From the NCBI RefSeq assembly GCF_017745095.1, contig NZ_JAGHZZ010000025.1:2214-66213 (forward strand): 64,000 bases of DNA, read 5' to 3'. A program made the position numbers and the translations under genes. Under the pieces are notes generated by a model that made no database searches, was not told where the DNA came from, and saw only the letters and a list, made by a program, of their open reading frames with translations. Of this stretch, positions 1-64,000 are shown piece by piece; positions within the stretch are counted from its first letter, which is position 1, and each line of letters opens with the position of its first letter. This DNA is from Sporocytophaga sp. (GTDB lineage: Bacteria; Bacteroidota; Bacteroidia; Cytophagales; Cytophagaceae).

Positions 1-2
1 GT

Positions 3-302
3 TTTGACTTTGAACTATCAGAAGCACTTAAGCAAAAGGTCCAGACACAAATTATAGATTATGCTATTAAAGATGGGAATGACAAGGCTGCTACGATGGC
101 CAAAGCTGCTAAAGTTAAACTAGTAAATTTGAATCATATCTCGTACGGGTCCTGGAGCAATGATGATGGTATGCAATTAGTAGAAAGAAGGCATGAATAT
201 AGCTCAGCAATGGCTTCAAGTGATGGCGGAGAATCTTTCAACTTTACACCTGACGATTTAACTTTTAGAGATTCGGTAACAATTACCTGGAATATTGAAT
301 AA
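3..302 (+). CDS. SIMPL-domain (DUF541) protein, C-terminal part
   Basis: The frame is open from the left edge of the window, so this is the last ~99 residues of a longer protein. An ATG at 96 exists but is internal, because the residues before it read as good protein. The segment has the shape of the end of a SIMPL (DUF541) domain: a lysine/alanine-rich helix (KAATMAKAAKVKL), then a variable stretch, then a closing strand of the type SVTITW. SIMPL proteins are usually exported or envelope-associated, with poorly defined roles. The N-terminus and any signal peptide lie outside the window. The family call rests on general pattern and is fairly likely, not certain. Confidence 0.6.
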   Translation, partial: FDFELSEALKQKVQTQIIDYAIKDGNDKAATMAKAAKVKLVNLNHISYGSWSNDDGMQLVERRHEYSSAMASSDGGESFNFTPDDLTFRDSVTITWNIE

Positions 303-436
303 ATTCTCCAGGCGAAATTTACCGCCCCTAAAGCTGTCGTTTATAACAAATACTATTTTAGAATGAGGATATTTTTATCAGTGATTTATTTTAACTTACC
401 ACCACATACAATTTCCCTAAAAATAATACTAAAAAT

Positions 437-808
437 ATGAACGCGATATCAAAAATATTAATTGTAGTGATAACTCTTGAACACTTGTACTTTATGTACT
501 TTGAAATGTTTGCATGGGAAACTATTGGAAAAAAAACATTTAAATCATTACCTGAACATTTATTTAAACCTACCAAAGGGCTTGCTGCTAATCAAGGACT
601 GTATAATGGTTTTCTGGCTGCTGGCTTGATCTGGTCTCTTCTCATTACTGATAGTGATTGGTCTGTGAATATTGCTACATTCTTTCTTAGTTGTATAATT
701 GTTGCAGGAGTTTACGGGGCAATTTCGGCAAGCAGAAAAATATTTTTTGTTCAGGCAATGCCTGCTATTGCAGCTCTCTCAACTGTTATAATTCAAAAGT
801 ATTTATAA
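437..808 (+). CDS. DUF1304 family membrane protein
   Basis: A 123-residue protein with about four hydrophobic segments (roughly residues 5-22, 52-70, 76-95 and 102-118). It carries the DUF1304 hallmarks: an EMFAW motif after the first helix, the ANQGLYNGFLAAGL core, and IVAGVYGA followed by SRKIFFVQAMPA. DUF1304 proteins are small inner-membrane proteins without an established function. The length is normal for the family. The gene stands alone: the SIMPL gene ends 134 bases upstream and the next gene begins 127 bases downstream. The family assignment is confident; the function is not known. Confidence 0.88.
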   Translation: MNAISKILIVVITLEHLYFMYFEMFAWETIGKKTFKSLPEHLFKPTKGLAANQGLYNGFLAAGLIWSLLITDSDWSVNIATFFLSCIIVAGVYGAISASRKIFFVQAMPAIAALSTVIIQKYL

Positions 809-935
809 CAGAATCGAAAAAATGAGCATAACTGTGTTGATGAAACTGCTTTATTTTCTATCATAAAACGGCATCTATTCCACAGCCTATACACTGACCA
901 ATCATAATGCAATGATATAATCTAGCAGCAACAAC

Positions 936-1736
936 ATGAGATTCCTAATTTTTATCTTACTTTTTAGTTTAACCATCAACAAATCTATTGCTTGTCTTTC
1001 AGCTGATCAGAATAGAATGTTCCCAATCGGAATATCCCCAAAGGGAATAGTAGTAGTTGAGATTCATATGATCAGAAGCGATTCGACAGATGGAAAAACG
1101 GAAAGACTACATCCTCTCTGGCATGGAATAAGTTATCTCAATACTTATAACAAAAATTACAAATTAATCGAATCAAGGCTACTTGACACACTAAAATCTT
1201 TTCCGGAAAGTACTTATTTAAATGTAGTTAAAGCTGCCTTCATTAAAGGTATCAAACAGGCAGGAACAATACCTAATATAATATATGCAGAACCACAGGA
1301 TATCTCATTTTGTAATTATCAGACAAATTGCAAAAGCGCTTCTCTTCAAACTGACACCATCAATAATAAAGCATACGTAATTCTAAAATCAAAAAAGAAA
1401 CAGGAAGTCACTGTTCTATACAATCCAAAATCTTTTGCTTCAAATTATATCAATTACTATAGTGGATTTGATTATGAACCTTCAGAATCAAGAATAAAGG
1501 ATCTCATAGAGGGATTGCTGATTAATTCAGTCAGAGAATATAAAATTGGAGAATACTATTTAACTATAATTCATTTAGGGAAAGGACAAGATTTCAGACA
1601 AGCAGGAGAAGCACCAAAAGAATACAAGCCGGACATTCAAATTAATACATTAGAGAATAGTATCTTCAAAGAACCGGTCCTGCATCATGGTCATGGATTT
1701 GACTTCTTTATACTTGACATAATAAAATCACACTAA
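936..1736 (+). CDS. exported protein of unknown function
   Basis: A 266-residue protein that I do not recognise. The first ~19 residues form a hydrophobic signal sequence ending in SIAC, so it is exported. A cysteine at that point could be a lipid-attachment site, but the preceding residues fit the lipobox poorly. The rest is mixed polar sequence with no visible repeats or catalytic motif. Two paired cysteines near residues 127 and 133 could form a disulfide in the periplasm. It is followed by 288 bases without a gene before chemotaxis module A. Codon use resembles the neighbours. Confidence 0.7.
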   Translation: MRFLIFILLFSLTINKSIACLSADQNRMFPIGISPKGIVVVEIHMIRSDSTDGKTERLHPLWHGISYLNTYNKNYKLIESRLLDTLKSFPESTYLNVVKAAFIKGIKQAGTIPNIIYAEPQDISFCNYQTNCKSASLQTDTINNKAYVILKSKKKQEVTVLYNPKSFASNYINYYSGFDYEPSESRIKDLIEGLLINSVREYKIGEYYLTIIHLGKGQDFRQAGEAPKEYKPDIQINTLENSIFKEPVLHHGHGFDFFILDIIKSH

Positions 1737-2024
1737 AGTTCCTATATTTTTTTCACCCTTCCTTACAAACCAGAAATACTCTGCATGCATAACAATACAA
1801 TGAAAGACAAAAGGGGCCAAATAGCATTCTTAACAAAAAACAAACGCCTATTCACACTGGGTTTCAAGACTTAATAACATTATATACATTAAAGTAATAT
1901 ACATTATCCAAGCACTCAATCTTAATTCTCAAGGTAAAATAACTCATATATCCTTGACAACAACAATGTATTTAAAACCTATTATTGAAATGATTCGTAT
2001 CAGCCCCCTACATGAATCATTTTT

Positions 2025-3851
2025 ATGTCGTTGGTAAAAAAGGGGAATAATTTAATTCCAATAAACTATAAATTTACTTTTGTTGTTAGTGTACTAATTC
2101 CTCTTATCTGGGGCATCCTGAGGGATGTAAAGGATGAGAGATTGAAGATGGCTCAAGGCAATTTATCCTTGATAAGGCAGCAAAATAAGGCTTTGACTTT
2201 TATAAGAAGCAACCAGTCGCCAACAGCTATAAATTCACAAAATGCTCTTGAATTAGTTCATTTAGCAGGTATAAATAATTCTATTAAGATAGATAAATTT
2301 GTTTTTGGAAAAGAAAATATACCTTCTATAATCGAGGCACTGAAAGCCATAGAAGGGTCAATCAGCAGAAATGAGTTCAACAAACTTATCACTCAAGAGA
2401 TCATAATAAATGAAAATCTGGCAAAAACAATTGAAGAAAAGTTCAACAATATTGAACAAGAGCACAACATATACAACTGTATACTAGCACTATGCTTTAT
2501 TACATCATTAACTTTATTGATACACAATTATCGTAAAACTATTTCAGAACCTATAAGCAATATTCTGAAATCTGTTTCATCACTAAAGTCTGGCAATATC
2601 AATTGTGAAATAGATCATCACAATGAAGATCAGATTGGAGAGATTATAAAGTGTATAAATACTATCATACACAATCAAAAAGAACTTGCTGTCTTTGCTG
2701 AAAACATAGGAGCTGGAAAGTTTGATTACAAATACAAGCTCCTCGGAGAACATGATAAACTTGGAGGTTCCTTAAAAAACATGGCTGAAAGATTATCAAA
2801 CGTCGCCGAAGAAGAAAGAAAAAGAAACTGGACTACGGAAGGACTAGCAAAATTTTCCGACGTATTAAGAGCGCACAATGACAGCCTGGAAGAGCTTTGT
2901 TCACATGGACTGCACAGCCTTATAAAGTACACAAGAGCTAACCAAGGAAAAATATATATAGTAAATGAAGATACTCAGCACATACATATGAAATTAAAAG
3001 CTGCATATGCATGGGATCGAAAAAAGAGTATTCAAGAAAACATAGAACTTGGAGACGGCCTTATAGGACAAGCTGCACTGGAAAAGGAAACCATTTACCT
3101 GACTGATGTTCCTGAAGACTATATCAAAATAACATCTGGACTAGGTCAATCTAACCCAACATCTATTCTTATCGTTCCTTTAAAAAGTAACGATATACTT
3201 TGTGGGATTATAGAAATGGCATATTTCGAGGAATTAAAAACCTTTGAAATCGAATTTGCAGAGAAAGCAGGAGACGCCATTGCTTCTTCTATCGCTAGTG
3301 CGAGGGCAAACGAAAGGACAAGATTGCTTCTTGATGATTCAAGACAATTGACTAAAAACCTTCAATCCCAGGAAGAAGAGTTAAGACAAAACACTGAAGA
3401 ACTCAGGGCTACCCAGGATAACCTTCATATTAAACTGGAAGAAGCAAAAGCAGAAATGAGACAACAGATTATAGATATTGAATCAGAGAAGAATAAAAAT
3501 ATATCTATACTGGAAGGCTGTGTCGATGGAGTTATCACATTTGACCAGGAAGGCAAGATAGAGTTCTTCAACAAGTCTGCTGAAGCTATCTGGAGTACAT
3601 TAAGAGAGAATGTTTTGAACAAAAATATCAGAGAGCTGATAAATATGGAATTAAAGACCACCGATACAGACATGTATTGGGAATATTTAGATGGCCAACA
3701 GAGAAAAATCCTTGATATCAGAAGTGAGATTAACATATATAATAAAAACCATGAAGAATCAGCTGTACTTATTACCATTACCAAATCAAAATATAAAAAT
3801 CAAAACCTGTTTACGGCTTTTGTTCAAAGTATCTCCGTCGAGTTATTTTAA
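2025..3851 (+). CDS. HAMP-GAF-PAS membrane sensor without output domain (module A)
   Basis: First gene of chemotaxis module A, 608 residues. A transmembrane segment lies near residues 15-32 and a second near 146-165, bracketing a ~110-residue periplasmic region. A HAMP linker (~168-235) follows, then a GAF domain (~275-420), a glutamate-rich coiled coil (~425-490), and a C-terminal PAS domain (~490-605) that starts ILEGCVDGVITFD and ends in SISVELF. No histidine-kinase, GGDEF or methyl-accepting domain is present, so the protein senses but has no output of its own. It starts 13 bases before the CheZ-like gene. The first gene of the second chemotaxis region (38315) is a full-length paralogue. 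It may feed redox, ligand or energy signals into CheA or the CheZ-like protein; this is inference. Confidence 0.82.
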   Translation: MSLVKKGNNLIPINYKFTFVVSVLIPLIWGILRDVKDERLKMAQGNLSLIRQQNKALTFIRSNQSPTAINSQNALELVHLAGINNSIKIDKFVFGKENIPSIIEALKAIEGSISRNEFNKLITQEIIINENLAKTIEEKFNNIEQEHNIYNCILALCFITSLTLLIHNYRKTISEPISNILKSVSSLKSGNINCEIDHHNEDQIGEIIKCINTIIHNQKELAVFAENIGAGKFDYKYKLLGEHDKLGGSLKNMAERLSNVAEEERKRNWTTEGLAKFSDVLRAHNDSLEELCSHGLHSLIKYTRANQGKIYIVNEDTQHIHMKLKAAYAWDRKKSIQENIELGDGLIGQAALEKETIYLTDVPEDYIKITSGLGQSNPTSILIVPLKSNDILCGIIEMAYFEELKTFEIEFAEKAGDAIASSIASARANERTRLLLDDSRQLTKNLQSQEEELRQNTEELRATQDNLHIKLEEAKAEMRQQIIDIESEKNKNISILEGCVDGVITFDQEGKIEFFNKSAEAIWSTLRENVLNKNIRELINMELKTTDTDMYWEYLDGQQRKILDIRSEINIYNKNHEESAVLITITKSKYKNQNLFTAFVQSISVELF

Positions 3852-3864
3852 TATGTAAGCATGC

Positions 3865-4581
3865 ATGAGAGAACATTATAAATCCGAAAGCCAGTATGTA
3901 AAACTGACTGAAGATGTTAATAAAAAAATCAAACTTTTAGTTGAATTAATATCAAGTGAGTTTAAAAATATAGTATTTTTTCTTAAAGGATATCCAGCGC
4001 AAGAAGATAGGGAGAATCAATACGAACAAAACAGATTGCCTACTGAAATTATCAGCAGCATAACTACGAACCTTCAATATCAGGATATACTCTCTCAACG
4101 CCTTGATCATATAAAAGTAATCAATGATATGATCATTCAGGAGTTTAAAGAATCGGAATATGCAAAGGACAATTCTACTGTATTAATTACACATACTAAC
4201 AAAATCACTGAAGTCAATACCAGGCAACTTGAAGAAACATATAATGAATACATTTCTATATGTGCAATTCTAAGAAGAGATCTTGACAATTTTGAAAAAC
4301 AAAGTAGGCCAAAGAATTCCAATTCGTTAAGTTCTTATGTTCCATTTAAGAATTCTCTTAAGATAGGAGCATTGGTTTCTGAGATAAAACAAAACCTGAA
4401 AGCGATAGCGTCTATAAATTTTGATTACTCCGATGCGGCTCGAACTCTTGACGTGGCTGCAATGAAAATCCAATCGGTTTATACGATGCAATCTGAAAGA
4501 GATGTATTATACGCATGCATACCTGACATGCAAGAAAAATACAGAATTACATTTAACAATGACAATGATATTTTCTTTTGA
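3865..4581 (+). CDS. CheZ-like putative CheY-P phosphatase (module A)
   Basis: A 238-residue, mostly helical protein. Around residue 75 it has LQYQDILSQRLDHI. The segment QDILSQ matches the CheZ active-site pattern, where an aspartate and a glutamine four residues later (D143 and Q147 in E. coli) dephosphorylate CheY-P. A second strongly conserved block, VYTMQSERDV, lies near residue 210. The protein ends in NNDNDIFF, an acidic and aromatic tail that recalls the CheY-binding tail of CheZ, which also ends in phenylalanine. Position supports the call: it sits directly before STAS and CheY genes, and a paralogue occupies the same place at 40212. Overall identity to classical CheZ is not evident by eye, so the function is inferred from motif, helical character and context. 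Confidence 0.6.
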   Translation: MREHYKSESQYVKLTEDVNKKIKLLVELISSEFKNIVFFLKGYPAQEDRENQYEQNRLPTEIISSITTNLQYQDILSQRLDHIKVINDMIIQEFKESEYAKDNSTVLITHTNKITEVNTRQLEETYNEYISICAILRRDLDNFEKQSRPKNSNSLSSYVPFKNSLKIGALVSEIKQNLKAIASINFDYSDAARTLDVAAMKIQSVYTMQSERDVLYACIPDMQEKYRITFNNDNDIFF

Positions 4582-4587
4582 TACTCT

Positions 4588-4893
4588 ATGAAAAATTTTA
4601 ACATTCAAATAAACGAAAAGAAAAATCACACTGAAGTACTCCTTACTGGAAACCTTACTATAAACAATTCGGAGGTTATCCATAAAAAGATTTTAAGTGT
4701 TATAGAAAAATCAAAAAAAATAACGATTCATCTTGATGACATAGACAACATTGATCTCACAATCATACAATTGCTCTATTCTGCAAAAAGAACAATTTTA
4801 AAAGAAGGTAAAGAACTGTCTACTATTACAAATCTTCCAGCTGATCTTTCTTTGTTATTGGAGAAAAATGGATTGAAAAATATTTTTAATTAA
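4588..4893 (+). CDS. STAS-domain protein (module A)
   Basis: A 101-residue single-domain STAS protein, the fold of SpoIIAA-type anti-sigma-factor antagonists. The strand-helix-strand pattern is clear: a VLLTGNLT strand near residue 16, and the IDLTIIQLLYSA block near residue 55, which corresponds to the DSSG phosphorylation loop. A threonine occupies the usual phospho-serine position, so regulation by phosphorylation remains possible. It lies 6 bases after the CheZ-like gene and 20 bases before cheY. STAS proteins also occur at this position in module B and C, so it is a standing part of this pathway. The partner (a kinase or switch protein) is unknown. Confidence 0.8.
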   Translation: MKNFNIQINEKKNHTEVLLTGNLTINNSEVIHKKILSVIEKSKKITIHLDDIDNIDLTIIQLLYSAKRTILKEGKELSTITNLPADLSLLLEKNGLKNIFN

Positions 4894-4913
4894 TACCTTC
4901 TTAATGAACTAAC

Positions 4914-5279
4914 ATGATAAAAACAATACTAATCGCAGATGACTCTGAAAGCATGAGAGATGTTGTAAGTTATACATTGGTAAATGCAGGATACAAGGTT
5001 CTGGCAGGTACGGACGGAAAAGATGCAATGAAGTATCTTGATGGCAGTCCAATAGATCTTGTTGTAACAGACTTGCACATGCCCAACATGGATGGAATCG
5101 AATTGATAAAAAACATCAGATCGAATCCTACCTATCAATACATTCCAATTATTTTCCTAACAACAGAGTCACAACAAAACAAAAAAGATGAGGCAAAGGC
5201 CGCAGGTGCTACAGGATGGATAGTAAAACCATTTGTACCTGAAAAGTTATTAGCTACTATTCAAAAAGTAATCAGATAA
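4914..5279 (+). CDS. cheY: CheY-like response regulator (module A)
   Basis: A 121-residue stand-alone receiver domain. All signature residues are present: acidic pair D9-D10 in IADDSES, phospho-acceptor D53 in TDLHMPNMDG, T83 in FLTTES, and K105 in IVKPFVP. It should receive phosphate from CheA encoded just downstream and be switched off by the CheZ-like protein encoded upstream. No DNA-binding domain is attached, so it acts by protein contact. The final target is not in the window; with no flagellar genes here, gliding or another surface machine is more plausible than a flagellar motor (inference). Confidence 0.93.
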   Translation: MIKTILIADDSESMRDVVSYTLVNAGYKVLAGTDGKDAMKYLDGSPIDLVVTDLHMPNMDGIELIKNIRSNPTYQYIPIIFLTTESQQNKKDEAKAAGATGWIVKPFVPEKLLATIQKVIR

Positions 5280-5286
5280 ATTTATT

Positions 5287-7323
5287 ATGGACCAGTTTCG
5301 AAGGAAATTTCTGGAAGAAGCGAGTGATCTGCTTGAACAACTGGAGAAAGTTTTACTCAAGATTGAAAAGGAAGATATTGTCGCTTCTCATGTAGAAGAA
5401 ATATTCAGGGTTATGCATACACTGAAAGGAAATAGCTCCATGTTCGGCTATGAGGCTGTCAGTGAATTTACACACTATCTCGAAAACATATACGATGATA
5501 TAAGAAAAGATGAACTTGAGCTATCCTCTCAGATCATCTCTGTTACGCTTTCATCTGTGGATCACTTGAGAAGTATACTCAAGGACGAGAAACTTGAAAT
5601 TACTTCAAACAAGGTAAATCATGAGAATATGATGAAGGCAATAAAAATGCTTTCTTCTATCTCTAATGATACAAAGGCTTTAAAGGAAGAACTAAAAGAC
5701 AATACTAACTCAGAAGGTGCTTCAACATGGTATGTAAAGTTTAAACCTGCAAAAGATATTCATCGTACGGGAAACAATCCATTGTATTTTATAGATGATT
5801 TATCCCAACTGGGAAATGTTTTCACTATTGCAGATTTATCGGATGTACCTGAGTTAACGGAAATAGATCCCCAGACATGTTATATTACCTGGCATAATTT
5901 TATTTATACAAAGAATGAAGATGATATCCGGGATATATTTCTATTTGCCGATGCTCAATCGGAACTTGTGGTTGAGAAAATAAGTGATAAGGATTTATTA
6001 AACTCTCTAAAGTTTTCCGAGGACCTTAAGGAAACCGCCATTTCCAATACCATAGGACTTTCAATAAAGAATTTACTTGATAAATATAGTATTCCTTCTC
6101 AGGAAGAGTCAACACAGGAGAATGAATTAGCCAGAAATAACCATAAAACTGAAAATGTTATTTCTTCAATAAGAGTTTCTTCAAATAAAGTGGATGAAAT
6201 GATGAGTCTGGTGAGTGAGCTGGTAACTGCCCAGGCAAGACTCAACGTCCTTACTCAGAATACTACAGACAGCAAAGTTTCGGAGATAACAGAGAGTATT
6301 GAAAAAATAACGAGAAGAATAAGAGACAACAGTTTTTCTATTTGTCTTGTTCCATTTGAAACTATTGTCGTTAGATTTCAACGTCTTATAAGAGATCTTT
6401 CCACCCAGTTAAATAAGAATGTTAAATTCATTACAGAAGGTACAGACACAGAGCTGGATAAAAACATAATAGAAAATCTGTCTGATCCTATATTACACAT
6501 TCTTCGTAACTGCCTCGACCATGGAATTGAATCAGAGAATGAAAGAACAGCGAAAGGAAAACAAGCACAGGGCACAATACTACTTAAGGCATTTTATACA
6601 GGTTCGAATGTTAACATTCAGATTACTGATGATGGTAAAGGAATAGACTTTACAAGGGTCAAAAAAAAGGCGGAAGAAAAAAATCTTATTTCTAAAGAAG
6701 CACAACTTTCAGAAAAAGAAATTTTAAATCTAATTTTCCTTCCAGGTTTTTCAACTGCAGAAAAAGTTACAGAAATCTCTGGGAGAGGCGTAGGCATGGA
6801 TGTTGTCAAAAGGCAGATCTCTGACTTAAGAGGTGAAGTAGATTTAATATCGGTACCAGGAAAAGGAACTACACTTACAATAAAACTGCCATTAACACTT
6901 TCTATTATTGATGGACTATTGGTAAGAATTTCCGACACCCATTATATTATTCCCCTAGGAGTAATTGAGAAATGCCATGAAGTAACCCAGGAATTTATTG
7001 AAGAAGCATTTGATGATCTGCTAGCCCTTGATGGGGAAAGACAACCTTTCATCAATCTTAGAACAGAGTTTTGTGACACTTCTACCCCACCCTTTCTTCA
7101 ACAGATCATAATGGTAAAATCTGATGATAAAAAAGTAGGTCTTATAGTAGATGCAATTGTGGGCCAATACCAGGCAGTGTTAAAACCACTTGGCAAACTT
7201 TACAAAAACATTGAAATCATCTCCGGAGCCAGCATTCTTGGTGATGGTACGGTTGCTTTGGTTCTGGATACTAATAAAATAATTAAAGAATATTCTAATT
7301 CAAAAATGATAATTGCTATATGA
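5287..7323 (+). CDS. cheA: chemotaxis histidine kinase CheA (module A)
   Basis: A 678-residue CheA. Domains in order: Hpt (~1-110) with phospho-accepting H44 in the MHTLKGNSSMFG block; a middle P2-like domain (~145-240) with FIDDLSQLG; the dimerisation domain beginning SIRVSSNKVDEMMSLVSELV (~298); the ATP-binding domain with N-box HILRNCLDHG, G1 box DDGKGID and G2 box GRGVGMDVV; and a C-terminal CheW-like domain (~540-675). It autophosphorylates in receptor complexes and phosphorylates CheY and CheB. Its stop codon overlaps the cheW start by 4 bases, so the two are translationally coupled. All catalytic motifs look intact. Confidence 0.96.
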   Translation: MDQFRRKFLEEASDLLEQLEKVLLKIEKEDIVASHVEEIFRVMHTLKGNSSMFGYEAVSEFTHYLENIYDDIRKDELELSSQIISVTLSSVDHLRSILKDEKLEITSNKVNHENMMKAIKMLSSISNDTKALKEELKDNTNSEGASTWYVKFKPAKDIHRTGNNPLYFIDDLSQLGNVFTIADLSDVPELTEIDPQTCYITWHNFIYTKNEDDIRDIFLFADAQSELVVEKISDKDLLNSLKFSEDLKETAISNTIGLSIKNLLDKYSIPSQEESTQENELARNNHKTENVISSIRVSSNKVDEMMSLVSELVTAQARLNVLTQNTTDSKVSEITESIEKITRRIRDNSFSICLVPFETIVVRFQRLIRDLSTQLNKNVKFITEGTDTELDKNIIENLSDPILHILRNCLDHGIESENERTAKGKQAQGTILLKAFYTGSNVNIQITDDGKGIDFTRVKKKAEEKNLISKEAQLSEKEILNLIFLPGFSTAEKVTEISGRGVGMDVVKRQISDLRGEVDLISVPGKGTTLTIKLPLTLSIIDGLLVRISDTHYIIPLGVIEKCHEVTQEFIEEAFDDLLALDGERQPFINLRTEFCDTSTPPFLQQIIMVKSDDKKVGLIVDAIVGQYQAVLKPLGKLYKNIEIISGASILGDGTVALVLDTNKIIKEYSNSKMIIAI

Positions 7324-7808
7324 AGGAGGACACGAATGCCAACATCAATTCCTATTTGACCTTCAAGCTTGGAAAAGAATCATTCGCGGCCAACGTCGGA
7401 AAAGTTCTGGAAATACTTGAAGTTCCCAATATTACAAAGGTGCCAAAATCTCCCGAATACATGACAGGAGTTATAAATCTGAGGGGAAATGTACTACCTG
7501 TGATTGATACGAGAATCAAATTCGGATTACCCAAAATAGACTGTACTGTAAATACCTGCATTATTGTAATCAATGTTGAAATGGATTCCGAGAACATTAT
7601 AGTCGGAGCCTTAGTAGACTCAGTACAGGAAGTACTTGAAATTCAACAAGCCCAAATTCAGCCATCCCCAAGCCTGGGAAGTAAATATAAAGCAGAATTT
7701 CTTGAAGGCATGACTAAGTATCATGAAGATTTTATAATGCTGCTAAATATAGACAAAGTCTTTTCTGCAGATGAACTGATTTTGGTTAAAGACTCCCTGA
7801 TCAGCTAA
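7320..7808 (+). CDS. cheW: chemotaxis coupling protein CheW (module A)
   Basis: A 162-residue CheW-domain protein that links chemoreceptors to CheA. Hallmarks visible are YLTFKLGKESFA at the start, a conserved ITKVPKSPEYMTGVINLRG block and VLPVIDTRIKFGL. The ATG overlaps the end of cheA in an ATGA arrangement, and the MCP gene begins 49 bases downstream. The length is standard. The module-C copy at 48133 is a close paralogue, and a decayed third copy lies at about 41888-42257. Confidence 0.95.
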   Translation: MKEDTNANINSYLTFKLGKESFAANVGKVLEILEVPNITKVPKSPEYMTGVINLRGNVLPVIDTRIKFGLPKIDCTVNTCIIVINVEMDSENIIVGALVDSVQEVLEIQQAQIQPSPSLGSKYKAEFLEGMTKYHEDFIMLLNIDKVFSADELILVKDSLIS

Positions 7809-7857
7809 TACTCTGAATACAATATATAATCACCTAACCCTTAATAATTAGAAAATA

Positions 7858-9504
7858 ATGAACTTAACAATAAAAGGAAGGCTAATTCTGGCTTTCTCAA
7901 TTCTGATTGCTATTTCTGCATACATGTTTTATATAGGAAATTCGGTTGCTTTCGAACTCAATAAAAGTGTAACCACCCTCGTGGAAGTAAATTCAAAAAG
8001 GCTTGCATACGCTTTAAAGGTCAGTGAAGACATGCAGTATATCGGAAAGAGAGAGAAAGCTCTAATAATCTCAAGAGATCGTGCAGACCTCACCAAAATC
8101 CAACAAGAAATTAATGACCGGCACACGGAGATGAAAGCGAGATTTGCGGAACTTAGAGCATTGGCTGATAGCAAAGGACAGGAAATTCTTGATACCTATG
8201 ATGCAAAATGGAATGAGTACCAGGATGCATTTGGAGAGTTCAAACGACTTACTGTAGATATGAACACTGATTCATCTAAAGCTGCCGCAGCTGCAATGTC
8301 TGATAGCAAACTGACACCAATGTTTATTGAATGTAGGGTTATCATATACCGTATAGTAAAGAAAAATGAAGGAGAACTTGCACTTGCAGCTAAGGAGAAT
8401 GCTGAACTATATGCTGAATCCAAAAAGAATATGGTCATTTCATTGGTTGTTGCAGTAATATGTGCCATAGGAATTTCATTTTGGATTATCTCTTCAATTA
8501 TAAGTTCTTTATCAAAAGCTAAGCTTGCTGTTAAGGAAGTTTCTGAAGGTAATCTTTTGATACAGATCGATAGCAATAATAAAGATGAGATCGGTGAAGT
8601 TCTTGAATATCTAAAAGGAATGATAGCCAAACTAAAAGATATTATCGGTAATGTACATAACGCAACAGAACAAATTGCTTCAGCGAGTCAGCAAATGAGT
8701 GCGTCATCTCAGCAGATGTCTCAAGGAGCCAATGAACAGGCAGCTTCTGCAGAAGAAGTATCTTCATCAATGGAAGAAATGGCAGCTAATATCCAGCAGA
8801 ATAATGAAAATGCACAGCAGACAGAAAAAATCGCGTTAAGAGCAGCTGAAGATATTCAGGAAGGAAGTACTGTCGTGAATCAGACAGTGGGTTCAATGAA
8901 AGATATTGCAAAGAAAATTTCTATTATAGAAGAAATCGCTCGTCAAACCAACCTTCTTGCTTTAAACGCTGCGGTTGAGGCCGCAAGAGCTGGAGAACAT
9001 GGTAAGGGATTTGCAGTTGTCGCAGCTGAAGTAAGAAAACTTGCAGAGAGAAGCCAGATCGCTGCGAATGAGATTAATTCCTTATCCTCATCAAGTGTAT
9101 CAATAGCGGAACGTTCAGGTAAAATCCTTGAAGAGATTGTTCCTCATATTCAAAAAACCTCCAGACTAGTACAAGAAATCAGTGCTGCCGGGATTGAACA
9201 GACATCTGGAGCAGATCAGGTAAATACTGCTTTGCAGATGCTCAATCAGATCATCCAACAAAATGCTGCTACCTCTGAAGAAATGGCAGCAAGTGCGGAA
9301 GAACTTGCAAGCCAGGCAGAACAGCTACAAGACACAATTTCTTTCTTCAGAATTGATACTCATAGTAACAGCCATAAAAGAAAACCGGTTAATCGCGTAG
9401 TGACTAATACTCCTCCGAATGCAAAAAACAAAAGCAACAACGGTTTTGTGATAAATTTGAAAAAGGAAAGTGACTCACTAGATAGAGAGTACGAAAAATT
9501 CTAA
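7858..9504 (+). CDS. methyl-accepting chemotaxis protein with C-terminal pentapeptide (module A)
   Basis: A 548-residue chemoreceptor: transmembrane helix ~8-28, a four-helix-bundle-type periplasmic domain (~30-185), second transmembrane helix (~192-213), HAMP (~212-265), and a signalling domain (~270-500) whose hairpin tip contains [19 protein letters not shown]. Glutamine/glutamate-rich adaptation segments flank the tip. After the signalling domain there is a polar, asparagine-rich linker of about 45 residues, then the terminal residues EYEKF. This fits the x-aromatic-x-x-F pattern of pentapeptides that tether CheR or CheB. The ligand is unknown. A 146-base gap with a large inverted repeat separates it from cheR. 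Confidence 0.94.
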
Positions 9505-9524
9505 GTAAGGAACTAACTCCATTT

Positions 9525-9597
9525 TGTTGTCATACTAGTCGTTCGTTTTGCTCTTAAAGAAAATAAGAGTGCAAATTAACAGAATAGTATGACAACA
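9525..9597. repeat. nested inverted repeat between mcp and cheR
   Basis: Two perfect 13-base arms, TGTTGTCATACTA (9525-9537) and TAGTATGACAACA (9585-9597), enclose a second stem: TTTGCTCTTA (9547-9556) pairs with TAAGAGTGCAAA (9564-9575) with one bulged base. The 73-base unit could fold into a long two-part hairpin in the mRNA or a cruciform in DNA. No run of T follows, so it is not a classic intrinsic terminator. It may act as an mRNA processing or stability element that sets cheR-cheD-cheB levels, or be a short non-autonomous element with terminal inverted repeats. I saw no second copy in the window. Confidence 0.8.
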
Positions 9598-9650
9598 TTT
9601 ATTTAAATGCGATAAAACATATCTTTTAAACTGGAAAAGAAAATTTAAAG

Positions 9651-10514
9651 ATGCAAATCGTGAGTAAAGGATTTGAATATGATCAGAACTTCAGGACAAC
9701 CATGTCCACAGCAGTTTTCAGAAAACTAAGCGAATTCATAAATGCATATTGCGGCATAAAAATGCCTCCTGAAAAAAAGATACTTCTCGAAAGCCGCCTT
9801 AACAAGAGGCTCAGACATCTGAATATGAAATCCTTTGATGAATATTGTAATTTTTTATTCAGCCCCACAGGGAAGAGACAAGAGCTTATTCATATGATTG
9901 ATGTTGTTACCACCAATAAAACTGATTTCTTCCGCGAAGCTATGCACTTTGATTTTATGCGTGATCATATATTTACTCAATTTAAAGAATCGAAAATTAG
10001 CAAGGCAAATATATGGAGCGCGGGGTGTTCTTCAGGAGAAGAAGTATATACCATATGCATGGTGCTTGAAGAATTAAGAGAGTTTGGATCTGGAGTAGAT
10101 TATTCGGTTACAGGTACTGACATTTGTTCTCAAGTACTGGAAAAAGCAGCATTAGCAGTTTATCCTGAAGTAAGAACAATGCCGATTCCATTAGCAATAA
10201 AAAGAAAATATTTTTTAAAAAGCAGAAATGCTACAGAAAAGACAGTTAGGATTATACCAGAGCTTAGAGGAAAAACAAACTTTATGAGGTTGAACTTCAT
10301 GGATGAAAGCTTTGATGTACCTAACATATTCGACATCATATTCTGCAGAAATGTGCTTATCTACTTTGATAATCCTACTCAGGAAAATGTATTAAAAAAA
10401 CTTTGTTCCAAACTTAAGGTTGGAGGTTATCTTTTCATAGGACATTCTGAATCACTAACTAATATGAATCTCCCCTTGATTCAGGTAAAACCCACGATAT
10501 TCAGAAAGATTTAG
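9651..10514 (+). CDS. cheR: chemoreceptor methyltransferase CheR (module A)
   Basis: A 287-residue CheR, which transfers methyl groups from S-adenosylmethionine to glutamates of the MCP. Visible are the N-terminal all-helical domain with YCGIKMPPEKK, the DVVTTNKTDFFRE block, the SAM-binding segment WSAGCSSGEEVYT near residue 123, and FCRNVLIYFD. The annotated start adds ~17 residues before the ATG that aligns with the shorter module-C protein, so translation may start at the internal ATG near 9702. The gene ends 2 bases before cheD, so coupling is likely. Confidence 0.94.
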   Translation: MQIVSKGFEYDQNFRTTMSTAVFRKLSEFINAYCGIKMPPEKKILLESRLNKRLRHLNMKSFDEYCNFLFSPTGKRQELIHMIDVVTTNKTDFFREAMHFDFMRDHIFTQFKESKISKANIWSAGCSSGEEVYTICMVLEELREFGSGVDYSVTGTDICSQVLEKAALAVYPEVRTMPIPLAIKRKYFLKSRNATEKTVRIIPELRGKTNFMRLNFMDESFDVPNIFDIIFCRNVLIYFDNPTQENVLKKLCSKLKVGGYLFIGHSESLTNMNLPLIQVKPTIFRKI

Positions 10515-10516
10515 GA

Positions 10517-10957
10517 ATGATTAAAAAATACTTGTATCCGAAAGAAATCTATGCGAGCGAAGAGCCTACAGAAGTTACTACTGTTTTAGGTAGTTGTGTT
10601 TCTGTTTGCCTTTTTGATGCTGAATTGAAAACAGGCGGGATTAATCATTTTATGCTACCGGATACTACAAAACTTCATAGAAGCGGACAATATGGGATTT
10701 ACTCTATTCCTGAACTCATACAGAGAATGATTCTTTTGGGATCTAAGCCGTCCAGCTTACAGGCTAAGATTTTTGGAGGCCATATGATTAGTAATGTTCT
10801 TCCTCAATTCAATGTAGGATTAAGGAATATATCTTTGGCCAAACGTATACTTCATGAATACGATATCCCTATAATTAAATCTTGCGTCGGAACTCCTTTT
10901 GCCCAAAAGGTCGTTTTTTATACTGCCACAGGTAATGTACTTGTAACGCCTATTTAA
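10517..10957 (+). CDS. cheD: chemoreceptor glutamine deamidase CheD (module A)
   Basis: A 146-residue CheD. The catalytic cysteine lies in [12 protein letters not shown] (residues ~24-35) and the catalytic histidine in GGINHFMLP, matching the Cys/His pair of the family. CheD deamidates receptor glutamines and, in some bacteria, interacts with CheY phosphatases. It starts 2 bases after cheR and is followed after 19 bases by cheB, so it sits in an adaptation sub-operon cheR-cheD-cheB. There is no sign of decay. Confidence 0.94.
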
Positions 10958-10976
10958 TAATCAGAAATTTGAAGTA

Positions 10977-12032
10977 ATGAAAAAAACAAGAGTACTGATT
11001 GTTGACGATTCAGCTGTGATAAGGCAGACACTGAAAGAAATTATCGATTCTGATCCAGAACTGGAGGTGCTGGCGACGGCCGGTGATCCTTATTTTGCTG
11101 TTTCAAAAATTGCGGATGAAATTCCTGATGTAATCACACTCGACATTGAAATGCCAAGAATGGATGGGCTTACGTTCCTAAAAAAAATAATGTCTCAGCA
11201 TCCTATCCCTGTTGTGATTATATCAAGTCTTACACAGGAAGGAACGGAAAGTGCTATAAAGGCGCTTGAATTAGGTGCTGTTGAAGTTTTACATAAACCT
11301 CAACTAAACTCAAGAAGGTTTATTGAAGAATATAAAACGAGGATCTGTGAGGTGATAAAAGCTGCAGCTAAATCAAAAGTAAGCAGAAAAAAAATATATC
11401 CAACTGAGATCCCTATTACTAATAATATTGAAAAAATTAAAAGCTCAAACAGCCTCCTTAAAACGACAGAAAAAGTAATTGCTGTCGGCGCTTCAACAGG
11501 CGGAACGGAAGCCATAAGGAGCTTTCTGGAATACTTCCCTGCTGATGCTCCTGGAATTGTTATCGTTCAGCATATGCCAGAGCTCTTCACAAAATCATTT
11601 GCCACCAGGCTTAATAGTCTATGCAAAATAGATGTAAAGGAAGCTGAAAATGGGGATAGTGTTATTCGCGGAAGAGCATTGATTGCTCCTGGAAATAAAC
11701 ATATGCTATTAAAAAGAAGCGGAGCCAGGTATTTTGTAGAACTAAAAGACGGACCTCTTGTGAACAGACACAAGCCATCTGTCGATGTGCTATTCAGGTC
11801 TACTGCAACGAACGCAGGTAAAAACAGCATTGGCATCATTATGACCGGAATGGGCTCAGATGGAGCCAAGGGATTACTGGAAATGAAAGAAGCAGGGGCT
11901 TTGACATTAGCACAAGATGAGAAAAGCTGTGTTGTTTTCGGCATGCCAAAGGAAGCAATCAAGTTGAACGCTGTAGAGAAAATACTACCCTTGGATCAGT
12001 TGGGTAACTTTGTATTAAAGCATCAGTTCTAG
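10977..12032 (+). CDS. cheB: chemoreceptor methylesterase CheB (module A)
   Basis: A 351-residue CheB with an N-terminal receiver domain (acidic residues in IVDDSA, phospho-acceptor D56 in LDIEMP, K in VLHKP) and a C-terminal methylesterase domain with the catalytic triad S173 (GASTGG), H199 (VQHMP) and D295 (GMGSDG). It removes methyl groups from the MCP and is activated by CheA. It is the last gene of module A. A hairpin at 12054-12076 separates it from the convergent protease gene. Confidence 0.96.
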
Positions 12033-12046
12033 CCTTCATCAAGTAT

Positions 12047-12076
12047 AAAAAAATGGCCTATCGAAAAGACAGGCCA
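12047..12076 (-). terminator. intrinsic terminator of the M4 protease gene, probably bidirectional
   Basis: TGGCCT (12054-12059) pairs with AGGCCA (12071-12076). On the - strand the stem is followed by seven T (12047-12053), directly downstream of the protease stop codon. On the + strand it lies 21 bases after cheB but is followed only by a weak T-rich stretch. A near-identical stem sequence occurs in the terminator at 16481-16510. Confidence 0.8.
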
Positions 12077-12104
12077 CTATTACAATTCTATATAAAAAAA
12101 TCAA

Positions 12105-15100
12105 TTAATCTTGCTTTATAAACTTGTAAGAAACCGGCAATGAATCATCTTTTATAGTCAGGTAATATAACCCTTCAGGTAAGTCTTCAGCATCTATAAC
12201 TACTTTATCAGATGCATTATAAAATGATTTGCTTTTCACAAGCTGACCTAATTGATTAAAGATTTGCATCTCAAATTTATTTTGCTTCGCTTTAGGCACT
12301 ATAACTGTTAATTCTCCTTTCGTAGGATTGGGATATATAAGTGGTTGTGATGTCTCAATATCAGCAGACATAACTCCCGTACTTGTACTTCTTTCTCCTA
12401 CTGCAAAATAAACAGGCCACATTGCATTATCTATTAATTTACTCTGCACTCCATTTGATGAAATTTTATCAGCATTAAGGTTCACGTAATTAATATTAGA
12501 ATTCCCGTTTACATCTTCCGCTGTAAACGATACAACATTATCGTTTTTATTATATGCAGGAAAACCTAAAGTTGTATTTTCTGCTATAAGATCTAACGTA
12601 TTATGTTCCATATCTAATCCAACAACAGCATACTGAGAAGAAACATCATCTGTATATTCATAATCAAATGCCAGGATATAGGGTGAGTTTTTGGAAAAAC
12701 TCGGATTACCTATACTTTCACCCTCTGAAAGATTATTAAATAATTTAAGGATTTCACCATCTGCAAAATCATTTGTGTTATTATCCCATACTTTGATAAT
12801 GTTAATATCCCAATATTCGATATTCGTTCCATCTGCATTCGGAATACTGTTAAAACAATCATACACCAATGATTCACCATCATAAGACCATTCAATCGCA
12901 TCGGCATAAACAGGGCCCTTAGATTTTACTCCTGTATAGGTAGGATTATAAAGTTTAAAGGTAGCCCATTCTTCCTTGCCAAAATCATATACGTAAATAG
13001 AAGTATCCTTATCATAAGTAATGGCTGCAACTCTCTCTCCATTTTTAGATATAGATACATTTGACCAGATTGGCTGATCTTGAAGAAGAGTCCGATTTAA
13101 TGGACTGGATGGATTTACGTTGATGGTATATATTTTTTGATCGGTTCCTACAAACACAGCCGCTTCCCCATTGTCTGTAACGCTGGGTTTACTTTTCACT
13201 GACTTATTCAACAATGCCTTAAAATTTGTTCCAGCTGCGGTAGATCTGAAAAGTCCGTCCGTGGTGAAATTATCAGTATCATAGGATAGAAGATATTCTG
13301 TTCCTGGGTTAACAGGGAACGTACTGGTATAATCACCTCCCGTACCATCGGTGATACCGACTGCATCAAAAGCTATAGCAGCCTGAGCAGCTTCACCAGA
13401 TGAATTTCCATAAAGATCTTTTGCCGATTGAATAACAGCTATTCTCAAATCAATAAATTTAGAGTTTGCTGTCAGGTAATTTGATAAAGCCCTGTAAAAA
13501 ACTGCAGCCGCCTTTCTCCTGCTATTCAATGATGTAGCATATTTGTAAAAAGCCCAATTAGGTATACCGCTATTAACATGCACTCCCCCATTATCCTGAG
13601 TACCGGTATATTTTTCGCTCATATGTCTCGGCTGAAAACCATTATCATTTAATGAACTTCCACCATTATGAGGATCTGATAAGGACCTCAAAGCTCCTGA
13701 AGGAAAAACTGACAGCTTCACAACATCTTCACCTAACTGCCAGTCAGAAGAATCCATCATACTTCCGAAGATATCTGCCATAGATTCATTTATTGCACCA
13801 GACTCTCCTTCATACTTTAAATTTGCCGTATTCTGAACTACTCCGTGTGTCATCTCATGACCAGCAACATCTAATCCTCCCGCTAAGGGTTTAAACGCTG
13901 TATTTCCATTGCCATAAAACATTGCTTTACCATTCCAATAAGCATTATCTAGTGCAGTACCGTCTTCATCCGCTACATTGATTACAGAATAAATAGTTCC
14001 TTCATTACCATCAATGGAGTTTCTATTATGAGCAGTTCTAAAATAATCGTATGCAATACCTGCATTATAGTGAGCAGAGACAGCAGCACGACTGGACCAT
14101 GTGTTATTAGAGGATACTATATTCTGAACTTTAAAGCCATCTCCAAAACTATTATTGGCATCCATTGTAATAATCGCTCCGGTGTTATTAGCAACATTGT
14201 ACATTGGCCTTGCAATATCTACGAGATAATAATTGGAACCTTCCTGGTAGGTATTAAAAGTTCTGTTTACACCGTTCAAATCAATAGCAGTAGCTGTTCT
14301 AGGACCATCTGCATGACAGGTAATCTTCAAACTTTTAAGTATGTTTCCTGACTTTGCATCTACAAAATATTCCCAGCTTTCAAGTTTGTTCGGGCAGATA
14401 GAAATTTTATATGCCAGTACGTATCTTTTTACAAGTCCATTATCTTCGTATATAACTGTATCAACTTCAGGAGTACTATGGCTAACTATCCTCTTTTCCG
14501 CATCATTGAATTCTCTTTTATAAAGGGTTTTAGAGGAAAGATCATTGATTACTGTATTTACTGCGGTCTTTGAATCAACAACCGGTTTAACATCTATCTC
14601 ATTCTTAATTAAATGATAGTTTCCATTGAAAATTTCCGCTACATTGGACTGGTTAAAATGGACAACAACTTCTGAAGCATTAACCTTAATACCCTTATAT
14701 TTTTGAATAAGTTTAACATGTTTTTTACCAAGACCATCCGCCTGAATACTTTTAATTACAAAGTCCTGCTCAGGATTAGATATTTTAGTAAGACTACTTA
14801 TTGAATTCAGATAATCAAAGCAACTACTTCTTATATCAGAACTGGATCTTATTGCAGCTGTATTGGAATTCGCGGGTTTTGAAATAAATATCGGCAGACC
14901 ACTTTCCTTAGAAATGACCACTTCACTATTGTTATCTTTCCTTAGATTATTAACTCCTGTTCTCAAAGAGATTGAATTACGTCCATTTTCATATGCTGGA
15001 GTTCTTAATGGACTAGTTGGTGCTATACGACCATCAATTATAGCAGCTTTCAATTCCGATTTATTCAGAAGGGTATCTTTATGTTTTTTACTATTAAACG

Positions 15101-15176
15101 GATCTTTTTGCGCCCATGTAGAATAAGATATTAAACTTCCGAGAAGAAAAAAATTAAAAAAAACAGAGACTTTCAT
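12105..15176 (-). CDS. secreted M4 (thermolysin-type) metalloprotease with T9SS sorting domain
   Basis: A 1023-residue secreted zinc protease. Parts in order: signal peptide (~1-22, ending STWAQ); a propeptide with FTP/PepSY-like regions (~60-280); the M4 catalytic domain (~300-620) with zinc-binding HEMTH near residue 438 and the third ligand in GAINESMADIFG; a region of beta-propeller-like repeats (~640-935, for example YDGESLVYD); and a C-terminal T9SS type A sorting domain (~945-1023) with IYPNPTKGELTV. It should be exported by Sec, then across the outer membrane by the type IX system. The propeller between catalytic and sorting domains makes it longer than typical thermolysins. Its likely role is digestion of external protein. 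Confidence 0.93.
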   Translation of the reverse strand: MKVSVFFNFFLLGSLISYSTWAQKDPFNSKKHKDTLLNKSELKAAIIDGRIAPTSPLRTPAYENGRNSISLRTGVNNLRKDNNSEVVISKESGLPIFISKPANSNTAAIRSSSDIRSSCFDYLNSISSLTKISNPEQDFVIKSIQADGLGKKHVKLIQKYKGIKVNASEVVVHFNQSNVAEIFNGNYHLIKNEIDVKPVVDSKTAVNTVINDLSSKTLYKREFNDAEKRIVSHSTPEVDTVIYEDNGLVKRYVLAYKISICPNKLESWEYFVDAKSGNILKSLKITCHADGPRTATAIDLNGVNRTFNTYQEGSNYYLVDIARPMYNVANNTGAIITMDANNSFGDGFKVQNIVSSNNTWSSRAAVSAHYNAGIAYDYFRTAHNRNSIDGNEGTIYSVINVADEDGTALDNAYWNGKAMFYGNGNTAFKPLAGGLDVAGHEMTHGVVQNTANLKYEGESGAINESMADIFGSMMDSSDWQLGEDVVKLSVFPSGALRSLSDPHNGGSSLNDNGFQPRHMSEKYTGTQDNGGVHVNSGIPNWAFYKYATSLNSRRKAAAVFYRALSNYLTANSKFIDLRIAVIQSAKDLYGNSSGEAAQAAIAFDAVGITDGTGGDYTSTFPVNPGTEYLLSYDTDNFTTDGLFRSTAAGTNFKALLNKSVKSKPSVTDNGEAAVFVGTDQKIYTINVNPSSPLNRTLLQDQPIWSNVSISKNGERVAAITYDKDTSIYVYDFGKEEWATFKLYNPTYTGVKSKGPVYADAIEWSYDGESLVYDCFNSIPNADGTNIEYWDINIIKVWDNNTNDFADGEILKLFNNLSEGESIGNPSFSKNSPYILAFDYEYTDDVSSQYAVVGLDMEHNTLDLIAENTTLGFPAYNKNDNVVSFTAEDVNGNSNINYVNLNADKISSNGVQSKLIDNAMWPVYFAVGERSTSTGVMSADIETSQPLIYPNPTKGELTVIVPKAKQNKFEMQIFNQLGQLVKSKSFYNASDKVVIDAEDLPEGLYYLTIKDDSLPVSYKFIKQD

Positions 15177-15460
15177 TTTTGATTCAGAGTTAGATTATTA
15201 ACATTTGTAAAATATGATTGAACAAGATTTCTTTATCTTTAAATACCTCAAATTCCAATTTCCTAAAAACACACAAACTTTCTATAATAAAAATAATCAA
15301 AAAAGATGATTTCTCAGCGACAGTTTTATGAACACGATTTATTTTTTATTTCGTTCAATTGAAGGAAGAAAAATTTGACAATAATAAGATTAACAATACC
15401 CCTTAAACAAATTAGTAATTAATGAATATCAAATAATTGCCAATTTACATAATTTAAACT

Positions 15461-16333
15461 TTATTTAAATTTCTTATTTAATAAATATGCATAAACAGCT
15501 GAAATATCTTCCTCACCCTTCCCTTCTTGTCTGGCCATTCCATAAATCTCTTTGGTTATTGCAGTAACCGGCAAAGAGAGATTATTCTCGTAAGCTGTCT
15601 GAAGAATTAAATGAAGGTCTTTATGTGCCCACTGAAGAGAAAATTCAGGATCATAGTTTTTAGATTCTAGCTTGGCTATTTTAAGTTTCAAAAATGGGGA
15701 AACAACAGGACTTTCTGAAAGAATATTTATTATTGAAGATTCATCCAAGCCAGAAGCCACTCCTAGATTTACGGCTTCCGAGAATGCTAACATAGATTGT
15801 GCTAACACTAAGTTAATAACCATTTTCATTTTTGAACCGCCACCGACTTTACCAAAATGATTAATAGACTTCCCCATAACTGAAAGCAATGGACGTGCTT
15901 CTTCCAGATCCTTATTTTCTCCTCCTACTAAAAAGATCAATTCTCCTTTTTCTGCAACTCCTTTAGATCCAGACACAGGAGCATCAAGATATCTCAGACC
16001 AACTTCTTTGGCTTTGCCTGCCATCTTGTCAACAAAAGAAGGATTTACCGTACTTGTATTAATCCATAAGGAATTTTTCTTTGCATTCAAGATAATCCCC
16101 TCCTTCCCCAAAGCAATTTTTTCAATTACTTCAGGTGATGAAAGCATTGTAATCAACACATCAGCATCTTTCACTGCAGCTACAATAGAAGCAGCCACTT
16201 TAGCACCAACCTGCTTCAAGCCTTCAGTTTTTTCCGGGCTTCTATTCCAAACCAACACTTCGTTTCCCCCTTTAATCAAATTGGCTGCCATTCGGCTTCC
16301 CATAATTCCAAGACCAATAAAAGTTACTTTCAT
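15461..16333 (-). CDS. 3-hydroxyisobutyrate-dehydrogenase-family NAD(P) oxidoreductase
   Basis: About 290 residues. The ATG at 16333 is preferred over one at 16342 because the product then begins MKVTFIGLGIMGSRMA, a typical Rossmann start with the GLGIMG dinucleotide-binding motif. The substrate-binding block DAPVSGSKGVAEKG and the catalytic lysine segment GGGSKMKMVINL are present, followed by the helical C-terminal domain. Family members reduce or oxidise beta-hydroxyacids and related small aldehydes (glyoxylate or succinic semialdehyde reductase types). It stands alone: 284 bases separate it from the downstream protease gene. The exact substrate cannot be read from sequence. Confidence 0.9.
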   Translation of the reverse strand: MKVTFIGLGIMGSRMAANLIKGGNEVLVWNRSPEKTEGLKQVGAKVAASIVAAVKDADVLITMLSSPEVIEKIALGKEGIILNAKKNSLWINTSTVNPSFVDKMAGKAKEVGLRYLDAPVSGSKGVAEKGELIFLVGGENKDLEEARPLLSVMGKSINHFGKVGGGSKMKMVINLVLAQSMLAFSEAVNLGVASGLDESSIINILSESPVVSPFLKLKIAKLESKNYDPEFSLQWAHKDLHLILQTAYENNLSLPVTAITKEIYGMARQEGKGEEDISAVYAYLLNKKFK

Positions 16334-16480
16334 ATAAATCATTTATCAGAACAAACTTAAATTACGGATCCTTGTTATAGTTTTTTTTTACTATTGTTCT
16401 CTCTGACAACCAATTTTATTTCTAATAAAATTCTTTCTTGGATTGCTTGTTATATTACTTTGGAGATTCGCAGGAATAGA

Positions 16481-16510
16481 AAAAAAAATGGCCTGTCTTT
16501 CCACAAGCCA
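16481..16510 (-). terminator. intrinsic terminator of a decayed gene
   Basis: Read on the - strand, TGGCTTGT (16503-16510) and ACAGGCCA (16489-16496) form an 8-base stem with one G-T pair around a 6-base loop, followed by eight T (16481-16488). It is a good Rho-independent terminator and sits just downstream of the remnant at 16564-16719, so it most likely belonged to that gene. Confidence 0.75.
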
Positions 16511-16563
16511 TTGAAGAGTGCAGGTCATGGTTTACTGACTTATTCTTTTGCTTGATTCAATTA

Positions 16564-16719
16564 TTATATAGATTTACTAATACTACTGAGATTACTAATA
16601 GTAGCATCCTTACCTACTGCAGCGCCAGGCTGTAAAGTAATGATTTTATTCCGGCTATACCCCTTGATAGAAGTTACAGTAACAAGATCAATAAAACAGA
16701 TTTCAATGATTCATTTCAT
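16564..16719 (-). pseudogene. remnant of a secreted DNRLRE-type protein gene
   Basis: On the - strand, 16710 to 16564 reads as ~48 residues containing IITLQPGAAVGKDATIS and ending at a stop. The LQPG...GKDA pattern is typical of the start of DNRLRE domains in secreted Bacteroidota proteins. The upstream part (about 16719-16670) in another frame reads as a leucine-rich signal-peptide-like stretch (SLKSVLLILLL), with ATG codons at 16719 and 16714 that run straight into stops. The gene therefore looks frameshifted near its signal peptide and truncated soon after the domain start. The domain name is a pattern-based inference. Confidence 0.5.
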
Positions 16720-17060
16720 AAAAACTAAGGTTTAAATTAAAAAACATGATACATGATTGGATACTTTACCTACTTAAAATTTATCGCTTCATTAAATGAA
16801 AATTATTTTTTGAATGATGATTTGAAGTTTTTATTCACTCTTATTCCTTTTCTTAATATTCTATACTTTTTATGATATGAGAAAAAAAAATGTTATATCT
16901 GGTATTAAAATGAGGATATCTCCCTTTGGATAAAGCCTCCAAGAACTATTCAGGGAAATATCATAAGCTATTGAAAAAAATTTATCTAACTTTAAGATGA
17001 ACGTTTTTGGAAAAATTGTTTATATACTTTTATAAAAACTTTTAAAACCATGTATGTCTT

Positions 17061-18890
17061 ATGAAATCTACTTTTAAGAAATCATTTAACTTTCAAACAT
17101 TAGCTCTAATTCCGGTAATGAGTTTAGGTTATATATTTTCTTCTCATGCTCAAAATACAAAACCTCCGATGGTCATTGACGATTTTCAAAAAATCAATTC
17201 TATGACTATTAATAAAAGTGCATGGAAAACATTCACTGACATCGATAATGGAGGAGGTTCTATTATTAAATTCTCCTATCAAAAAGAAAATAAATCAAAA
17301 GAAATAAATCTAAATGTTCAATATAAACTTGAACAAGGTAACTGGCAATGGGCACCCTATGCTGCTATAACATGTAACCTTACCTCCAAAGAAATCCCAA
17401 CCGGAGTACAGGCAGTTGCTTATGAATTCAAAGGTTCATCTCATAATTTTGTATATAGGTGCGACAATATTAAAGATTATGCATTTTATGAAAGAAACAT
17501 TCCGGAAAGTAAAGAATGGAGCACCGTTACAATCCCCATTTCTGAGCTTACACAACCATCCTGGGGGGCAAGGAAACCACTAAGCGAAGCAGACTTAAAC
17601 TCTCTTGCGTGGCAGGTTATAGGACTCAGTGGTGATTCAGGAAGTTTTTCAATTGATAATGTCCGTTTTTTATATACTCCGCAATTAACTTTATCTTCAA
17701 AAAATAACTTCAAAAATGATGTAAACTCCATTAGAGAAACGATTCATTCATCAATTCTTAATGAAGACCGAGAGTTATGGATTTCACTACCCACTTCAGT
17801 TGAAGAAATGAAAAAGAGTAATAAGAAGTACCCTGTCATATATGTATTAGACGGGGATTCACATATAAAGACTTTTTCAAGTATGACTGATCAATTGGGA
17901 ATTTACTATGGAAATTCAGTATTCCCAGAAATGATTATTGTAGGAATTTTAAATACTGACAGATGGAGAGATCTTTCACCAACTCATATTACTAAAACAC
18001 CATTTAATATTGATTCTACTTTATTAACAAATACAGGAGGTGGAGAGAATTTTATCAAATTTATCGAAAAAGAGCTGATATCCCATATTGATTCAATATA
18101 CCCAACAGCTCCTAACAGAACATTCGTGGGACATTCACTGGGTGGATTAACTGTATTAAACACATTGATTCATCATCCGCATATTTTTAACTATTACCTA
18201 GCAATTGATCCAAGTTTATGGTGGGACAACCAACTATTAAATAAACAAGCTAAAAATATTCTACACAATGTTGATGTACAAAACAAGCGTTTGTTTATTG
18301 CAATTGCGAATACATTGCCAGATGAATATGACATAACTAATATCCGGAAAGATACGGCCATTAATGCTACACACATGAGGTCTATCTTTGAATTTACCGA
18401 CATACTAAAAATGCAGCCAAAATCAGGTTTACAATGGGATTATAAGTATTACGAGAATGACACTCACAATTCCGTACCCTTTATTGCAGACTATGACGGT
18501 ATGAGATATTTCTTTAATTATCATAAAATAAAATTTGATGATAAAATGGAAAATGCTGATTTCAATATTGAATCAGCAATAACCACTCATTACAAAATTA
18601 TATCCAAAGAATTTGGCTGCGATGTGTCATTTGAAGAAGTGCTGAATAACTACGGACGTCGCTTTATAAGAAATAAAAATTATAAACAAGCTTTAGTATG
18701 TTTCAAAACCAATACCAATAACTATCCCAATAGCGTTCGAGCTTGGGAAAACCTAGGTAATATCTATGAAAAAATAGGTGATATCCCAAATGCTGTTATG
18801 AGTTATTCAAAATGTCTATTAATAGCAGAAATTCCTTCCATACGAAAGAAGATGAACAAATTACAGGAAGTCAGCACAAACAAAGACTAA
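17061..18890 (+). CDS. secreted esterase: carbohydrate-binding-like N-domain, alpha/beta hydrolase, TPR end
   Basis: A 609-residue exported protein. Signal peptide ~1-30 (ending SSHAQ); a beta-sandwich domain (~33-210) resembling CBM11/CIA30 domains (VIDDFQ at its start, SFSIDNVRF at its end); a putative-esterase domain of the EsterD/feruloyl type (~225-475) with VIYVLDGDSH and nucleophile S359 in GHSLGG; and a C-terminal helical region (~540-600) with TPR character (AWENLGNIYEKIGD). Such enzymes deacetylate or deferuloylate plant polysaccharides or cleave ester-linked siderophores. The sugar-binding-like domain favours polysaccharide esters in a cellulose degrader (inference). No T9SS tail is visible. 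Confidence 0.82.
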   Translation: MKSTFKKSFNFQTLALIPVMSLGYIFSSHAQNTKPPMVIDDFQKINSMTINKSAWKTFTDIDNGGGSIIKFSYQKENKSKEINLNVQYKLEQGNWQWAPYAAITCNLTSKEIPTGVQAVAYEFKGSSHNFVYRCDNIKDYAFYERNIPESKEWSTVTIPISELTQPSWGARKPLSEADLNSLAWQVIGLSGDSGSFSIDNVRFLYTPQLTLSSKNNFKNDVNSIRETIHSSILNEDRELWISLPTSVEEMKKSNKKYPVIYVLDGDSHIKTFSSMTDQLGIYYGNSVFPEMIIVGILNTDRWRDLSPTHITKTPFNIDSTLLTNTGGGENFIKFIEKELISHIDSIYPTAPNRTFVGHSLGGLTVLNTLIHHPHIFNYYLAIDPSLWWDNQLLNKQAKNILHNVDVQNKRLFIAIANTLPDEYDITNIRKDTAINATHMRSIFEFTDILKMQPKSGLQWDYKYYENDTHNSVPFIADYDGMRYFFNYHKIKFDDKMENADFNIESAITTHYKIISKEFGCDVSFEEVLNNYGRRFIRNKNYKQALVCFKTNTNNYPNSVRAWENLGNIYEKIGDIPNAVMSYSKCLLIAEIPSIRKKMNKLQEVSTNKD

Positions 18891-18960
18891 AGCGACTCTA
18901 TTGAAGCTTTCGTTATTCTGGATTTTCAAAGACCATCAATATTAATTTTCAGAAATCAAT

Positions 18961-18994
18961 AAAAAGCCATCTCAAATTCAGATGGCTTTTTTAT
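18961..18994 (+). terminator. intrinsic terminator between convergent genes
   Basis: AGCCATCT (18965-18972) and AGATGGCT (18980-18987) form an 8-base stem with a 7-base loop, preceded by an A run and followed by a T run, so it can stop transcription from the esterase gene (+) and from the Mn catalase gene (-). Confidence 0.88.
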
Positions 18995-19020
18995 TTTTAA
19001 TTATTGAATAGGATATACAA

Positions 19021-19977
19021 TTATTTTGGCCTTGGAGTTTTATCTTTTTTATAAGTACTCCATTGATTTTCTCCTTTTGGTACCGCTTGTCTGATTTCCT
19101 GACTTCTTTTCTTTCCCAGTTCTTTACTTTTTATTTCGACAGATTCCTGAGTTGCGTCTGTACCTTTAATAGGTTGCTTAAGCAATCCATCTGTTTCGTT
19201 TACATGCTTTGCAGGGTCTTCAATATATTGCCAGGTTTCTGCAAGGCCGGTTGATTTACCTTCATTCCATGCATCTCTGATTGTAGCCCCGTTCGACATA
19301 TTAAAATAAAGATTGCTGAACCTAGGATCACCTTGTATTACTCCAGGAGGAAAGTTTGGCTTGATTGTTTCAAGTGCAGCTTCAAACATTTGCATATGTG
19401 CAACTTCTCTGGTCATTAAAAACTTAAGAGTTTCTTTCACATAAGGATCATCAGTAAACTGCATAAGATATTCATATACAATTTTTGCTCTTGATTCAGC
19501 TGCTATATCTGAACGTAAGTCAACAGTAAGGTCTCCGTTTGCTTCTACAAAAGCACCTGACCATGGTACACCTTGACAATTTGTAACAGCAGGCCCTCCA
19601 CCTGTTAAGACTCCGAATTGAGGTGCTGTTGTAGCCTGATGAATAAGATTCTCTTTTGCTGATTTCCCTAGCAGCATATCCATAATTTCAGATTTGTCCG
19701 CCGCTTCTTTTAATTGCCCGTTTACTCCATTAAGCAACATTTGGATCGTTGCCCCAACAATTTCTAAGTGACTTAATTCTTCAGTAGCAATATCCATCAG
19801 CATATCATATTTCTCAGGATAAGCTTGTCTGACTGAAAATGCCTGAACAAAATATTGCATAGCTGCTTTAAGTTCTCCATTAGCTCCTCCGAATTGTTCG
19901 AGAAGAAGAGTGGCAAATTGTGGATCAGGTTTAGAAACTCTGGCGTTAAATTGTAAATCTTTAATGTGGTGAAACAT
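19021..19977 (-). CDS. manganese catalase
   Basis: A 318-residue non-haem catalase that splits hydrogen peroxide at a di-manganese centre. The start at 19977 (MFHHIKDLQFNARV) matches the family better than an upstream ATG at 20004. Metal ligands are visible in two matched halves: E in NGELKAAM with ATEELSHLEIVG, and E in IAAESRAKIVYEY with REVAHMQMFEAAL (each an E plus an ExxH). The charged C-terminal tail is common in the family. It ends close to a bidirectional terminator. A stress role is likely; the neighbouring DUF4142 gene is of a type often found with stress genes. Confidence 0.94.
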   Translation of the reverse strand: MFHHIKDLQFNARVSKPDPQFATLLLEQFGGANGELKAAMQYFVQAFSVRQAYPEKYDMLMDIATEELSHLEIVGATIQMLLNGVNGQLKEAADKSEIMDMLLGKSAKENLIHQATTAPQFGVLTGGGPAVTNCQGVPWSGAFVEANGDLTVDLRSDIAAESRAKIVYEYLMQFTDDPYVKETLKFLMTREVAHMQMFEAALETIKPNFPPGVIQGDPRFSNLYFNMSNGATIRDAWNEGKSTGLAETWQYIEDPAKHVNETDGLLKQPIKGTDATQESVEIKSKELGKKRSQEIRQAVPKGENQWSTYKKDKTPRPK

Positions 19978-20149
19978 ACATATATGGTTATGGTTAGAAA
20001 TCATTGCTTAAAAAGAATCAGCGATGCCGACAATTAATTGAATACCGAAATCTTCATAGGTTCTTGATTGAACTAATAAATTTAAAATCTACATAAACTT
20101 CAGCACCAAATAAATGACAACAGCGGTAATAGATTTTCTTGAAATCAAC

Positions 20150-20743
20150 TTATTTTACAAGATCAGCCTTCAACTGAGTAGCTTTCTGCAAATGCTCATT
20201 GATATGTGGCAAATATTTATTAGCATAATTTATCACATCCTGATCTTGGCCGGAATTAATTTCTGTATTAAAGATCTGCTGGGCCTTTTGATGATCTACA
20301 ACTTGTGTAGATATATACAAGCTATCAAATTGATACCCGTTCAAAACCTGCAATTGTTGCTTTATTGCTTTATGAAGAGAATCCAGTTCTTGAGGGATTG
20401 TTACATTTTTTTGTGCGGCAAGTGTTTTAAGGTCATTCTGTGCAAGAGTATGCTCGTTGACCATAAATGCTCCAAAAGCTTTAATGCTATCATCAGAAGC
20501 CTTTGTAGCAGCCAATTGTCCTAAATCAATTTCTGCAAGATTAGATAAAGAGGCATTATTTATAAAAACAGTATCTGTAACTGATAAAGTCTGAACTTGT
20601 TGAGGAGGAGGAGTATTATCATCATCATCTTTCTTACAACCTAATGATGAAGCCAATGCTAAGATCAAAAGCATACTCAATCTCTTAGGTGAACATACTT
20701 TTGTAATAAAATAATTTTGTAAATTAAGATTGTCCTTTTTCAT
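20150..20743 (-). CDS. DUF4142 lipoprotein
   Basis: A 197-residue protein with an N-terminal hydrophobic stretch ending ASSLGC, a usable lipobox, followed by an aspartate-rich spacer and then a DUF4142 domain (~60-197). Its pattern includes DLGQLAATKASDDSIKAFG and FMVNEHTLAQNDL. The domain is a helical bundle related to ferritin-like folds, usually exported, with no fixed function. It lies upstream of, and in the same direction as, the manganese catalase gene, with ~170 bases between, so the two could be co-regulated. The product may start at a later methionine near residue 24, closer to the signal peptide. Confidence 0.88.
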   Translation of the reverse strand: MKKDNLNLQNYFITKVCSPKRLSMLLILALASSLGCKKDDDDNTPPPQQVQTLSVTDTVFINNASLSNLAEIDLGQLAATKASDDSIKAFGAFMVNEHTLAQNDLKTLAAQKNVTIPQELDSLHKAIKQQLQVLNGYQFDSLYISTQVVDHQKAQQIFNTEINSGQDQDVINYANKYLPHINEHLQKATQLKADLVK

Positions 20744-21097
20744 AAATTAAGTTTAGATAATTACATAACCTCTATCTTTATTAATGTTTAAAAAGAATAA
20801 AATATTTTAATAAAGGTTATAACAGGAACCCACTAACAGGGGTTAATCAATATCTTAAATTGCAGCTTCCTATCTAAGATATCATCTATTTATAATGCGT
20901 TCCATTCGTAGAAACCACAAGTGTTAGGAACCTATGTATTTTATTGATTAACACATTCATAATGTTCCAGATTCTCTATTTATCCGTCTTCCTTCCTCCG
21001 TCTATAAAACTTTTCCTTAATAAGTCCCTTGGCTGATAATTGAACTTCAATCCATCTGTAATAGTTAATTTCTCAGGGAACTTAATTATTATATGAT
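20744..21097. other. 354-base divergent intergenic region
   Basis: It separates the DUF4142 gene (-) from the hydrolase gene (+) and must hold both promoters. I found no convincing TAnnTTTG core and no coding remnant. Confidence 0.5.
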
Positions 21098-21850
21098 ATG
21101 GGAAACCCAAAAAAACTTAATAAACAAGCAGAAACTTCGGGAGAAGAGATTCATCCTACAATCGTCCTCGTCCATGGCGCTTTTGTAGATGCTTCAGGTT
21201 GGGAAGCTGTTTATAAGAAACTGAAAAAGAACGGATATAAGGTCGCAATTGTCCAAAATCCTACCATTTCGCTTGAAGGTGATGTTGCTGCTACCAAACG
21301 TGCAATTGCAGAGGAACAAGAACCTATAATTCTTGTAGGCCATTCGTATGGTGGAGCAGTAATCACAGAAGCGGGAAACGATCCGAAAGTAGCAGGTCTA
21401 GTTTATATCGATGCATTTGCTCTTGACAAGGGAGAATCTGTTTCTGCTCTTATCAAAGATCCAGTGCCAGGAGCACCAGCACCTCCATTATTGGCGCCCA
21501 AGGATGGTTTTGTACTTCTTGACAAAGAAAAATTCCCTGAAGCGTTTGCCGCTGATGTTGATCCTGAAAAAGCCAGATTTATGGCAGACACACAGGTTCC
21601 TTGGGGAATAGATGCCATCAATGGAACGATAAGTGAGGCTGCATGGAAAAACAAACCAAGCTGGTATCTGATTGGGACAAAGGACAGAATGGTCCCCCCA
21701 GAGGCACAGCGTTTCATGGCAAAACGTTCAGGAGCAACAATAATAGAAGCTGAAGGGAGTCATGCGATTTATGTATCAAAGCCTGATACTGTGACTTCCA
21801 TCATTGAAACAGCAGCAAAGGCAATTGCAGAGGAAGCGTTTATTAAATAA
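21098..21850 (+). CDS. alpha/beta hydrolase
   Basis: A 250-residue cytoplasmic hydrolase. The oxyanion segment VHGAFVDASGW, nucleophile serine in GHSYGG, acid in GTKDRMVPP and histidine in EGSHAIYV make a complete catalytic triad. It resembles the short esterases of the salicylate-esterase/AB_hydrolase_6 group. There is no signal peptide. The gene is single and is followed by a strong terminator. The substrate is unknown. Confidence 0.88.
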   Translation: MGNPKKLNKQAETSGEEIHPTIVLVHGAFVDASGWEAVYKKLKKNGYKVAIVQNPTISLEGDVAATKRAIAEEQEPIILVGHSYGGAVITEAGNDPKVAGLVYIDAFALDKGESVSALIKDPVPGAPAPPLLAPKDGFVLLDKEKFPEAFAADVDPEKARFMADTQVPWGIDAINGTISEAAWKNKPSWYLIGTKDRMVPPEAQRFMAKRSGATIIEAEGSHAIYVSKPDTVTSIIETAAKAIAEEAFIK

Positions 21851-21875
21851 TATTTCTAACATACTATTAAGTCTT

Positions 21876-21907
21876 AAAGCAAGTTATATCAACTTGCTTT
21901 TTTTTCA
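21876..21907 (+). terminator. intrinsic terminator after the hydrolase gene
   Basis: AAAGCAAGTT (21876-21885) and AACTTGCTTT (21891-21900) form a perfect 10-base stem with a 5-base loop, followed by a T run. It lies 26 bases after the stop codon. Confidence 0.92.
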
Positions 21908-22040
21908 TGATACAATCATTATTTTTCTATATAATTCATTATAAAAAACAAGAACTTTGGGTAATTTTCTAATTATTCTTTCTCCGGAAGTAGAAAAATA
22001 TTTATATTAAGCATACATATGTATTCAGATCAATACTAGT

Positions 22041-22820
22041 ATGAGAACAGCAGTAAAAGCTTTATGTATTCTGATCTTATCAATAGTTTCCTCAGAAATC
22101 CTTGCTTGTAATTGTGTAGAAACAAATACCGTTAAAGATGAAATAAAAAATTCAGATGCTATTCTCGTTGGGAGAATTATTGAAAGAGACCCGGTAGAGC
22201 TCTACGATTCAATACCTGCCTTGAAATTTAAATTAGTAGTTGATGCATTCTACAAAGGTCAACTTACAAATGATACTGTATTAATTTTTACCGGAGCTAA
22301 TTCCGTTGCATGTGGCTATGAATTTGAGAAAGGCTTTAAGTATATTATATACGCAAATAACCATAAAGTTAAGGAGCTCAATAAGAAACAAGAAAATTTT
22401 GCCCCTAAAAATATCTTTTATACTACAAATTGCAGTAGAACAAGACTTCATGACATGACAGAAATTAAAGAAATAGAAAAACACTTACAGAATCTAAAGT
22501 ACAAATCAGAAGAAGCTCTCATTACTCTGGGAAATCCTCCAGTTTGCAAGAATTGCGGGAAGCAAGGCGTAAAAAAGTTTATAAGAGACAATCTAAATTA
22601 TCCAAGAGGGCAATGCATTGAAGGAAAAGTTTATGTTGGTTTTACAGTGGATACACTTGGTAATGTTAAAGAGGTTAATATTAAACGTGGTCTTACCAAA
22701 GAAGCGGATGAAGAAGCAATAAGAATTGTAAAAATGATGATCTTTTATCCTGGGACTGTTGACGAAAGACCTATAAAGGTGAAAATGGTATTACCTATTA
22801 ATTTTTCAATTGAGGAGTAA
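22041..22820 (+). CDS. exported protein: TIMP/NTR-like domain plus TonB C-terminal domain
   Basis: A 259-residue exported protein. After a signal peptide (~1-22) the mature chain begins with CNCVETN, the CxC start typical of netrin/TIMP-like (NTR) domains, followed by IKNSDAILVGRI and later SVACGYEF. The C-terminal ~95 residues look like a TonB family C-terminal domain: a G-K-V-YVGFTVDTLGNVKEVNI pattern, then a helix and a strand ending in VKMVLPINF. The pair CKNCG lies between the two. No transmembrane anchor other than the signal is seen, so this is not a classical TonB. The role is unknown; the TonB-type fold may be a protein-binding module. Confidence 0.72.
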   Translation: MRTAVKALCILILSIVSSEILACNCVETNTVKDEIKNSDAILVGRIIERDPVELYDSIPALKFKLVVDAFYKGQLTNDTVLIFTGANSVACGYEFEKGFKYIIYANNHKVKELNKKQENFAPKNIFYTTNCSRTRLHDMTEIKEIEKHLQNLKYKSEEALITLGNPPVCKNCGKQGVKKFIRDNLNYPRGQCIEGKVYVGFTVDTLGNVKEVNIKRGLTKEADEEAIRIVKMMIFYPGTVDERPIKVKMVLPINFSIEE

Positions 22821-22869
22821 CAGCTTCATACTTTATAATTTTACCATCTTCAACTTTTGTTTATCCAAA

Positions 22870-23151
22870 ATGAAATACAAAGAAAGAGTTTTAAAAATGC
22901 TTGGACTGACTCAATTAATTTCCTGGATAATTAATTGCTGTTTAATATTTTATTTAATATTCATCGCCAACTCTCCCTCCTCGTGGATTGTGCTGACAAT
23001 AGGACTTATTATTCAATTACTGGGGCTTTTGATCAATTTGAGGTATGGAAGACGTAATAAGCTTTGGCTCGCATTAATAGTAATACCTCTACTAATTCTT
23101 GTCCTAAGAAGTTCTGAATCACATAATTTGATTAGCAGCCATATTCTTTGA
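22870..23151 (+). CDS. small membrane protein
   Basis: I chose the ATG at 22870; it gives a 93-residue product beginning MKYKERVLKM. Three hydrophobic helices are visible (~11-32, 38-56, 63-80). An alternative start at 22810 would overlap the preceding gene by 11 bases. No family is recognised. Confidence 0.55.
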   Translation: MKYKERVLKMLGLTQLISWIINCCLIFYLIFIANSPSSWIVLTIGLIIQLLGLLINLRYGRRNKLWLALIVIPLLILVLRSSESHNLISSHIL

Positions 23152-23281
23152 CGGACCTCAGATCTTTATTATCTCAATCCTGCTTGCAAATATTTTATAT
23201 TTTTTAAGTATCTTCCATATATTAAAGGAGATAAGGATAAATAAAAGCTGAAAAATGGTATATAAAACTCTATGTGTATCA

Positions 23282-24040
23282 ATGAGAAAATCATTGAAAA
23301 TTCTTTTTTACATATTCATTTTTGTATTTATCCTGACAGCATGTACCCAAAGCAACAAAATAAATAATGAACCTCAAATAGACTCTGTCAATACAATCAT
23401 CCGTGATACCTCGAAAATATTTAGTGAAAAGCTCATACCAGAAAGTGAAGTAACTCAAGGTAATTCGGTGATAATATTTAATGACTCCCTGTTTGTTGAT
23501 TTGAACCCAGACCTGATTGAAATCTCTGAAGATAACTTCGAGCACTTTAAATACAATTACAAAATAGCCTGCGTATTAGATCCAGGAGGTTTTATCAGTG
23601 GATCTGGCCTTTACTTTAATCATGACTGCGACGAAATTTGTGAAACATATTTAATTGGGAAAGAAACTAACAGAAGAATTCTATTACCTTCCGACTATGA
23701 CGCAGGAATATTAGATGTGCTTGTTTCTTCAGCATGTGACCAACTGGTAGTTTGTTCATCATATGACGGTCCTGACTATGTAGATTATTATGGCCATAGA
23801 GCAGAACTTTTTGTATTCAATGTAACCCTAGGGAATGGACTAAACGGAATAACTCCTGCTTTTAAATACTATGCATATGACTGGTCTATTGCCGAAATTA
23901 TATGGATAAGCGACAAAGCAATAGCTTTAAAAACTTACGAAGAAGGAAGGCATGGAGATGATAGTCACTTACATTATAAGTATTATAAAGTAAACCTCAC
24001 ACCAAATCCTTCTTCAGGAGATATTTCAGAATCTGATTAA
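23282..24040 (+). CDS. lipoprotein of unknown function
   Basis: A ~252-residue protein if started at 23282 (MRKSLKILFYIF), which gives a compact lipoprotein signal ending ILTAC with the lipid-attachment cysteine; an upstream ATG at 23255 is less likely. The mature part is acidic with several cysteines and no recognised domain. It lies alone between a small membrane protein gene and the SnoaL gene. Confidence 0.65.
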   Translation: MRKSLKILFYIFIFVFILTACTQSNKINNEPQIDSVNTIIRDTSKIFSEKLIPESEVTQGNSVIIFNDSLFVDLNPDLIEISEDNFEHFKYNYKIACVLDPGGFISGSGLYFNHDCDEICETYLIGKETNRRILLPSDYDAGILDVLVSSACDQLVVCSSYDGPDYVDYYGHRAELFVFNVTLGNGLNGITPAFKYYAYDWSIAEIIWISDKAIALKTYEEGRHGDDSHLHYKYYKVNLTPNPSSGDISESD

Positions 24041-24120
24041 CATTTATCTATATCGGTAGGTAACTTTCTATCCTCGATTCAACGTCGATTATTGCATAAA
24101 TAAGTTTTTTAATAAGTTAG

Positions 24121-24136
24121 TGTAACAAAAGTTACA
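24121..24136. promoter_or_regulatory. palindrome TGTAAC-N4-GTTACA, candidate CRP/FNR-type operator
   Basis: A perfect 6-4-6 inverted repeat placed 22-37 bases upstream of a TATCTTTG promoter core and 135 bases before the SnoaL gene. The geometry fits CRP/FNR-family sites, and two short Crp/Fnr genes lie in the window (26190 and 58357). Which regulator binds it is inference. Confidence 0.5.
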
Positions 24137-24157
24137 ATCAATTTCTTTTATTAAGAA

Positions 24158-24165
24158 TATCTTTG
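24158..24165 (+). promoter_or_regulatory. putative Bacteroidota promoter core TATCTTTG
   Basis: It matches the Bacteroidota -7 consensus TAnnTTTG and lies ~105 bases before the SnoaL start. No clear TTG element is seen at the expected upstream distance, where the palindrome sits instead; activator dependence is possible. Confidence 0.4.
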
Positions 24166-24270
24166 TCATACCTACCATAAGTACCCTCAATTAGTAGCCT
24201 CGCTACTTCACAAACCAGCAATAATGAATATGAAATAAACTAACAAGAACTAACCAACTAAAACCATACA

Positions 24271-24675
24271 ATGACAACATCAATCAACAAAGCAACAGTT
24301 TTAAAATTCAACAAAGAATTCCTGGAAAAGGGAAATACTGAAGTTCTAAAAGAAATAGTAGCTGACAATTTTATAAATCACTCAGCTGCAGGCACAGTTC
24401 CAAATACTATTGAAGGAATGATACAACTAGTCTCCATGCTACATAAAGGATTTTCAGATTTCAAAATTGATATTCATGAGCAAGTTGCCGAAAATGATAT
24501 TGTTGCTACACGTAAAACAATTTATGCAACTCATACTGGAGAAATAATGGGACACAAAGCGACAGGTAAGCAAGTTGCTTTTAGCGTTATGGACTTTGTG
24601 CGTCTTTGCGATGGAAAATACATCGAACATTGGGGACAAAATAACATGATGCAGGTGATACAACAATTGTCATAA
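24271..24675 (+). CDS. SnoaL-like ester cyclase-family protein
   Basis: A 134-residue protein of the SnoaL-like/NTF2 fold. The pattern FNKEFLEKGN near the start, DNFINHSA, and the closing block CDGKYIEHWGQNNMMQVIQQL are typical. The family includes polyketide cyclases and many small proteins of unknown role; the catalytic activity cannot be assigned. It is a single gene behind a candidate promoter and operator. Confidence 0.85.
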   Translation: MTTSINKATVLKFNKEFLEKGNTEVLKEIVADNFINHSAAGTVPNTIEGMIQLVSMLHKGFSDFKIDIHEQVAENDIVATRKTIYATHTGEIMGHKATGKQVAFSVMDFVRLCDGKYIEHWGQNNMMQVIQQLS

Positions 24676-24820
24676 GAATATCGCTATACTTCCCTGATTC
24701 CGCACAATAGAAGGATCTTGTTTTTCACATATGATCCCATATTTCAAGCGCAATTCAATATCATATAATTCTAAATAGTCATTTTTCCTCTATTCCATAT
24801 CTTGTGAATTTTTAATAGGA

Positions 24821-24891
24821 TAATTAACTTAAACTGCAAACTATTTTAAGGAGGACATAGTTAACCAAACTTGGTTCTTAATTAACTTAAA
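24821..24891. repeat. 13-base direct repeats flanking a small palindrome
   Basis: TAATTAACTTAAA occurs at 24821-24833 and at 24879-24891. Between the copies lie AAGGAGG and the palindrome AACCAA-AC-TTGGTT (24863-24876). The unit ends 11 bases before the gene at 24903, so it could be part of its control region. Confidence 0.55.
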
Positions 24892-24902
24892 AAATAGATA
24901 AT

Positions 24903-25415
24903 ATGTGGATAGGTTCAATTAGACTAGTAGTAGAAACAGCGAATTCCCAAGATGCGGGAACAGACAGTCTCGTACAAGTTTCTGTTTTGAGGAACGGTAT
25001 CGAACTTCGTGTACTGAACCTCGATTATCCAACTGAGGATGATCTGGAACGTGGTGCTATACGCAACTACGATTATATGGGACCGACAAAATTACCAAGA
25101 AGAAATGATAAAACTCCACCGCTTCCTTCAGGCGTTGGTCAGAGTCCAATGCCTTACCCCGGCTATGGATTCGAATTCTCCAACGGATTAAATGGACACC
25201 TAACCCTTCAGTTACGGATTCGTGGTGATGACATGTGGATTAAGGACAATATAGACTTGTATGTCAGGAAAATTCGTCAAAAAGCAACTAGTTTTGATAC
25301 ACTAGCATGGGTTGAAGATTCCGAGTGGACATATATTGCCACCTGGAGCCGGGATGTAGCAATGAGTACTGATAGTAAAGAAGGCTTTACTATTTTGAAC
25401 CTTAATTTGATATAA
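24903..25415 (+). CDS. protein of unknown function, beta-rich
   Basis: A 170-residue protein that I do not recognise. It has no signal peptide. It begins MWIGSIRLVVET and has alternating beta-type sequence with several tryptophans, including DSEWTYIATWSRD near the C-terminus. The overall feel is of a small beta-sandwich (PLAT or lectin-like), but this is only an impression. Its base composition is richer in G and C than that of its neighbours (for example around 25000-25100), which could indicate acquisition. A hairpin terminator follows. Confidence 0.6.
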   Translation: MWIGSIRLVVETANSQDAGTDSLVQVSVLRNGIELRVLNLDYPTEDDLERGAIRNYDYMGPTKLPRRNDKTPPLPSGVGQSPMPYPGYGFEFSNGLNGHLTLQLRIRGDDMWIKDNIDLYVRKIRQKATSFDTLAWVEDSEWTYIATWSRDVAMSTDSKEGFTILNLNLI

Positions 25416-25427
25416 ATATTATAATAC

Positions 25428-25457
25428 CCCCAGATACTAAAAAGGCATCTGGGGTTT
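25428..25457 (+). terminator. intrinsic terminator after the unknown beta-rich gene
   Basis: CCCCAGAT (25428-25435) pairs with ATCTGGGG (25447-25454), loop of 11, followed by only three T, so termination may be partial. Confidence 0.65.
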
Positions 25458-26189
25458 AGTACATAATAGTGGGCAATAGAAGTTTAAAATAATTATCTCT
25501 ATCCCAACATACAAAATCGATTGCTTCCGAATAAATGTATTTACTACACAAAAATTAAATTTCAAGAAATCAATTCCTCTTTGAACTGTTGAAACTATAA
25601 GTGACAATGATATTGAGGATTCTGAGAAATAATTCTGCTTACATTTTCACCATTGATAGAAGAATTGCCATTGCGCAGATATAGATTAATTTAAGAATGA
25701 GATCTTGCATATTCTTTTTATTACTTTTTAAATTCTAACTGGGGTGGCTTCATCTACTTATTCTTATTTGCTACTTTTATTTCGATGTAAAGAATTTGTA
25801 TAAGTATTCCGATGAATAACTCTAATACACATAACCATCCCCTGAGGTAACTCTATTTTTTAAAAAAAATTAAAAAAAATCAAACAAAAAAACACGCCCA
25901 ATATAAATCGTTAATTTACTGACAATTACAAAACATATAATAAATCGATATAGCCTATCTCCTAGTTATTGCCAAATTCCTAGAATAAAATAAGTAAATA
26001 CGATTAAGTCGATAAACAAAACTCATGACCACACAAAAAGAATAGACTAATGAATTAAATTTACCAATAAACTAACTTATACAGACTTTACTTATAGTCT
26101 CCCTTAGTTATTTTCGTAAAGTTTCTCTCCTGTTAAGGACAATCATTTAAATTAAATTATTTAACAGATATTTTTTGTTATTTACTAAC
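25458..26189. other. 732-base stretch without a clear gene
   Basis: Stop-dense AT-rich sequence. A 23-codon - strand reading frame at 25639-25710 encodes a hydrophobic peptide (see separate entry). Nothing else is evident; the last ~100 bases must hold the promoter of the Crp/Fnr gene. Confidence 0.5.
25639..25710 (-). CDS. possible 23-residue hydrophobic peptide
   Basis: An ATG-initiated frame of 23 residues whose product is one hydrophobic helix (LILKLIYICAMAILLSM) with charged ends. A frame of this size easily arises by chance, and no good ribosome-binding site is seen. It is listed only because it lies in an otherwise empty region. Confidence 0.15.
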   Translation of the reverse strand: MQDLILKLIYICAMAILLSMVKM

Positions 26190-26765
26190 ATGAATACACA
26201 GCTCTTTCAAAACATCAATAAAACAGTAAGCCTATCTAAAGAAGAATTTGAACAGTTTTATTCTTACACCCAGACAATTAAACTAAAGCGAAAAGAATTT
26301 CTTTTGAGCGAGGGTGATACCTGTAAACACTCTTATTTTGTTTCCAAAGGCTGTCTTAGATACTTTTACTCAATAGAGGGAAATGAACACACCGGTCAGT
26401 TTTTCTTTGAAAACAACTGGTATACCGATTTAGAAAGCTTTCTAACAGGAAAACCATCAAGGCAAAACATAGAAGCATTAGAACCAACTCAAATAATAAC
26501 TATATCAAAAGATTCGCTTGAAAAATTATATATGCTCAATCCCAAGTTTGAAAGATTTGGAAGGCTAATGGCCGAACGTGCTTTTATTGGAATTAAACAA
26601 AGAACTGAAATGCTGACCAATCAAAGTGCAGAAGAAAGATATATAAATTTAATTCGTGAAAGACCAAAGGTAATTGAGCGCATACCACAACATTATATTG
26701 CCTCCTATATCGGCATACAGCCTCAATCTCTCAGCAGAATCAGAAAAAAACTTGGCAATTACTGA
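26190..26765 (+). CDS. Crp/Fnr family transcription regulator
   Basis: About 191 residues from the ATG at 26190; a TTG at 26175 is less likely. The N-terminal cyclic-nucleotide-binding-type beta-roll (~25-115) contains LLSEGDTCKHSYFVSKGCLRYF. The C-terminal short helix-turn-helix ends IPQHYIASYIGIQPQSLSRIR, where ASYIGIQPQSLSRIR is the recognition unit. This short form is common in Bacteroidota. Residues for cAMP or Fe-S binding are not apparent. A second member lies at 58357. Confidence 0.92.
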   Translation: MNTQLFQNINKTVSLSKEEFEQFYSYTQTIKLKRKEFLLSEGDTCKHSYFVSKGCLRYFYSIEGNEHTGQFFFENNWYTDLESFLTGKPSRQNIEALEPTQIITISKDSLEKLYMLNPKFERFGRLMAERAFIGIKQRTEMLTNQSAEERYINLIRERPKVIERIPQHYIASYIGIQPQSLSRIRKKLGNY

Positions 26766-26840
26766 TTTCTTAACATAGGTGAATGTTTTACGAGAACCGT
26801 CTACTCAGTTTTGTAACATTCAATTTAACCTATAAAAAAG

Positions 26841-27485
26841 ATGAAAAAGTTATTGATAATTTTCAGCTTTATGCTATTCTACTTCCCGCTATTAAAGGCT
26901 CAGGAAAAAACAGAAAGAAAACAATTTCCTTATTCGAACAGATTTAGCATTCAGACTGGTTTATTGCAGGACATTTTATTGAATGGACAAAATATAGTAC
27001 TGACATATACGACTCAAAGGTTGGTAGTTGACTGGAGTCATGGCAACTCTTTGGATTTTAACTCAGGACATCATTTTAAAAATAATGAAGGATATAATAC
27101 GCAAAGACTGGATGTAAAAATGCCCTGGACTACCGGACCGAGTATTGGATACAGGATAACCCCATTCTTTAATGTCAGAGCTGAATTTAAAGCCCACCGT
27201 AATAAGTTAATGTATGAAAACACTAACACCTCTATTGTCTCATATACAACTTATACTGTCGGCCTAGGTGCATTTTATTCCTGGTACCCCTTCAGAAAAA
27301 AAAATAACTGGCTTGATGGTATCTGTATTGAACCTGTTATTCGCTTCTGGCCAACAGTTGGTTCTTCACTGACTGATAATTATCACTATGAAAATAAACT
27401 TACAGGAGAAAGAGAAAGAATAGAACCATATAAATTAGGCTGGCTTGCTAATATAAATATTGGATATACTTTCGGAGGAAGATAG
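26841..27485 (+). CDS. exported protein, probable outer-membrane barrel
   Basis: A 214-residue protein with a signal peptide (~1-20, ending LLKAQ). The remainder alternates hydrophobic and polar residues in strand-like runs and ends IGYTFGGR, which fits a small outer-membrane beta-barrel. No named family is recognised. It follows the Crp/Fnr gene by 75 bases and is closed by a strong terminator, so the two could be linked. Confidence 0.6.
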   Translation: MKKLLIIFSFMLFYFPLLKAQEKTERKQFPYSNRFSIQTGLLQDILLNGQNIVLTYTTQRLVVDWSHGNSLDFNSGHHFKNNEGYNTQRLDVKMPWTTGPSIGYRITPFFNVRAEFKAHRNKLMYENTNTSIVSYTTYTVGLGAFYSWYPFRKKNNWLDGICIEPVIRFWPTVGSSLTDNYHYENKLTGERERIEPYKLGWLANINIGYTFGGR

Positions 27486-27513
27486 CATATTAATAGCTAT
27501 AACTAGTTAAATG

Positions 27514-27552
27514 CAAAATACCTCTAGATAAAGTATTCTGAGGTATTTTGTA
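27514..27552 (+). terminator. strong hairpin terminator
   Basis: CAAAATACCTC (27514-27524) pairs perfectly with GAGGTATTTTG (27540-27550) around a 15-base loop. The T-rich 3' arm lies close behind the barrel gene. Confidence 0.75.
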
Positions 27553-27624
27553 TTCCTTATAAGGGCAATCTACTCTCCTATTCATTTAAAATATTATCTG
27601 CAACTTAGTCAGCTTTGCTTAAGC

Positions 27625-27632
27625 TATCTTTG
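27625..27632 (+). promoter_or_regulatory. putative promoter core TATCTTTG
   Basis: A second match to TAnnTTTG, ~143 bases before the OmpA-family gene and after the previous terminator. No clear upstream element is seen. Confidence 0.35.
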
Positions 27633-27774
27633 GTCCTTTTCCTAAAAATTTTTTAGTAGGTAATAAAATATCTAAAAAAACACTTCACTTACAGCTAAAC
27701 ACTATTTCTCTTTGCAGAAAACTTCTCTCATCATTTTTATTTATATTGTAATACAATATTCACTCAATCTTTCA

Positions 27775-28896
27775 ATGAAGTATATATATTTTTCTCTGGT
27801 ACTTTTATCATTAGCCAGATATGGAACAGGCCAGAATTTAGTGCCTAATTCAGGCTTTGAAGAATATTTCACATGTCCGCAAACATTTAACAGTAAATCA
27901 TCAATCAAGAAAATTGCACCGCACTGGAATTCTCCAAGCAACGGAACGCCAGACCTTTATAACAGATGTAGCAGAGGTGAAATGGGCACGCACAATATCA
28001 CCGGTGTAACCGAGCCATACAAAGGTAATGGTTTCGCGGGATTCATATTATGGGAAGAAGATGTCGGCTTTCGGGAATACCTTCAGGTTCGGTTAATACA
28101 ACCGCTTCAAAAAGGAGAAACATATATAGTTTCCTTCTGGTATAAAATGTCTACATATTCACAATTCAGCATTGACAGAATAGGATTTTCCCTTCACGAT
28201 ACTAATACACTATTTAAATACACTCACAACATTCCGGATGTGACTTATGAGAAAATAAAGGACAAAGCTTTTGATCCAAACTCTGGATCTTGGGAATTGC
28301 TTCAAACAGAATATATCGCTAAAGGTGGTGAAAGGTACCTTACAATAGGAAACTTCAGCGACAACAAAAGTACTAAGTCATTTAGCTTAGCTAATATAAA
28401 TAAACTAGAGCCTTTGTTGAAAACCTCCGCCTATTACTATTTGGATGAGGTTAACATAAGCCTCAAGAATTTAACCACTCAAGAGAAAGGGACTGAAAAG
28501 CTAAGCTTAGACAAGAAAATAATCATAAGTCCGGGAAACTATACCTTAGAGGGTATACAGTTTGATTATGATAGTGATATACTTCTACCTTCTTCTTATG
28601 AAGAACTAGATCTGGTTTTTTATACCTTGGAAAAGCATCCTGACTGGCAGTTAATTATTAATGGGTATACAGATAGCAATGGTTCTATGCAGTACAATCT
28701 TGAGTTATCTAGCAAGAGAGCTCTTGCTGTGAAAAATTATCTCACATCAAAGGGAATAACTCCGCAGCGGATTCAATGCTATGGCCATGGCAAAACAAAG
28801 CCTTTAGCATTTGGCAATGATGAAGAAAGTCAAAAGAAAAACAGAAGAGTAGAGTTTCTTTTTATTAAGAATAAAATGTATAAATCTCAGGATTAA
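27775..28896 (+). CDS. OmpA-family outer-membrane protein
   Basis: About 373 residues from the ATG at 27775, which gives a normal signal peptide ending GTGQ; a TTG at 27712 is also in frame but unlikely. The N-terminal ~230 residues form a beta-rich domain that begins NLVPNSGFEEY, a pattern seen at the start of many Bacteroidota exported proteins with galactose-binding-like folds. The C-terminal ~110 residues form an OmpA peptidoglycan-binding domain with IQFDYDSDILLPSS, INGYTDSNGS and SSKRALAVKNYL. It probably links the outer membrane to the cell wall. It converges with the operon at 28937. Confidence 0.9.
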   Translation: MKYIYFSLVLLSLARYGTGQNLVPNSGFEEYFTCPQTFNSKSSIKKIAPHWNSPSNGTPDLYNRCSRGEMGTHNITGVTEPYKGNGFAGFILWEEDVGFREYLQVRLIQPLQKGETYIVSFWYKMSTYSQFSIDRIGFSLHDTNTLFKYTHNIPDVTYEKIKDKAFDPNSGSWELLQTEYIAKGGERYLTIGNFSDNKSTKSFSLANINKLEPLLKTSAYYYLDEVNISLKNLTTQEKGTEKLSLDKKIIISPGNYTLEGIQFDYDSDILLPSSYEELDLVFYTLEKHPDWQLIINGYTDSNGSMQYNLELSSKRALAVKNYLTSKGITPQRIQCYGHGKTKPLAFGNDEESQKKNRRVEFLFIKNKMYKSQD

Positions 28897-28936
28897 AACA
28901 ATCACCAGATTAATATTACATAACAAATCACTCCGC

Positions 28937-31348
28937 TTATTTTGATTTAACCCCAATAGTAAGCCTTTGGGATCCAGCCTTACCATTTATGGACAATCCA
29001 TTTATCTGTATTGTATAAGCTCCTTTTTGATCTGAAGTACAAAAACTAACGGAAACCTTTTTATTACCATCAAGCTTTAAATTTGAAGACCAGAACAATT
29101 GATTTCTAAAATCAGGAATTCTATTATTTGCAGCGTCTGCATTATTATAAACAGGTGAATAGAATTCTCTTTTCATTTGAAGTCCTTCATATTCTATTAC
29201 CAAAGCCTTAGGATCAAGTTCAAAACCACTGAGGTCTCCTTTATAGGTAGAATAACTTATGATGCCAGGTGTATTTAACGTTCCATGAAAATATCTCCTT
29301 GCTACTACCTCAAGCCTTTCCATTTTCTTAGGATCAAATGCCAGAACCTTCTCAATATTAAATACCGGAACACCATCAATTAGCGTCAATGGAGCATCTT
29401 CGAAGACTTTTTTAGAAATGTTATTACTTACCAAAAAATGAAATCCGTCTTTCTTTTTCCTCAGAAAAACTTCAGGAACATATTCTCTGATTACATCTTC
29501 CATTTTGGGAAACCTGGTGTAATCATCAAGAAAATATACTTTATCAGCTACTCCATAGAACGGCTTGTCAGAAGTAAACAGGTCTTTGGACTCATCATGT
29601 TTATTATTAAAAACCTTCACTACACTGGAATTAACTCTTCTATCAAGAAGACTTGTTCTATGTGCTGCAGACAATATCAAGGGCGCTGATGAATATTTTG
29701 AGACCTCTTGTGAAAAGCAATTATAAATTTCTATTGATGGAGCCGGATTTTGAGGATCTGTCTGAAAAACCAGATTATTTAATCCATATAAATCTTTCAA
29801 AGGCAAAATAAAATCTCCTTTCAAATTACTTCTTGTCAATGAAAACATATCTGGCTTTCCCGGACTAGATAGATACAAGCTTGTATTCTTAAGCAATTCT
29901 TTGTTATTCAGATCCGTCATCCGACCTCTGATGATATGCCCTTCATACTCGGGTAGAAAACTTAGCTGAGCATCTCCAGCATTGAATACATCCGTCCAAT
30001 CAAACCTTCTCCACCCTTGTGTAAGTAATAGGTTTTCCAAAGCGTCTGAAGTTTCTTTGTTTAATTGTTGAAAATAGTATTCCGGAGATTCTATAAACCC
30101 CTTCAAATCCGAAGAAAGCCATAAATGGGTAAAAATATCATATTGATCTTCGTCTTCAAGCGTGTCATTCAGAAAAACAGAGATAGAAAGACTTGCTGTT
30201 TCCTCCTTCTTAAGGTTTGCACCTGAAAAGCTTAGCTCAACTTTTTCCCTTGACGAATAAAATTCCTTTTCCGTCTTAGCTTCTAATTGCAATCTATCAT
30301 TCACTGGATAATTAAAAAACAAGCGCTCACAAACAGCTTTTTTGGATCTATCAAAGACTGTGAAACTATTAATCCCATCAGCTAATCTTGATTTATCAAT
30401 AATAAAGGAGGCTCTTCCATTTTGAAAAAAGCTCAATTCAGCAAACTGTAAAGTGCTTTGTTTATGAACGATCAGATAAACAGGTTCGTAGCTACTTTGC
30501 TTGTTCTCTGATCTAACCGAAACATCTACCTTTATTTTCTGATCAACCTCTTCAGTTAACCTCATGCCATAACCATTTGACAGGACCTCTGGAAACTCCA
30601 CCCAATATTTCTTTTGATCCTGTGAGGTAATTAAGGCTTTGTATTTAACGGAATCTTTGGGGGTAAAAGTAATACTACCCATTCCGAATTTTAAAGGACT
30701 AAATCTTTCAAGAGTATCATTATTTCCATCTAAAATATATCCTTTAAAATCAACGCCCTTGCCTTGCTTATCTGCGACTTTAAAAGCTAATTTTGATGTG
30801 ATTCCAGCAACTAGATATCCTCCTTCGGGAAAGAGTCCCATGACATACTCGGGCACGCTTGCTGGTATATTTGATATAGATTTTTCAGATACATTAATAA
30901 CTTTAATAGATTGATGAAAGAAAAACTCCGGACTGTAGTTTCTCATCCAATTGGTGTAAGCACGAACGATATAATTACCGGAATGTAATCCATTTGTGAG
31001 ATCAATTGCCCCTGCCCCTTCTCCATTCTTAAGACTTACCTTTTTTTGACTAACAGGTCTATGATTTTCATCCAGAATTTCAATGTAAGCCACCTTGCTT
31101 AAATCTGCAGGTTTGAGATTCATTGCATTTACCAGATATAGCTTAAACCACAATGTCTCACCTGTCATATAAACTCCACGATCTATATGAACAAAAATCT
31201 TTTCCTGAAAATGATTTTCGCTGTATGACTTTAAACTATTAACAATGCTTTTTAAAGTATCTGATTGAGCTACTCCCTCATGGATAATCTGCAAAAGCAA
31301 AAATGTCAATGCACCTAGAAAGATTCTGTATTTCAGTAACTGTTTCAT
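28937..31348 (-). CDS. MG2-domain protein with TonB plug-like C-terminus
   Basis: An 803-residue exported protein (signal peptide ~1-27), last gene of a four-gene operon. The N-terminal part has a macroglobulin-type MG2 domain: VHIDRGVYMTGETLWFKLYL, then VAYIEILD and YIVRAYTNWMRN. The C-terminal part (~600-740) resembles a TonB-receptor plug domain (TLIDGVPVFNIEKVLAFDP) but no barrel follows. Proteins of this build are common in Bacteroidota and usually accompany outer-membrane receptors. It may present a substrate-handling or inhibitor-like domain at the cell surface. The start lies 23 bases after the DUF4249 gene. Confidence 0.78.
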   Translation of the reverse strand: MKQLLKYRIFLGALTFLLLQIIHEGVAQSDTLKSIVNSLKSYSENHFQEKIFVHIDRGVYMTGETLWFKLYLVNAMNLKPADLSKVAYIEILDENHRPVSQKKVSLKNGEGAGAIDLTNGLHSGNYIVRAYTNWMRNYSPEFFFHQSIKVINVSEKSISNIPASVPEYVMGLFPEGGYLVAGITSKLAFKVADKQGKGVDFKGYILDGNNDTLERFSPLKFGMGSITFTPKDSVKYKALITSQDQKKYWVEFPEVLSNGYGMRLTEEVDQKIKVDVSVRSENKQSSYEPVYLIVHKQSTLQFAELSFFQNGRASFIIDKSRLADGINSFTVFDRSKKAVCERLFFNYPVNDRLQLEAKTEKEFYSSREKVELSFSGANLKKEETASLSISVFLNDTLEDEDQYDIFTHLWLSSDLKGFIESPEYYFQQLNKETSDALENLLLTQGWRRFDWTDVFNAGDAQLSFLPEYEGHIIRGRMTDLNNKELLKNTSLYLSSPGKPDMFSLTRSNLKGDFILPLKDLYGLNNLVFQTDPQNPAPSIEIYNCFSQEVSKYSSAPLILSAAHRTSLLDRRVNSSVVKVFNNKHDESKDLFTSDKPFYGVADKVYFLDDYTRFPKMEDVIREYVPEVFLRKKKDGFHFLVSNNISKKVFEDAPLTLIDGVPVFNIEKVLAFDPKKMERLEVVARRYFHGTLNTPGIISYSTYKGDLSGFELDPKALVIEYEGLQMKREFYSPVYNNADAANNRIPDFRNQLFWSSNLKLDGNKKVSVSFCTSDQKGAYTIQINGLSINGKAGSQRLTIGVKSK

Positions 31349-31371
31349 GAAGTCTAAAATATTATATCAGA

Positions 31372-32517
31372 TTATTGAGGCCAGTAATCGGGTTTTGTTT
31401 TAGTACCATTTCTCCTGCAATCTATACAAGTAACGAATCCGTAATAATATGTCACTTTACCTGTCTCCATATTCGTCACTGAATTGATTGGCACATAAGT
31501 TCCAGACTTATATCCGATTATCGTTCTTGAATCCTCTTCAAATACATTGCATCCATCGTACTCAGTCTCAAAGATATAATTTGAAGGCAAATCTGCCCTA
31601 TCTATAAAGATCCTTTTCTCTGCGATATTACTTGCGCTTACGTATCCCAATACAAGTTCATTTTCATTGGTGATACACTTAATATTTCCCCTGTACTGAG
31701 CAGGTTGAGGATCAAATATAGTCCCAACTGATTCAGTCATCTTTTTAAGGTTTTGCCAGTACTCAAACTCCTTTTCATCAATCGCATTTTGCTTCACAAG
31801 AATGCTATAAAACATCTGTAGTCTGGTACTTTTTAATGTAACTTTAGTCAATGGCTGATGAATTATCTCTGTCGACTGTGGACTCAGAGGAGTACCTAAA
31901 TAGATACCATTTGATCTTGCAGAGGCAAAACATTCATATATATCTTCTTCTGGTGTTCTGAAATATTTAATAGAATCTTTGAATATCAATGTAGACATAA
32001 GGGAAGAATGAAACTGCCACGTTTCTTCATATTCCCATCTATAGAAACGGGTCTTGCCGGATGGGTCTGAAGTATTGACAAACAACTGCACTCCATCAGG
32101 CTGGCTTTCCCATGTTATATCGCCTATTGCAGGAGCAGTTTTAACCTCCACATACTCTGAAACATATTCTTTTCCGTCAGCTTCAATCTTAATTCTATAT
32201 TGGTGACTTTGGTTTAAGACCAATCCTCTTAACTCATAGTATCCACTGTCCTTATTAGACAAATTATATGTTTCATTCGAAGTAGATTCAATGCGCACTC
32301 TTGCATCTGACACAAAATTAATGTTGTTCGGCTTTGAGAGGTTATTCGACCTTGTAAGCCTGAAGGTTGTAGTACCCGAACAAATAGTTCCTTCCACTAC
32401 TAAATAATGATTAGATGCACTGATCACTGGAGGATTATAAGGTTCCTCGCATCCTGAAAAGGCAAAAGGCAAAATAAAAGCAGCAATTATGGAATTAATT
32501 ATTTTCAAACTTCGCAT
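31372..32517 (-). CDS. DUF4249 lipoprotein
   Basis: A 381-residue lipoprotein (signal ending FSGC). It matches DUF4249, a family that almost always follows a TonB-dependent receptor gene: the beta-rich N-terminal part with YLVVEGTICSG, and a cysteine-rich C-terminal end containing VTCIDCRRNGT. It starts 5 bases after the receptor gene. By analogy with SusD it may sit at the cell surface and cap the receptor, but there is no sequence similarity to SusD. Confidence 0.88.
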   Translation of the reverse strand: MRSLKIINSIIAAFILPFAFSGCEEPYNPPVISASNHYLVVEGTICSGTTTFRLTRSNNLSKPNNINFVSDARVRIESTSNETYNLSNKDSGYYELRGLVLNQSHQYRIKIEADGKEYVSEYVEVKTAPAIGDITWESQPDGVQLFVNTSDPSGKTRFYRWEYEETWQFHSSLMSTLIFKDSIKYFRTPEEDIYECFASARSNGIYLGTPLSPQSTEIIHQPLTKVTLKSTRLQMFYSILVKQNAIDEKEFEYWQNLKKMTESVGTIFDPQPAQYRGNIKCITNENELVLGYVSASNIAEKRIFIDRADLPSNYIFETEYDGCNVFEEDSRTIIGYKSGTYVPINSVTNMETGKVTYYYGFVTCIDCRRNGTKTKPDYWPQ

Positions 32518-32522
32518 GATTG

Positions 32523-35273
32523 TTAAAATCTGAAATTGTAAGTAATTGTAGGAATTGGCTGACCAAAGATAGAAAGCTTATAACCCTGTATTTTACCATT
32601 ATCATTAGTAAAATAAACTGAGTATACGTTTTTCCTTCCTGTCAAATTATAGACAGCTATTGTCCATGAGCTATGTGAAAGTTTCTTTATTTTATGATTT
32701 CCTTCAATATTCAAGGAAAGATCTATTCTGAAGTAATCAGGAATTCTATACTGATTTCTGTCCCCATAAGCGATTCTTTGCCCTCCAGCCATATTGTATG
32801 TTGCAATAGGGAGCGTAACTGGTCTACCTGTACTATAGGTACAATTCAATGAAGTAGAAAATCTTCTGGAGAACTTGTAATTTCCAACGAATGTAAAATC
32901 ATGAGGTTTATCAAAATTGGCTGGATACCATTTTCCATTATTCACCAATTCCCCTTGCAATGGGTCATTCATGCGAAGAAATATTCTGCTATATGTATAA
33001 CTTATCCATCCGTTTAATTTTCCGCTATTCTTTTTAACAAGAAACTCTGCCCCATATGAATTACCTTCAGTATTTATAACCTCTGTTTCAACATGATGAT
33101 TTTGGATCAATTTAGCCCCAGCTCTATAATCCAGGTAATTCTTCATCCGTTTACGATATAATTCTACAGATGCTTCTATAGTATTTTTTCTAATATTCTT
33201 ATACAGACCAAGTGAAATCTGATCCCCGGTAGTGGGTTTAATATTCGGATCAGAAAGCTTCCATATATCAGTAGGTGATATAGTTGCTGTATTTGAAAGC
33301 ATGTGTATGTACTGGCGTAATGTATTGTAACCAAGCTTTACAGAAACATTATCTGTAATCATATATCTGCCAGAAAGTCTGAATTCTGGCCCCAGATATG
33401 TCTTTATATTTTTTCCTCCCTGATAAGAAATTGTATCTGACACGCTATACACGGATTTTGGAAGTCCATCTTGATATACATGAATATCCTTTGGGCCTAA
33501 ATAATTCAGCATAGAAAATCTTACACCAAAATCAAAACCAAGGCGTGCACTCATTTGGTACTGGTCGCCCAGATATACTGCACTTTCAAGAGCCTGCTCA
33601 TTCTGAATTTTGTCCTGAACAATCAGAGACTCCTGACCTTCGGGGGAAATCTTCCCGGGTTGAATATCATAATGAAGAGAAGAAAATCCGAAGGTCAAAT
33701 TATGTTTGGCACTTATTGCGTATTTTATATCTCCTTTTACCTGCATTTGATTTATACCGAATGAAAGCTTATAAGCATTTTGTAAGGTCTCCGTATTTGT
33801 GATTCCATATTGATATCCACTGGTGCTTCCTGTAAGCTCTGTAGATAATTTATCATTATGATTATACCTCCATTTCAAAACAATACTGTTATTGTTGTAA
33901 TTAAATAAAGTAGTTTTTTTTAAATTAAACTTATCCTGACTAATATAGCCTGTAAGATATAATTCACTTTTACTGCTTAATATGTGACTTACAACAAGAT
34001 TAAGATCATAAAAAGAGGCCTTACTGCCAGAATACGTTGAGTTTCTTAGCTGACTCAGCAACCAGTTGGAATAGGTAGATCTTCCTCCCAGAATAAACGA
34101 AGTCTTGTTTTTAATGATGGGACCTTCAATCGTAAGCCTGCCGGTCAGTATACCAAGTCCACCGGTTCCTGCGTATTTGTTCATATTCCCTGTTCTTGTT
34201 GCAACATCAAGAACTGAAGAAAGCCTTCCTCCAAACCTAGCAGGAATACTACTTTTGTATAACTCCACATTTTTTACTACATCAGGATTAAATGCTGAGA
34301 AAAATCCAAATAAGTGAGAAGGATTATAAATGATTGCATCGTTGTATAGAATAAGATTCTGATCAGCGGATCCTCCCCTAACATTAAATCCAGTACTCGC
34401 CTCTCCTGAAGTCTTTACACCTGGCAGTGTCATTATAACCCTCAAGACATCGGCTTCACCAAAAACCGTAGGAGTTTGTTTAATGGTTTTAATACTAACC
34501 TTCTCCTGACCCATTTCTAAGCTCTTCACAGTATTCTCTTTACCTGTCACCACAATTTCATCCACATAATTAAGCTCTTGTTCCATTCCAATATCCAGAG
34601 ACCCACCTGAATATAACATTACATTCCTCCTCGTTTCCTTCATCCCAAGGCTTTTGATCCTGATCGTATATGTACCTTGAGGAAGAGTAATAGAGTAGAA
34701 TCCAGATTGATCACTCACTGCACCTTCATTCCTTCCATCTACCGACAATGTTACTCCACCTATAGCATTACCTGTTTGACTATCATAAATCTTCCCATTA
34801 ACTGTAACTTTTTCTGATTGGCTATCTCCTTTCCTCCCTATCTCCAAAATTTTATTTTCAATCAAACCGTTAACCTTACGAGAACTTTCTATTATTTCAT
34901 TTGGTCTACGTCCTTCATCATTATTTCCTATAATACCTGCTGATATAAATGTTTCAACAGGAGCTTCCTTACTAATAAAAACATTACGTCTGTGGTCGAT
35001 TGCAAAAAAGTATTTTGTATTGTTAAAAATTGCAGCAAGCACATCATTAAGATGCTTTTCCGAAACACTTATATTAACATTTATACTATCGCCTACTTCA
35101 GATGAATAATAAAATTTGAATGAAGTATTTGATTCAATTCTTCTAACAAATTCATTAAAGGTTACATTTATAAAATCACCTGATATTGTGTCTTTCTCTG
35201 CATCCTGGGCGGAGAGTTCAAAAGACATAAAAACATTGAGCAACCAGACTATGAAAAATATTTTGCTTCTCAT
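32523..35273 (-). CDS. TonB-dependent receptor with STN and CarboxypepD-regulatory domains
   Basis: A 916-residue outer-membrane receptor. Parts in order: signal peptide (~1-22); an STN domain (~45-105, FVRRIESNTSFKFYYSSEVG); a spacer; a carboxypeptidase-regulatory-like domain (~150-230, GKIYDSQTGNAIGGVTLSVDG); the plug (~240-350, FNVRGGSADQNLILYND); and a 22-strand-type barrel ending TITYNFRF. The STN domain often signals to an anti-sigma factor, but none is encoded here. The start codon overlaps the end of the upstream gene by 4 bases. The substrate is unknown. Confidence 0.93.
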   Translation of the reverse strand: MRSKIFFIVWLLNVFMSFELSAQDAEKDTISGDFINVTFNEFVRRIESNTSFKFYYSSEVGDSINVNISVSEKHLNDVLAAIFNNTKYFFAIDHRRNVFISKEAPVETFISAGIIGNNDEGRRPNEIIESSRKVNGLIENKILEIGRKGDSQSEKVTVNGKIYDSQTGNAIGGVTLSVDGRNEGAVSDQSGFYSITLPQGTYTIRIKSLGMKETRRNVMLYSGGSLDIGMEQELNYVDEIVVTGKENTVKSLEMGQEKVSIKTIKQTPTVFGEADVLRVIMTLPGVKTSGEASTGFNVRGGSADQNLILYNDAIIYNPSHLFGFFSAFNPDVVKNVELYKSSIPARFGGRLSSVLDVATRTGNMNKYAGTGGLGILTGRLTIEGPIIKNKTSFILGGRSTYSNWLLSQLRNSTYSGSKASFYDLNLVVSHILSSKSELYLTGYISQDKFNLKKTTLFNYNNNSIVLKWRYNHNDKLSTELTGSTSGYQYGITNTETLQNAYKLSFGINQMQVKGDIKYAISAKHNLTFGFSSLHYDIQPGKISPEGQESLIVQDKIQNEQALESAVYLGDQYQMSARLGFDFGVRFSMLNYLGPKDIHVYQDGLPKSVYSVSDTISYQGGKNIKTYLGPEFRLSGRYMITDNVSVKLGYNTLRQYIHMLSNTATISPTDIWKLSDPNIKPTTGDQISLGLYKNIRKNTIEASVELYRKRMKNYLDYRAGAKLIQNHHVETEVINTEGNSYGAEFLVKKNSGKLNGWISYTYSRIFLRMNDPLQGELVNNGKWYPANFDKPHDFTFVGNYKFSRRFSTSLNCTYSTGRPVTLPIATYNMAGGQRIAYGDRNQYRIPDYFRIDLSLNIEGNHKIKKLSHSSWTIAVYNLTGRKNVYSVYFTNDNGKIQGYKLSIFGQPIPTITYNFRF

Positions 35274-36007
35274 TTTGCGTTTAGTTTATCAAATTGCTCA
35301 ACCAATAACAGAATAGATCTTTCCCGATTGGCAGAATATTTAAAGTCGAAACTTTTCATATATCTGGATAGTTCTTTTTTATGCTCTTTCAGGACATTCA
35401 AGAGGGAAGCTTTACTTTTAACCGGAAAATATCCGTTTCCAATATTGATATAATAAAAGTTCTTTTCTTCAATTTCATTTATAATGATTCCATTTGAATT
35501 GACCTCCTGAATTGTCTTTTTCCTTTTCACATAAACCTTAGTTATTCCGTTATTGAGAAGCTCATAAAAACCGGTTTCGGGAATAGAATACTCAGAAGTG
35601 TCTTTTGTTAATTTTATAAAAAGGTGACCAGGAAATGAAAATTGAGATATTTTTTCACCAGATAATTTCAACAAATTTAATTTACTATAATCCTCTACAA
35701 TTACTTCATCCCTAATTATATCATATAACAGCAGCACATTCTGATAATACAAATCATCATATAAAATATTTCCGACAGTGACTTTTTCATTTTTAAAAAA
35801 AGGAAAACCCTTTGTTTTAACGCTCAACCCTACATAAAGAGAACCACTATAAAGTCCAAGATTCTCTTTTATCGTGGCCTTATATAAACTAACAGCATTT
35901 TCTAAGGCCTTGTCATTATCACCAGAATCTGGCTTATAAACATTTTGAGCACCTATTTGGAAGTGAATGAAGCTGATCACCAAAATCAGCAATAATAGTT
36001 TTTTCAT
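35270..36007 (-). CDS. exported protein of unknown function, first gene of the receptor operon
   Basis: A 245-residue exported protein (signal peptide ~1-20, ending IGAQ). It is beta-rich with strand patterns such as YVGLSVKTKGFPFF and a lysine-rich C-terminal helix. It is coupled to the TonB receptor gene by a 4-base overlap and so belongs to the same function. No family is recognised. Confidence 0.68.
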   Translation of the reverse strand: MKKLLLLILVISFIHFQIGAQNVYKPDSGDNDKALENAVSLYKATIKENLGLYSGSLYVGLSVKTKGFPFFKNEKVTVGNILYDDLYYQNVLLLYDIIRDEVIVEDYSKLNLLKLSGEKISQFSFPGHLFIKLTKDTSEYSIPETGFYELLNNGITKVYVKRKKTIQEVNSNGIIINEIEEKNFYYINIGNGYFPVKSKASLLNVLKEHKKELSRYMKSFDFKYSANRERSILLLVEQFDKLNAK

Positions 36008-36335
36008 TTTAAAGTAACAGGCATTAAATTAACTCTCTGGTTTACAGTGCAGCAAAGTATAAAAAGAGTAGTAATAATAAAAAATAAATACTAATTATTT
36101 TCCTTAAAGAGTACAATAGGCTCTTTATATAATCTATTTCCTGAAAATAAAAAGGCATCTAAATTCAGATCGAATTACATAAGAAATTTCATCATTGAAT
36201 ATTCTCGAGCCAACAGCATCTTCTCTCGTTCACAAGATTCCATGGCATAATAAAAATTATTTTTTTGAATCAATCCGTGGAGTACTCACATTATTTTAGA
36301 TTTGAAGATTAAGACTTTTGAAAGTATAATTAATT
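36008..36335. other. 328-base divergent intergenic region
   Basis: It lies between the receptor operon (-) and the sulfatase gene (+). It holds a half terminator-like sequence, AAAAAGGCATCTAAATTCAG, near 36150-36170, whose second arm has been lost. No other structure was seen. Confidence 0.45.
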
Positions 36336-37931
36336 ATGAGTACGAGTTCTCGATTGGTGTCATTATTATTGCTATTGTTTTGTACAGCTGTTAAATTCCC
36401 TGAAAAAATAGATCCTGAAGCAAGGAAAGATAGCAGACCTAACATAATTATCATTCTGGCAGATGATATGGGGTTTTCGGATCTTGGATGCTATGGTTCT
36501 GAAATTCCAACTCCCAATCTGGATAAGCTAGCCTATGAAGGATTACGTCTGACTAACTTTTACAACGCTGGTCGTTGTTGTCCATCTCGTGCATCTATAC
36601 TTACCGGACTTTACCCTCATCAAGCAGGAATCGGTGATATGCTTCAAAACAAAGGGTCTTACGCTTATCAGGGCTTTCTAAGTGATAGTTGTGTTACAAT
36701 AGCTCAATTATTGAAACAGGCAGGTTATCATACTATCACCTCAGGGAAATGGCATGTAGGAACATCACCATCTGCCCTTGCACCCAACAGAGGCTTTGAC
36801 AAGTCATTCTGTATGTTGAATAACGGAAGCAGTTATTTCAAAAACGGACCATTGTATAATGATGGAAGAACTGTCACCTTTATGCAAAATGGTCGGGTGA
36901 TAAACAGAGATACCAACTATTACCTCACACAAAATATTACAGACTTTGTTTTAAGTGCAATTGAAGAACAAAAGAATAACAAAAATCCTTTCTTCTTATA
37001 TCTCACGTACACGGCTCCTCACTGGCCAATACAGGCTCTTGAAGAAGATATCCGATTATTTAGAGGCAAATACTTAATTGGTTGGGATTCTATTAGAGAA
37101 CATAGATTTAAAAAACAAATCAAAGAAAAGATTTTCGACAAGGAGACAAAACTTTCTTCACGGTATTACAAAGTTCCCCAATGGAATAATATCCATGAAA
37201 ATGATAAAAATTTATGGGACTTACGAATGTCCATATATGCTGCAATGATCTATAGGATGGACAAGGGAATTGGAGAAATCCTTCAAAAACTTAAGAAGAC
37301 GGGTGAAGATAAAAATACGTTGATTATTTTCTTATCAGATAATGGAGGCAGCGGAGACGAAGTACAAAAAGACAATCTTGTAATTCAGAGAAACGGAACT
37401 CCTGGAACAGGTGACTACATTGACAGTTATCAAAAAAATTGGGGTAATGCAAGCAATACACCATTTTCCATGTTTAAAAAGAACATGCATGAAGGAGGTA
37501 TATCAACTCCATTTATAGCTTATTTCCCAGGAGTAATTAAACCAGGACAAATTAATCATTCAACAGGTCATATCATTAATATCTTACCTACATGTTTAGA
37601 ATTGGCCAAAGCAAAATACCCACAGACATTCAATGGCAACCACCTGAAACAACCGGAAGGCAAGAGTATGATAAATATCTTCAAGGGAGCTAAGTCAGGA
37701 AATGATACATTATACTGGGAACATGAAGGAAACAAGGCTATAAGAGTAAAAAACTGGAAACTAGTTTACGAGCTTGAACAAAATGAATGGCAACTCTACG
37801 ATTTGCAATCTGACAGATCTGAGACCAGGAATTTAGTAAATAATTATCCAGACAAAGTACAACAACTAATAGCTGCTCATGATAAATGGTGCTCCAAAAT
37901 AGGAGTGATTGACTGGTCTACAATAAAATGA
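36336..37931 (+). CDS. arylsulfatase-type sulfatase
   Basis: A 531-residue sulfatase with an N-terminal hydrophobic segment that probably directs export. The active-site motif CCPSRASILTG places the formylglycine precursor at C81 (Cys-x-Pro-Ser-Arg). Metal-binding aspartates lie in ILADDMG and in FLSDNGGS, and the YTAPHWPIQ block is typical. It should hydrolyse sulfate esters of polysaccharides or aryl compounds. It needs a formylglycine-generating enzyme, which is not encoded in the window. Its gene diverges from the TonB-receptor operon, so it could share its regulation and substrate. Confidence 0.93.
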   Translation: MSTSSRLVSLLLLLFCTAVKFPEKIDPEARKDSRPNIIIILADDMGFSDLGCYGSEIPTPNLDKLAYEGLRLTNFYNAGRCCPSRASILTGLYPHQAGIGDMLQNKGSYAYQGFLSDSCVTIAQLLKQAGYHTITSGKWHVGTSPSALAPNRGFDKSFCMLNNGSSYFKNGPLYNDGRTVTFMQNGRVINRDTNYYLTQNITDFVLSAIEEQKNNKNPFFLYLTYTAPHWPIQALEEDIRLFRGKYLIGWDSIREHRFKKQIKEKIFDKETKLSSRYYKVPQWNNIHENDKNLWDLRMSIYAAMIYRMDKGIGEILQKLKKTGEDKNTLIIFLSDNGGSGDEVQKDNLVIQRNGTPGTGDYIDSYQKNWGNASNTPFSMFKKNMHEGGISTPFIAYFPGVIKPGQINHSTGHIINILPTCLELAKAKYPQTFNGNHLKQPEGKSMINIFKGAKSGNDTLYWEHEGNKAIRVKNWKLVYELEQNEWQLYDLQSDRSETRNLVNNYPDKVQQLIAAHDKWCSKIGVIDWSTIK

Positions 37932-38314
37932 CATCTCCCAAGAAGGCCATAAACAATAGATAATAAGTTATTCAAAGAATCATACCAATCCTTTATAAGA
38001 GCGAACAACAGGTAAACACTATTTTGAAACTTGTAATTGATCTGCTGGTGACCAAACCTAATCACATAATTCTTCTTAAAATTAAACTTTCAAAAAATAC
38101 AAATATTGCATTTATCTAAAGATTTATATTTACTTTATTCATCACTTTAACACAATAAAATTTATTTTTTATAAAAACTACTTTAAAGGAATGAACTCAT
38201 CCCTATAAATGATAAAGTTCATCTTAAACTAGGACTTTTTCATATAACCTCAGATTTCTTTCGGCGTAAAAGTAAATTAATAAAAGAAAGAAATAACCAA
38301 TAAGAAAGTAAGAG
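37932..38314. other. 383-base gap before module B
   Basis: AT-rich sequence that should carry the promoter of the second chemotaxis region. No convincing core element, terminator or coding remnant was seen. Confidence 0.5.
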
Positions 38315-40171
38315 ATGAGCTTCGGCAAAAAACAAGGATTTACATTAACCCTGCTTATATCTGCGTGTTTAATTTTATACTGTACTCAAAAGTTCTCCAA
38401 GGAGACCGGAGAAAAAATAAATAGACTCCTATCTGTATCAGAAAAGGAACAAATCATTTTAGATTATCCAACAAATACCATTAGAAATCATTTCTCCGAC
38501 ATTGATAAAGAATTTACAGAAACAACAGATGCAATTAGGCTCACTAGATTTTTTATAAATGAAAATTTATTAAACACTATATCTGAAATAAAAAGTCTTA
38601 ATCAAGACATAAAGAATACAATATCATCTTCAAAAGACAATAACATTCTTCTATCCGACATAGAAAACATTGAAGAATTAAAATCAAAGTTTAACATCCT
38701 ATCAAGCCAGCTGCTAGAAGCTTACTCACAAATCCAATTATTAGAAAACATACTTTTTGTACTTTATGTAATCACAATCCTTTTAATTATTAGTATTTCA
38801 CAGATAACATATACAAGAGGAATAAAAAAAGAAATTAATAAAATCACTAATACATTAGATAAACTCGCGAAGGGGGATATAAGTAAAATTGAAACGATTG
38901 TACCTAATGAGTTTAAAAACATCCATGTAACGATAAATACTATCATTGATAATCAGGCAAATCTAGCATCCTTTGCAGAAAGCATCGGAGATGGTAACTA
39001 TCAAGTACATTATAATAGACTTGGTGATAATGATAAAATAGGAATTGCTTTACTTGGTATGTGTGACAAACTTCAAAAAGTAAATGCAGAAGAAAAGAGG
39101 AGAAACTGGGCTAATGAAGGATTGGCAAAATTTTCAGAAATATTAAGAAATGAAAGTAATGAAAAATCACTATCCGATAAGCTGCTTGTAGCTCTAATAA
39201 AATATATCAATGCTAATCAAGGCACCATTTACCTTAAATATGAAGAAGGTGAAAAATATTTCCTAAAACTAATTTCGTCTTATGCATGGGATAGAATGAA
39301 ATATGAAGACAAAGAAATAGAGATGGGTGAAGGCCTTATAGGTCAGGCAGCAATGGAACGAGAATATGTTTATCTAACTGATATTCCGGAAAATTTTATC
39401 CGGATAACTTCAGGGCTCGGTGAGGCTCTCCCCTCCAGTGTATTGATTATGCCATTATGTACTAACACAGATATATTAGGTATTATGGAATTTGCCTTTT
39501 TCAGAAATCTTGAAAAGTATGAAATAGACTTTCTAGAGAAAATAGCAACCAGCATTGCTACAACAATATCCTCTGTAAAAACAAATGAACAGACTCTTAA
39601 ACTACTTGGAGAATCAAGAGAAATGACTAAGGAAATGAAACTTCAGGAAGGAGAACTTATAAAGCAAGCAGAAGAACTAATGTCAAAAGAGGAAACTCTT
39701 TTGAGAAGCATGAAAGAATTGGAAGCTGTAAAATCTTCCTTAAGCGACAAACTGGAAGAAGCAAAAGAAGAGATGAAGCAACAGATTAAGGAAATAGAAA
39801 TTGAAAAACTTAAAAATGAAGGAATCCTAGAAGGTTGTGTTGATGCTGTGATAACATTTGACAAAAAAGGAACAATCGAATTCTTCAATAAGGCTTCTGA
39901 AGAAATATTCGGATATGGACGAAATGAAGTATTAGGAATAAACATCAATCAATTAATCAATCTCTATTTAGATGAGAATAGCGGAGACTATTCTGCATTT
40001 TATATTGAAAAAAACAACTTCAAAAAACCTATAAGCATAAGAACTGAAATCTCGGTCAAAAGCAAAACATCTGGTGAAATTCCTGTTTTAATCACTTTAT
40101 CAAAGACTGTTATTGAAGGCAAATTCTACTTTACAGTCTTCATCCAGAGTATAGCCGTGGAGCTTTTCTGA
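38315..40171 (+). CDS. HAMP-GAF-PAS membrane sensor without output domain (module B)
   Basis: A 618-residue paralogue of the sensor at 2025. Transmembrane segments lie near residues 10-26 and 145-167. HAMP, GAF (with GEGLIGQAAMEREYVYLTD), a long glutamate/lysine-rich coiled coil and a C-terminal PAS domain follow, and the chain ends FIQSIAVELF. The cytoplasmic part is much more similar to the module-A protein than the periplasmic part, which suggests different ligands and the same downstream partner. There is no kinase or methyl-accepting domain. It heads the second chemotaxis region, 40 bases before a CheZ-like gene. Confidence 0.82.
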   Translation: MSFGKKQGFTLTLLISACLILYCTQKFSKETGEKINRLLSVSEKEQIILDYPTNTIRNHFSDIDKEFTETTDAIRLTRFFINENLLNTISEIKSLNQDIKNTISSSKDNNILLSDIENIEELKSKFNILSSQLLEAYSQIQLLENILFVLYVITILLIISISQITYTRGIKKEINKITNTLDKLAKGDISKIETIVPNEFKNIHVTINTIIDNQANLASFAESIGDGNYQVHYNRLGDNDKIGIALLGMCDKLQKVNAEEKRRNWANEGLAKFSEILRNESNEKSLSDKLLVALIKYINANQGTIYLKYEEGEKYFLKLISSYAWDRMKYEDKEIEMGEGLIGQAAMEREYVYLTDIPENFIRITSGLGEALPSSVLIMPLCTNTDILGIMEFAFFRNLEKYEIDFLEKIATSIATTISSVKTNEQTLKLLGESREMTKEMKLQEGELIKQAEELMSKEETLLRSMKELEAVKSSLSDKLEEAKEEMKQQIKEIEIEKLKNEGILEGCVDAVITFDKKGTIEFFNKASEEIFGYGRNEVLGININQLINLYLDENSGDYSAFYIEKNNFKKPISIRTEISVKSKTSGEIPVLITLSKTVIEGKFYFTVFIQSIAVELF

Positions 40172-40211
40172 TTAATCATATACTAGTACAATCTCCTTAC
40201 AAATACTGAAT

Positions 40212-40931
40212 ATGCTAGAACTTGAAGAGGGCAATATAATTAAGATTATTATAGAGTTACTTGATGGTAACAAAATACAAATACTAAAACTTCAAAAATG
40301 TTCCTCTGAATATTTTCTCTTAATAGGAAGTCTGATTAAAAATATTCCATTACCTAATATTTCAGACAAAACAGTAGTTGTTGATCAAACCGTTATAAGC
40401 TGCATCATAAAAGACTTGCAATATCAAGATATTATGAGACAGAAACTTGAGCACATCGAAACAATTGATGATATGTTGCTTAAGGAGCTTAAACAAAGAA
40501 CCACTGGTAATGGTGGCATAGTCTTTAGCAGCGTCATTCCAGAAATAACTTCACTTAATATAGCCCAATTGAAGTTGATTTTAGATGAATATAAATTGAT
40601 AATAGACAACATACAAAAGAATTTACAAAAATTAGAAGCACATCAGATAGAGGCCACTTCAGTTAACGTATCAAAAAATTTAGAACACAATCAACTGACC
40701 AATACTTTGATCATGGACATTATCGAGAGGCATGATTTAATTTCTCAACTATCTCTGAAATATAATTTCAAAAGAAAAAAAGACGTAAAAGGAGTTGTGC
40801 TAAAATTAATAAATGTCTACACAATGCAAAGCGAGAGAGACGTTTTCAACCAGACATTTGAAAGAGAAATAAATAATTGCCAGGACAATCAATTTGAAAA
40901 TAATCAAGAAAACAATATTGAGTTTTTTTAA
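40212..40931 (+). CDS. CheZ-like putative CheY-P phosphatase (module B)
   Basis: A 239-residue paralogue of the protein at 3865. The DxxxQ motif is kept as LQYQDIMRQKLEHIETIDDM (near residue 74), the VYTMQSERDV block recurs near residue 207, and the chain ends ENNIEFF. These three blocks are the best-conserved parts between the two paralogues, which supports them as functional: catalytic site, fold element and CheY-binding tail. The gene follows the sensor and precedes a STAS gene by 14 bases. The function is inferred. Confidence 0.58.
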   Translation: MLELEEGNIIKIIIELLDGNKIQILKLQKCSSEYFLLIGSLIKNIPLPNISDKTVVVDQTVISCIIKDLQYQDIMRQKLEHIETIDDMLLKELKQRTTGNGGIVFSSVIPEITSLNIAQLKLILDEYKLIIDNIQKNLQKLEAHQIEATSVNVSKNLEHNQLTNTLIMDIIERHDLISQLSLKYNFKRKKDVKGVVLKLINVYTMQSERDVFNQTFEREINNCQDNQFENNQENNIEFF

Positions 40932-40945
40932 GAAGAAGTATAAAA

Positions 40946-41266
40946 ATGGAGAAGATAGAAATAAAGACCTTTACAAAAGATAACTCTAATATTGACATAC
41001 AAATTAAAAGAGATGTTTCACTAAAGCACATCCAAAAGCTATATAGTGAACTACACAAAATTAAAGATTCATACAAAAAATATACTATATCATATTCAGA
41101 AGTAAATAATATTGATCCTGCCGGATTTCAGATCCTATATTCTTACATTAAGCTCTTACAAAAAAGGAGAAAAGAGATATACATAGCAGATCAATTCAAT
41201 GATGAGTTGATAAAGATTTTAAACTGGGCTGGTCTTTTAGATATTCTATATCTAAAAAATAAATAA
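40946..41266 (+). CDS. STAS-domain protein (module B)
   Basis: A 106-residue STAS protein. The loop that normally carries the phospho-serine reads NNIDPAGFQILYSY, with alanine at the phosphorylation position, so it cannot be regulated by phosphorylation there. It lies between the CheZ-like gene and cheY, as in module A. Confidence 0.75.
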   Translation: MEKIEIKTFTKDNSNIDIQIKRDVSLKHIQKLYSELHKIKDSYKKYTISYSEVNNIDPAGFQILYSYIKLLQKRRKEIYIADQFNDELIKILNWAGLLDILYLKNK

Positions 41267-41322
41267 GCTATAGATTTCATACAGACAAAGACAAACAAAA
41301 GAAATTATAATATTATCAAATC

Positions 41323-41688
41323 ATGAAAAAGACGATTCTTATAGCGGATGATTCCGAGAGCGTAAGGGAAGTTGTAAGTTACACATTGATTAATGCAGGA
41401 TATGAAGTGCTTATAGGAGTTGATGGTGAAGACGCATTGAAGTATCTGAATGGCACGGAAATTCATCTGGTATTGACGGATCTACACATGCCAAAGATGG
41501 ATGGTATAGCACTTATAAAAGAAATAAGATCGAAACCTGAATATAAATTTATCCCTATCCTCTTCCTAACCACAGAATCACTATCTTCTAAGAAAGAAGA
41601 GGCAAAAGCTGCTGGTGCTACAGGTTGGATTGTTAAGCCTTTTGTGCCCGAGAAACTTATAGAAACGATACAGAGGGTAATAAGATAA
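41323..41688 (+). CDS. cheY: CheY-like response regulator (module B)
   Basis: A 121-residue receiver with an intact active site: D9-D10, phospho-acceptor D53 (TDLHMPKMDG), T83 (FLTTES), K105 (VKPFVP). It is very similar to the module-A protein. Its own cheA neighbour is destroyed (see 41689), so its phosphate donor is presumably the CheA of module C encoded 4.4 kb downstream, or the CheA of module A. Confidence 0.93.
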   Translation: MKKTILIADDSESVREVVSYTLINAGYEVLIGVDGEDALKYLNGTEIHLVLTDLHMPKMDGIALIKEIRSKPEYKFIPILFLTTESLSSKKEEAKAAGATGWIVKPFVPEKLIETIQRVIR

Positions 41689-41830
41689 TTGAAAAATTCA
41701 AGCTATATTTTTGATGAGGCAACAGGTTTAATCACCGAACTGGAACTTGTAGCTTTACTTCTGTATAATAGTAAGAAAGATAAATCATTATAGAGGATCT
41801 CTTAAAAAAATATGCATACCCTGAAAGTCC
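41689..41830 (+). pseudogene. cheA: cheA remnant (Hpt region), module B
   Basis: Directly after the cheY stop, a frame starting at TTG reads 34 residues that align with the N-terminus of the module-C CheA: YIFDEATGLITELELVALLL against VFFEEATTLINDLERVSLLL. It ends at a stop near 41793. After a frameshift the sequence around 41812-41827 still encodes MHTLK, the core of the histidine motif. Everything after that (the kinase and CheW-like domains) is gone. The module-C cheA starts at the corresponding point after its cheY. Confidence 0.85.
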
Positions 41831-41887
41831 ATTGATCGTTCGTAATACTTACAATCGATTTAAATTTACTTAGTACAAATCAATTTT

Positions 41888-42257
41888 ATGAACGATGAAA
41901 ATTTAACGACTCATTCTTACCTCTCATTTAAGCTAGCAAACCAAAATCACCTGATTATCTGTTAGGCATTATTAACTTAAGAGGTGATGCTCTTCCCATA
42001 GCTAATACAAGAATAAAATTGGGCCTTGGTGCTGTGGCTGACACAATAATTAGCTGTATAAAATGATCTTGAATCTTGAGCTAAATGGTCAAAAAAAATT
42101 ATGATAGCCTTGACCGATTCGATTTGCTAATTATTCTAAGTAAATAAACAATTAGTACTCACATAGGAAGTAAATAGAAGCCAGAATTCATTTCAGGGAT
42201 GTATAATCCAAATGAAAGCTTTATCTAAAGATGGATATCAACAAGCCATTTTCATCC
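41888..42257 (+). pseudogene. cheW: cheW remnant, module B
   Basis: An ATG at 41888 begins a frame reading SYLSFKL, the usual CheW start. After an internal deletion and frameshift the sequence reads PKSPDYLLGIINLRGD, then TRIKLGLG, ending at a stop at 42064. Further pieces continue in other frames: MILNLELNGQ near 42064, then GSK-stop-KPEFISGM near 42165, and MDINKPFS near 42232. Each piece aligns in order with the intact CheW at 48133. It is a clear multi-lesion pseudogene. Confidence 0.88.
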
Positions 42258-42365
42258 GAATAGCTCTCTATTTTACAGGAAAATACCATGCTTTGAATTC
42301 TTGATACTTATAATTCTAAATTCTTAAATAAACCACTTATATATAACTATTAACCCTGATTATCT

Positions 42366-44021
42366 ATGAAAATACGTCATCAACTTTTTATTGGAAACGG
42401 TCTAGTGTTGATCATGATCATCGCCCTGGCTACAGTTTCTTATAATAGCATCAATTCCCTTATAGCAACTTCAAAATGGGTAGATCATACTCACGAAGTT
42501 ATCGAAAGAGCAAATTCGTTAGGAAAATTATTAATCGATATGGAAACAGGAGAGCGAGGCTTTTTGCTCACAGGTGAGGAAGAATATTTGGAACCATACA
42601 ATGAAGGAAAGAAAAGATTTAAAACAGTGCTTAACGAAGTAAAGCAGCTTGTCAATGATAATCCTGAACAAGTGGCAAGGTTTGAAGCGGTTGATAATCT
42701 CGAGGCTCAATGGCATGAAAAGACCGGTAATGTTGAAATCAGTGCCAGAAGAAAAATTAATGAAGGAACTGCGAGTATGGACGATCTGATGGTATTGATA
42801 AATAAAAAATCAGGCAAACAAACTATGGATCAGCTACGGGTTAAACTTGAGGAAATTGTTAAAATCGAAAAAGGGTTGATGGATAAAAGAACACAGGAAT
42901 CAGATGAAACTGCAGCCACTTCAATATCTACTTCATTGATAGGTGCAACACTAGGATTTATTATATGCCTGGGAGTAGCAATCTGGATTGTACTTTCAAT
43001 ATCTAGCTCTTTAAAAATTGCGAATGAAGCGATCAAATCAGTTGCAGAAGGTGATCTTTCTTTGAAGATAGATACAAACAAAAAAGACGAAGTTGGGGAA
43101 ATGCTTAAGCACCTGCAGGAAATGGTTAATAAATTAAATGAAACACTAACATTTATCAGCACGGCTGCCGAAAGCATTAGTTCTGCCAGCAAACAAATGA
43201 GTTCTTCTTCTCAGCAGCTTTCTGAAGGAGCTACTGAACAAGCCGCTTCTGCAGAAGAAGTTTCAACTTCTATGGAACAGATGACCAGTAACATTCAGCA
43301 AAGCACTCAGAATGCACAGGAGACAGAAAAAATTTCCCTTAAGGCAACAGAGGATGTAAGTGAAGGAGGCAAATCAGTTAGCATGACAGTGATGTCAATG
43401 AAAGAAATTGCTCAGAAAATTTCAATTATAGGTGAAATTGCAAGACAAACGAATTTGCTGGCTCTTAATGCAGCTGTGGAAGCGGCAAGAGCTGGTGAGC
43501 ATGGTAAAGGATTTGCAGTTGTAGCTGCAGAAGTACGAAAACTAGCTGAAAGAAGTCAGCAGGCTGCCATCGAAATAGATGCTCTTTCAAAAACCAGTGT
43601 AACAATTGCTGAAAAGTCCGGAAAAATACTTGAGCTGATCGTTCCCGATATCCAGAAAACTTCAAGGTTAATTCAAGAGATTACTGCATCCAGCAATGAG
43701 CAGAATTCCGGAGCTGAGCAAGTAAATAGTTCTATTCAGCAACTCAACAGGGTTATACAGAATAATGCTGCTACCGCTGAAGAGATGGCGGCTAGCGCTG
43801 AAGAACTGGAAGCCCAAGCAGCTTCTTTAGAAGAAACCATTTCATTCTTTAATCTCGGACATGACAAAGGTAAAAAATACAATTCAGGGGATAATGGATA
43901 TGCAAAAAAGAAGAGCTTTTCCAAACAAGCATCTACAGGTCAAACTGGAAAATCTATAAATGGCGTAGCTATAAAACTTGATAATGGTTCGGTTTCCGAC
44001 GCAGATTTTACAAAGTTTTAA
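42366..44021 (+). CDS. CHASE3-type methyl-accepting chemotaxis protein with C-terminal pentapeptide (module B)
   Basis: A 551-residue receptor: transmembrane helix ~9-29; a periplasmic CHASE3-type domain (~35-180) with [16 protein letters not shown]; second transmembrane helix ~190-212; HAMP (~212-265); signalling domain (~270-500) with tip [19 protein letters not shown]; then a ~45-residue glycine/lysine/asparagine-rich linker ending DFTKF. The terminal pentapeptide fits x-aromatic-x-x-F, as in the module-A receptor. It is the only intact MCP in modules B and C, and must use CheA, CheW, CheR and CheB from module C or A. Confidence 0.94.
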
Positions 44022-44093
44022 ATAATATAGCAGATATTGAATAGCCTGAATAATCATTCAATATCTGCTTTCCTGCCCTTTAAATTTTACCCG

Positions 44094-45248
44094 ATGAAAA
44101 AATGTTTAATTATTTTAAGCCTTGCCATGGCAAGCTTAAAAGGTAATGCGCAAAATTCTTCTCCTTTTACTTTCAGGACTGAAATCACAGGTGATTTGAT
44201 AAGCAATATGCAAGGTGGAAGAAAAAGCGGCCACAGCTATGTGGGTAAAATAGATCTATCTTTGGGATTGTCAACTGAAAAAGCCGGATGGTTTAAAGGA
44301 GGAAAATTGTTCCTGCATGCCATCAATGCTCACGGTGGAAATCCATCGGCTCGTTATGTGGGAGATATACAGCCTGTATCAAGAATAGAAGCAACAAACC
44401 GGATAAGTCTGTTTGAATTTTGGTACAGACAGGATATAGGCAAATTTTCGGTGCTTTTTGGTCAATTCGACATGAATTCAACCTTCGCAGTAAATGCTAC
44501 GGCCGGCAATTTTCTAAATACCTCCTTCGGAATGTATCCTAGTATAGCATTGAATGTACCTTTATCTATCTATCCATATGCCACACCATCTTTATATGCT
44601 AAATGGAAGCATTCTGAAAAGCTTGCATTCCAGGCAGCGGTGTTCGATGGATCTCCCTTAAAGTTTCAGGATAATCTTAATAACCTTAAGTGGCAAATTG
44701 ATGCTAAAAAGAGATTATTCTCAACATTTGAAATTCAGATGAAAGAAATTAAGGATTCGGTAGTAAAAGGAAATTATAAAATTGGAGGATATTATCATAA
44801 TGGAGATTTCAGAGATGTTTCCGATTCCTCAAATTCTGTGAATGGAAGTTATGGGATTTATGTCACTATGGACAGACTAATCATTGCTGAAAATTCTGCC
44901 GATAACCAGGGAGTTACTGCATTTTTACAATCAGGCTCTAGTCCAGGGAAAATCAATTTAGTAGATTTTTACTTAAGCACGGGGTTGATATATACCGGTA
45001 TACTTCCTGCCCGTTCTAATGATATACTTAGTCTGGGATTCGTATATTCATCTATAAATAATTATCTTCATCAAGCTTATCCTATCAGCTATACTCAAAG
45101 CAGAAGTTTAATTGAGTTGAATTATAAGGCAAAGTTTGGGAATAACTTTATAGTTCAGCCAGACTTACAATATATAATTAATCCTGGTGCAAATCCTGCA
45201 TTTAAAAATTCTCTTGTAGGTATTTTAAGGGTATCCCTTGTTTATTAA
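44094..45248 (+). CDS. OprB-type carbohydrate porin
   Basis: About 384 residues from the ATG at 44094, which gives a normal signal peptide ending GNAQ; an upstream TTG at 44037 is less likely. The beta-barrel pattern fits the carbohydrate-selective porin OprB family: FWYRQDIGKFSVLFGQFDMN early, YPYATPSLYAKWK, and a terminal strand ILRVSLVY. It admits sugars across the outer membrane. It lies between the module-B MCP (72 bases upstream) and the module-C STAS gene, an unusual place for a porin, and suggests that the pathway monitors sugar uptake (inference). Confidence 0.82.
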   Translation: MKKCLIILSLAMASLKGNAQNSSPFTFRTEITGDLISNMQGGRKSGHSYVGKIDLSLGLSTEKAGWFKGGKLFLHAINAHGGNPSARYVGDIQPVSRIEATNRISLFEFWYRQDIGKFSVLFGQFDMNSTFAVNATAGNFLNTSFGMYPSIALNVPLSIYPYATPSLYAKWKHSEKLAFQAAVFDGSPLKFQDNLNNLKWQIDAKKRLFSTFEIQMKEIKDSVVKGNYKIGGYYHNGDFRDVSDSSNSVNGSYGIYVTMDRLIIAENSADNQGVTAFLQSGSSPGKINLVDFYLSTGLIYTGILPARSNDILSLGFVYSSINNYLHQAYPISYTQSRSLIELNYKAKFGNNFIVQPDLQYIINPGANPAFKNSLVGILRVSLVY

Positions 45249-45300
45249 AGTATACAAGTTGCTCTTAATAATATAATGAAGAAAGAGCTGTATTTGTTAA

Positions 45301-45331
45301 GATCTTCGAAACATCTAGTAATACGAAGATC
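45301..45331. repeat. inverted repeat between porin and STAS genes
   Basis: GATCTTCG (45301-45308) pairs with CGAAGATC (45324-45331), loop of 15. No T run follows. It could be an operator or an mRNA hairpin marking the boundary between the porin and module C. Confidence 0.55.
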
Positions 45332-45383
45332 AGTGGCGCAATTAATGCCGAAAAATATTTAGATTTTTTTTAACCTAACTAAT

Positions 45384-45689
45384 ATGGAAAAATTTAATAT
45401 TCAAAAAAAGATATCTGACAATAAAGAGACCATTGATATTTTAGTTAGCGGGGACCTTAGCATTAAACATTCGGAAATTTTTTTCAAAGAATTGAAAGAA
45501 ATAAAAAAGGTACATAAGACTTACAATATTCTTCTTATGGATATAGCACGAATAGATATTATGTGCTTACAAGTACTTATCTCATTCATGATTTATCTCC
45601 GGAATAATGATAAAGAAGTCAACCTCAAAAAAGAGTTGAGCGAAGAAATGAATCAATTACTTCGTAATGCTGATTTGCTAACTAACTAA
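45384..45689 (+). CDS. STAS-domain protein (module C)
   Basis: A 101-residue STAS protein. The phosphorylation loop reads ARIDIMCLQVLIS, with methionine at the phospho-serine position, so phospho-control is lost. It resembles the STAS proteins of modules A and B and lies 21 bases before the altered cheY. Confidence 0.75.
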   Translation: MEKFNIQKKISDNKETIDILVSGDLSIKHSEIFFKELKEIKKVHKTYNILLMDIARIDIMCLQVLISFMIYLRNNDKEVNLKKELSEEMNQLLRNADLLTN

Positions 45690-45710
45690 TATAAAGCAGG
45701 TAAATAATAT

Positions 45711-46067
45711 ATGAAAAAGACGATTCTAATAGCTGATGATTCGGAAAGCGTAAGAGAAGTAGTTTCTTTTACTTTGATAAATGCGGGATATAATGTGCTG
45801 GTAAGAGAAGACGCAATGAAGTTTCTGGATGGGAAGGAGATTCATCTTGTCATCAAAGATCTTCACATGCCTAAAAAGGACGATATTGCTTTAATCAAAA
45901 AGATCCGCGGAAAAAGCGATTACCAGTATGTGCCGATCTTATTCCCTACTATAGAGTCTCAGGCAGCAAAAAAGGATGAAGCTAAAGCAGCGGGAGCAAC
46001 AGGATGGATTGTAAAACCATTCGTTCCTGAAAAATTAATTTCCACCATTGAAAAAGTTATTAGATAA
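45711..46067 (+). CDS. altered CheY-like receiver (module C)
   Basis: A 118-residue receiver, closely related to the module-B CheY but changed. Compared with it, three residues are missing around position 32 (VREDAMKFL in place of a longer GVDGEDALKYL segment), and the phosphorylation loop reads KDLHMPKKDD instead of TDLHMPKMDG. FLTTES has become FPTIES. The five catalytic residues remain (D9, D10, D50, T80, K102). The nearly universal glycine after the MD pair is aspartate. It may be non-phosphorylatable, slow, or in early decay. Its stop overlaps the cheA start by one base. Confidence 0.85.
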   Translation: MKKTILIADDSESVREVVSFTLINAGYNVLVREDAMKFLDGKEIHLVIKDLHMPKKDDIALIKKIRGKSDYQYVPILFPTIESQAAKKDEAKAAGATGWIVKPFVPEKLISTIEKVIR

Positions 46068-48136
46068 TGGACAGATTTAAAGCAGTTTTCTTTGAGGAAG
46101 CCACCACACTCATAAATGATCTGGAAAGAGTTTCCCTTTTATTGCACAATAATCCCTCTGATAGTTCGATCATAGAGCAGATCTTCCGTATCATGCATAC
46201 GTTGAAAGGTAACAGCACAATGTTCGGCTTTTATCGGATCGGAGATTTTACACATCACTTTGAAACGCTCTATGATTATATTAGGGAAGGTAAAATGTCT
46301 GTAACAGATAATGTCCTTAACATAACATTTGCTTCTGTCGATCATCTGCGGGTGCTGCTTGCAGATGTAGAGTTGGAAAACCCAGTCCATAAAATTAATC
46401 ATGAAAACCTGATCCATGGTCTCATTGAGGTTCTGAACGGAGCTTCTGTTGAGGGAAGCATAAAAAGCCATTCTTCCGATCATACAATTGAGGATAAAGT
46501 TTCGGATACTCCCACTTACTGGCTGAAATTTGTTCCTGAAAAGGGTTTGGTGAGAAAAGGGGCTAATGTATTATTCCTTCTCGATGATCTGTCTCAGCTT
46601 GGCGCAACTTATACAGTTTCCAATATCGAGCGCTTACCTGATTTTAAAAAACTCGATCCTGCAGATATATATATACACTGGGAAATTTATGTTTCAGGAA
46701 ATATAACTGAAAACAGCATCCGGGACGTTTTCATGTTCGTGGAAGAAGACTGCGAGCTTGAGATAAGAAAGATTTCAGAAACAAACTTGCTGGATCAGGA
46801 TAGTTTTACTGCTATTGCCCGAGATATTTCTTTAAGCATTGATGAAAAGATTTCAAAGTTTAGTGGATTGGTAAATAATTCTTCTTCTAAAAATAGAATG
46901 GAGGAAGTAAGAAGTAAGATAGAAAAAGCCAACGAGAAATCTATAGTTACCTCTAAAGACAATTCGATTTCAAGTATCAGAGTGGCTTCTGAAAAGCTGG
47001 ATGAATTGATGAGTCTTGTAAGTGAGCTTGTCACTACTCAGGCCAGGTTAAATCTTGTTTCAGATCAGATTGCTTCCTCTGAACTAATAAGTATTTCAGA
47101 AAATATTGAAAAAATCACCCGTCAACTAAGAGATAATACTTTTAGTATTTGTCTTATTCCTATAGAAAACTTATTGGTGCGATTTCAACGATTGGTGAGA
47201 GATCTATCAACTCAATTGAATAAGGACGTTGTGTTTGTTTCTGAAGGTACAGATACAGAACTGGACAAGAATATTATTGAAAACCTGGCAGATCCTCTGA
47301 TGCACATCTTCCGGAATTCACTGGATCATGGAATTGAATCGGGAGAAGAACGAGTAAAGAAGGGAAAACCTGCCCAAGGAAAAATCTTATTAAAAGCATT
47401 TTATTCCGGGAATAGTGTGATTATTCAGATCCGTGATGATGGAAAAGGAATTGATCCGGAAGTGATCAGACAAAAGGCCATCAGCAAAGGATTGATCACC
47501 GCAGATCAGAATCTGGATCGGCGTCAGATCTTCGATCTTATTTTTCTTCCGGGATTTTCTACAGCGGAGAAAGTGACCGAGGTTTCTGGTCGTGGAGTAG
47601 GAATGGATGTAGTGAAAAGACAGATTACTGAAATAAGGGGTGAAGTGGAAGTAGAGTCCGTAATCAACGAAGGAACTACCATTAATATTAAGCTTCCTCT
47701 TACGCTTTCAATCATTGACGGAATGCTTGTTAAAATCAATGCTACACATTTTGTAATACCATTAGGTAATGTGGATAAATGTTTTGAAGCAAAGCATGAA
47801 GAATTTGTAAATAAGATCAATGACCTTATAATTCTGGACGGAGAGCAGGTGCCTTTTATATATCTGAGAGATGAATTTGATATAAAGGAAAATTGTCCTC
47901 AACTACATCAGGTGGTGGTAGTGAAGCAGGACGATAGACGGGTAGCTTTATCGGTCGATACTATTATTGGAGAATATCAGGCAGTATTAAAACCACTTGG
48001 AAGGTTGTACAAAAATGTGGACGTTATTTCAGGAGCGACGATCTTAGGAAATGGAGAGGTTGCTCTTGTTGTCGATCCCAACAGAATCATTAAGGAATAT
48101 ATATTTAATCAAATAAATAACGAAGTTTTACAATGA
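46067..48136 (+). CDS. cheA: chemotaxis histidine kinase CheA (module C)
   Basis: A 689-residue intact CheA. Hpt domain with H44 in MHTLKGNSTMFG; P2-like domain (~150-240) with FLLDDLSQLG; dimerisation helix SIRVASEKLDELMSLVSELV; ATP-binding boxes HIFRNSLDHG, DDGKGID and GRGVGMDVV; C-terminal CheW-like domain. Same architecture as the module-A kinase. It is the only intact kinase in the B-C region and presumably serves the module-B receptor and CheY. Its end overlaps cheW by 4 bases. Confidence 0.96.
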   Translation: MDRFKAVFFEEATTLINDLERVSLLLHNNPSDSSIIEQIFRIMHTLKGNSTMFGFYRIGDFTHHFETLYDYIREGKMSVTDNVLNITFASVDHLRVLLADVELENPVHKINHENLIHGLIEVLNGASVEGSIKSHSSDHTIEDKVSDTPTYWLKFVPEKGLVRKGANVLFLLDDLSQLGATYTVSNIERLPDFKKLDPADIYIHWEIYVSGNITENSIRDVFMFVEEDCELEIRKISETNLLDQDSFTAIARDISLSIDEKISKFSGLVNNSSSKNRMEEVRSKIEKANEKSIVTSKDNSISSIRVASEKLDELMSLVSELVTTQARLNLVSDQIASSELISISENIEKITRQLRDNTFSICLIPIENLLVRFQRLVRDLSTQLNKDVVFVSEGTDTELDKNIIENLADPLMHIFRNSLDHGIESGEERVKKGKPAQGKILLKAFYSGNSVIIQIRDDGKGIDPEVIRQKAISKGLITADQNLDRRQIFDLIFLPGFSTAEKVTEVSGRGVGMDVVKRQITEIRGEVEVESVINEGTTINIKLPLTLSIIDGMLVKINATHFVIPLGNVDKCFEAKHEEFVNKINDLIILDGEQVPFIYLRDEFDIKENCPQLHQVVVVKQDDRRVALSVDTIIGEYQAVLKPLGRLYKNVDVISGATILGNGEVALVVDPNRIIKEYIFNQINNEVLQ

Positions 48137-48630
48137 GCATAGAAAATCTGAATGTAAGTAATTCTTACTTATCATTTAAGTTGGAAAACGAAACTTTTGC
48201 TGTAACTGTCGAAAGGGTACATGAAATATTGGAAATACCCACGGTAACAAAAGTTCCTAAATCTCCAGACTTTATGACAGGAGTAATTAACCTTAGAGGT
48301 AATGTATTGCCTGTAATTGATACACGCATAAAATTTGGACTGGCTAAAACTGATTTTACAATCGATTCCTGCATCATAGTTCTTTCTATCATGATGGAGA
48401 ATGAACAGATCACCATTGGAGCATTGGTGGATTCGGTTCAGGAAGTACTTGAGCTTTCATCAGAAAAAATACTGCCATCTCCTGCATTAGGAAGTAAATA
48501 TAAAGCTGAGTTTATTCAAGGTATGATAAAGAACGATGAACATTTCATCATGGTCCTTAATATTGATGAAGTTTTTTCTATCAATGAACTTCATCAGATG
48601 AAAGAAAACACATCTGAAACCATTATTTAA
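48133..48630 (+). CDS. cheW: chemotaxis coupling protein CheW (module C)
   Basis: A 165-residue CheW with SYLSFKLENETFA, VTKVPKSPDFMTGVINLRG and VLPVIDTRIKFGL. It is coupled to cheA by an ATGA overlap. It is the template against which the pseudogene at 41888 was recognised. Confidence 0.95.
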   Translation: MSIENLNVSNSYLSFKLENETFAVTVERVHEILEIPTVTKVPKSPDFMTGVINLRGNVLPVIDTRIKFGLAKTDFTIDSCIIVLSIMMENEQITIGALVDSVQEVLELSSEKILPSPALGSKYKAEFIQGMIKNDEHFIMVLNIDEVFSINELHQMKENTSETII

Positions 48631-48657
48631 TTTTTAAACCTTTGAAATTATACAACT

Positions 48658-48779
48658 ATGAAAAATTGATTTTCGAATTCCTTTATTTGACTGGGATGTC
48701 CGGAGTTATTTTTTACATGGGAGATAATTCCTCTAATCAATTAAGTGATTTTATCCACTATGGTTGTTTGGTTTTATAA
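48658..48779 (+). pseudogene. possible remnant of an MCP N-terminus (module C)
   Basis: This lies between cheW and cheR, where module A has its MCP. After an ATG (48658) and an apparent frameshift, the sequence reads LIFEFLYLTGMSGVIFYMGD then a polar stretch, ending at a stop at 48777. It resembles the first transmembrane region of the module-[24 protein letters not shown], in length and in the shared L-I, F, FY-x-G positions. The match is short and hydrophobic, so it is suggestive only; synteny gives it weight. Confidence 0.4.
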
Positions 48780-48827
48780 ATACCAAAATTTCTTATCTGC
48801 TGTGTTATTCTAAAAATTAATAAGATT

Positions 48828-49661
48828 ATGGTTTCAGTAATAAAAATGTCTAATGAAGAGTTCAGAAAAATGAGCTCTATGATTTATTCGGATTATGGAA
48901 TTAAAATGCCACCGTCAAAAAAAACATTGCTTGAATGCCGGCTTCAAAAACGATTGAACGCCCTTAATTTATATTCATTTAAGGAATACTGTGATTTTGT
49001 TTTCAGTCCCGAAGGACAAAGGACGGAACTGATTCAAATGATCGATGTAGTGACTACCAATAAAACCGATTTCTTCAGAGAGTCAATTCATTTCGATTTT
49101 CTTAGCAATCATTGCTTTCCTGAGATGACTAAGGGTCGAGATGCCGGACGTCCATTACGGATTTGGAGTGCAGGTTGTTCTAGCGGAGAGGAACCCTACA
49201 CCATCGCTATGGTTGCGAGTGAATTTGCAGAAAATCAACCTTTTAATTTTTCCATCTTTGGAACTGACCTTTCCACAGAGATACTTAAGAAGGCAGCTAT
49301 GGCTATCTATTCGGAAGAAAGAACCAGTGTGATTCCTATGGTATTAAAAAGGAAATATTTTCTAAGAGGAAAAGACGATAAGAACAAAACATATAGAATA
49401 ATTCCGCAATTGAGGCAGAAGCTTTACCTCCAAAGATTGAATTTCATGGATCATTCATATAATGTTCCGTTTAATTTTGATATTATCTTTTGCAGGAATG
49501 TTTTGATTTATTTTGATAAAGAGACTCAGGAAAAAGTCATCAACCGTTTATGCGATAAGCTTAATAAAGGAGGTATTTTCTTTTTGGGACATTCTGAATC
49601 TATTACGGATATGAATGTACCTCTGCAACAGATTAAACCTACCATATTCAGAAGAATTTAA
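48828..49661 (+). CDS. cheR: chemoreceptor methyltransferase CheR (module C)
   Basis: A 277-residue CheR with YSDYGIKMPPSKK, DVVTTNKTDFFRE, SAM-binding WSAGCSSGEEPYT and FCRNVLIYFD. It should methylate the module-B MCP, whose C-terminal DFTKF peptide may tether it. All key segments are present. Confidence 0.94.
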   Translation: MVSVIKMSNEEFRKMSSMIYSDYGIKMPPSKKTLLECRLQKRLNALNLYSFKEYCDFVFSPEGQRTELIQMIDVVTTNKTDFFRESIHFDFLSNHCFPEMTKGRDAGRPLRIWSAGCSSGEEPYTIAMVASEFAENQPFNFSIFGTDLSTEILKKAAMAIYSEERTSVIPMVLKRKYFLRGKDDKNKTYRIIPQLRQKLYLQRLNFMDHSYNVPFNFDIIFCRNVLIYFDKETQEKVINRLCDKLNKGGIFFLGHSESITDMNVPLQQIKPTIFRRI

Positions 49662-49693
49662 GAGTATTGTTTTTAACTGATCAAGTAGTGAAT

Positions 49694-49915
49694 ATGAAAT
49701 TATGCGATGAAGAATTAATTCAGGAATTGCAATTGAGATTGTCAGAAAAACAGCCCTCCTTAAAGGAGATGAATGATCTTACGGGGCAAATTCAGCAATT
49801 GGATAAGAAGCTGGAGCAGCCGGAAACTATGAAGAGCAATCTTCTTTCTAATATTCGCAACGAGATCATTAATCCATTCACTAATGGGGGAAAGTTTCAA
49901 CAGGGATGTGAATGA
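49694..49915 (+). CDS. stub of a histidine-kinase-like protein between cheR and cheD
   Basis: A 73-residue product from the ATG at 49694; an in-frame TTG at 49667 is also possible. It is a charged coiled coil followed by SNLLSNIRNEIINPF, which resembles the H-box of a histidine kinase (xxSHEIRTPL) with asparagine in place of histidine. After that it runs into a short unrelated tail and stops. It looks like the truncated start of a kinase-like protein. It is coupled to cheD by a 4-base overlap, so its translation may only serve to bring ribosomes to cheD. Module A has no counterpart. Confidence 0.5.
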   Translation: MKLCDEELIQELQLRLSEKQPSLKEMNDLTGQIQQLDKKLEQPETMKSNLLSNIRNEIINPFTNGGKFQQGCE

Positions 49916-50382
49916 ATAAAATTTTAACATATTACCTTTATCCATCTGCGTTATTTGCAGATAATCGTCCTCATGAAGTAATTACTGTCTTAGGAACGTG
50001 CGTGGCAGTTTGTCTTTATGATCCGGTACTTAAAATAGGAGGTATCAATCATTATATGCTTCCATTATGGAACGGCGAAGGATTACCTTCCCCTAAATAT
50101 GGAAATATTGCGATTGAAAAGCTGCAGGAAAAAATGATTTGTCTTGGCAGCCAAAAGAAAGATCTGCAAGCTAAAATTTTTGGTGGTTTAGGAAAGTCTA
50201 CCACTGCCAATGTTCTCAATATCGGGCAGCGGAACTGTAAACTTGCTAAAGTAATGTTGAAACAGATGCAGATACCAATTGTAGCAAGTCATTTAGGAGG
50301 AGGTTTAGCCCGTAAGTTGAAATTCTATACTCATACGGGTGAAGTTCATATGAAATTTGTTAAGTCTGATGATATTGTCTGA
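49912..50382 (+). CDS. cheD: chemoreceptor glutamine deamidase CheD (module C)
   Basis: A 156-residue CheD. The catalytic cysteine is in VLGTCVAVCLYD and the histidine in GGINHYMLP. It starts inside the end of the kinase-like stub (ATGA overlap) and is followed by cheB after 18 bases. Confidence 0.94.
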   Translation: MNKILTYYLYPSALFADNRPHEVITVLGTCVAVCLYDPVLKIGGINHYMLPLWNGEGLPSPKYGNIAIEKLQEKMICLGSQKKDLQAKIFGGLGKSTTANVLNIGQRNCKLAKVMLKQMQIPIVASHLGGGLARKLKFYTHTGEVHMKFVKSDDIV

Positions 50383-50400
50383 CCTTTTAAATTGTAACCC

Positions 50401-51465
50401 GTGAAAAATAAAATAAAAGTTTTGATTGTTGATGATTCTGCGGTGGTGAGGAAAATGTTAACAGAAATTCTGAATTCTGATTCTACCATCGAGGTGATGG
50501 CCACGGCTTCTGATCCTTATTTTGCGGCAACGAAAATACAGCATGAAGTCCCTGATGTGATTACGCTCGATGTTGAAATGCCCAAAATGGATGGGCTGAC
50601 ATTCTTGAGAAAAATTATGTCTCAGCATCCGATTCCTGTAGTGATTATTTCCAGTCTTACAGATAAAGGTACAGAGACAGCGATAAAGGCATTAGAATAT
50701 GGAGCTGTAGAAGTAATTACAAAACCCAAATTGGAATCTGACGAGTCGTGGGAAGATTCAAAAATGAGGATCATCGATATTATTAAAGCGGCTTCACTAT
50801 CAAAACCAGGACGTAAAACCCAGTTCGAGAAGGTGGCGCCAAAATTATCTGCGGATGCCATGATTAGTTCTTTCAGTCCTACCAGTATGATCAAGACAAC
50901 GGAGAAGGTAGTTGCTGTCGGTGCTTCTACTGGCGGAACTGAAGCGATCCGTGTGCTGCTCGAAGCGATGCCCCTGGATGCTCCGGGTATTGTCATTGTG
51001 CAACATATGCCCGAATTGTTTACCAAATCATTTGCCTTAAGACTCAACGAGCTTTGCAGGATCACAGTGAAAGAAGCGGAGAATGGGGATAGTGTTTTAA
51101 GGGGAAGAGCATTAATTGCCCCAGGGAACAAACATATGTTGCTTAAAAGAAGTGGGGCAAGATATTATGTAGAAGTGAAAGATGGCCCATTGGTAAATAG
51201 ACACAAACCTGCGGTAGATGTGCTGTTCAGATCTACTGCCCGTTACGCTGGCGCTAACAGTATCGGAGTATTACTTACAGGAATGGGTGATGACGGTGCA
51301 AAAGGGTTATTGGAAATGAAACAAGCAGGGGCAAAAACCATTGCTCAGGATGAGAAAAGCAGTGTGGTGTTTGGAATGCCTAAAGAAGCTATAAAATTAG
51401 ATGCCGCGGATAAAGTACTTTCACTTGAGCTTATTGCTTCTCAAATATTAAAGCTAACGTTATAG
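50401..51465 (+). CDS. cheB: chemoreceptor methylesterase CheB (module C)
   Basis: A 354-residue CheB that starts at GTG, the only in-frame start that gives the complete receiver domain (KVLIVDDSA). Receiver phospho-acceptor D57 (LDVEMP); catalytic triad S177 (GASTGG), H202 (VQHMP) and D298 (GMGDDG). It ends the second chemotaxis region. Confidence 0.96.
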
Positions 51466-51510
51466 AATGTCATGAAGAATTTTGTTATAAGAATATTTAA
51501 TGTTCAGTAA

Positions 51511-51804
51511 GGTATTATAAGCTATCATGTCCAACTAAAATTTAAAGGGAGGACATCTAAATCAGTAGAAACACAACTTGCTATATACCCTAATCCAGCT
51601 CATAACAAAATCAGCACTTTCAGAAACCAAAATAGTTCTGATGCAACTTATATGATTATGGATATAACCGGACGTGTGCTAATAGAAGAAACAGTTGGTG
51701 CATATAGTGAAAAAAATATCGAATTCACTGAAGCAGGAACTTACCTAGTAAAGATTATGTCAGTGTCTGGCTTGTCGGAAATAAAGAAAGTTGTGGTTTA
51801 TTAA
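51511..51804 (+). pseudogene. orphan T9SS type A sorting domain
   Basis: An open frame of ~97 codons without an ATG near its start. It reads TQLAIYPNPAHNKISTF, then YMIMDITGRVL, TEAGTYLVKIMS and a basic end KKVVVY before the stop. This is a complete T9SS C-terminal sorting domain. The passenger protein that should precede it is missing; an in-frame stop lies just upstream of 51511. It is the tail of a deleted secreted protein. Confidence 0.8.
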
Positions 51805-51886
51805 AATCAAAGAGAGGATGTTTGGAGCACGGGGCATCTTGACTCCGGACGATTAATGCTATCAGAATCACATCTACAAACTATCC

Positions 51887-52213
51887 TTAATCAATCCCAA
51901 AACAAGAAATCATTTGAATCTGAGATGCAGGACAAGGCAGTCCTAACTCAGTAACAGGCATAAAAAAGTATTCTCCCGGTGCAAGCTTTCCATCAACTGT
52001 TACTTCAAAAAAACCTTCGGAAAGCTTCTTAAATTTTAATTTAATATTATTAGGAATAATTCTTATTTCTCCCCTTCTGCTTGTTCTTGAATAAAGGAAC
52101 AGCCTGCTTCCTTTTGAAGCCTCTCCTCTGACTATTTTCAAAGATTTTGCAGGATCTGAATGTATAGTAAATTTAATATAAAACTTCAATAAACTATTCG
52201 AATCAATACGCAT
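51887..52213 (-). CDS. C-terminal fragment of an unknown protein
   Basis: The frame encodes 108 residues from an ATG at 52213 but stays open upstream to about 52281, with sensible protein sequence (DTDTYLKPAGDKSS) up to about 52260. It therefore looks like the 3' end of a longer gene that was cut at about 52260. It is beta-rich, with LAPGEYFFMPV near the end. No family is recognised. Confidence 0.5.
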   Translation of the reverse strand: MRIDSNSLLKFYIKFTIHSDPAKSLKIVRGEASKGSRLFLYSRTSRRGEIRIIPNNIKLKFKKLSEGFFEVTVDGKLAPGEYFFMPVTELGLPCPASQIQMISCFGID

Positions 52214-52263
52214 CGAAGACTTGTCTCCTGCAGGCTTTAAATAAGTATCTGTATCTATATTTT

Positions 52264-52599
52264 TTGCGCCAATTAATTGAATCTACTCATTCAGTGCTGG
52301 TACAGACATTGGAAATACCAGACGAAGACAAAAATTTAAGAGTAATTGAATTTGATCCGGATTTATTTTATTCCAAAAAGCCATATGAAATCTTTATTCA
52401 GATAACACTTTTCAAAGGACGAACAATAGAAACGAAAAAAGTACTTTTTCAAAACATAGTTCAAGAACTAAACAAAAAACTATCAATTGACAAAGACTCT
52501 GTATTTATAGTTCTTAATGAGCAACCACTAGAGAATTGGGGACTTAGAGGTGGACAAATTGCATCTGATATTAATATAGGATTTAATATCAACATATAA
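52264..52599 (+). CDS. 5'-truncated tautomerase-family protein
   Basis: The frame (first usable codon TTG at 52264) reads RQLIESTHSVLVQTLEIP, then IFIQITLFKGRTIETKK and PLENWGLRGGQIASD. This is the tautomerase family of ~125 residues (4-oxalocrotonate tautomerase superfamily). About 17 N-terminal residues are missing, including the initiating Met-Pro whose proline is the catalytic base. It is thus probably inactive. The break lies at the same place where the opposite-strand gene is cut, about 52260. Confidence 0.75.
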   Translation: MRQLIESTHSVLVQTLEIPDEDKNLRVIEFDPDLFYSKKPYEIFIQITLFKGRTIETKKVLFQNIVQELNKKLSIDKDSVFIVLNEQPLENWGLRGGQIASDINIGFNINI

Positions 52600-52665
52600 T
52601 TTAAAGGCTAGTGTAGAACTTCCCGACTTTTTGTTATTCCTCAACATTTGACTATTTTAGTATAA

Positions 52666-53430
52666 ATGAAGTTCGACAAGCATCTTCCTTCTGATAAACT
52701 AAAACCCTACATCAAACATTTTGTAGTGTCAGAAAGCATTGTCGAAAACGAATATAAAGTTTTTCCTTCTTCAGGACTTGTCATCGGATTTCAATACAAA
52801 GGACAACTTTCAACCATTCATAACAATACTGAAAGCAAACTGACATCTTCAGGAATAACAGGTATTTCCGACAGTTATAAAATCTTCAGAAATTCAGCAA
52901 ACATAGGAACCATATTAGTTTACTTTACTGAAGTAGGATTCACTCATTTCTCTTCTAATCATGCAAATGAGTTATTTAATCTAAGCATTGCTCTTGAAGA
53001 CATTTTTGATAAACATAGAGTCAAAGAGGTTGAAGAAAAACTTTCCTTTGCCACAACAGACCATCAACGAATAAATATTGTTGAATTATTTTTTCTATCT
53101 CAGTTAAAAGACATACAGACAGACAAACTCATAATTGAAGCTATAAAGCTTATCTATCAAAGTAAAGGCTCAATCCGCATCAAAGAACTTAACGAAAAGC
53201 TTAACATTAGTCAAAGTCCATTCGAGAAACGCTTTAGAAAAATAGTAGGCACTACACCAAAAAAATTTGCTTCAATTATTCGCTTTAACTCTGTACTTAT
53301 CAACCTCAACAGCAGTAAGTCTTTAACCGAAATTTGTTACGAAAATAACTTCTTTGATCAGGCGCATTTCATAAAAGATTTCAAACAATTCACTGGCGAT
53401 ACACCTGAAAACTTTAAACGTTTCATCTAA
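52666..53430 (+). CDS. AraC family transcription regulator
   Basis: A 254-residue regulator with an N-terminal ligand domain of the DUF6597 type (~5-140) and a C-terminal AraC DNA-binding domain (~150-254): IKELNEKLNISQSPFEKRF as first helix-turn-helix and EICYENNFFDQAHFIKDFK as second, ending FTGDTPENFKRF. It probably controls its neighbour at 53563, 132 bases downstream. Confidence 0.93.
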   Translation: MKFDKHLPSDKLKPYIKHFVVSESIVENEYKVFPSSGLVIGFQYKGQLSTIHNNTESKLTSSGITGISDSYKIFRNSANIGTILVYFTEVGFTHFSSNHANELFNLSIALEDIFDKHRVKEVEEKLSFATTDHQRINIVELFFLSQLKDIQTDKLIIEAIKLIYQSKGSIRIKELNEKLNISQSPFEKRFRKIVGTTPKKFASIIRFNSVLINLNSSKSLTEICYENNFFDQAHFIKDFKQFTGDTPENFKRFI

Positions 53431-53562
53431 AGAAAAAAACGTTTTTTTACAATTACAGCTATCTTTTTAAAGACACCTTTGCATTGTATTCATTCTGCTG
53501 ATTATAAAGCATTATGAATTTGTATCATTCTCAAAATCATTTAAATAAAAAAAATTAAAAAG

Positions 53563-53952
53563 ATGTTTACAATTGAAGAAATCAAAGCAGCACACAGCAA
53601 AGTAAAATCAGGTGTAGACTTCCCTTCCTATATTAGAGAAATCAAAAATCTGGGTGTTACTTTTTATGAAACGTATGTAACAGACGGACATACCGATTAT
53701 TATGGTGCTAGTAGCTATAAAGCCTCCTCACTTGCGCGATATGAGCCATTAGTAATTAAAGACAAGTATGAAGCTGAAGAGTTTAAAGCAGCTCTTAAAG
53801 CTCATCAAAATGGAAAAACAGATTATCCTACATTTATTTCCATGTGTTCAAAACTGGGCATTGAAAAATGGGTAGTTTGTATGGATAAAATGAAATGTAC
53901 ATATTTCGACAAAAATGGAAAAGAAGTATTGATTGAAGAAATTCCTAATTAA
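53563..53952 (+). CDS. DUF1398 family protein
   Basis: A 129-residue protein of DUF1398 (the YbcV type). Recognisable features are HSKVKSGVDFPSYIREIKNL, the VTDGHTDYYG segment, and the TDYPTFISMCSKLGIEKW block ending in an acidic tail. The family's function is unknown. In many genomes it follows an AraC regulator, as here. A good terminator follows. Confidence 0.9.
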   Translation: MFTIEEIKAAHSKVKSGVDFPSYIREIKNLGVTFYETYVTDGHTDYYGASSYKASSLARYEPLVIKDKYEAEEFKAALKAHQNGKTDYPTFISMCSKLGIEKWVVCMDKMKCTYFDKNGKEVLIEEIPN

Positions 53953-53980
53953 GTTCATTATGGTTGATAAAGAATTTTGA

Positions 53981-54009
53981 GTGCGGCGTTTTAACTGCCG
54001 CACTTTTTA
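53981..54009 (+). terminator. intrinsic terminator after DUF1398 gene
   Basis: GTGCGGC (53981-53987) pairs with GCCGCAC (53997-54003), loop of 9, followed by TTTTTATT. A strong Rho-independent terminator. Confidence 0.92.
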
Positions 54010-54067
54010 TTTATTTTTATCTAAAATTAATAACAGGTAAACAGTCCGTTATGAAATTTTTATAAGG

Positions 54068-54814
54068 ATGAATAAAATATTTATAGCTTTTATTTTAGCC
54101 TTTATGATCTCGTCCAACACTTTTGGACAAGTAGGGAAAATCATTAAAGAATTAGGGGAAGTCCAGAGGAAAGAACGTTATTCAAGCTCCGGATCTATCG
54201 ACGGAACTTCAGAATGGCTTTTACTGGAGGGATTCAGACTAGTTGGAATAGGTATCTATAACCTACAAACATATGTCTTATCTACCAGAGATGAACATCC
54301 TGAAGTCGTTTCCATGGAAGGTTTCCTTCAAGGCGGTTATTATGGAAAGTATAATGCTATACTTCTAACCCCTCAGATCAGAGCTAATTGGGGAGCCTTC
54401 TCTTCAGAATTCAGACAACAAAGTATTAATGATAATACCGGATATTTAAGCACCCTTGACTGGCAGATAATAAAACTTAATATTCCAATCTATCCCCTAA
54501 TGTTAAACGGAGGGATGGGCTTTTCCCATTTAGATATTGTGAAACAGACGTTTTTTGAATACACTTTGGGAGCCCAATCAAGGTTTTTAAGGGAACGGCT
54601 ATATACAGAAGTCGTCTATAGGTCAGCTGATGGGGACAGAACTTCTTTCCGAAAAGAATTCAAAATCACTTGTGATTATGAGATCGGAAGCAAACAGGTA
54701 AGAAATAGAGGAAGCTTCAGGATATGCCCATCTTTGGGTTTTACTTATCAGAACTATTATGGTAGGTTTAATCAATATTATTTAATGGCTGGTTTAAATT
54801 TAAGGTATTACTAA
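54068..54814 (+). CDS. exported protein, possible outer-membrane barrel
   Basis: A 248-residue protein with a signal peptide (~1-20, ending NTFGQ). The mature part alternates strand-like segments (IYNLQTYVLSTRD, LNGGMGFSHLD) and ends YYLMAGLNLRYY, a typical barrel-closing aromatic end. No family is recognised. Confidence 0.6.
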   Translation: MNKIFIAFILAFMISSNTFGQVGKIIKELGEVQRKERYSSSGSIDGTSEWLLLEGFRLVGIGIYNLQTYVLSTRDEHPEVVSMEGFLQGGYYGKYNAILLTPQIRANWGAFSSEFRQQSINDNTGYLSTLDWQIIKLNIPIYPLMLNGGMGFSHLDIVKQTFFEYTLGAQSRFLRERLYTEVVYRSADGDRTSFRKEFKITCDYEIGSKQVRNRGSFRICPSLGFTYQNYYGRFNQYYLMAGLNLRYY

Positions 54815-55157
54815 ACCTTAACCATCTTAAAGTAATCTGCAATAGAACTTCTGAGTAGCGGACAAATTGAATAAATTAAATATCTCAATATACCTATTTA
54901 TATCCAGGATATCATATCCCTACCTTAACTTCAATACATTTAATTAAAATCTATTTTTCCAATAATTCGCTCTTATATCACTTAGAAAAAACAAATCGGG
55001 TTGCTAGAGGCTTTTAACTATAATGCTCCTACCTGCTTCTTTGGATAATACTTTACGAATGAATACTTTAGCATAAGCAAAAGATGCATACCCTAATTTC
55101 CAATAGAACCTTAGAAGGAAATTCATTCAGCATCACTGCTATTAAAATAATTTTAAC
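54815..55157. other. 343-base intergenic stretch
   Basis: It holds a 13-base palindrome GGATAT-C-ATATCC (54907-54919) and a possible 40-residue reading frame on the - strand (55004-55126). The promoter of the NYN gene must lie in its right end. Confidence 0.5.
55004..55126 (-). CDS. possible 40-residue basic small protein
   Basis: An ATG-initiated frame with a basic, aromatic product (starts MNFLLRFYWKLGYASFAYAK, ends IIVKSL). A frame of 40 codons can occur by chance in such sequence, but the amino-acid composition looks protein-like. No ribosome-binding site is evident and no family is recognised. Confidence 0.25.
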   Translation of the reverse strand: MNFLLRFYWKLGYASFAYAKVFIRKVLSKEAGRSIIVKSL

Positions 55158-55907
55158 ATGACAGAAGATAAACTTGCAGTATTAATCGATGCAGACAACG
55201 TTCCGTATGCAAATGTAAAGGAAATGTTGGAAGAGATTTCCAAGTATGGAACACCAACTATTAAAAGAATTTATGCAGACTGGACCAAACCAACAATATC
55301 CGGCTGGAAAAATGTCCTTTTAGAAAATGCTATAACGCCTGTTCAACAATACAGCTATACAACAGGAAAAAATTCAAGTGACAGCGCTCTAATAATAGAT
55401 GCAATGGATATTTTATATTCAGGAAAAGTCAACGGATTTTGCATTGTCTCAAGTGATAGTGATTTTACAAGATTAGCAACAAGGCTCAGGGAGGCAGGAA
55501 TGACCGTTATTGGATTTGGAGAGAAGAAAACACCCCAACCTTTTATATCCGCATGCGATAAGTTTATATATTTAGAAATCCTAAAAAGTTCCAAACAAGA
55601 CACATACAATATTACCCAAAAGGCTTCAAAACCTAAATCAAAAGGTGAACCTCTAAGTAAAGTTGATGCAGAAACTATAAAAATGATTATAGAAAGTGTT
55701 AATGATCTGGCAGATGAAAGCGGCTGGACTTTTCTGGCCAACTTAGGTAATTTTATAATTAAAAAGAAACCGGATTTCGACCCAAGGAACTATGGCTTTC
55801 CGAAGCTATTACCTTTAATAAAAAATATAAATAAATTTCATATTGACGAAAGAGATACCGGAGTTAACAACATAAGACATATCTATCTTAAGCTCAAAGA
55901 AAGTTAA
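55158..55907 (+). CDS. NYN-domain RNase-like protein with LOTUS (OST-HTH) domain
   Basis: A 249-residue protein. The N-terminal NYN/PIN-like domain (~1-145) has the acidic metal site in LIDADNVPY and SSDSDFTRLA. The C-terminal LOTUS/OST-HTH domain (~165-249) has GWTFLANLGNFI and NYGFPKLLPLI. NYN domains are predicted endoribonucleases, and LOTUS domains bind RNA. The combination suggests RNA turnover or control. The gene stands alone. Confidence 0.92.
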   Translation: MTEDKLAVLIDADNVPYANVKEMLEEISKYGTPTIKRIYADWTKPTISGWKNVLLENAITPVQQYSYTTGKNSSDSALIIDAMDILYSGKVNGFCIVSSDSDFTRLATRLREAGMTVIGFGEKKTPQPFISACDKFIYLEILKSSKQDTYNITQKASKPKSKGEPLSKVDAETIKMIIESVNDLADESGWTFLANLGNFIIKKKPDFDPRNYGFPKLLPLIKNINKFHIDERDTGVNNIRHIYLKLKES

Positions 55908-56213
55908 ATTCTTATTACCTTCATCTGGCCACTCAAAAACAAATTAGATAGAGCCAAGAATACTACTATAGATTTATAATGTTCTAATTGCTTGACTTAA
56001 TCTATTTTATAAACAACAGAAAAATCGAGCAAAGCAATTTCATCCCTCCCCAACAAATCTCCATAAGATTTAAATACAATCCTAAATATACTCTACGATG
56101 AAAGTGTTAAAATGATGCTCAGCCTAATATGATCCTGATTGGCGTTTAAAAGAGAAATAAACATCTTTACATAAAATTTAATAATTGTAATAAGAAGCCT
56201 AACTTTCTGAAAG
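55908..56213. other. 306-base intergenic stretch with weak coding trace
   Basis: On the - strand 55997-56092 is an open frame of 31 codons (for example YGDLLGRDEIALLDFSVVYK) that looks like the end of a protein but starts right after a stop. It could be a gene remnant, a dispersed repeat or chance. Confidence 0.35.
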
Positions 56214-57479
56214 ATGAATTATACGACAGCTGATGAAGCAATAAAAATACTTAAAAGCAATGACCGTGTTTTTATTCACAGCGTTGCAGCTGCACCTAAG
56301 ATATTAATAGATGCAATGGTGAAAAGAGCTGAAGAGCTGAAGAATGTTGAAATAATTCACATGCATACTGAAGGACAAGCGGATTATGTTAAACCAGAAT
56401 ATCAGGATAGCTTCCATCTAAAGTCCCTTTTTGTCGGAGCCAACGTAAGGGAAGCAACGCAAAGTGGAAGAGCAGATTACATTCCTATTTTTCTTAGCGA
56501 AATCCCTATCCTATTCAGGAGAAGACTCTTACCAGTAAACGTAGCACTTATACAGGTATCTCCACCGGACAGATTTGGATATTGCTCCCTTGGACTTTCT
56601 GTAGACACCACAAAAGCAGTTATAGAAACAGCTGAAACTGTGATAGCTCAGATTAACCCAAATATGCCACGAACATTTGGTGATGGCCTAATACATTTCA
56701 GTAACTTTAATTCATTGATAGAACATGAATCTCCGATTTATGAAGCCAAAATCTGTCCTTCTACTGTAATTGATAAAAAAATAGGATATCATGTAGCATC
56801 ACTTATTGAAGACGGAGCTACTCTTCAAATGGGTATTGGTAACATCCCTAATGCAGTTCTGGCGTCCCTTACCAATCATAAAAGACTTGGAGTACATTCA
56901 GAGATGTTCTCTGATGGCTTGATACCTTTAATAGAAAAAGGAGTAGTTACCGGAGAAGATAAAATTATTGACAGGGGAAAAGTGGTGGCTACTTTTGCTA
57001 TAGGCTGCAGAAGGACCTACGATTTTATGGATAACAATCCTGTGATCAAAATGAAGGAAGTGAGTTACACTAATGATGTGGCCAATATAAGAAAAAACAA
57101 AAAAGTATCTGCAATCAATAGCGCTATAGAAATTGACTTAACAGGGCAAGTTTGTGCGGATTCCATAGGCACAAAGCATTATTCAGGCGTAGGAGGTCAA
57201 ATTGATTTCATAAGAGGTGCGTCCTATTCGGAAGGAGGAAAACCTATCATTGCCTTGCCATCAGTAACCTCTAACGGAGAAAGTAAAATAGTCCCCTACC
57301 TTAAAACCGGAGCTGGCGTTGTATCCACAAGAGCTAACGTACACTATATTGCAACAGAATACGGTGTAGTTGATCTTTTTGGAAAATCAATGAAAGAAAG
57401 GGCAAAATTATTAACCAGTATCGCCCACCCTGATCACAGAGAATCACTTGAAAGGAAATTCTATGAGAGATTCAAATAA
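56214..57479 (+). CDS. acetyl-CoA hydrolase/transferase family CoA-transferase
   Basis: A 421-residue CoA-transferase of the Cat1/Cat2 type (4-hydroxybutyrate or acetate CoA-transferase-like). Visible are the GIGNIPNAVLASL CoA-binding segment and the catalytic glutamate in HSEMFSDGLIP. The C-terminal block contains GVGGQIDFIRGA and TEYGVVDLFGKS. It exchanges CoA between acyl groups, probably with acetate or a C4 acid. Starts and length are normal. Confidence 0.9.
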   Translation: MNYTTADEAIKILKSNDRVFIHSVAAAPKILIDAMVKRAEELKNVEIIHMHTEGQADYVKPEYQDSFHLKSLFVGANVREATQSGRADYIPIFLSEIPILFRRRLLPVNVALIQVSPPDRFGYCSLGLSVDTTKAVIETAETVIAQINPNMPRTFGDGLIHFSNFNSLIEHESPIYEAKICPSTVIDKKIGYHVASLIEDGATLQMGIGNIPNAVLASLTNHKRLGVHSEMFSDGLIPLIEKGVVTGEDKIIDRGKVVATFAIGCRRTYDFMDNNPVIKMKEVSYTNDVANIRKNKKVSAINSAIEIDLTGQVCADSIGTKHYSGVGGQIDFIRGASYSEGGKPIIALPSVTSNGESKIVPYLKTGAGVVSTRANVHYIATEYGVVDLFGKSMKERAKLLTSIAHPDHRESLERKFYERFK

Positions 57480-57565
57480 TCATATGTTGTGCACATCTAT
57501 AAAGCCTTACAAACCCAAGAACGAAACCAAAGAGAGATTCTTAAATTAACACAATTGAAATTTCA

Positions 57566-57844
57566 ATGACACCAAAACAAATAGCAATAGTTTGTCTTTC
57601 AACCATGGCAGGAATGGTATTGGCTTTTGTCTTTAACTATTTTATTCTTGATAAAATTCTAATACCTGACCCTTGTTATTACCACAATCATGAAACCAAT
57701 AAGATATTTGATTTTTTTTACAACTTGCCTTCAAGTGAAGGATTCCACCCATTTCCTTCAATATTCAATTTTATATTCACCATGATAATAGGTGCTATTT
57801 GCGGATTTATTTTATCAGTCAAAAAAATTAAAGGAACCTTCTAA
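57566..57844 (+). CDS. small two-helix membrane protein
   Basis: A 92-residue protein with hydrophobic segments at ~4-28 and ~62-85 and a hydrophilic loop between. No family is recognised. It lies 86 bases after the CoA-transferase gene and 32 before the ferredoxin-like gene. Confidence 0.6.
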   Translation: MTPKQIAIVCLSTMAGMVLAFVFNYFILDKILIPDPCYYHNHETNKIFDFFYNLPSSEGFHPFPSIFNFIFTMIIGAICGFILSVKKIKGTF

Positions 57845-57876
57845 ATCAAAATATAAATACTCTAAAATCCGATAAG

Positions 57877-58251
57877 ATGTTTCTCATAAGTCGTTTACAA
57901 TCATATATACAGAGGCTTTTTACTTATTACAGAATAAAGCCTGAAAGAAAATACAAAGCAGTAAAAGAAAATGTATCCGGCGCATTTTATATAGTAGATG
58001 GATGTTGTACTTTATGCGGAGTACCTCATGCTGAAGCACCTGAATTATTTGGAGGAATAGATGAAAAAGGGAATATGACTCACGATCAGTGTTTCGTAAA
58101 AAAACAACCCGATTCACCTAATGAGCTTAACCAGATGATCAATGCAATGGCTGCTCAAGAAATTATATGTATAAGATATTCAGGAAATGATATTAACATT
58201 AAAAACAGAATAAAGGAAGTTGGGGAAAAGAGTCAGATAGACTGGGATTAA
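57877..58251 (+). CDS. ferredoxin-like small protein
   Basis: A 124-residue protein. The region VDGCCTLCGVPHAEAPELFG (residues ~41-59) resembles a single-cluster ferredoxin start (CxxCG...APELF) with cysteines 43, 44 and 47; further cysteines lie at 72 and 98 (EIICIRYSG), where such ferredoxins carry the last cluster ligand. The usual third ligand position is not a cysteine, so the cluster type is unclear or the protein is not a ferredoxin. The preceding basic N-terminus has no export signal. Confidence 0.5.
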   Translation: MFLISRLQSYIQRLFTYYRIKPERKYKAVKENVSGAFYIVDGCCTLCGVPHAEAPELFGGIDEKGNMTHDQCFVKKQPDSPNELNQMINAMAAQEIICIRYSGNDINIKNRIKEVGEKSQIDWD

Positions 58252-58356
58252 GCAAAATATGCACACTTTCTTATCTCCATTTTAATCTAATATTTTCAAC
58301 CAGGACAAAGTACTCCTGAGAAAGAGTAGAACAGATAGATTATCAAATATGATTTT

Positions 58357-58923
58357 ATGCAACGACTAGAATACTTTAAACTTTTTCACAACGTCAGCCT
58401 TGCTGACTACGAGTTGCTAACTCAAAATCTTAAAACCAAGATATTCCGAAAAGGAGATCTATTAACGGTTCCTGGACTAATACAAAAGGAATTATATTTT
58501 GTAAAAACCGGTATTCAGATGTCTTATTTCGACACTCCTAATAAATCTCACGTCATAGCTTTCACATACCCACCCAATCTCTGCGCAATACCAGAATCTT
58601 TTTCGTTTCAAATACCTTCAAAGTATTTTCTGACTTGTCTAACAGACAGCGAACTGGAATATCTTACCTATGATGAACTGCAACAATTGTTTGAACAATC
58701 CCATCAGATAGAGCGCCTCTTCAGAAAAATGACTGAGGCTATCTTGGCTGGAATGATCAACCGTCATATAGAGTTGCACAGCATGAGTATTGAAGAACGC
58801 TATAAGACCTTTTGTCAGAGAAGCCCTCATTTGCTTCAGTTAGTCCCTCATAAATACATCGCATCGTACTTGGGTATCAATCCTACCAATTTCAGCAAAC
58901 TTTATAATCGCGTAAAATTCTGA
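58357..58923 (+). CDS. Crp/Fnr family transcription regulator
   Basis: A 188-residue short Crp/Fnr regulator: cyclic-nucleotide-type beta-roll (FRKGDLLTVPGLIQKELYFV) and C-terminal helix-turn-helix (VPHKYIASYLGINPTNFSKLY). It is 57 bases upstream of, and in the same direction as, the alpha/beta hydrolase gene, which it may control or be co-transcribed with. Confidence 0.92.
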   Translation: MQRLEYFKLFHNVSLADYELLTQNLKTKIFRKGDLLTVPGLIQKELYFVKTGIQMSYFDTPNKSHVIAFTYPPNLCAIPESFSFQIPSKYFLTCLTDSELEYLTYDELQQLFEQSHQIERLFRKMTEAILAGMINRHIELHSMSIEERYKTFCQRSPHLLQLVPHKYIASYLGINPTNFSKLYNRVKF

Positions 58924-58980
58924 TCTTGGTATATACCAAGATTTGTTTCCCGGGCTATTTTTAACTTTAAAGAAAAAAGT

Positions 58981-59844
58981 ATGACAAAGCACTGGCTTGA
59001 CACAATAGAATATCCGTTTACTTCAAATTACTTTGATATTAATGGCCATAAAATTCATTACATCGATGAGGGACAAGGAGAAACAATTTTATTCATTCAT
59101 GGGACACCTTCCTGGAGCTTTGATTTTCGGAATGTAATCAAAAAACTAAAATCTGATTTTCGCTGCATCGCTATTGACCATATAGGCTTCGGCCTTTCTG
59201 ATAAACCAGAGCACTACGATTATTCTCCACAAAATCATAGTAAAACACTTGAGAGATTTGTAATTCATAAAGGCCTTCAAAAATTCGCTTTAGTCATGCA
59301 TGACTTTGGCGGTCCGATCAGTCTGAACTTTGCAATCAAACATCCTGAAAAAATAAGTAATATAATTATCCTCAACTCTTGGTTATGGAGCAGCAAAGAT
59401 AATCCCGAATTTATCAAGTTGAGCAAAATTCTTAAAAGCCCTATACTCCCTTTATTATATCGCTATCTAAACTTTTCACCTCGCTATATATTACCAGAAT
59501 CATTTGGAGATCACAAGCTCCCTAAGTATCTTCTAAAGCAATATACCAAACCTTTTGCTAACAGAACTCAGCGAAATGGAACAGTGGCCTTTGCTAGGTC
59601 ATTACTTCACGATCAAAACTGGTTTCAGGAACTATGGAATAAAAGACAACCTATTGCTGATAAACTTACCCTATTTATCTGGGGAATGAAAGACCCTATA
59701 ATTACGCCAAAATACCTTGATAAATTCTCTTCTGGATTTACCAACTCAAAGATAATCAAGCTTGAAACCTGCGGACATTTCCCCCAGGAAGAACAATCTG
59801 AGATAGTAGCACAATCAATATTTGAGTTTTTGAGAGAAAGATAA
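58981..59844 (+). CDS. alpha/beta hydrolase of the haloalkane-dehalogenase-like group
   Basis: A 287-residue hydrolase. The oxyanion segment HGTPSWSFDFR, an aspartate nucleophile in MHDFGGPISL, acid in WGMKDPIITP and histidine in CGHFPQEE form the triad. The aspartate nucleophile is the signature of haloalkane dehalogenases and epoxide hydrolases. However, the halide-binding asparagine after HG is threonine, and the tryptophan next to the nucleophile is phenylalanine, so dehalogenase activity is doubtful. There is no signal peptide. Confidence 0.85.
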   Translation: MTKHWLDTIEYPFTSNYFDINGHKIHYIDEGQGETILFIHGTPSWSFDFRNVIKKLKSDFRCIAIDHIGFGLSDKPEHYDYSPQNHSKTLERFVIHKGLQKFALVMHDFGGPISLNFAIKHPEKISNIIILNSWLWSSKDNPEFIKLSKILKSPILPLLYRYLNFSPRYILPESFGDHKLPKYLLKQYTKPFANRTQRNGTVAFARSLLHDQNWFQELWNKRQPIADKLTLFIWGMKDPIITPKYLDKFSSGFTNSKIIKLETCGHFPQEEQSEIVAQSIFEFLRER

Positions 59845-59979
59845 ATTACGACTAACAACTAAGTCCCTTTGCATAAAAAGTCTCAAAAAGGTATCTTAGT
59901 AAGAATTAATATAATTGGCCAACAGGACTTATTAATCTAAAGTCTGCCAATTAACAACTTAACAATAAAATTGAACAAT

Positions 59980-60372
59980 ATGGATTATGCAATGATTGCC
60001 ATTCTCGTGATGTTAGGAATTATGTTTCTATCAAGAACTTTAAATGAGAATGCCAACAAAAAATTGGATCAGGATAAAAAAGCTGAATTAGTTGATTTAT
60101 TTTCCAAAGATAGAATCTACAATTTCGGAATCTTAATCATTATCATTTCTATATTTTTTATAAACATAAAACTGAATTTAATTGACCAGTATCTTAATTA
60201 TGGAATTTATATAGGATCAGTTGTAATTTTTATGATTGTATCAACATATTTGTCATTTAGAAAACTGAAGAAAAATAATTTCCCGGATTCTTATATCAAA
60301 TCCTATATTACAGTCACAACTATTAGATTTTTAGGAATTGTTATTTTTTTTGCGATTTATCAGATGGGATAA
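59980..60372 (+). CDS. small membrane protein
   Basis: About 130 residues from the ATG at 59980. Four hydrophobic helices (~5-18, ~47-62, ~67-88, ~108-128). No family is recognised. The next gene, 30 bases downstream, also encodes a membrane protein. Confidence 0.6.
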   Translation: MDYAMIAILVMLGIMFLSRTLNENANKKLDQDKKAELVDLFSKDRIYNFGILIIIISIFFINIKLNLIDQYLNYGIYIGSVVIFMIVSTYLSFRKLKKNNFPDSYIKSYITVTTIRFLGIVIFFAIYQMG

Positions 60373-60402
60373 ATAAGATAAACAGTAGTAAAACAAGGTA
60401 AA

Positions 60403-60738
60403 ATGAATACAGTCATTTCAATAATAAATTATACGGCATATGTTGCAATTGGCTTATTAATTCTTATCATAATCAAAACTATAATTGATTTAATAAGAAG
60501 GAAAAGAAATGCCTGGATAAACGATTTTAAAGTCCTAATAAATTATGGATTAACCTTGCTAATATGCTGGGAATTAACTTTATATTTTGCTCTAATTGTC
60601 CGACCACCTGTTAAAATGGAAAGCTCTTATGACTTAACCATGAAATTCCATGTAATACCCTTAATGGTTTCTAAGTTCCTTTGTTCTTCTGAAAGGGCTT
60701 TAATTAATTCTATAATAGTCTCCTCTCTTCACCTCTGA
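60403..60738 (+). CDS. membrane protein with a chimeric C-terminus
   Basis: 111 residues. Residues ~1-70 hold two hydrophobic helices. From about residue 80 on (after 60640) the frame runs antisense through the remnant of a radical-SAM protein gene, so the last ~30 residues are not native. The true gene was probably longer and cut by the rearrangement. No family is recognised. Confidence 0.5.
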   Translation: MNTVISIINYTAYVAIGLLILIIIKTIIDLIRRKRNAWINDFKVLINYGLTLLICWELTLYFALIVRPPVKMESSYDLTMKFHVIPLMVSKFLCSSERALINSIIVSSLHL

Positions 60739-61111
60739 CAATGATATCAATAAATGAATAATCCTTTAGAATAGATTCAGAAGCATAGGAAGGAAAAACA
60801 CCGCCATAAACAATGACAGCGCGCTGGAACTTTTCTTTTAACGCAACCGCAGTTTTTAAGGCTGATAGAGGCGCAGCGGTAGAGGCGGTATGGCCGATCA
60901 TAATGCAATCAGGATTAAAGGACATTAATTCATCTGCAAGCTTATCTTCTTCTAGCCCTTTTTTATCATTGTCAATCAATATTACCTGATGACCATTATC
61001 CACAAGTGGTCCCCCAAGCAGAACTAACCCAAGAGGTATCTGATAACCAAGTCCATAACGATTTGCAATAAACTGAGACGTGGAGTTACAAGTGCAATTT
61101 TCATAATTCAA
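60648..61111 (-). pseudogene. N-terminal (cobalamin-binding) fragment of a B12-dependent radical-SAM protein
   Basis: From 61111 the frame reads ~133 residues that form a B12-binding domain as in radical-SAM methylases and cyclases: IPLGLVLLGGPLVDNGHQV, NPDCIMIGHTAS, IVYGGVFPSYASE, then DIIVRGEE. A frameshift near 60715 ends it. The next frame continues TIIELIKALSEEQRNLETIK and GITW, as expected for this family, down to about 60648. The whole radical-SAM domain is absent. It is a truncated, frameshifted gene. Confidence 0.8.
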
Positions 61112-61146
61112 AAAATAGTAATATGCTATCTAAAAATATTTTGCCC

Positions 61147-61176
61147 TTTAAAATGCTTTATTTAAAGCATTTTAAA
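61147..61176. promoter_or_regulatory. 14-base perfect palindrome between divergent genes
   Basis: TTTAAAATGCTTTA (61147-61160) and TAAAGCATTTTAAA (61163-61176) are perfect inverse copies with a 2-base spacer. It lies between the radical-SAM remnant (-) and the gene at 61256 (+), 80 bases before the latter. Candidate operator; a terminator is less likely since no gene ends here. Confidence 0.6.
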
Positions 61177-61255
61177 ATACACAATATTTTTATGATAGTG
61201 CTATAATATATTCAAACTAAACTAATATCTTAATGATTTAATATGCCAACATTTT

Positions 61256-61780
61256 ATGCCTCCATTCTATGACATTTATGGGCTTTCGAAAGAAAGAAAT
61301 AAAAAAACTATTGAAACATTTCTCAACCACTTCTCTTATAGAGATAAAATTGAAGATAGAACAGGACAGGAAATTTTAGTTGATGAAAATAAAAAGTACA
61401 ATATAAAAGAATCCTGTACTCCTATCTCTACATTATCTGAAGTCATCAATTATGGAATAAATACCCCCAACCACGGATTTGCCTTTTACATAAGTGACAA
61501 CTTAAAAGAAGGTGTAAATAATCTCATTTTAAAATTTACCTATGATGGCAAAATAATTTTTGGAGTTTCTATCGAGGAAAATGACATTGTTAAAAATGGA
61601 AAACTAGCAGACAACTATAACAAAGCTCTTAAAATAGAAAGGCTGATTGAAGAACTGACAAATTCATATAAAACTTCAATTCAGTTTGAATATGCTCCAT
61701 CTGATGATGAAGAAGAATTTGATCTGGATATTGATCTTTGGAAACAAATGAACGAAGACAAAAAAAGGACTCTTAAATAG
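61256..61780 (+). CDS. cytoplasmic protein of unknown function
   Basis: A 174-residue soluble protein with an acidic C-terminal stretch (DDEEEFDLDIDLW). It begins MPPFYDIYGLSKERNKK. No signal peptide, no recognised domain. Sequence character (long polar runs, mixed alpha/beta) resembles immunity or SMI1-like proteins only vaguely. Confidence 0.6.
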   Translation: MPPFYDIYGLSKERNKKTIETFLNHFSYRDKIEDRTGQEILVDENKKYNIKESCTPISTLSEVINYGINTPNHGFAFYISDNLKEGVNNLILKFTYDGKIIFGVSIEENDIVKNGKLADNYNKALKIERLIEELTNSYKTSIQFEYAPSDDEEEFDLDIDLWKQMNEDKKRTLK

Positions 61781-61943
61781 ATCCTCTTACTAAATTCAAT
61801 TAAAGTTAAGAAACATCGGACTATACTTTCTCCCTGGTATCCCTCACCTTATACTCTTTTGATTTAAGTCTACAATCAACAAAATTACTTGTTGCTAACA
61901 ATTGTTCTCTTACGCATGTTTTATACATATCAAAGAGAATCCA

Positions 61944-63917
61944 ATGAAAAAGCCCCTAAACGTTACCCAGAAATTAATTCATTCACATCTTGTAAAGGGA
62001 GAAATGATCCCAGGAACAGAAATCGGTATCAGGATCGATCAGACCCTTACTCAAGATGCCACAGGCACTATGGTGATGCTGGAACTGGAAGCGATGGGAG
62101 TATCAAAAATAAAAACCGAACTATCTGTACAATATGTAGATCACAATCTGCTTCAAGAAGACTTTAAAAACGCTGACGATCATTTATTCTTAAGATCAGC
62201 AGCTCAGAAATTCGGTCTTTGGTACAGCAGAGCAGGTAATGGGGTAAGTCATCCTGTACATATGGAAAGGTTCGGTATTCCAGGAAAATCAATGGCTGGT
62301 TCAGACAGCCACACCCCGGCAGCAGGTGCGCTTGGGATGCTTGCACTAGGTGCCGGAGGACTGGATGTTGCATTTTCAATGGTAGGTGAACCATTACACT
62401 TCAAAATGCCCAGAATCATGGGAGTTAAGTTAATTGGTAAATTGCCTGACTGGGTTAGTGCAAAAGATGTAATCCTTGAAATGCTTAGAAGATATGGAGT
62501 TCATGGTGGAAGAGGAATTATCTTTGAATATCATGGCCAAGGCTTAGAACAACTCTCAGCTATGGACAGACATGTAATTGCCAATATGGGTACAGAACTT
62601 GGCGCAACTACAACAGTATTCCCATCAGATCAAGAAGTCAAAAGGTTTCTAAAAGCTCAGGAAAGAGAAAAGGACTGGATTGAGCTTATTGCAGACGAGG
62701 GAGCAAGTTACGACCTTACTGACGAGATCAATTTATCAGAATTGGAACCTTTGATTGCTTGTCCGAGCAGTCCTGGTAATGTTGTAAAGGTAAAAGATGT
62801 TGCCGGTACTCAGATATCTCAGGTTGTTATCGGATCATCTGCCAACCCCGGCCTCCGTGACTTCTGGATTGCAGGAGAAATAGTTAAAGACAAGACAGTA
62901 AATACTGCTGTATCATTTGACATCAATCCTACATCCAGACAAGTTATAGAAAATCTTATTCCTATGGGATCCCTTGCAAACCTGGTAAAGTCAGGAGCAA
63001 GATTTCACCAGGCTGGCTGCTTAGGTTGTATTGGCATGGGACAAGCTCCTGCTTATGGGAAAATAAGCCTGAGAACAATGCCAAGAAACTTCCCCGGACG
63101 TTCTGGAACATTAGATGACAAAGTCTATCTCTGCAGCCCAGAGACTGCAGCCGCTTCGGCACTAACTGGGAAAATTACAGATCCCAGGGATATGGAGCAG
63201 CTATATGGAATGAAATATCCGCATTATAAAAATCCGGAGAAAGAAATCATAAATACTACTATGCTCCTCGCTCCATCTGACGGATCACCAGTGCAACTTG
63301 AAAAAGGACCCAATATTAAATCGTTTCCGGATTTCAGTCCATTGCTAGATACATTTGAAGCTCCCGTTCTACTTAAGATGCGGGATAATATCTCTACTGA
63401 CGAAATTCTTAAAGCTGGAGTTAAAGTACTTTCCTACCGCAGCAATATTCCTGAAATAAGTAAATGGAGTTTTAATGTTATAGACAGTCAGTTTTATATT
63501 AAAGCTATAAAGGCACAAGAGACTTACGGAGGACATATTGTTGTAGCCGGGCACAACTATGCTCAGGGATCAAGCAGAGAGCATGCTGCAATTGCTCCGA
63601 GATACGTAGGACAAATTGCAGTCATCGCGAAAAGTTATGCGCGACTAGGCTGGCAGAATTTGATCAACTTCGGAATTATTCCATTTGAATTTGTCCATGA
63701 ATCAGATTATGATACCATTGATCCTAATGATGAAATCAGAATATCCGGTATAATAGAAGGTTTTTCAAAAAACACTGAACATGTCGCTTTAAACATGACA
63801 AAAAATCTTAAATACAGATTAACCCATGGTTTGAGTGAACGTCAAACAGAAATCCTTATACACGGTGGAATTATCAATTTTCATAAAAGCAAAGAGCTTG
63901 TGCATTCAAAGGGTTAA
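61944..63917 (+). CDS. aconitase-family hydratase (~657 residues)
   Basis: Start chosen at the ATG at 61944; a TTG at 61902 is in frame but unlikely. The protein has the aconitase domains, with SDSHTPAAGALGMLALGAGG, the cysteine pair GCLGCIGMGQ, and the C-terminal swivel domain with YAQGSSREHAA. The usual GSCTN motif reads VVIGSSANPGLRD, so one of the three canonical cluster cysteines is serine. The length fits the short (~650-residue) aconitase subgroup rather than AcnA (~890) or AcnB. It should act on citrate or a related tricarboxylate, but the substrate should be checked. Confidence 0.85.
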   Translation: MKKPLNVTQKLIHSHLVKGEMIPGTEIGIRIDQTLTQDATGTMVMLELEAMGVSKIKTELSVQYVDHNLLQEDFKNADDHLFLRSAAQKFGLWYSRAGNGVSHPVHMERFGIPGKSMAGSDSHTPAAGALGMLALGAGGLDVAFSMVGEPLHFKMPRIMGVKLIGKLPDWVSAKDVILEMLRRYGVHGGRGIIFEYHGQGLEQLSAMDRHVIANMGTELGATTTVFPSDQEVKRFLKAQEREKDWIELIADEGASYDLTDEINLSELEPLIACPSSPGNVVKVKDVAGTQISQVVIGSSANPGLRDFWIAGEIVKDKTVNTAVSFDINPTSRQVIENLIPMGSLANLVKSGARFHQAGCLGCIGMGQAPAYGKISLRTMPRNFPGRSGTLDDKVYLCSPETAAASALTGKITDPRDMEQLYGMKYPHYKNPEKEIINTTMLLAPSDGSPVQLEKGPNIKSFPDFSPLLDTFEAPVLLKMRDNISTDEILKAGVKVLSYRSNIPEISKWSFNVIDSQFYIKAIKAQETYGGHIVVAGHNYAQGSSREHAAIAPRYVGQIAVIAKSYARLGWQNLINFGIIPFEFVHESDYDTIDPNDEIRISGIIEGFSKNTEHVALNMTKNLKYRLTHGLSERQTEILIHGGIINFHKSKELVHSKG

Positions 63918-63941
63918 GTGTATATTTCAATAGGAGTAATA

Positions 63942-64000
63942 TTACCTAAATGCATTTTCAATGTATGCATTATACTTTTCGTCATCCTGACTAGTTGATT
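63942..64000 (-). CDS. C-terminal end of a gene running off the window
   Basis: On the - strand the last 59 bases read STSQDDEKYNAYIENAFR followed by TAA at 63942-63944. It looks like the end of a real protein that starts beyond the right edge, but it is short and unidentified. Confidence 0.4.
   Translation of the reverse strand, partial: STSQDDEKYNAYIENAFR

Follow-up and report, generated by a model that had tools for sequence, protein, structure and literature searches.

The chemotaxis cluster at positions 38315-51465 of the window, the 64,000-nucleotide stretch of Sporocytophaga sp. DNA analyzed here, probably descends from a single gene cluster in which a STAS-CheY-CheA-CheW block was duplicated, after which the losses were split between the copies and left one pathway spread across two halves. 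All genes are on the forward strand, and the open reading frames have the positions given in the first-pass annotation; the window was also searched by tblastn with its own proteins from halves B and C and from a separate chemotaxis cluster (module A). Half B (38315-44021) begins with a sensor (38315-40171; Pfam GAF_2 and PAS_9, i.e. GAF and PAS domains) that is present once in the two halves and matches its module A counterpart at 41%. It is followed by genes for a CheZ-like protein (40212-40931), STAS-B (40946-41266; Pfam STAS only below its cut-off), an intact CheY-B (41323-41688), dead cheA and cheW genes, and MCP-B (42366-44021), whose CHASE3-HAMP-MCPsignal architecture includes the MCP signalling domain PF00015 (E 1.4e-33) that marks it as a receptor. 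An OprB-family porin (44037-45248; Pfam) begins only 15 bp after MCP-B, or ~70 bp if it starts at its first ATG. Half C (45384-51465) contains STAS-C (45384-45689; Pfam STAS_2 only below its cut-off), which is the second copy in the duplicated block, an eroded CheY-C (45711-46067), CheA-C (46067-48136), CheW-C (48133-48630), the relic of an MCP start (48663-48755), CheR (48828-49661), a truncated histidine-kinase-like gene (49667-49915), CheD (49912-50382) and CheB (50401-51465). CheA-C is intact, with an Hpt histidine, dimerisation, HATPase and CheW-like domains and the H, N, G1 and G2 boxes; CheW-C, CheR, CheD and CheB were recognized by tblastn, and the motifs expected of CheA, CheB, CheD and CheR are all in place.

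The first-pass annotation had described half B as retaining CheY and an MCP next to dead cheA and cheW genes, and the remnants between CheY-B and MCP-B bear this out. In tblastn searches, positions 41710-41826, which retain CheA codons 9-47 interrupted by stops, match CheA-C (51%, E 4e-5), while the dead cheW (41888-42225), which keeps its start, has acquired several stops and in the window species also carries an internal deletion, matches CheW-C (44%, E 7e-16) and CheW-A (36%, E 2e-13) over positions 41941-42225. None of 200 dinucleotide-preserving shuffles of the interval 41689-42365 reached the scores of CheW-C (181; shuffle maximum 56), CheW-A (162; 55) or CheA-C (93; 81). The same interval gave no signal for CheA-A (reached by 51 of the 200 shuffles), CheR (76), porin (92) or CheD (169), and nothing of cheA-B was found beyond codons 9-47. 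Both remnants align with cheA and cheW in each of the four Sporocytophaga genomes examined, and the cheA remnant runs through a common deletion junction in the alignment of all four, including the divergent upstream allele of genome G002 (sensor dS 0.84). The suggestion that half C might hold the remnant of an MCP also stood, as ~31 codons in the spacer at 48628-48827 correspond to the start of a 4HB-type MCP, and none of 300 shuffles (maximum 45) reached the scores of MCP2 (57) or MCP1 (53) of the outgroup genome G022. The scores of the module A MCPs from the window and from G001 were each equalled by 2 of 300 shuffles, and that of MCP-B by 149 of 300.

The proposal that the complete module order occurs twice was not supported, because the single cluster of G022 contains the sensor, CheZ-like, porin, both MCPs, CheR, histidine-kinase-like, CheD and CheB genes in the same order and without a second block, with a 36% identical porin after MCP1 and with MCP2 at the site of the relic, so that only STAS-CheY-CheA-CheW need have been duplicated. 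Duplication of this block alone forms part of the history that we regard as probable. It is unlikely that two complete tandem modules, formed by whole-module duplication or by acquisition of a second cluster, each lost different parts: STAS, CheY, CheA and CheW do occur in both copies, intact or dead, and each copy has or had a downstream MCP, but no significant remnant of a sensor or CheZ-like gene precedes half C and none of CheR, CheD or CheB follows MCP-B, although the spacers are short and a full deletion would leave no trace. In particular, no sensor, CheZ-like, CheR, CheD, CheB or MCP protein scores significantly above shuffles in the 135-bp spacer at 45249-45383 (the lowest count is 12/200, for CheB). 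Whole-module duplication was rejected on these missing remnants together with the single-cluster outgroup, whose porin and two MCPs make a second module unnecessary to account for the genes present once. Since G022 is the only outgroup found with a porin and two MCPs, the fusion of two incomplete clusters from one lineage is a formal alternative to the block duplication. The genes and their order otherwise correspond to the Z-STAS-Y-A-W-(MCP)-R-HK-D-B clusters of Bacteroidota, including the STAS and histidine-kinase-like genes, and among 95 loci compared, two STAS-CheY blocks around a porin occur only in a Sporocytophaga locus (L036); the arrangement is also present in the window and in the loci of G001, G002 and G003.

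Phylogenetic analysis supports the duplication origin that had been proposed, as the trees suggested for its evaluation unite B and C; with the remnants aligning to cheA and cheW in all four genomes, neither outcome that the first-pass annotation had named as refuting its proposal was observed. In a tree of concatenated STAS, CheY, CheA and CheW sequences that includes the remnants, B and C come out as sister copies (99/99), and groupings of B with A (AU p 0.0037) or of C with A (AU p 0.0035) are rejected. Every single-gene tree also groups B with C, none of them starred (CheY 77/76, STAS 88/90, CheW 74/100, CheA 87/99). The concatenated tree contains 13 of 28 prepared outgroup loci and genus rows for A, B and C of the window, B of G003, C of G002 and A of G001; five of its rows lack STAS. 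The single-gene trees contain 10 outgroup loci and rows for A and B of the window, B of G003, C of G002, and C and A of G001; half C of the window was left out because its CheY is eroded. Acquisition of C from another lineage was rejected on the sisterhood of B and C among the sampled rows, and the components do not derive from two chemosensory classes. Some signals are less uniform: in a separate CheA tree CheA-C joins CheA-A (84/77, unstarred) and not G022, and for the CheW remnants of G001 and G003 some outgroup CheWs give scores that equal or exceed that of CheW-C. An earlier CheW tree, in which CheW-C grouped with neither CheW-A nor G022, was replaced because its sole remnant was the short one of G002 on an extremely long branch, and a CheR tree was discarded for an extremely long row (L046_R_12601).

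Reciprocal loss, as first proposed, is partly upheld. The composite cluster is present in all four genus genomes, and in each of them both cheA and cheW of B are dead, whereas the matching loss in C is restricted to CheY and to the window species; in G001, G002 and G003 it is STAS-B, open in the window, that is disrupted. As the first-pass annotation had stated, CheY-C is altered next to intact CheA, CheW, CheR, CheD and CheB genes: it has lost three residues through a deletion, and five of its substitutions fall at columns invariant in 11 other aligned CheYs. The acid pocket, phospho-acceptor Asp, Thr and Lys characteristic of CheY proteins are all present in CheY-B and are kept in CheY-C despite these changes. 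CheY-B is maintained under purifying selection without a CheA of its own; across six pairs, dN/dS is 0.03-0.10 for CheY-B (0.03-0.05 between the window and its three congeners), 0.06-0.11 for MCP-B and 0.06-0.15 for CheA-C. Changes in CheA-C, CheR, CheD and CheB fall mostly at silent sites, and CheW-C has too few changes to judge. The CheZ-like protein has an Asp and a Gln four residues apart (D73 and Q77) that are invariant across 9 aligned proteins and presumably correspond to the CheZ catalytic motif. It had no Pfam match up to E 0.1, and CheZ was absent from 13 PDB-profile matches up to E 1, so that neither search placed it in CheZ by profile or solved structure.

About one pathway remains after these losses. 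As to the claim that it depends on both halves, module A is present in three of the four genomes and intact in that of the window, so the hybrid is not the sole pathway there. In G002, however, module A is absent and its empty site lies on one contig; a search of this genome found one MCP (the MCP-B orthologue), one free CheW and one strong CheA match (both of C), two further weak CheA matches (E 1.6e-5 and 2.7e-4) that each cover part of CheA, one CheZ-like gene and two close CheYs. Judging from this gene inventory, which offers no other MCP, CheA or CheW, the halves would have to cooperate in G002 if the MCP signals at all, and both copies may be needed for one function. It is improbable that the two halves act independently, with CheA and CheW of module A serving MCP-B, CheY-B and the CheZ-like protein while C decays as a receptor-less remnant. 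Module A could indeed serve the B proteins in three of four genomes, which counts against the one-pathway reading, and CheY-C is eroding in the window species, but G002 keeps the composite without module A, which contradicts service by module A alone, and the mostly silent changes in C argue against its decay. Very improbable is a third arrangement, in which CheY-B and MCP-B function without CheA, for example with another kinase phosphorylating CheY-B, and the composite persists as a neutral relic. Response regulators often stand alone and the coupling of B to C is inferred, but MCP-B is conserved and MCPs are known to signal through CheA and CheW.

According to the history that we favor, the ancestral cluster would have had the Bacteroidota-type order sensor, CheZ-like, STAS, CheY, CheA, CheW, MCP1, porin, MCP2, CheR, HK-like, CheD, CheB, and the Sporocytophaga lineage would have gained the second block by duplication between porin and MCP2. 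Most of the upstream cheA would then have been deleted, most simply before the present genus alleles diverged, though independent deletions with nearby breakpoints in different alleles could also account for the junction; the death of the upstream cheW and the loss of MCP2 would have occurred at undated times, and loss would be continuing in CheY-C of the window species and in STAS-B of the other three. In the resulting pathway MCP-B is predicted to signal via CheW-C and CheA-C and to be adapted by CheR, CheD and CheB of C, CheA-C would phosphorylate CheY-B, and CheY-C where intact, and dephosphorylation of CheY may fall to the CheZ-like protein of B. As GldL was found and FlhA was not, gliding or some other surface behaviour is the probable output. 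A dS scan of ORFs of at least 150 aa, with at least 60% identity and at least 60% coverage, shows the cluster as a low-divergence island whose edges lie near the cluster ends, which indicates that it recombined between species; the composite has probably been exchanged by homologous recombination. G002 acquired its part downstream of ~42.3 kb in a recent recombination, and the state seen in this genome may therefore be young. We give an even chance to a more demanding version, in which the B receptor and CheY have been obligately dependent on the C kinase ever since loss of the upstream cheA, species have exchanged the cluster as a cassette, and the composite has outlived an intact paralogous pathway in at least one species.

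When complementary loss follows duplication, both copies become necessary, a process known as duplication-degeneration-complementation that usually concerns regulatory sub-functions of one gene; the Sporocytophaga case shares the complementary loss but involves whole genes of a bacterial operon block. A study of hybrid chemosensory systems (PMC9321776) describes an F7 kinase of Arcobacter that is proposed to work with CheY/CheZ derived from F3, and also mentions an E. coli hybrid. Those systems likewise combine a kinase and a response regulator from different ancestral gene sets, one of them partly kept, but their sets are different chemosensory classes joined by transfer, whereas here they are adjacent sister duplicates in one cluster. 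Literature searches, confined to titles and abstract openings of open-licence PMC papers, showed no account of the composite cluster, which weakly suggests that none has been published. In these gliding soil bacteria the surviving receptor and kinase came to lie in different halves after copying within a cluster, and the genomes provide a natural series for the re-assembly of a multi-protein signalling pathway after duplication: a one-block outgroup, four composite genomes, in one of which searches found no further pathway of this kind, and a pair of redundant genes (CheY-C and STAS-B) caught during loss, each in different species. The diverged sister copies also allow a direct test of kinase-regulator specificity.

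The open reading frame at 49667-49915 (82 aa) is what is left of a histidine-kinase-like gene, 285 aa long in G001, of which ~60 homologous codons remain. Chemotaxis clusters of many Bacteroidota encode a histidine-kinase-like protein that lacks the phospho-acceptor histidine. In a promoter and terminator scan, promoter-like sites were at chance level (60 vs a mean of 56.7), and terminator-like sites were above it (14 vs 7.2, sd 2.8).

Inspection of the composite cluster (38315-51465), which comprises an upstream half B (38315-44021) and a downstream half C (45384-51465), bears out the layout given in the first-pass annotation with three corrections. The dead cheA and dead cheW reported in B are genuine, as their matches lie above chance level. 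However, an OprB porin is encoded at 44037-45248, the short ORF between CheR and CheD (49667-49915) is the stump of a histidine-kinase-like (HK-like) gene, and the possible MCP remnant suggested for C can now be specified as the 5' end of a dead 4HB-type MCP gene (MCP2), located in the spacer between CheW-C and CheR. The host genome is 6.63 Mb in size and also carries module A (2025-12032), in which the full gene set is present. The CheA of a Sporocytophaga sp. MAG record (L036) is 95% identical to the window's; this record and the congener G003 are most likely one genome.

In G022, an outgroup genome from a different family of the same taxonomic order, the chemotaxis genes form a single run: two sensor-like genes, CheZ-like, STAS, CheY, CheA, CheW, MCP1, porin, MCP2, CheR, HK-like, CheD and CheB. 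B-C has this gene order plus a second STAS-CheY-CheA-CheW set 3' of the porin, with one sensor. Among the 95 loci laid out, the G022 locus (L122) alone has a porin between two MCPs, the MCP relic of C gives its top score with G022 MCP2, the gene at the equivalent place, and the G022 CheD and CheB resemble those of C more (57% and 75%) than those of module A (45% and 72%). The composite is thus probably one cluster plus one additional STAS-CheY-CheA-CheW block, a grading that applies to our best explanation as a whole. Two trees speak against a straightforward orthology between B-C and G022: CheA-C groups with CheA-A in the CheA tree (84/77, unstarred), and in a concatenated tree module A adjoins B+C, weakly (69/73). 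That concatenation (STAS, CheY, CheA N-terminus and CheW; 19 rows) unites B and C with 99/99 support, and trees joining B with A or C with A were each ~17 log units worse (AU p 0.0037 and 0.0035, respectively). Each of the four genes singly recovered B+C with no starred branch; the starred branch was kept in three of four leave-one-out sets, and the set lacking CheY gave B+C at 92/94. In a CheY tree of 39 rows B+C is present, weakly (87/44).

The composite cluster is present in all four genus genomes compared (the window's own, G001, G002 and G003), and most likely recombined among species, because dS is low inside relative to outside and nucleotide alignments break near the cluster ends. Divergence was calculated for window ORFs of at least 150 aa with a usable match, the outside set lying outside both B-C and module A. 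For the seven plus-strand ORFs whose starts lie at 42-51.5 kb, median dS is 0.17 (G001), 0.03 (G002) and 0.19 (G003), as compared to outside medians of 0.81 (12 ORFs), 0.50 (23) and 0.88 (17), respectively; no inside value reaches even the smallest outside ones (0.45, 0.30 and 0.56). Upstream, dS to both G001 and G003 is 0.27 for the sensor and 0.36 for CheZ-like. Alignments break at 38082 and 51553 (G001, G003) and at ~42303 and 52256 (G002); a low-divergence island (38082-52256) spans the cluster versus all three congeners. Given recombination, the dead genes common to the window, G001 and G003, and the MCP2 relic common to all four genomes, are not independent evidence of age.

The upstream part of G002 is divergent from the window (dS 0.84 for the sensor, 0.67-0.68 for CheZ-like and 0.41 for CheY-B). 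The junction between the cheA remnant and the cheW start aligns as one in all four genomes, with small indels. Since the divergent allele has the same junction, the simplest reading is that cheA was deleted before the present upstream alleles separated. The cheW lesions of G002 are unlike those of the other genus genomes, and this old allele would date the cheA deletion, but not the deaths of cheW-B and MCP2. That the old allele does not date these deaths, and the grouping of CheA-C with CheA-A, count slightly against the best explanation. The dead cheA/cheW stretch (41689-42340) matches G001 and G003 at 95% identity, while its flanks show 89-90% (CheY-B, left) and 95% (MCP-B, right); its high identity may reflect either recombination or a retained regulatory role.

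CheY-B is intact in all four genomes (dN/dS 0.03-0.10 across six pairs), and CheY-C is intact in G001, G002 and G003, its three copies there being 98-99% alike. The window's CheY-C has lost three residues and is changed at five columns invariant in 11 other CheYs. It retains what we take to be the acid pocket, phospho-acceptor Asp, Thr and Lys. Relative to G002 it shows nonsynonymous and synonymous changes at 9:11, a higher ratio than that of CheY-B to G001 (4:31, Fisher p 0.008) or to G002 (6:26, p 0.06). STAS-B is an open reading frame in the window only, with a frameshift and stops in G001, a frameshift in G002 and a stop in G003. The latter two lesions could be sequence errors, because the G002 frameshift sits in a lysine-rich, A-rich stretch and G003 has frameshifts in several genes.

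G002 (rated 99% complete, 2% contaminated) has a vacant module A site on a single contig, window positions 1754 and 12047 mapping to 339894 and 341133. Whole-genome searches of G002 found one strong CheA match, one MCP (in B), one free-standing CheW (in C; a second CheW-domain match is part of CheA-C), one CheZ-like gene and two close CheY genes (B and C); CheR-domain (seven) and CheB-domain (four) matches are not unique to the cluster. MCP-B, if it signals through CheA there, must therefore use C. In module A, cheD and cheB of G001 and cheA and cheR of G003 match in broken frames, for which decay and sequence error would look alike.

In the simplest circuit, MCP-B would signal through CheW-C and CheA-C, CheY-B would receive the signal, and the CheR, CheD and CheB of C would provide adaptation; the motifs looked for are kept in CheA-C, CheB, CheD and CheR. 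As to output, searches point to gliding rather than flagella: FlhA was found in none, and GldL in all, of five genomes (four of the genus plus G022). In Porphyromonas, PorX reportedly binds PorL (PMC5005315). PorX is a CheY-like regulator and PorL presumably corresponds to GldL; we treat the binding as a lead, not evidence. Hybrid chemosensory pathways are known, and those described in one account (PMC9321776) mix different classes, whereas here sister copies in one cluster are involved. As far as searches of the open literature show, a pathway rebuilt from such copies would be a new variant of the hybrid idea.

In the HK-like protein whose gene lies between cheR and cheD, Asn replaces the phospho-acceptor His (e.g. 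L118:13582-14436). Both cheR and cheD occur in 84 of 96 sources searched, chosen by CheA similarity; the HK-like gene lies between them in 78, all with Asn, and is absent from six. It is ~60 codons long in the window, G002 and G003 (L036 and L117, probably one genome) and long in all others. Four further loci have the Asn form, with cheR and cheD not seen together, and L081 has an additional His-bearing kinase at this position. The MCPs at 7858-9504 and 42366-44021 end in an aromatic pentapeptide (EYEKF and DFTKF), resembling the CheR/CheB tether known from other MCPs; the G022 MCPs end similarly. The CheZ-like protein (40212-40931) is 239 aa in the window. Of 12 loci examined outside Sporocytophaga, 11 encode a protein of 565-602 aa, and the twelfth, L042, encodes one of 398 aa that sits at a contig edge; these proteins have common stretches around LQYxD and YTM and terminate in ELF or FF.
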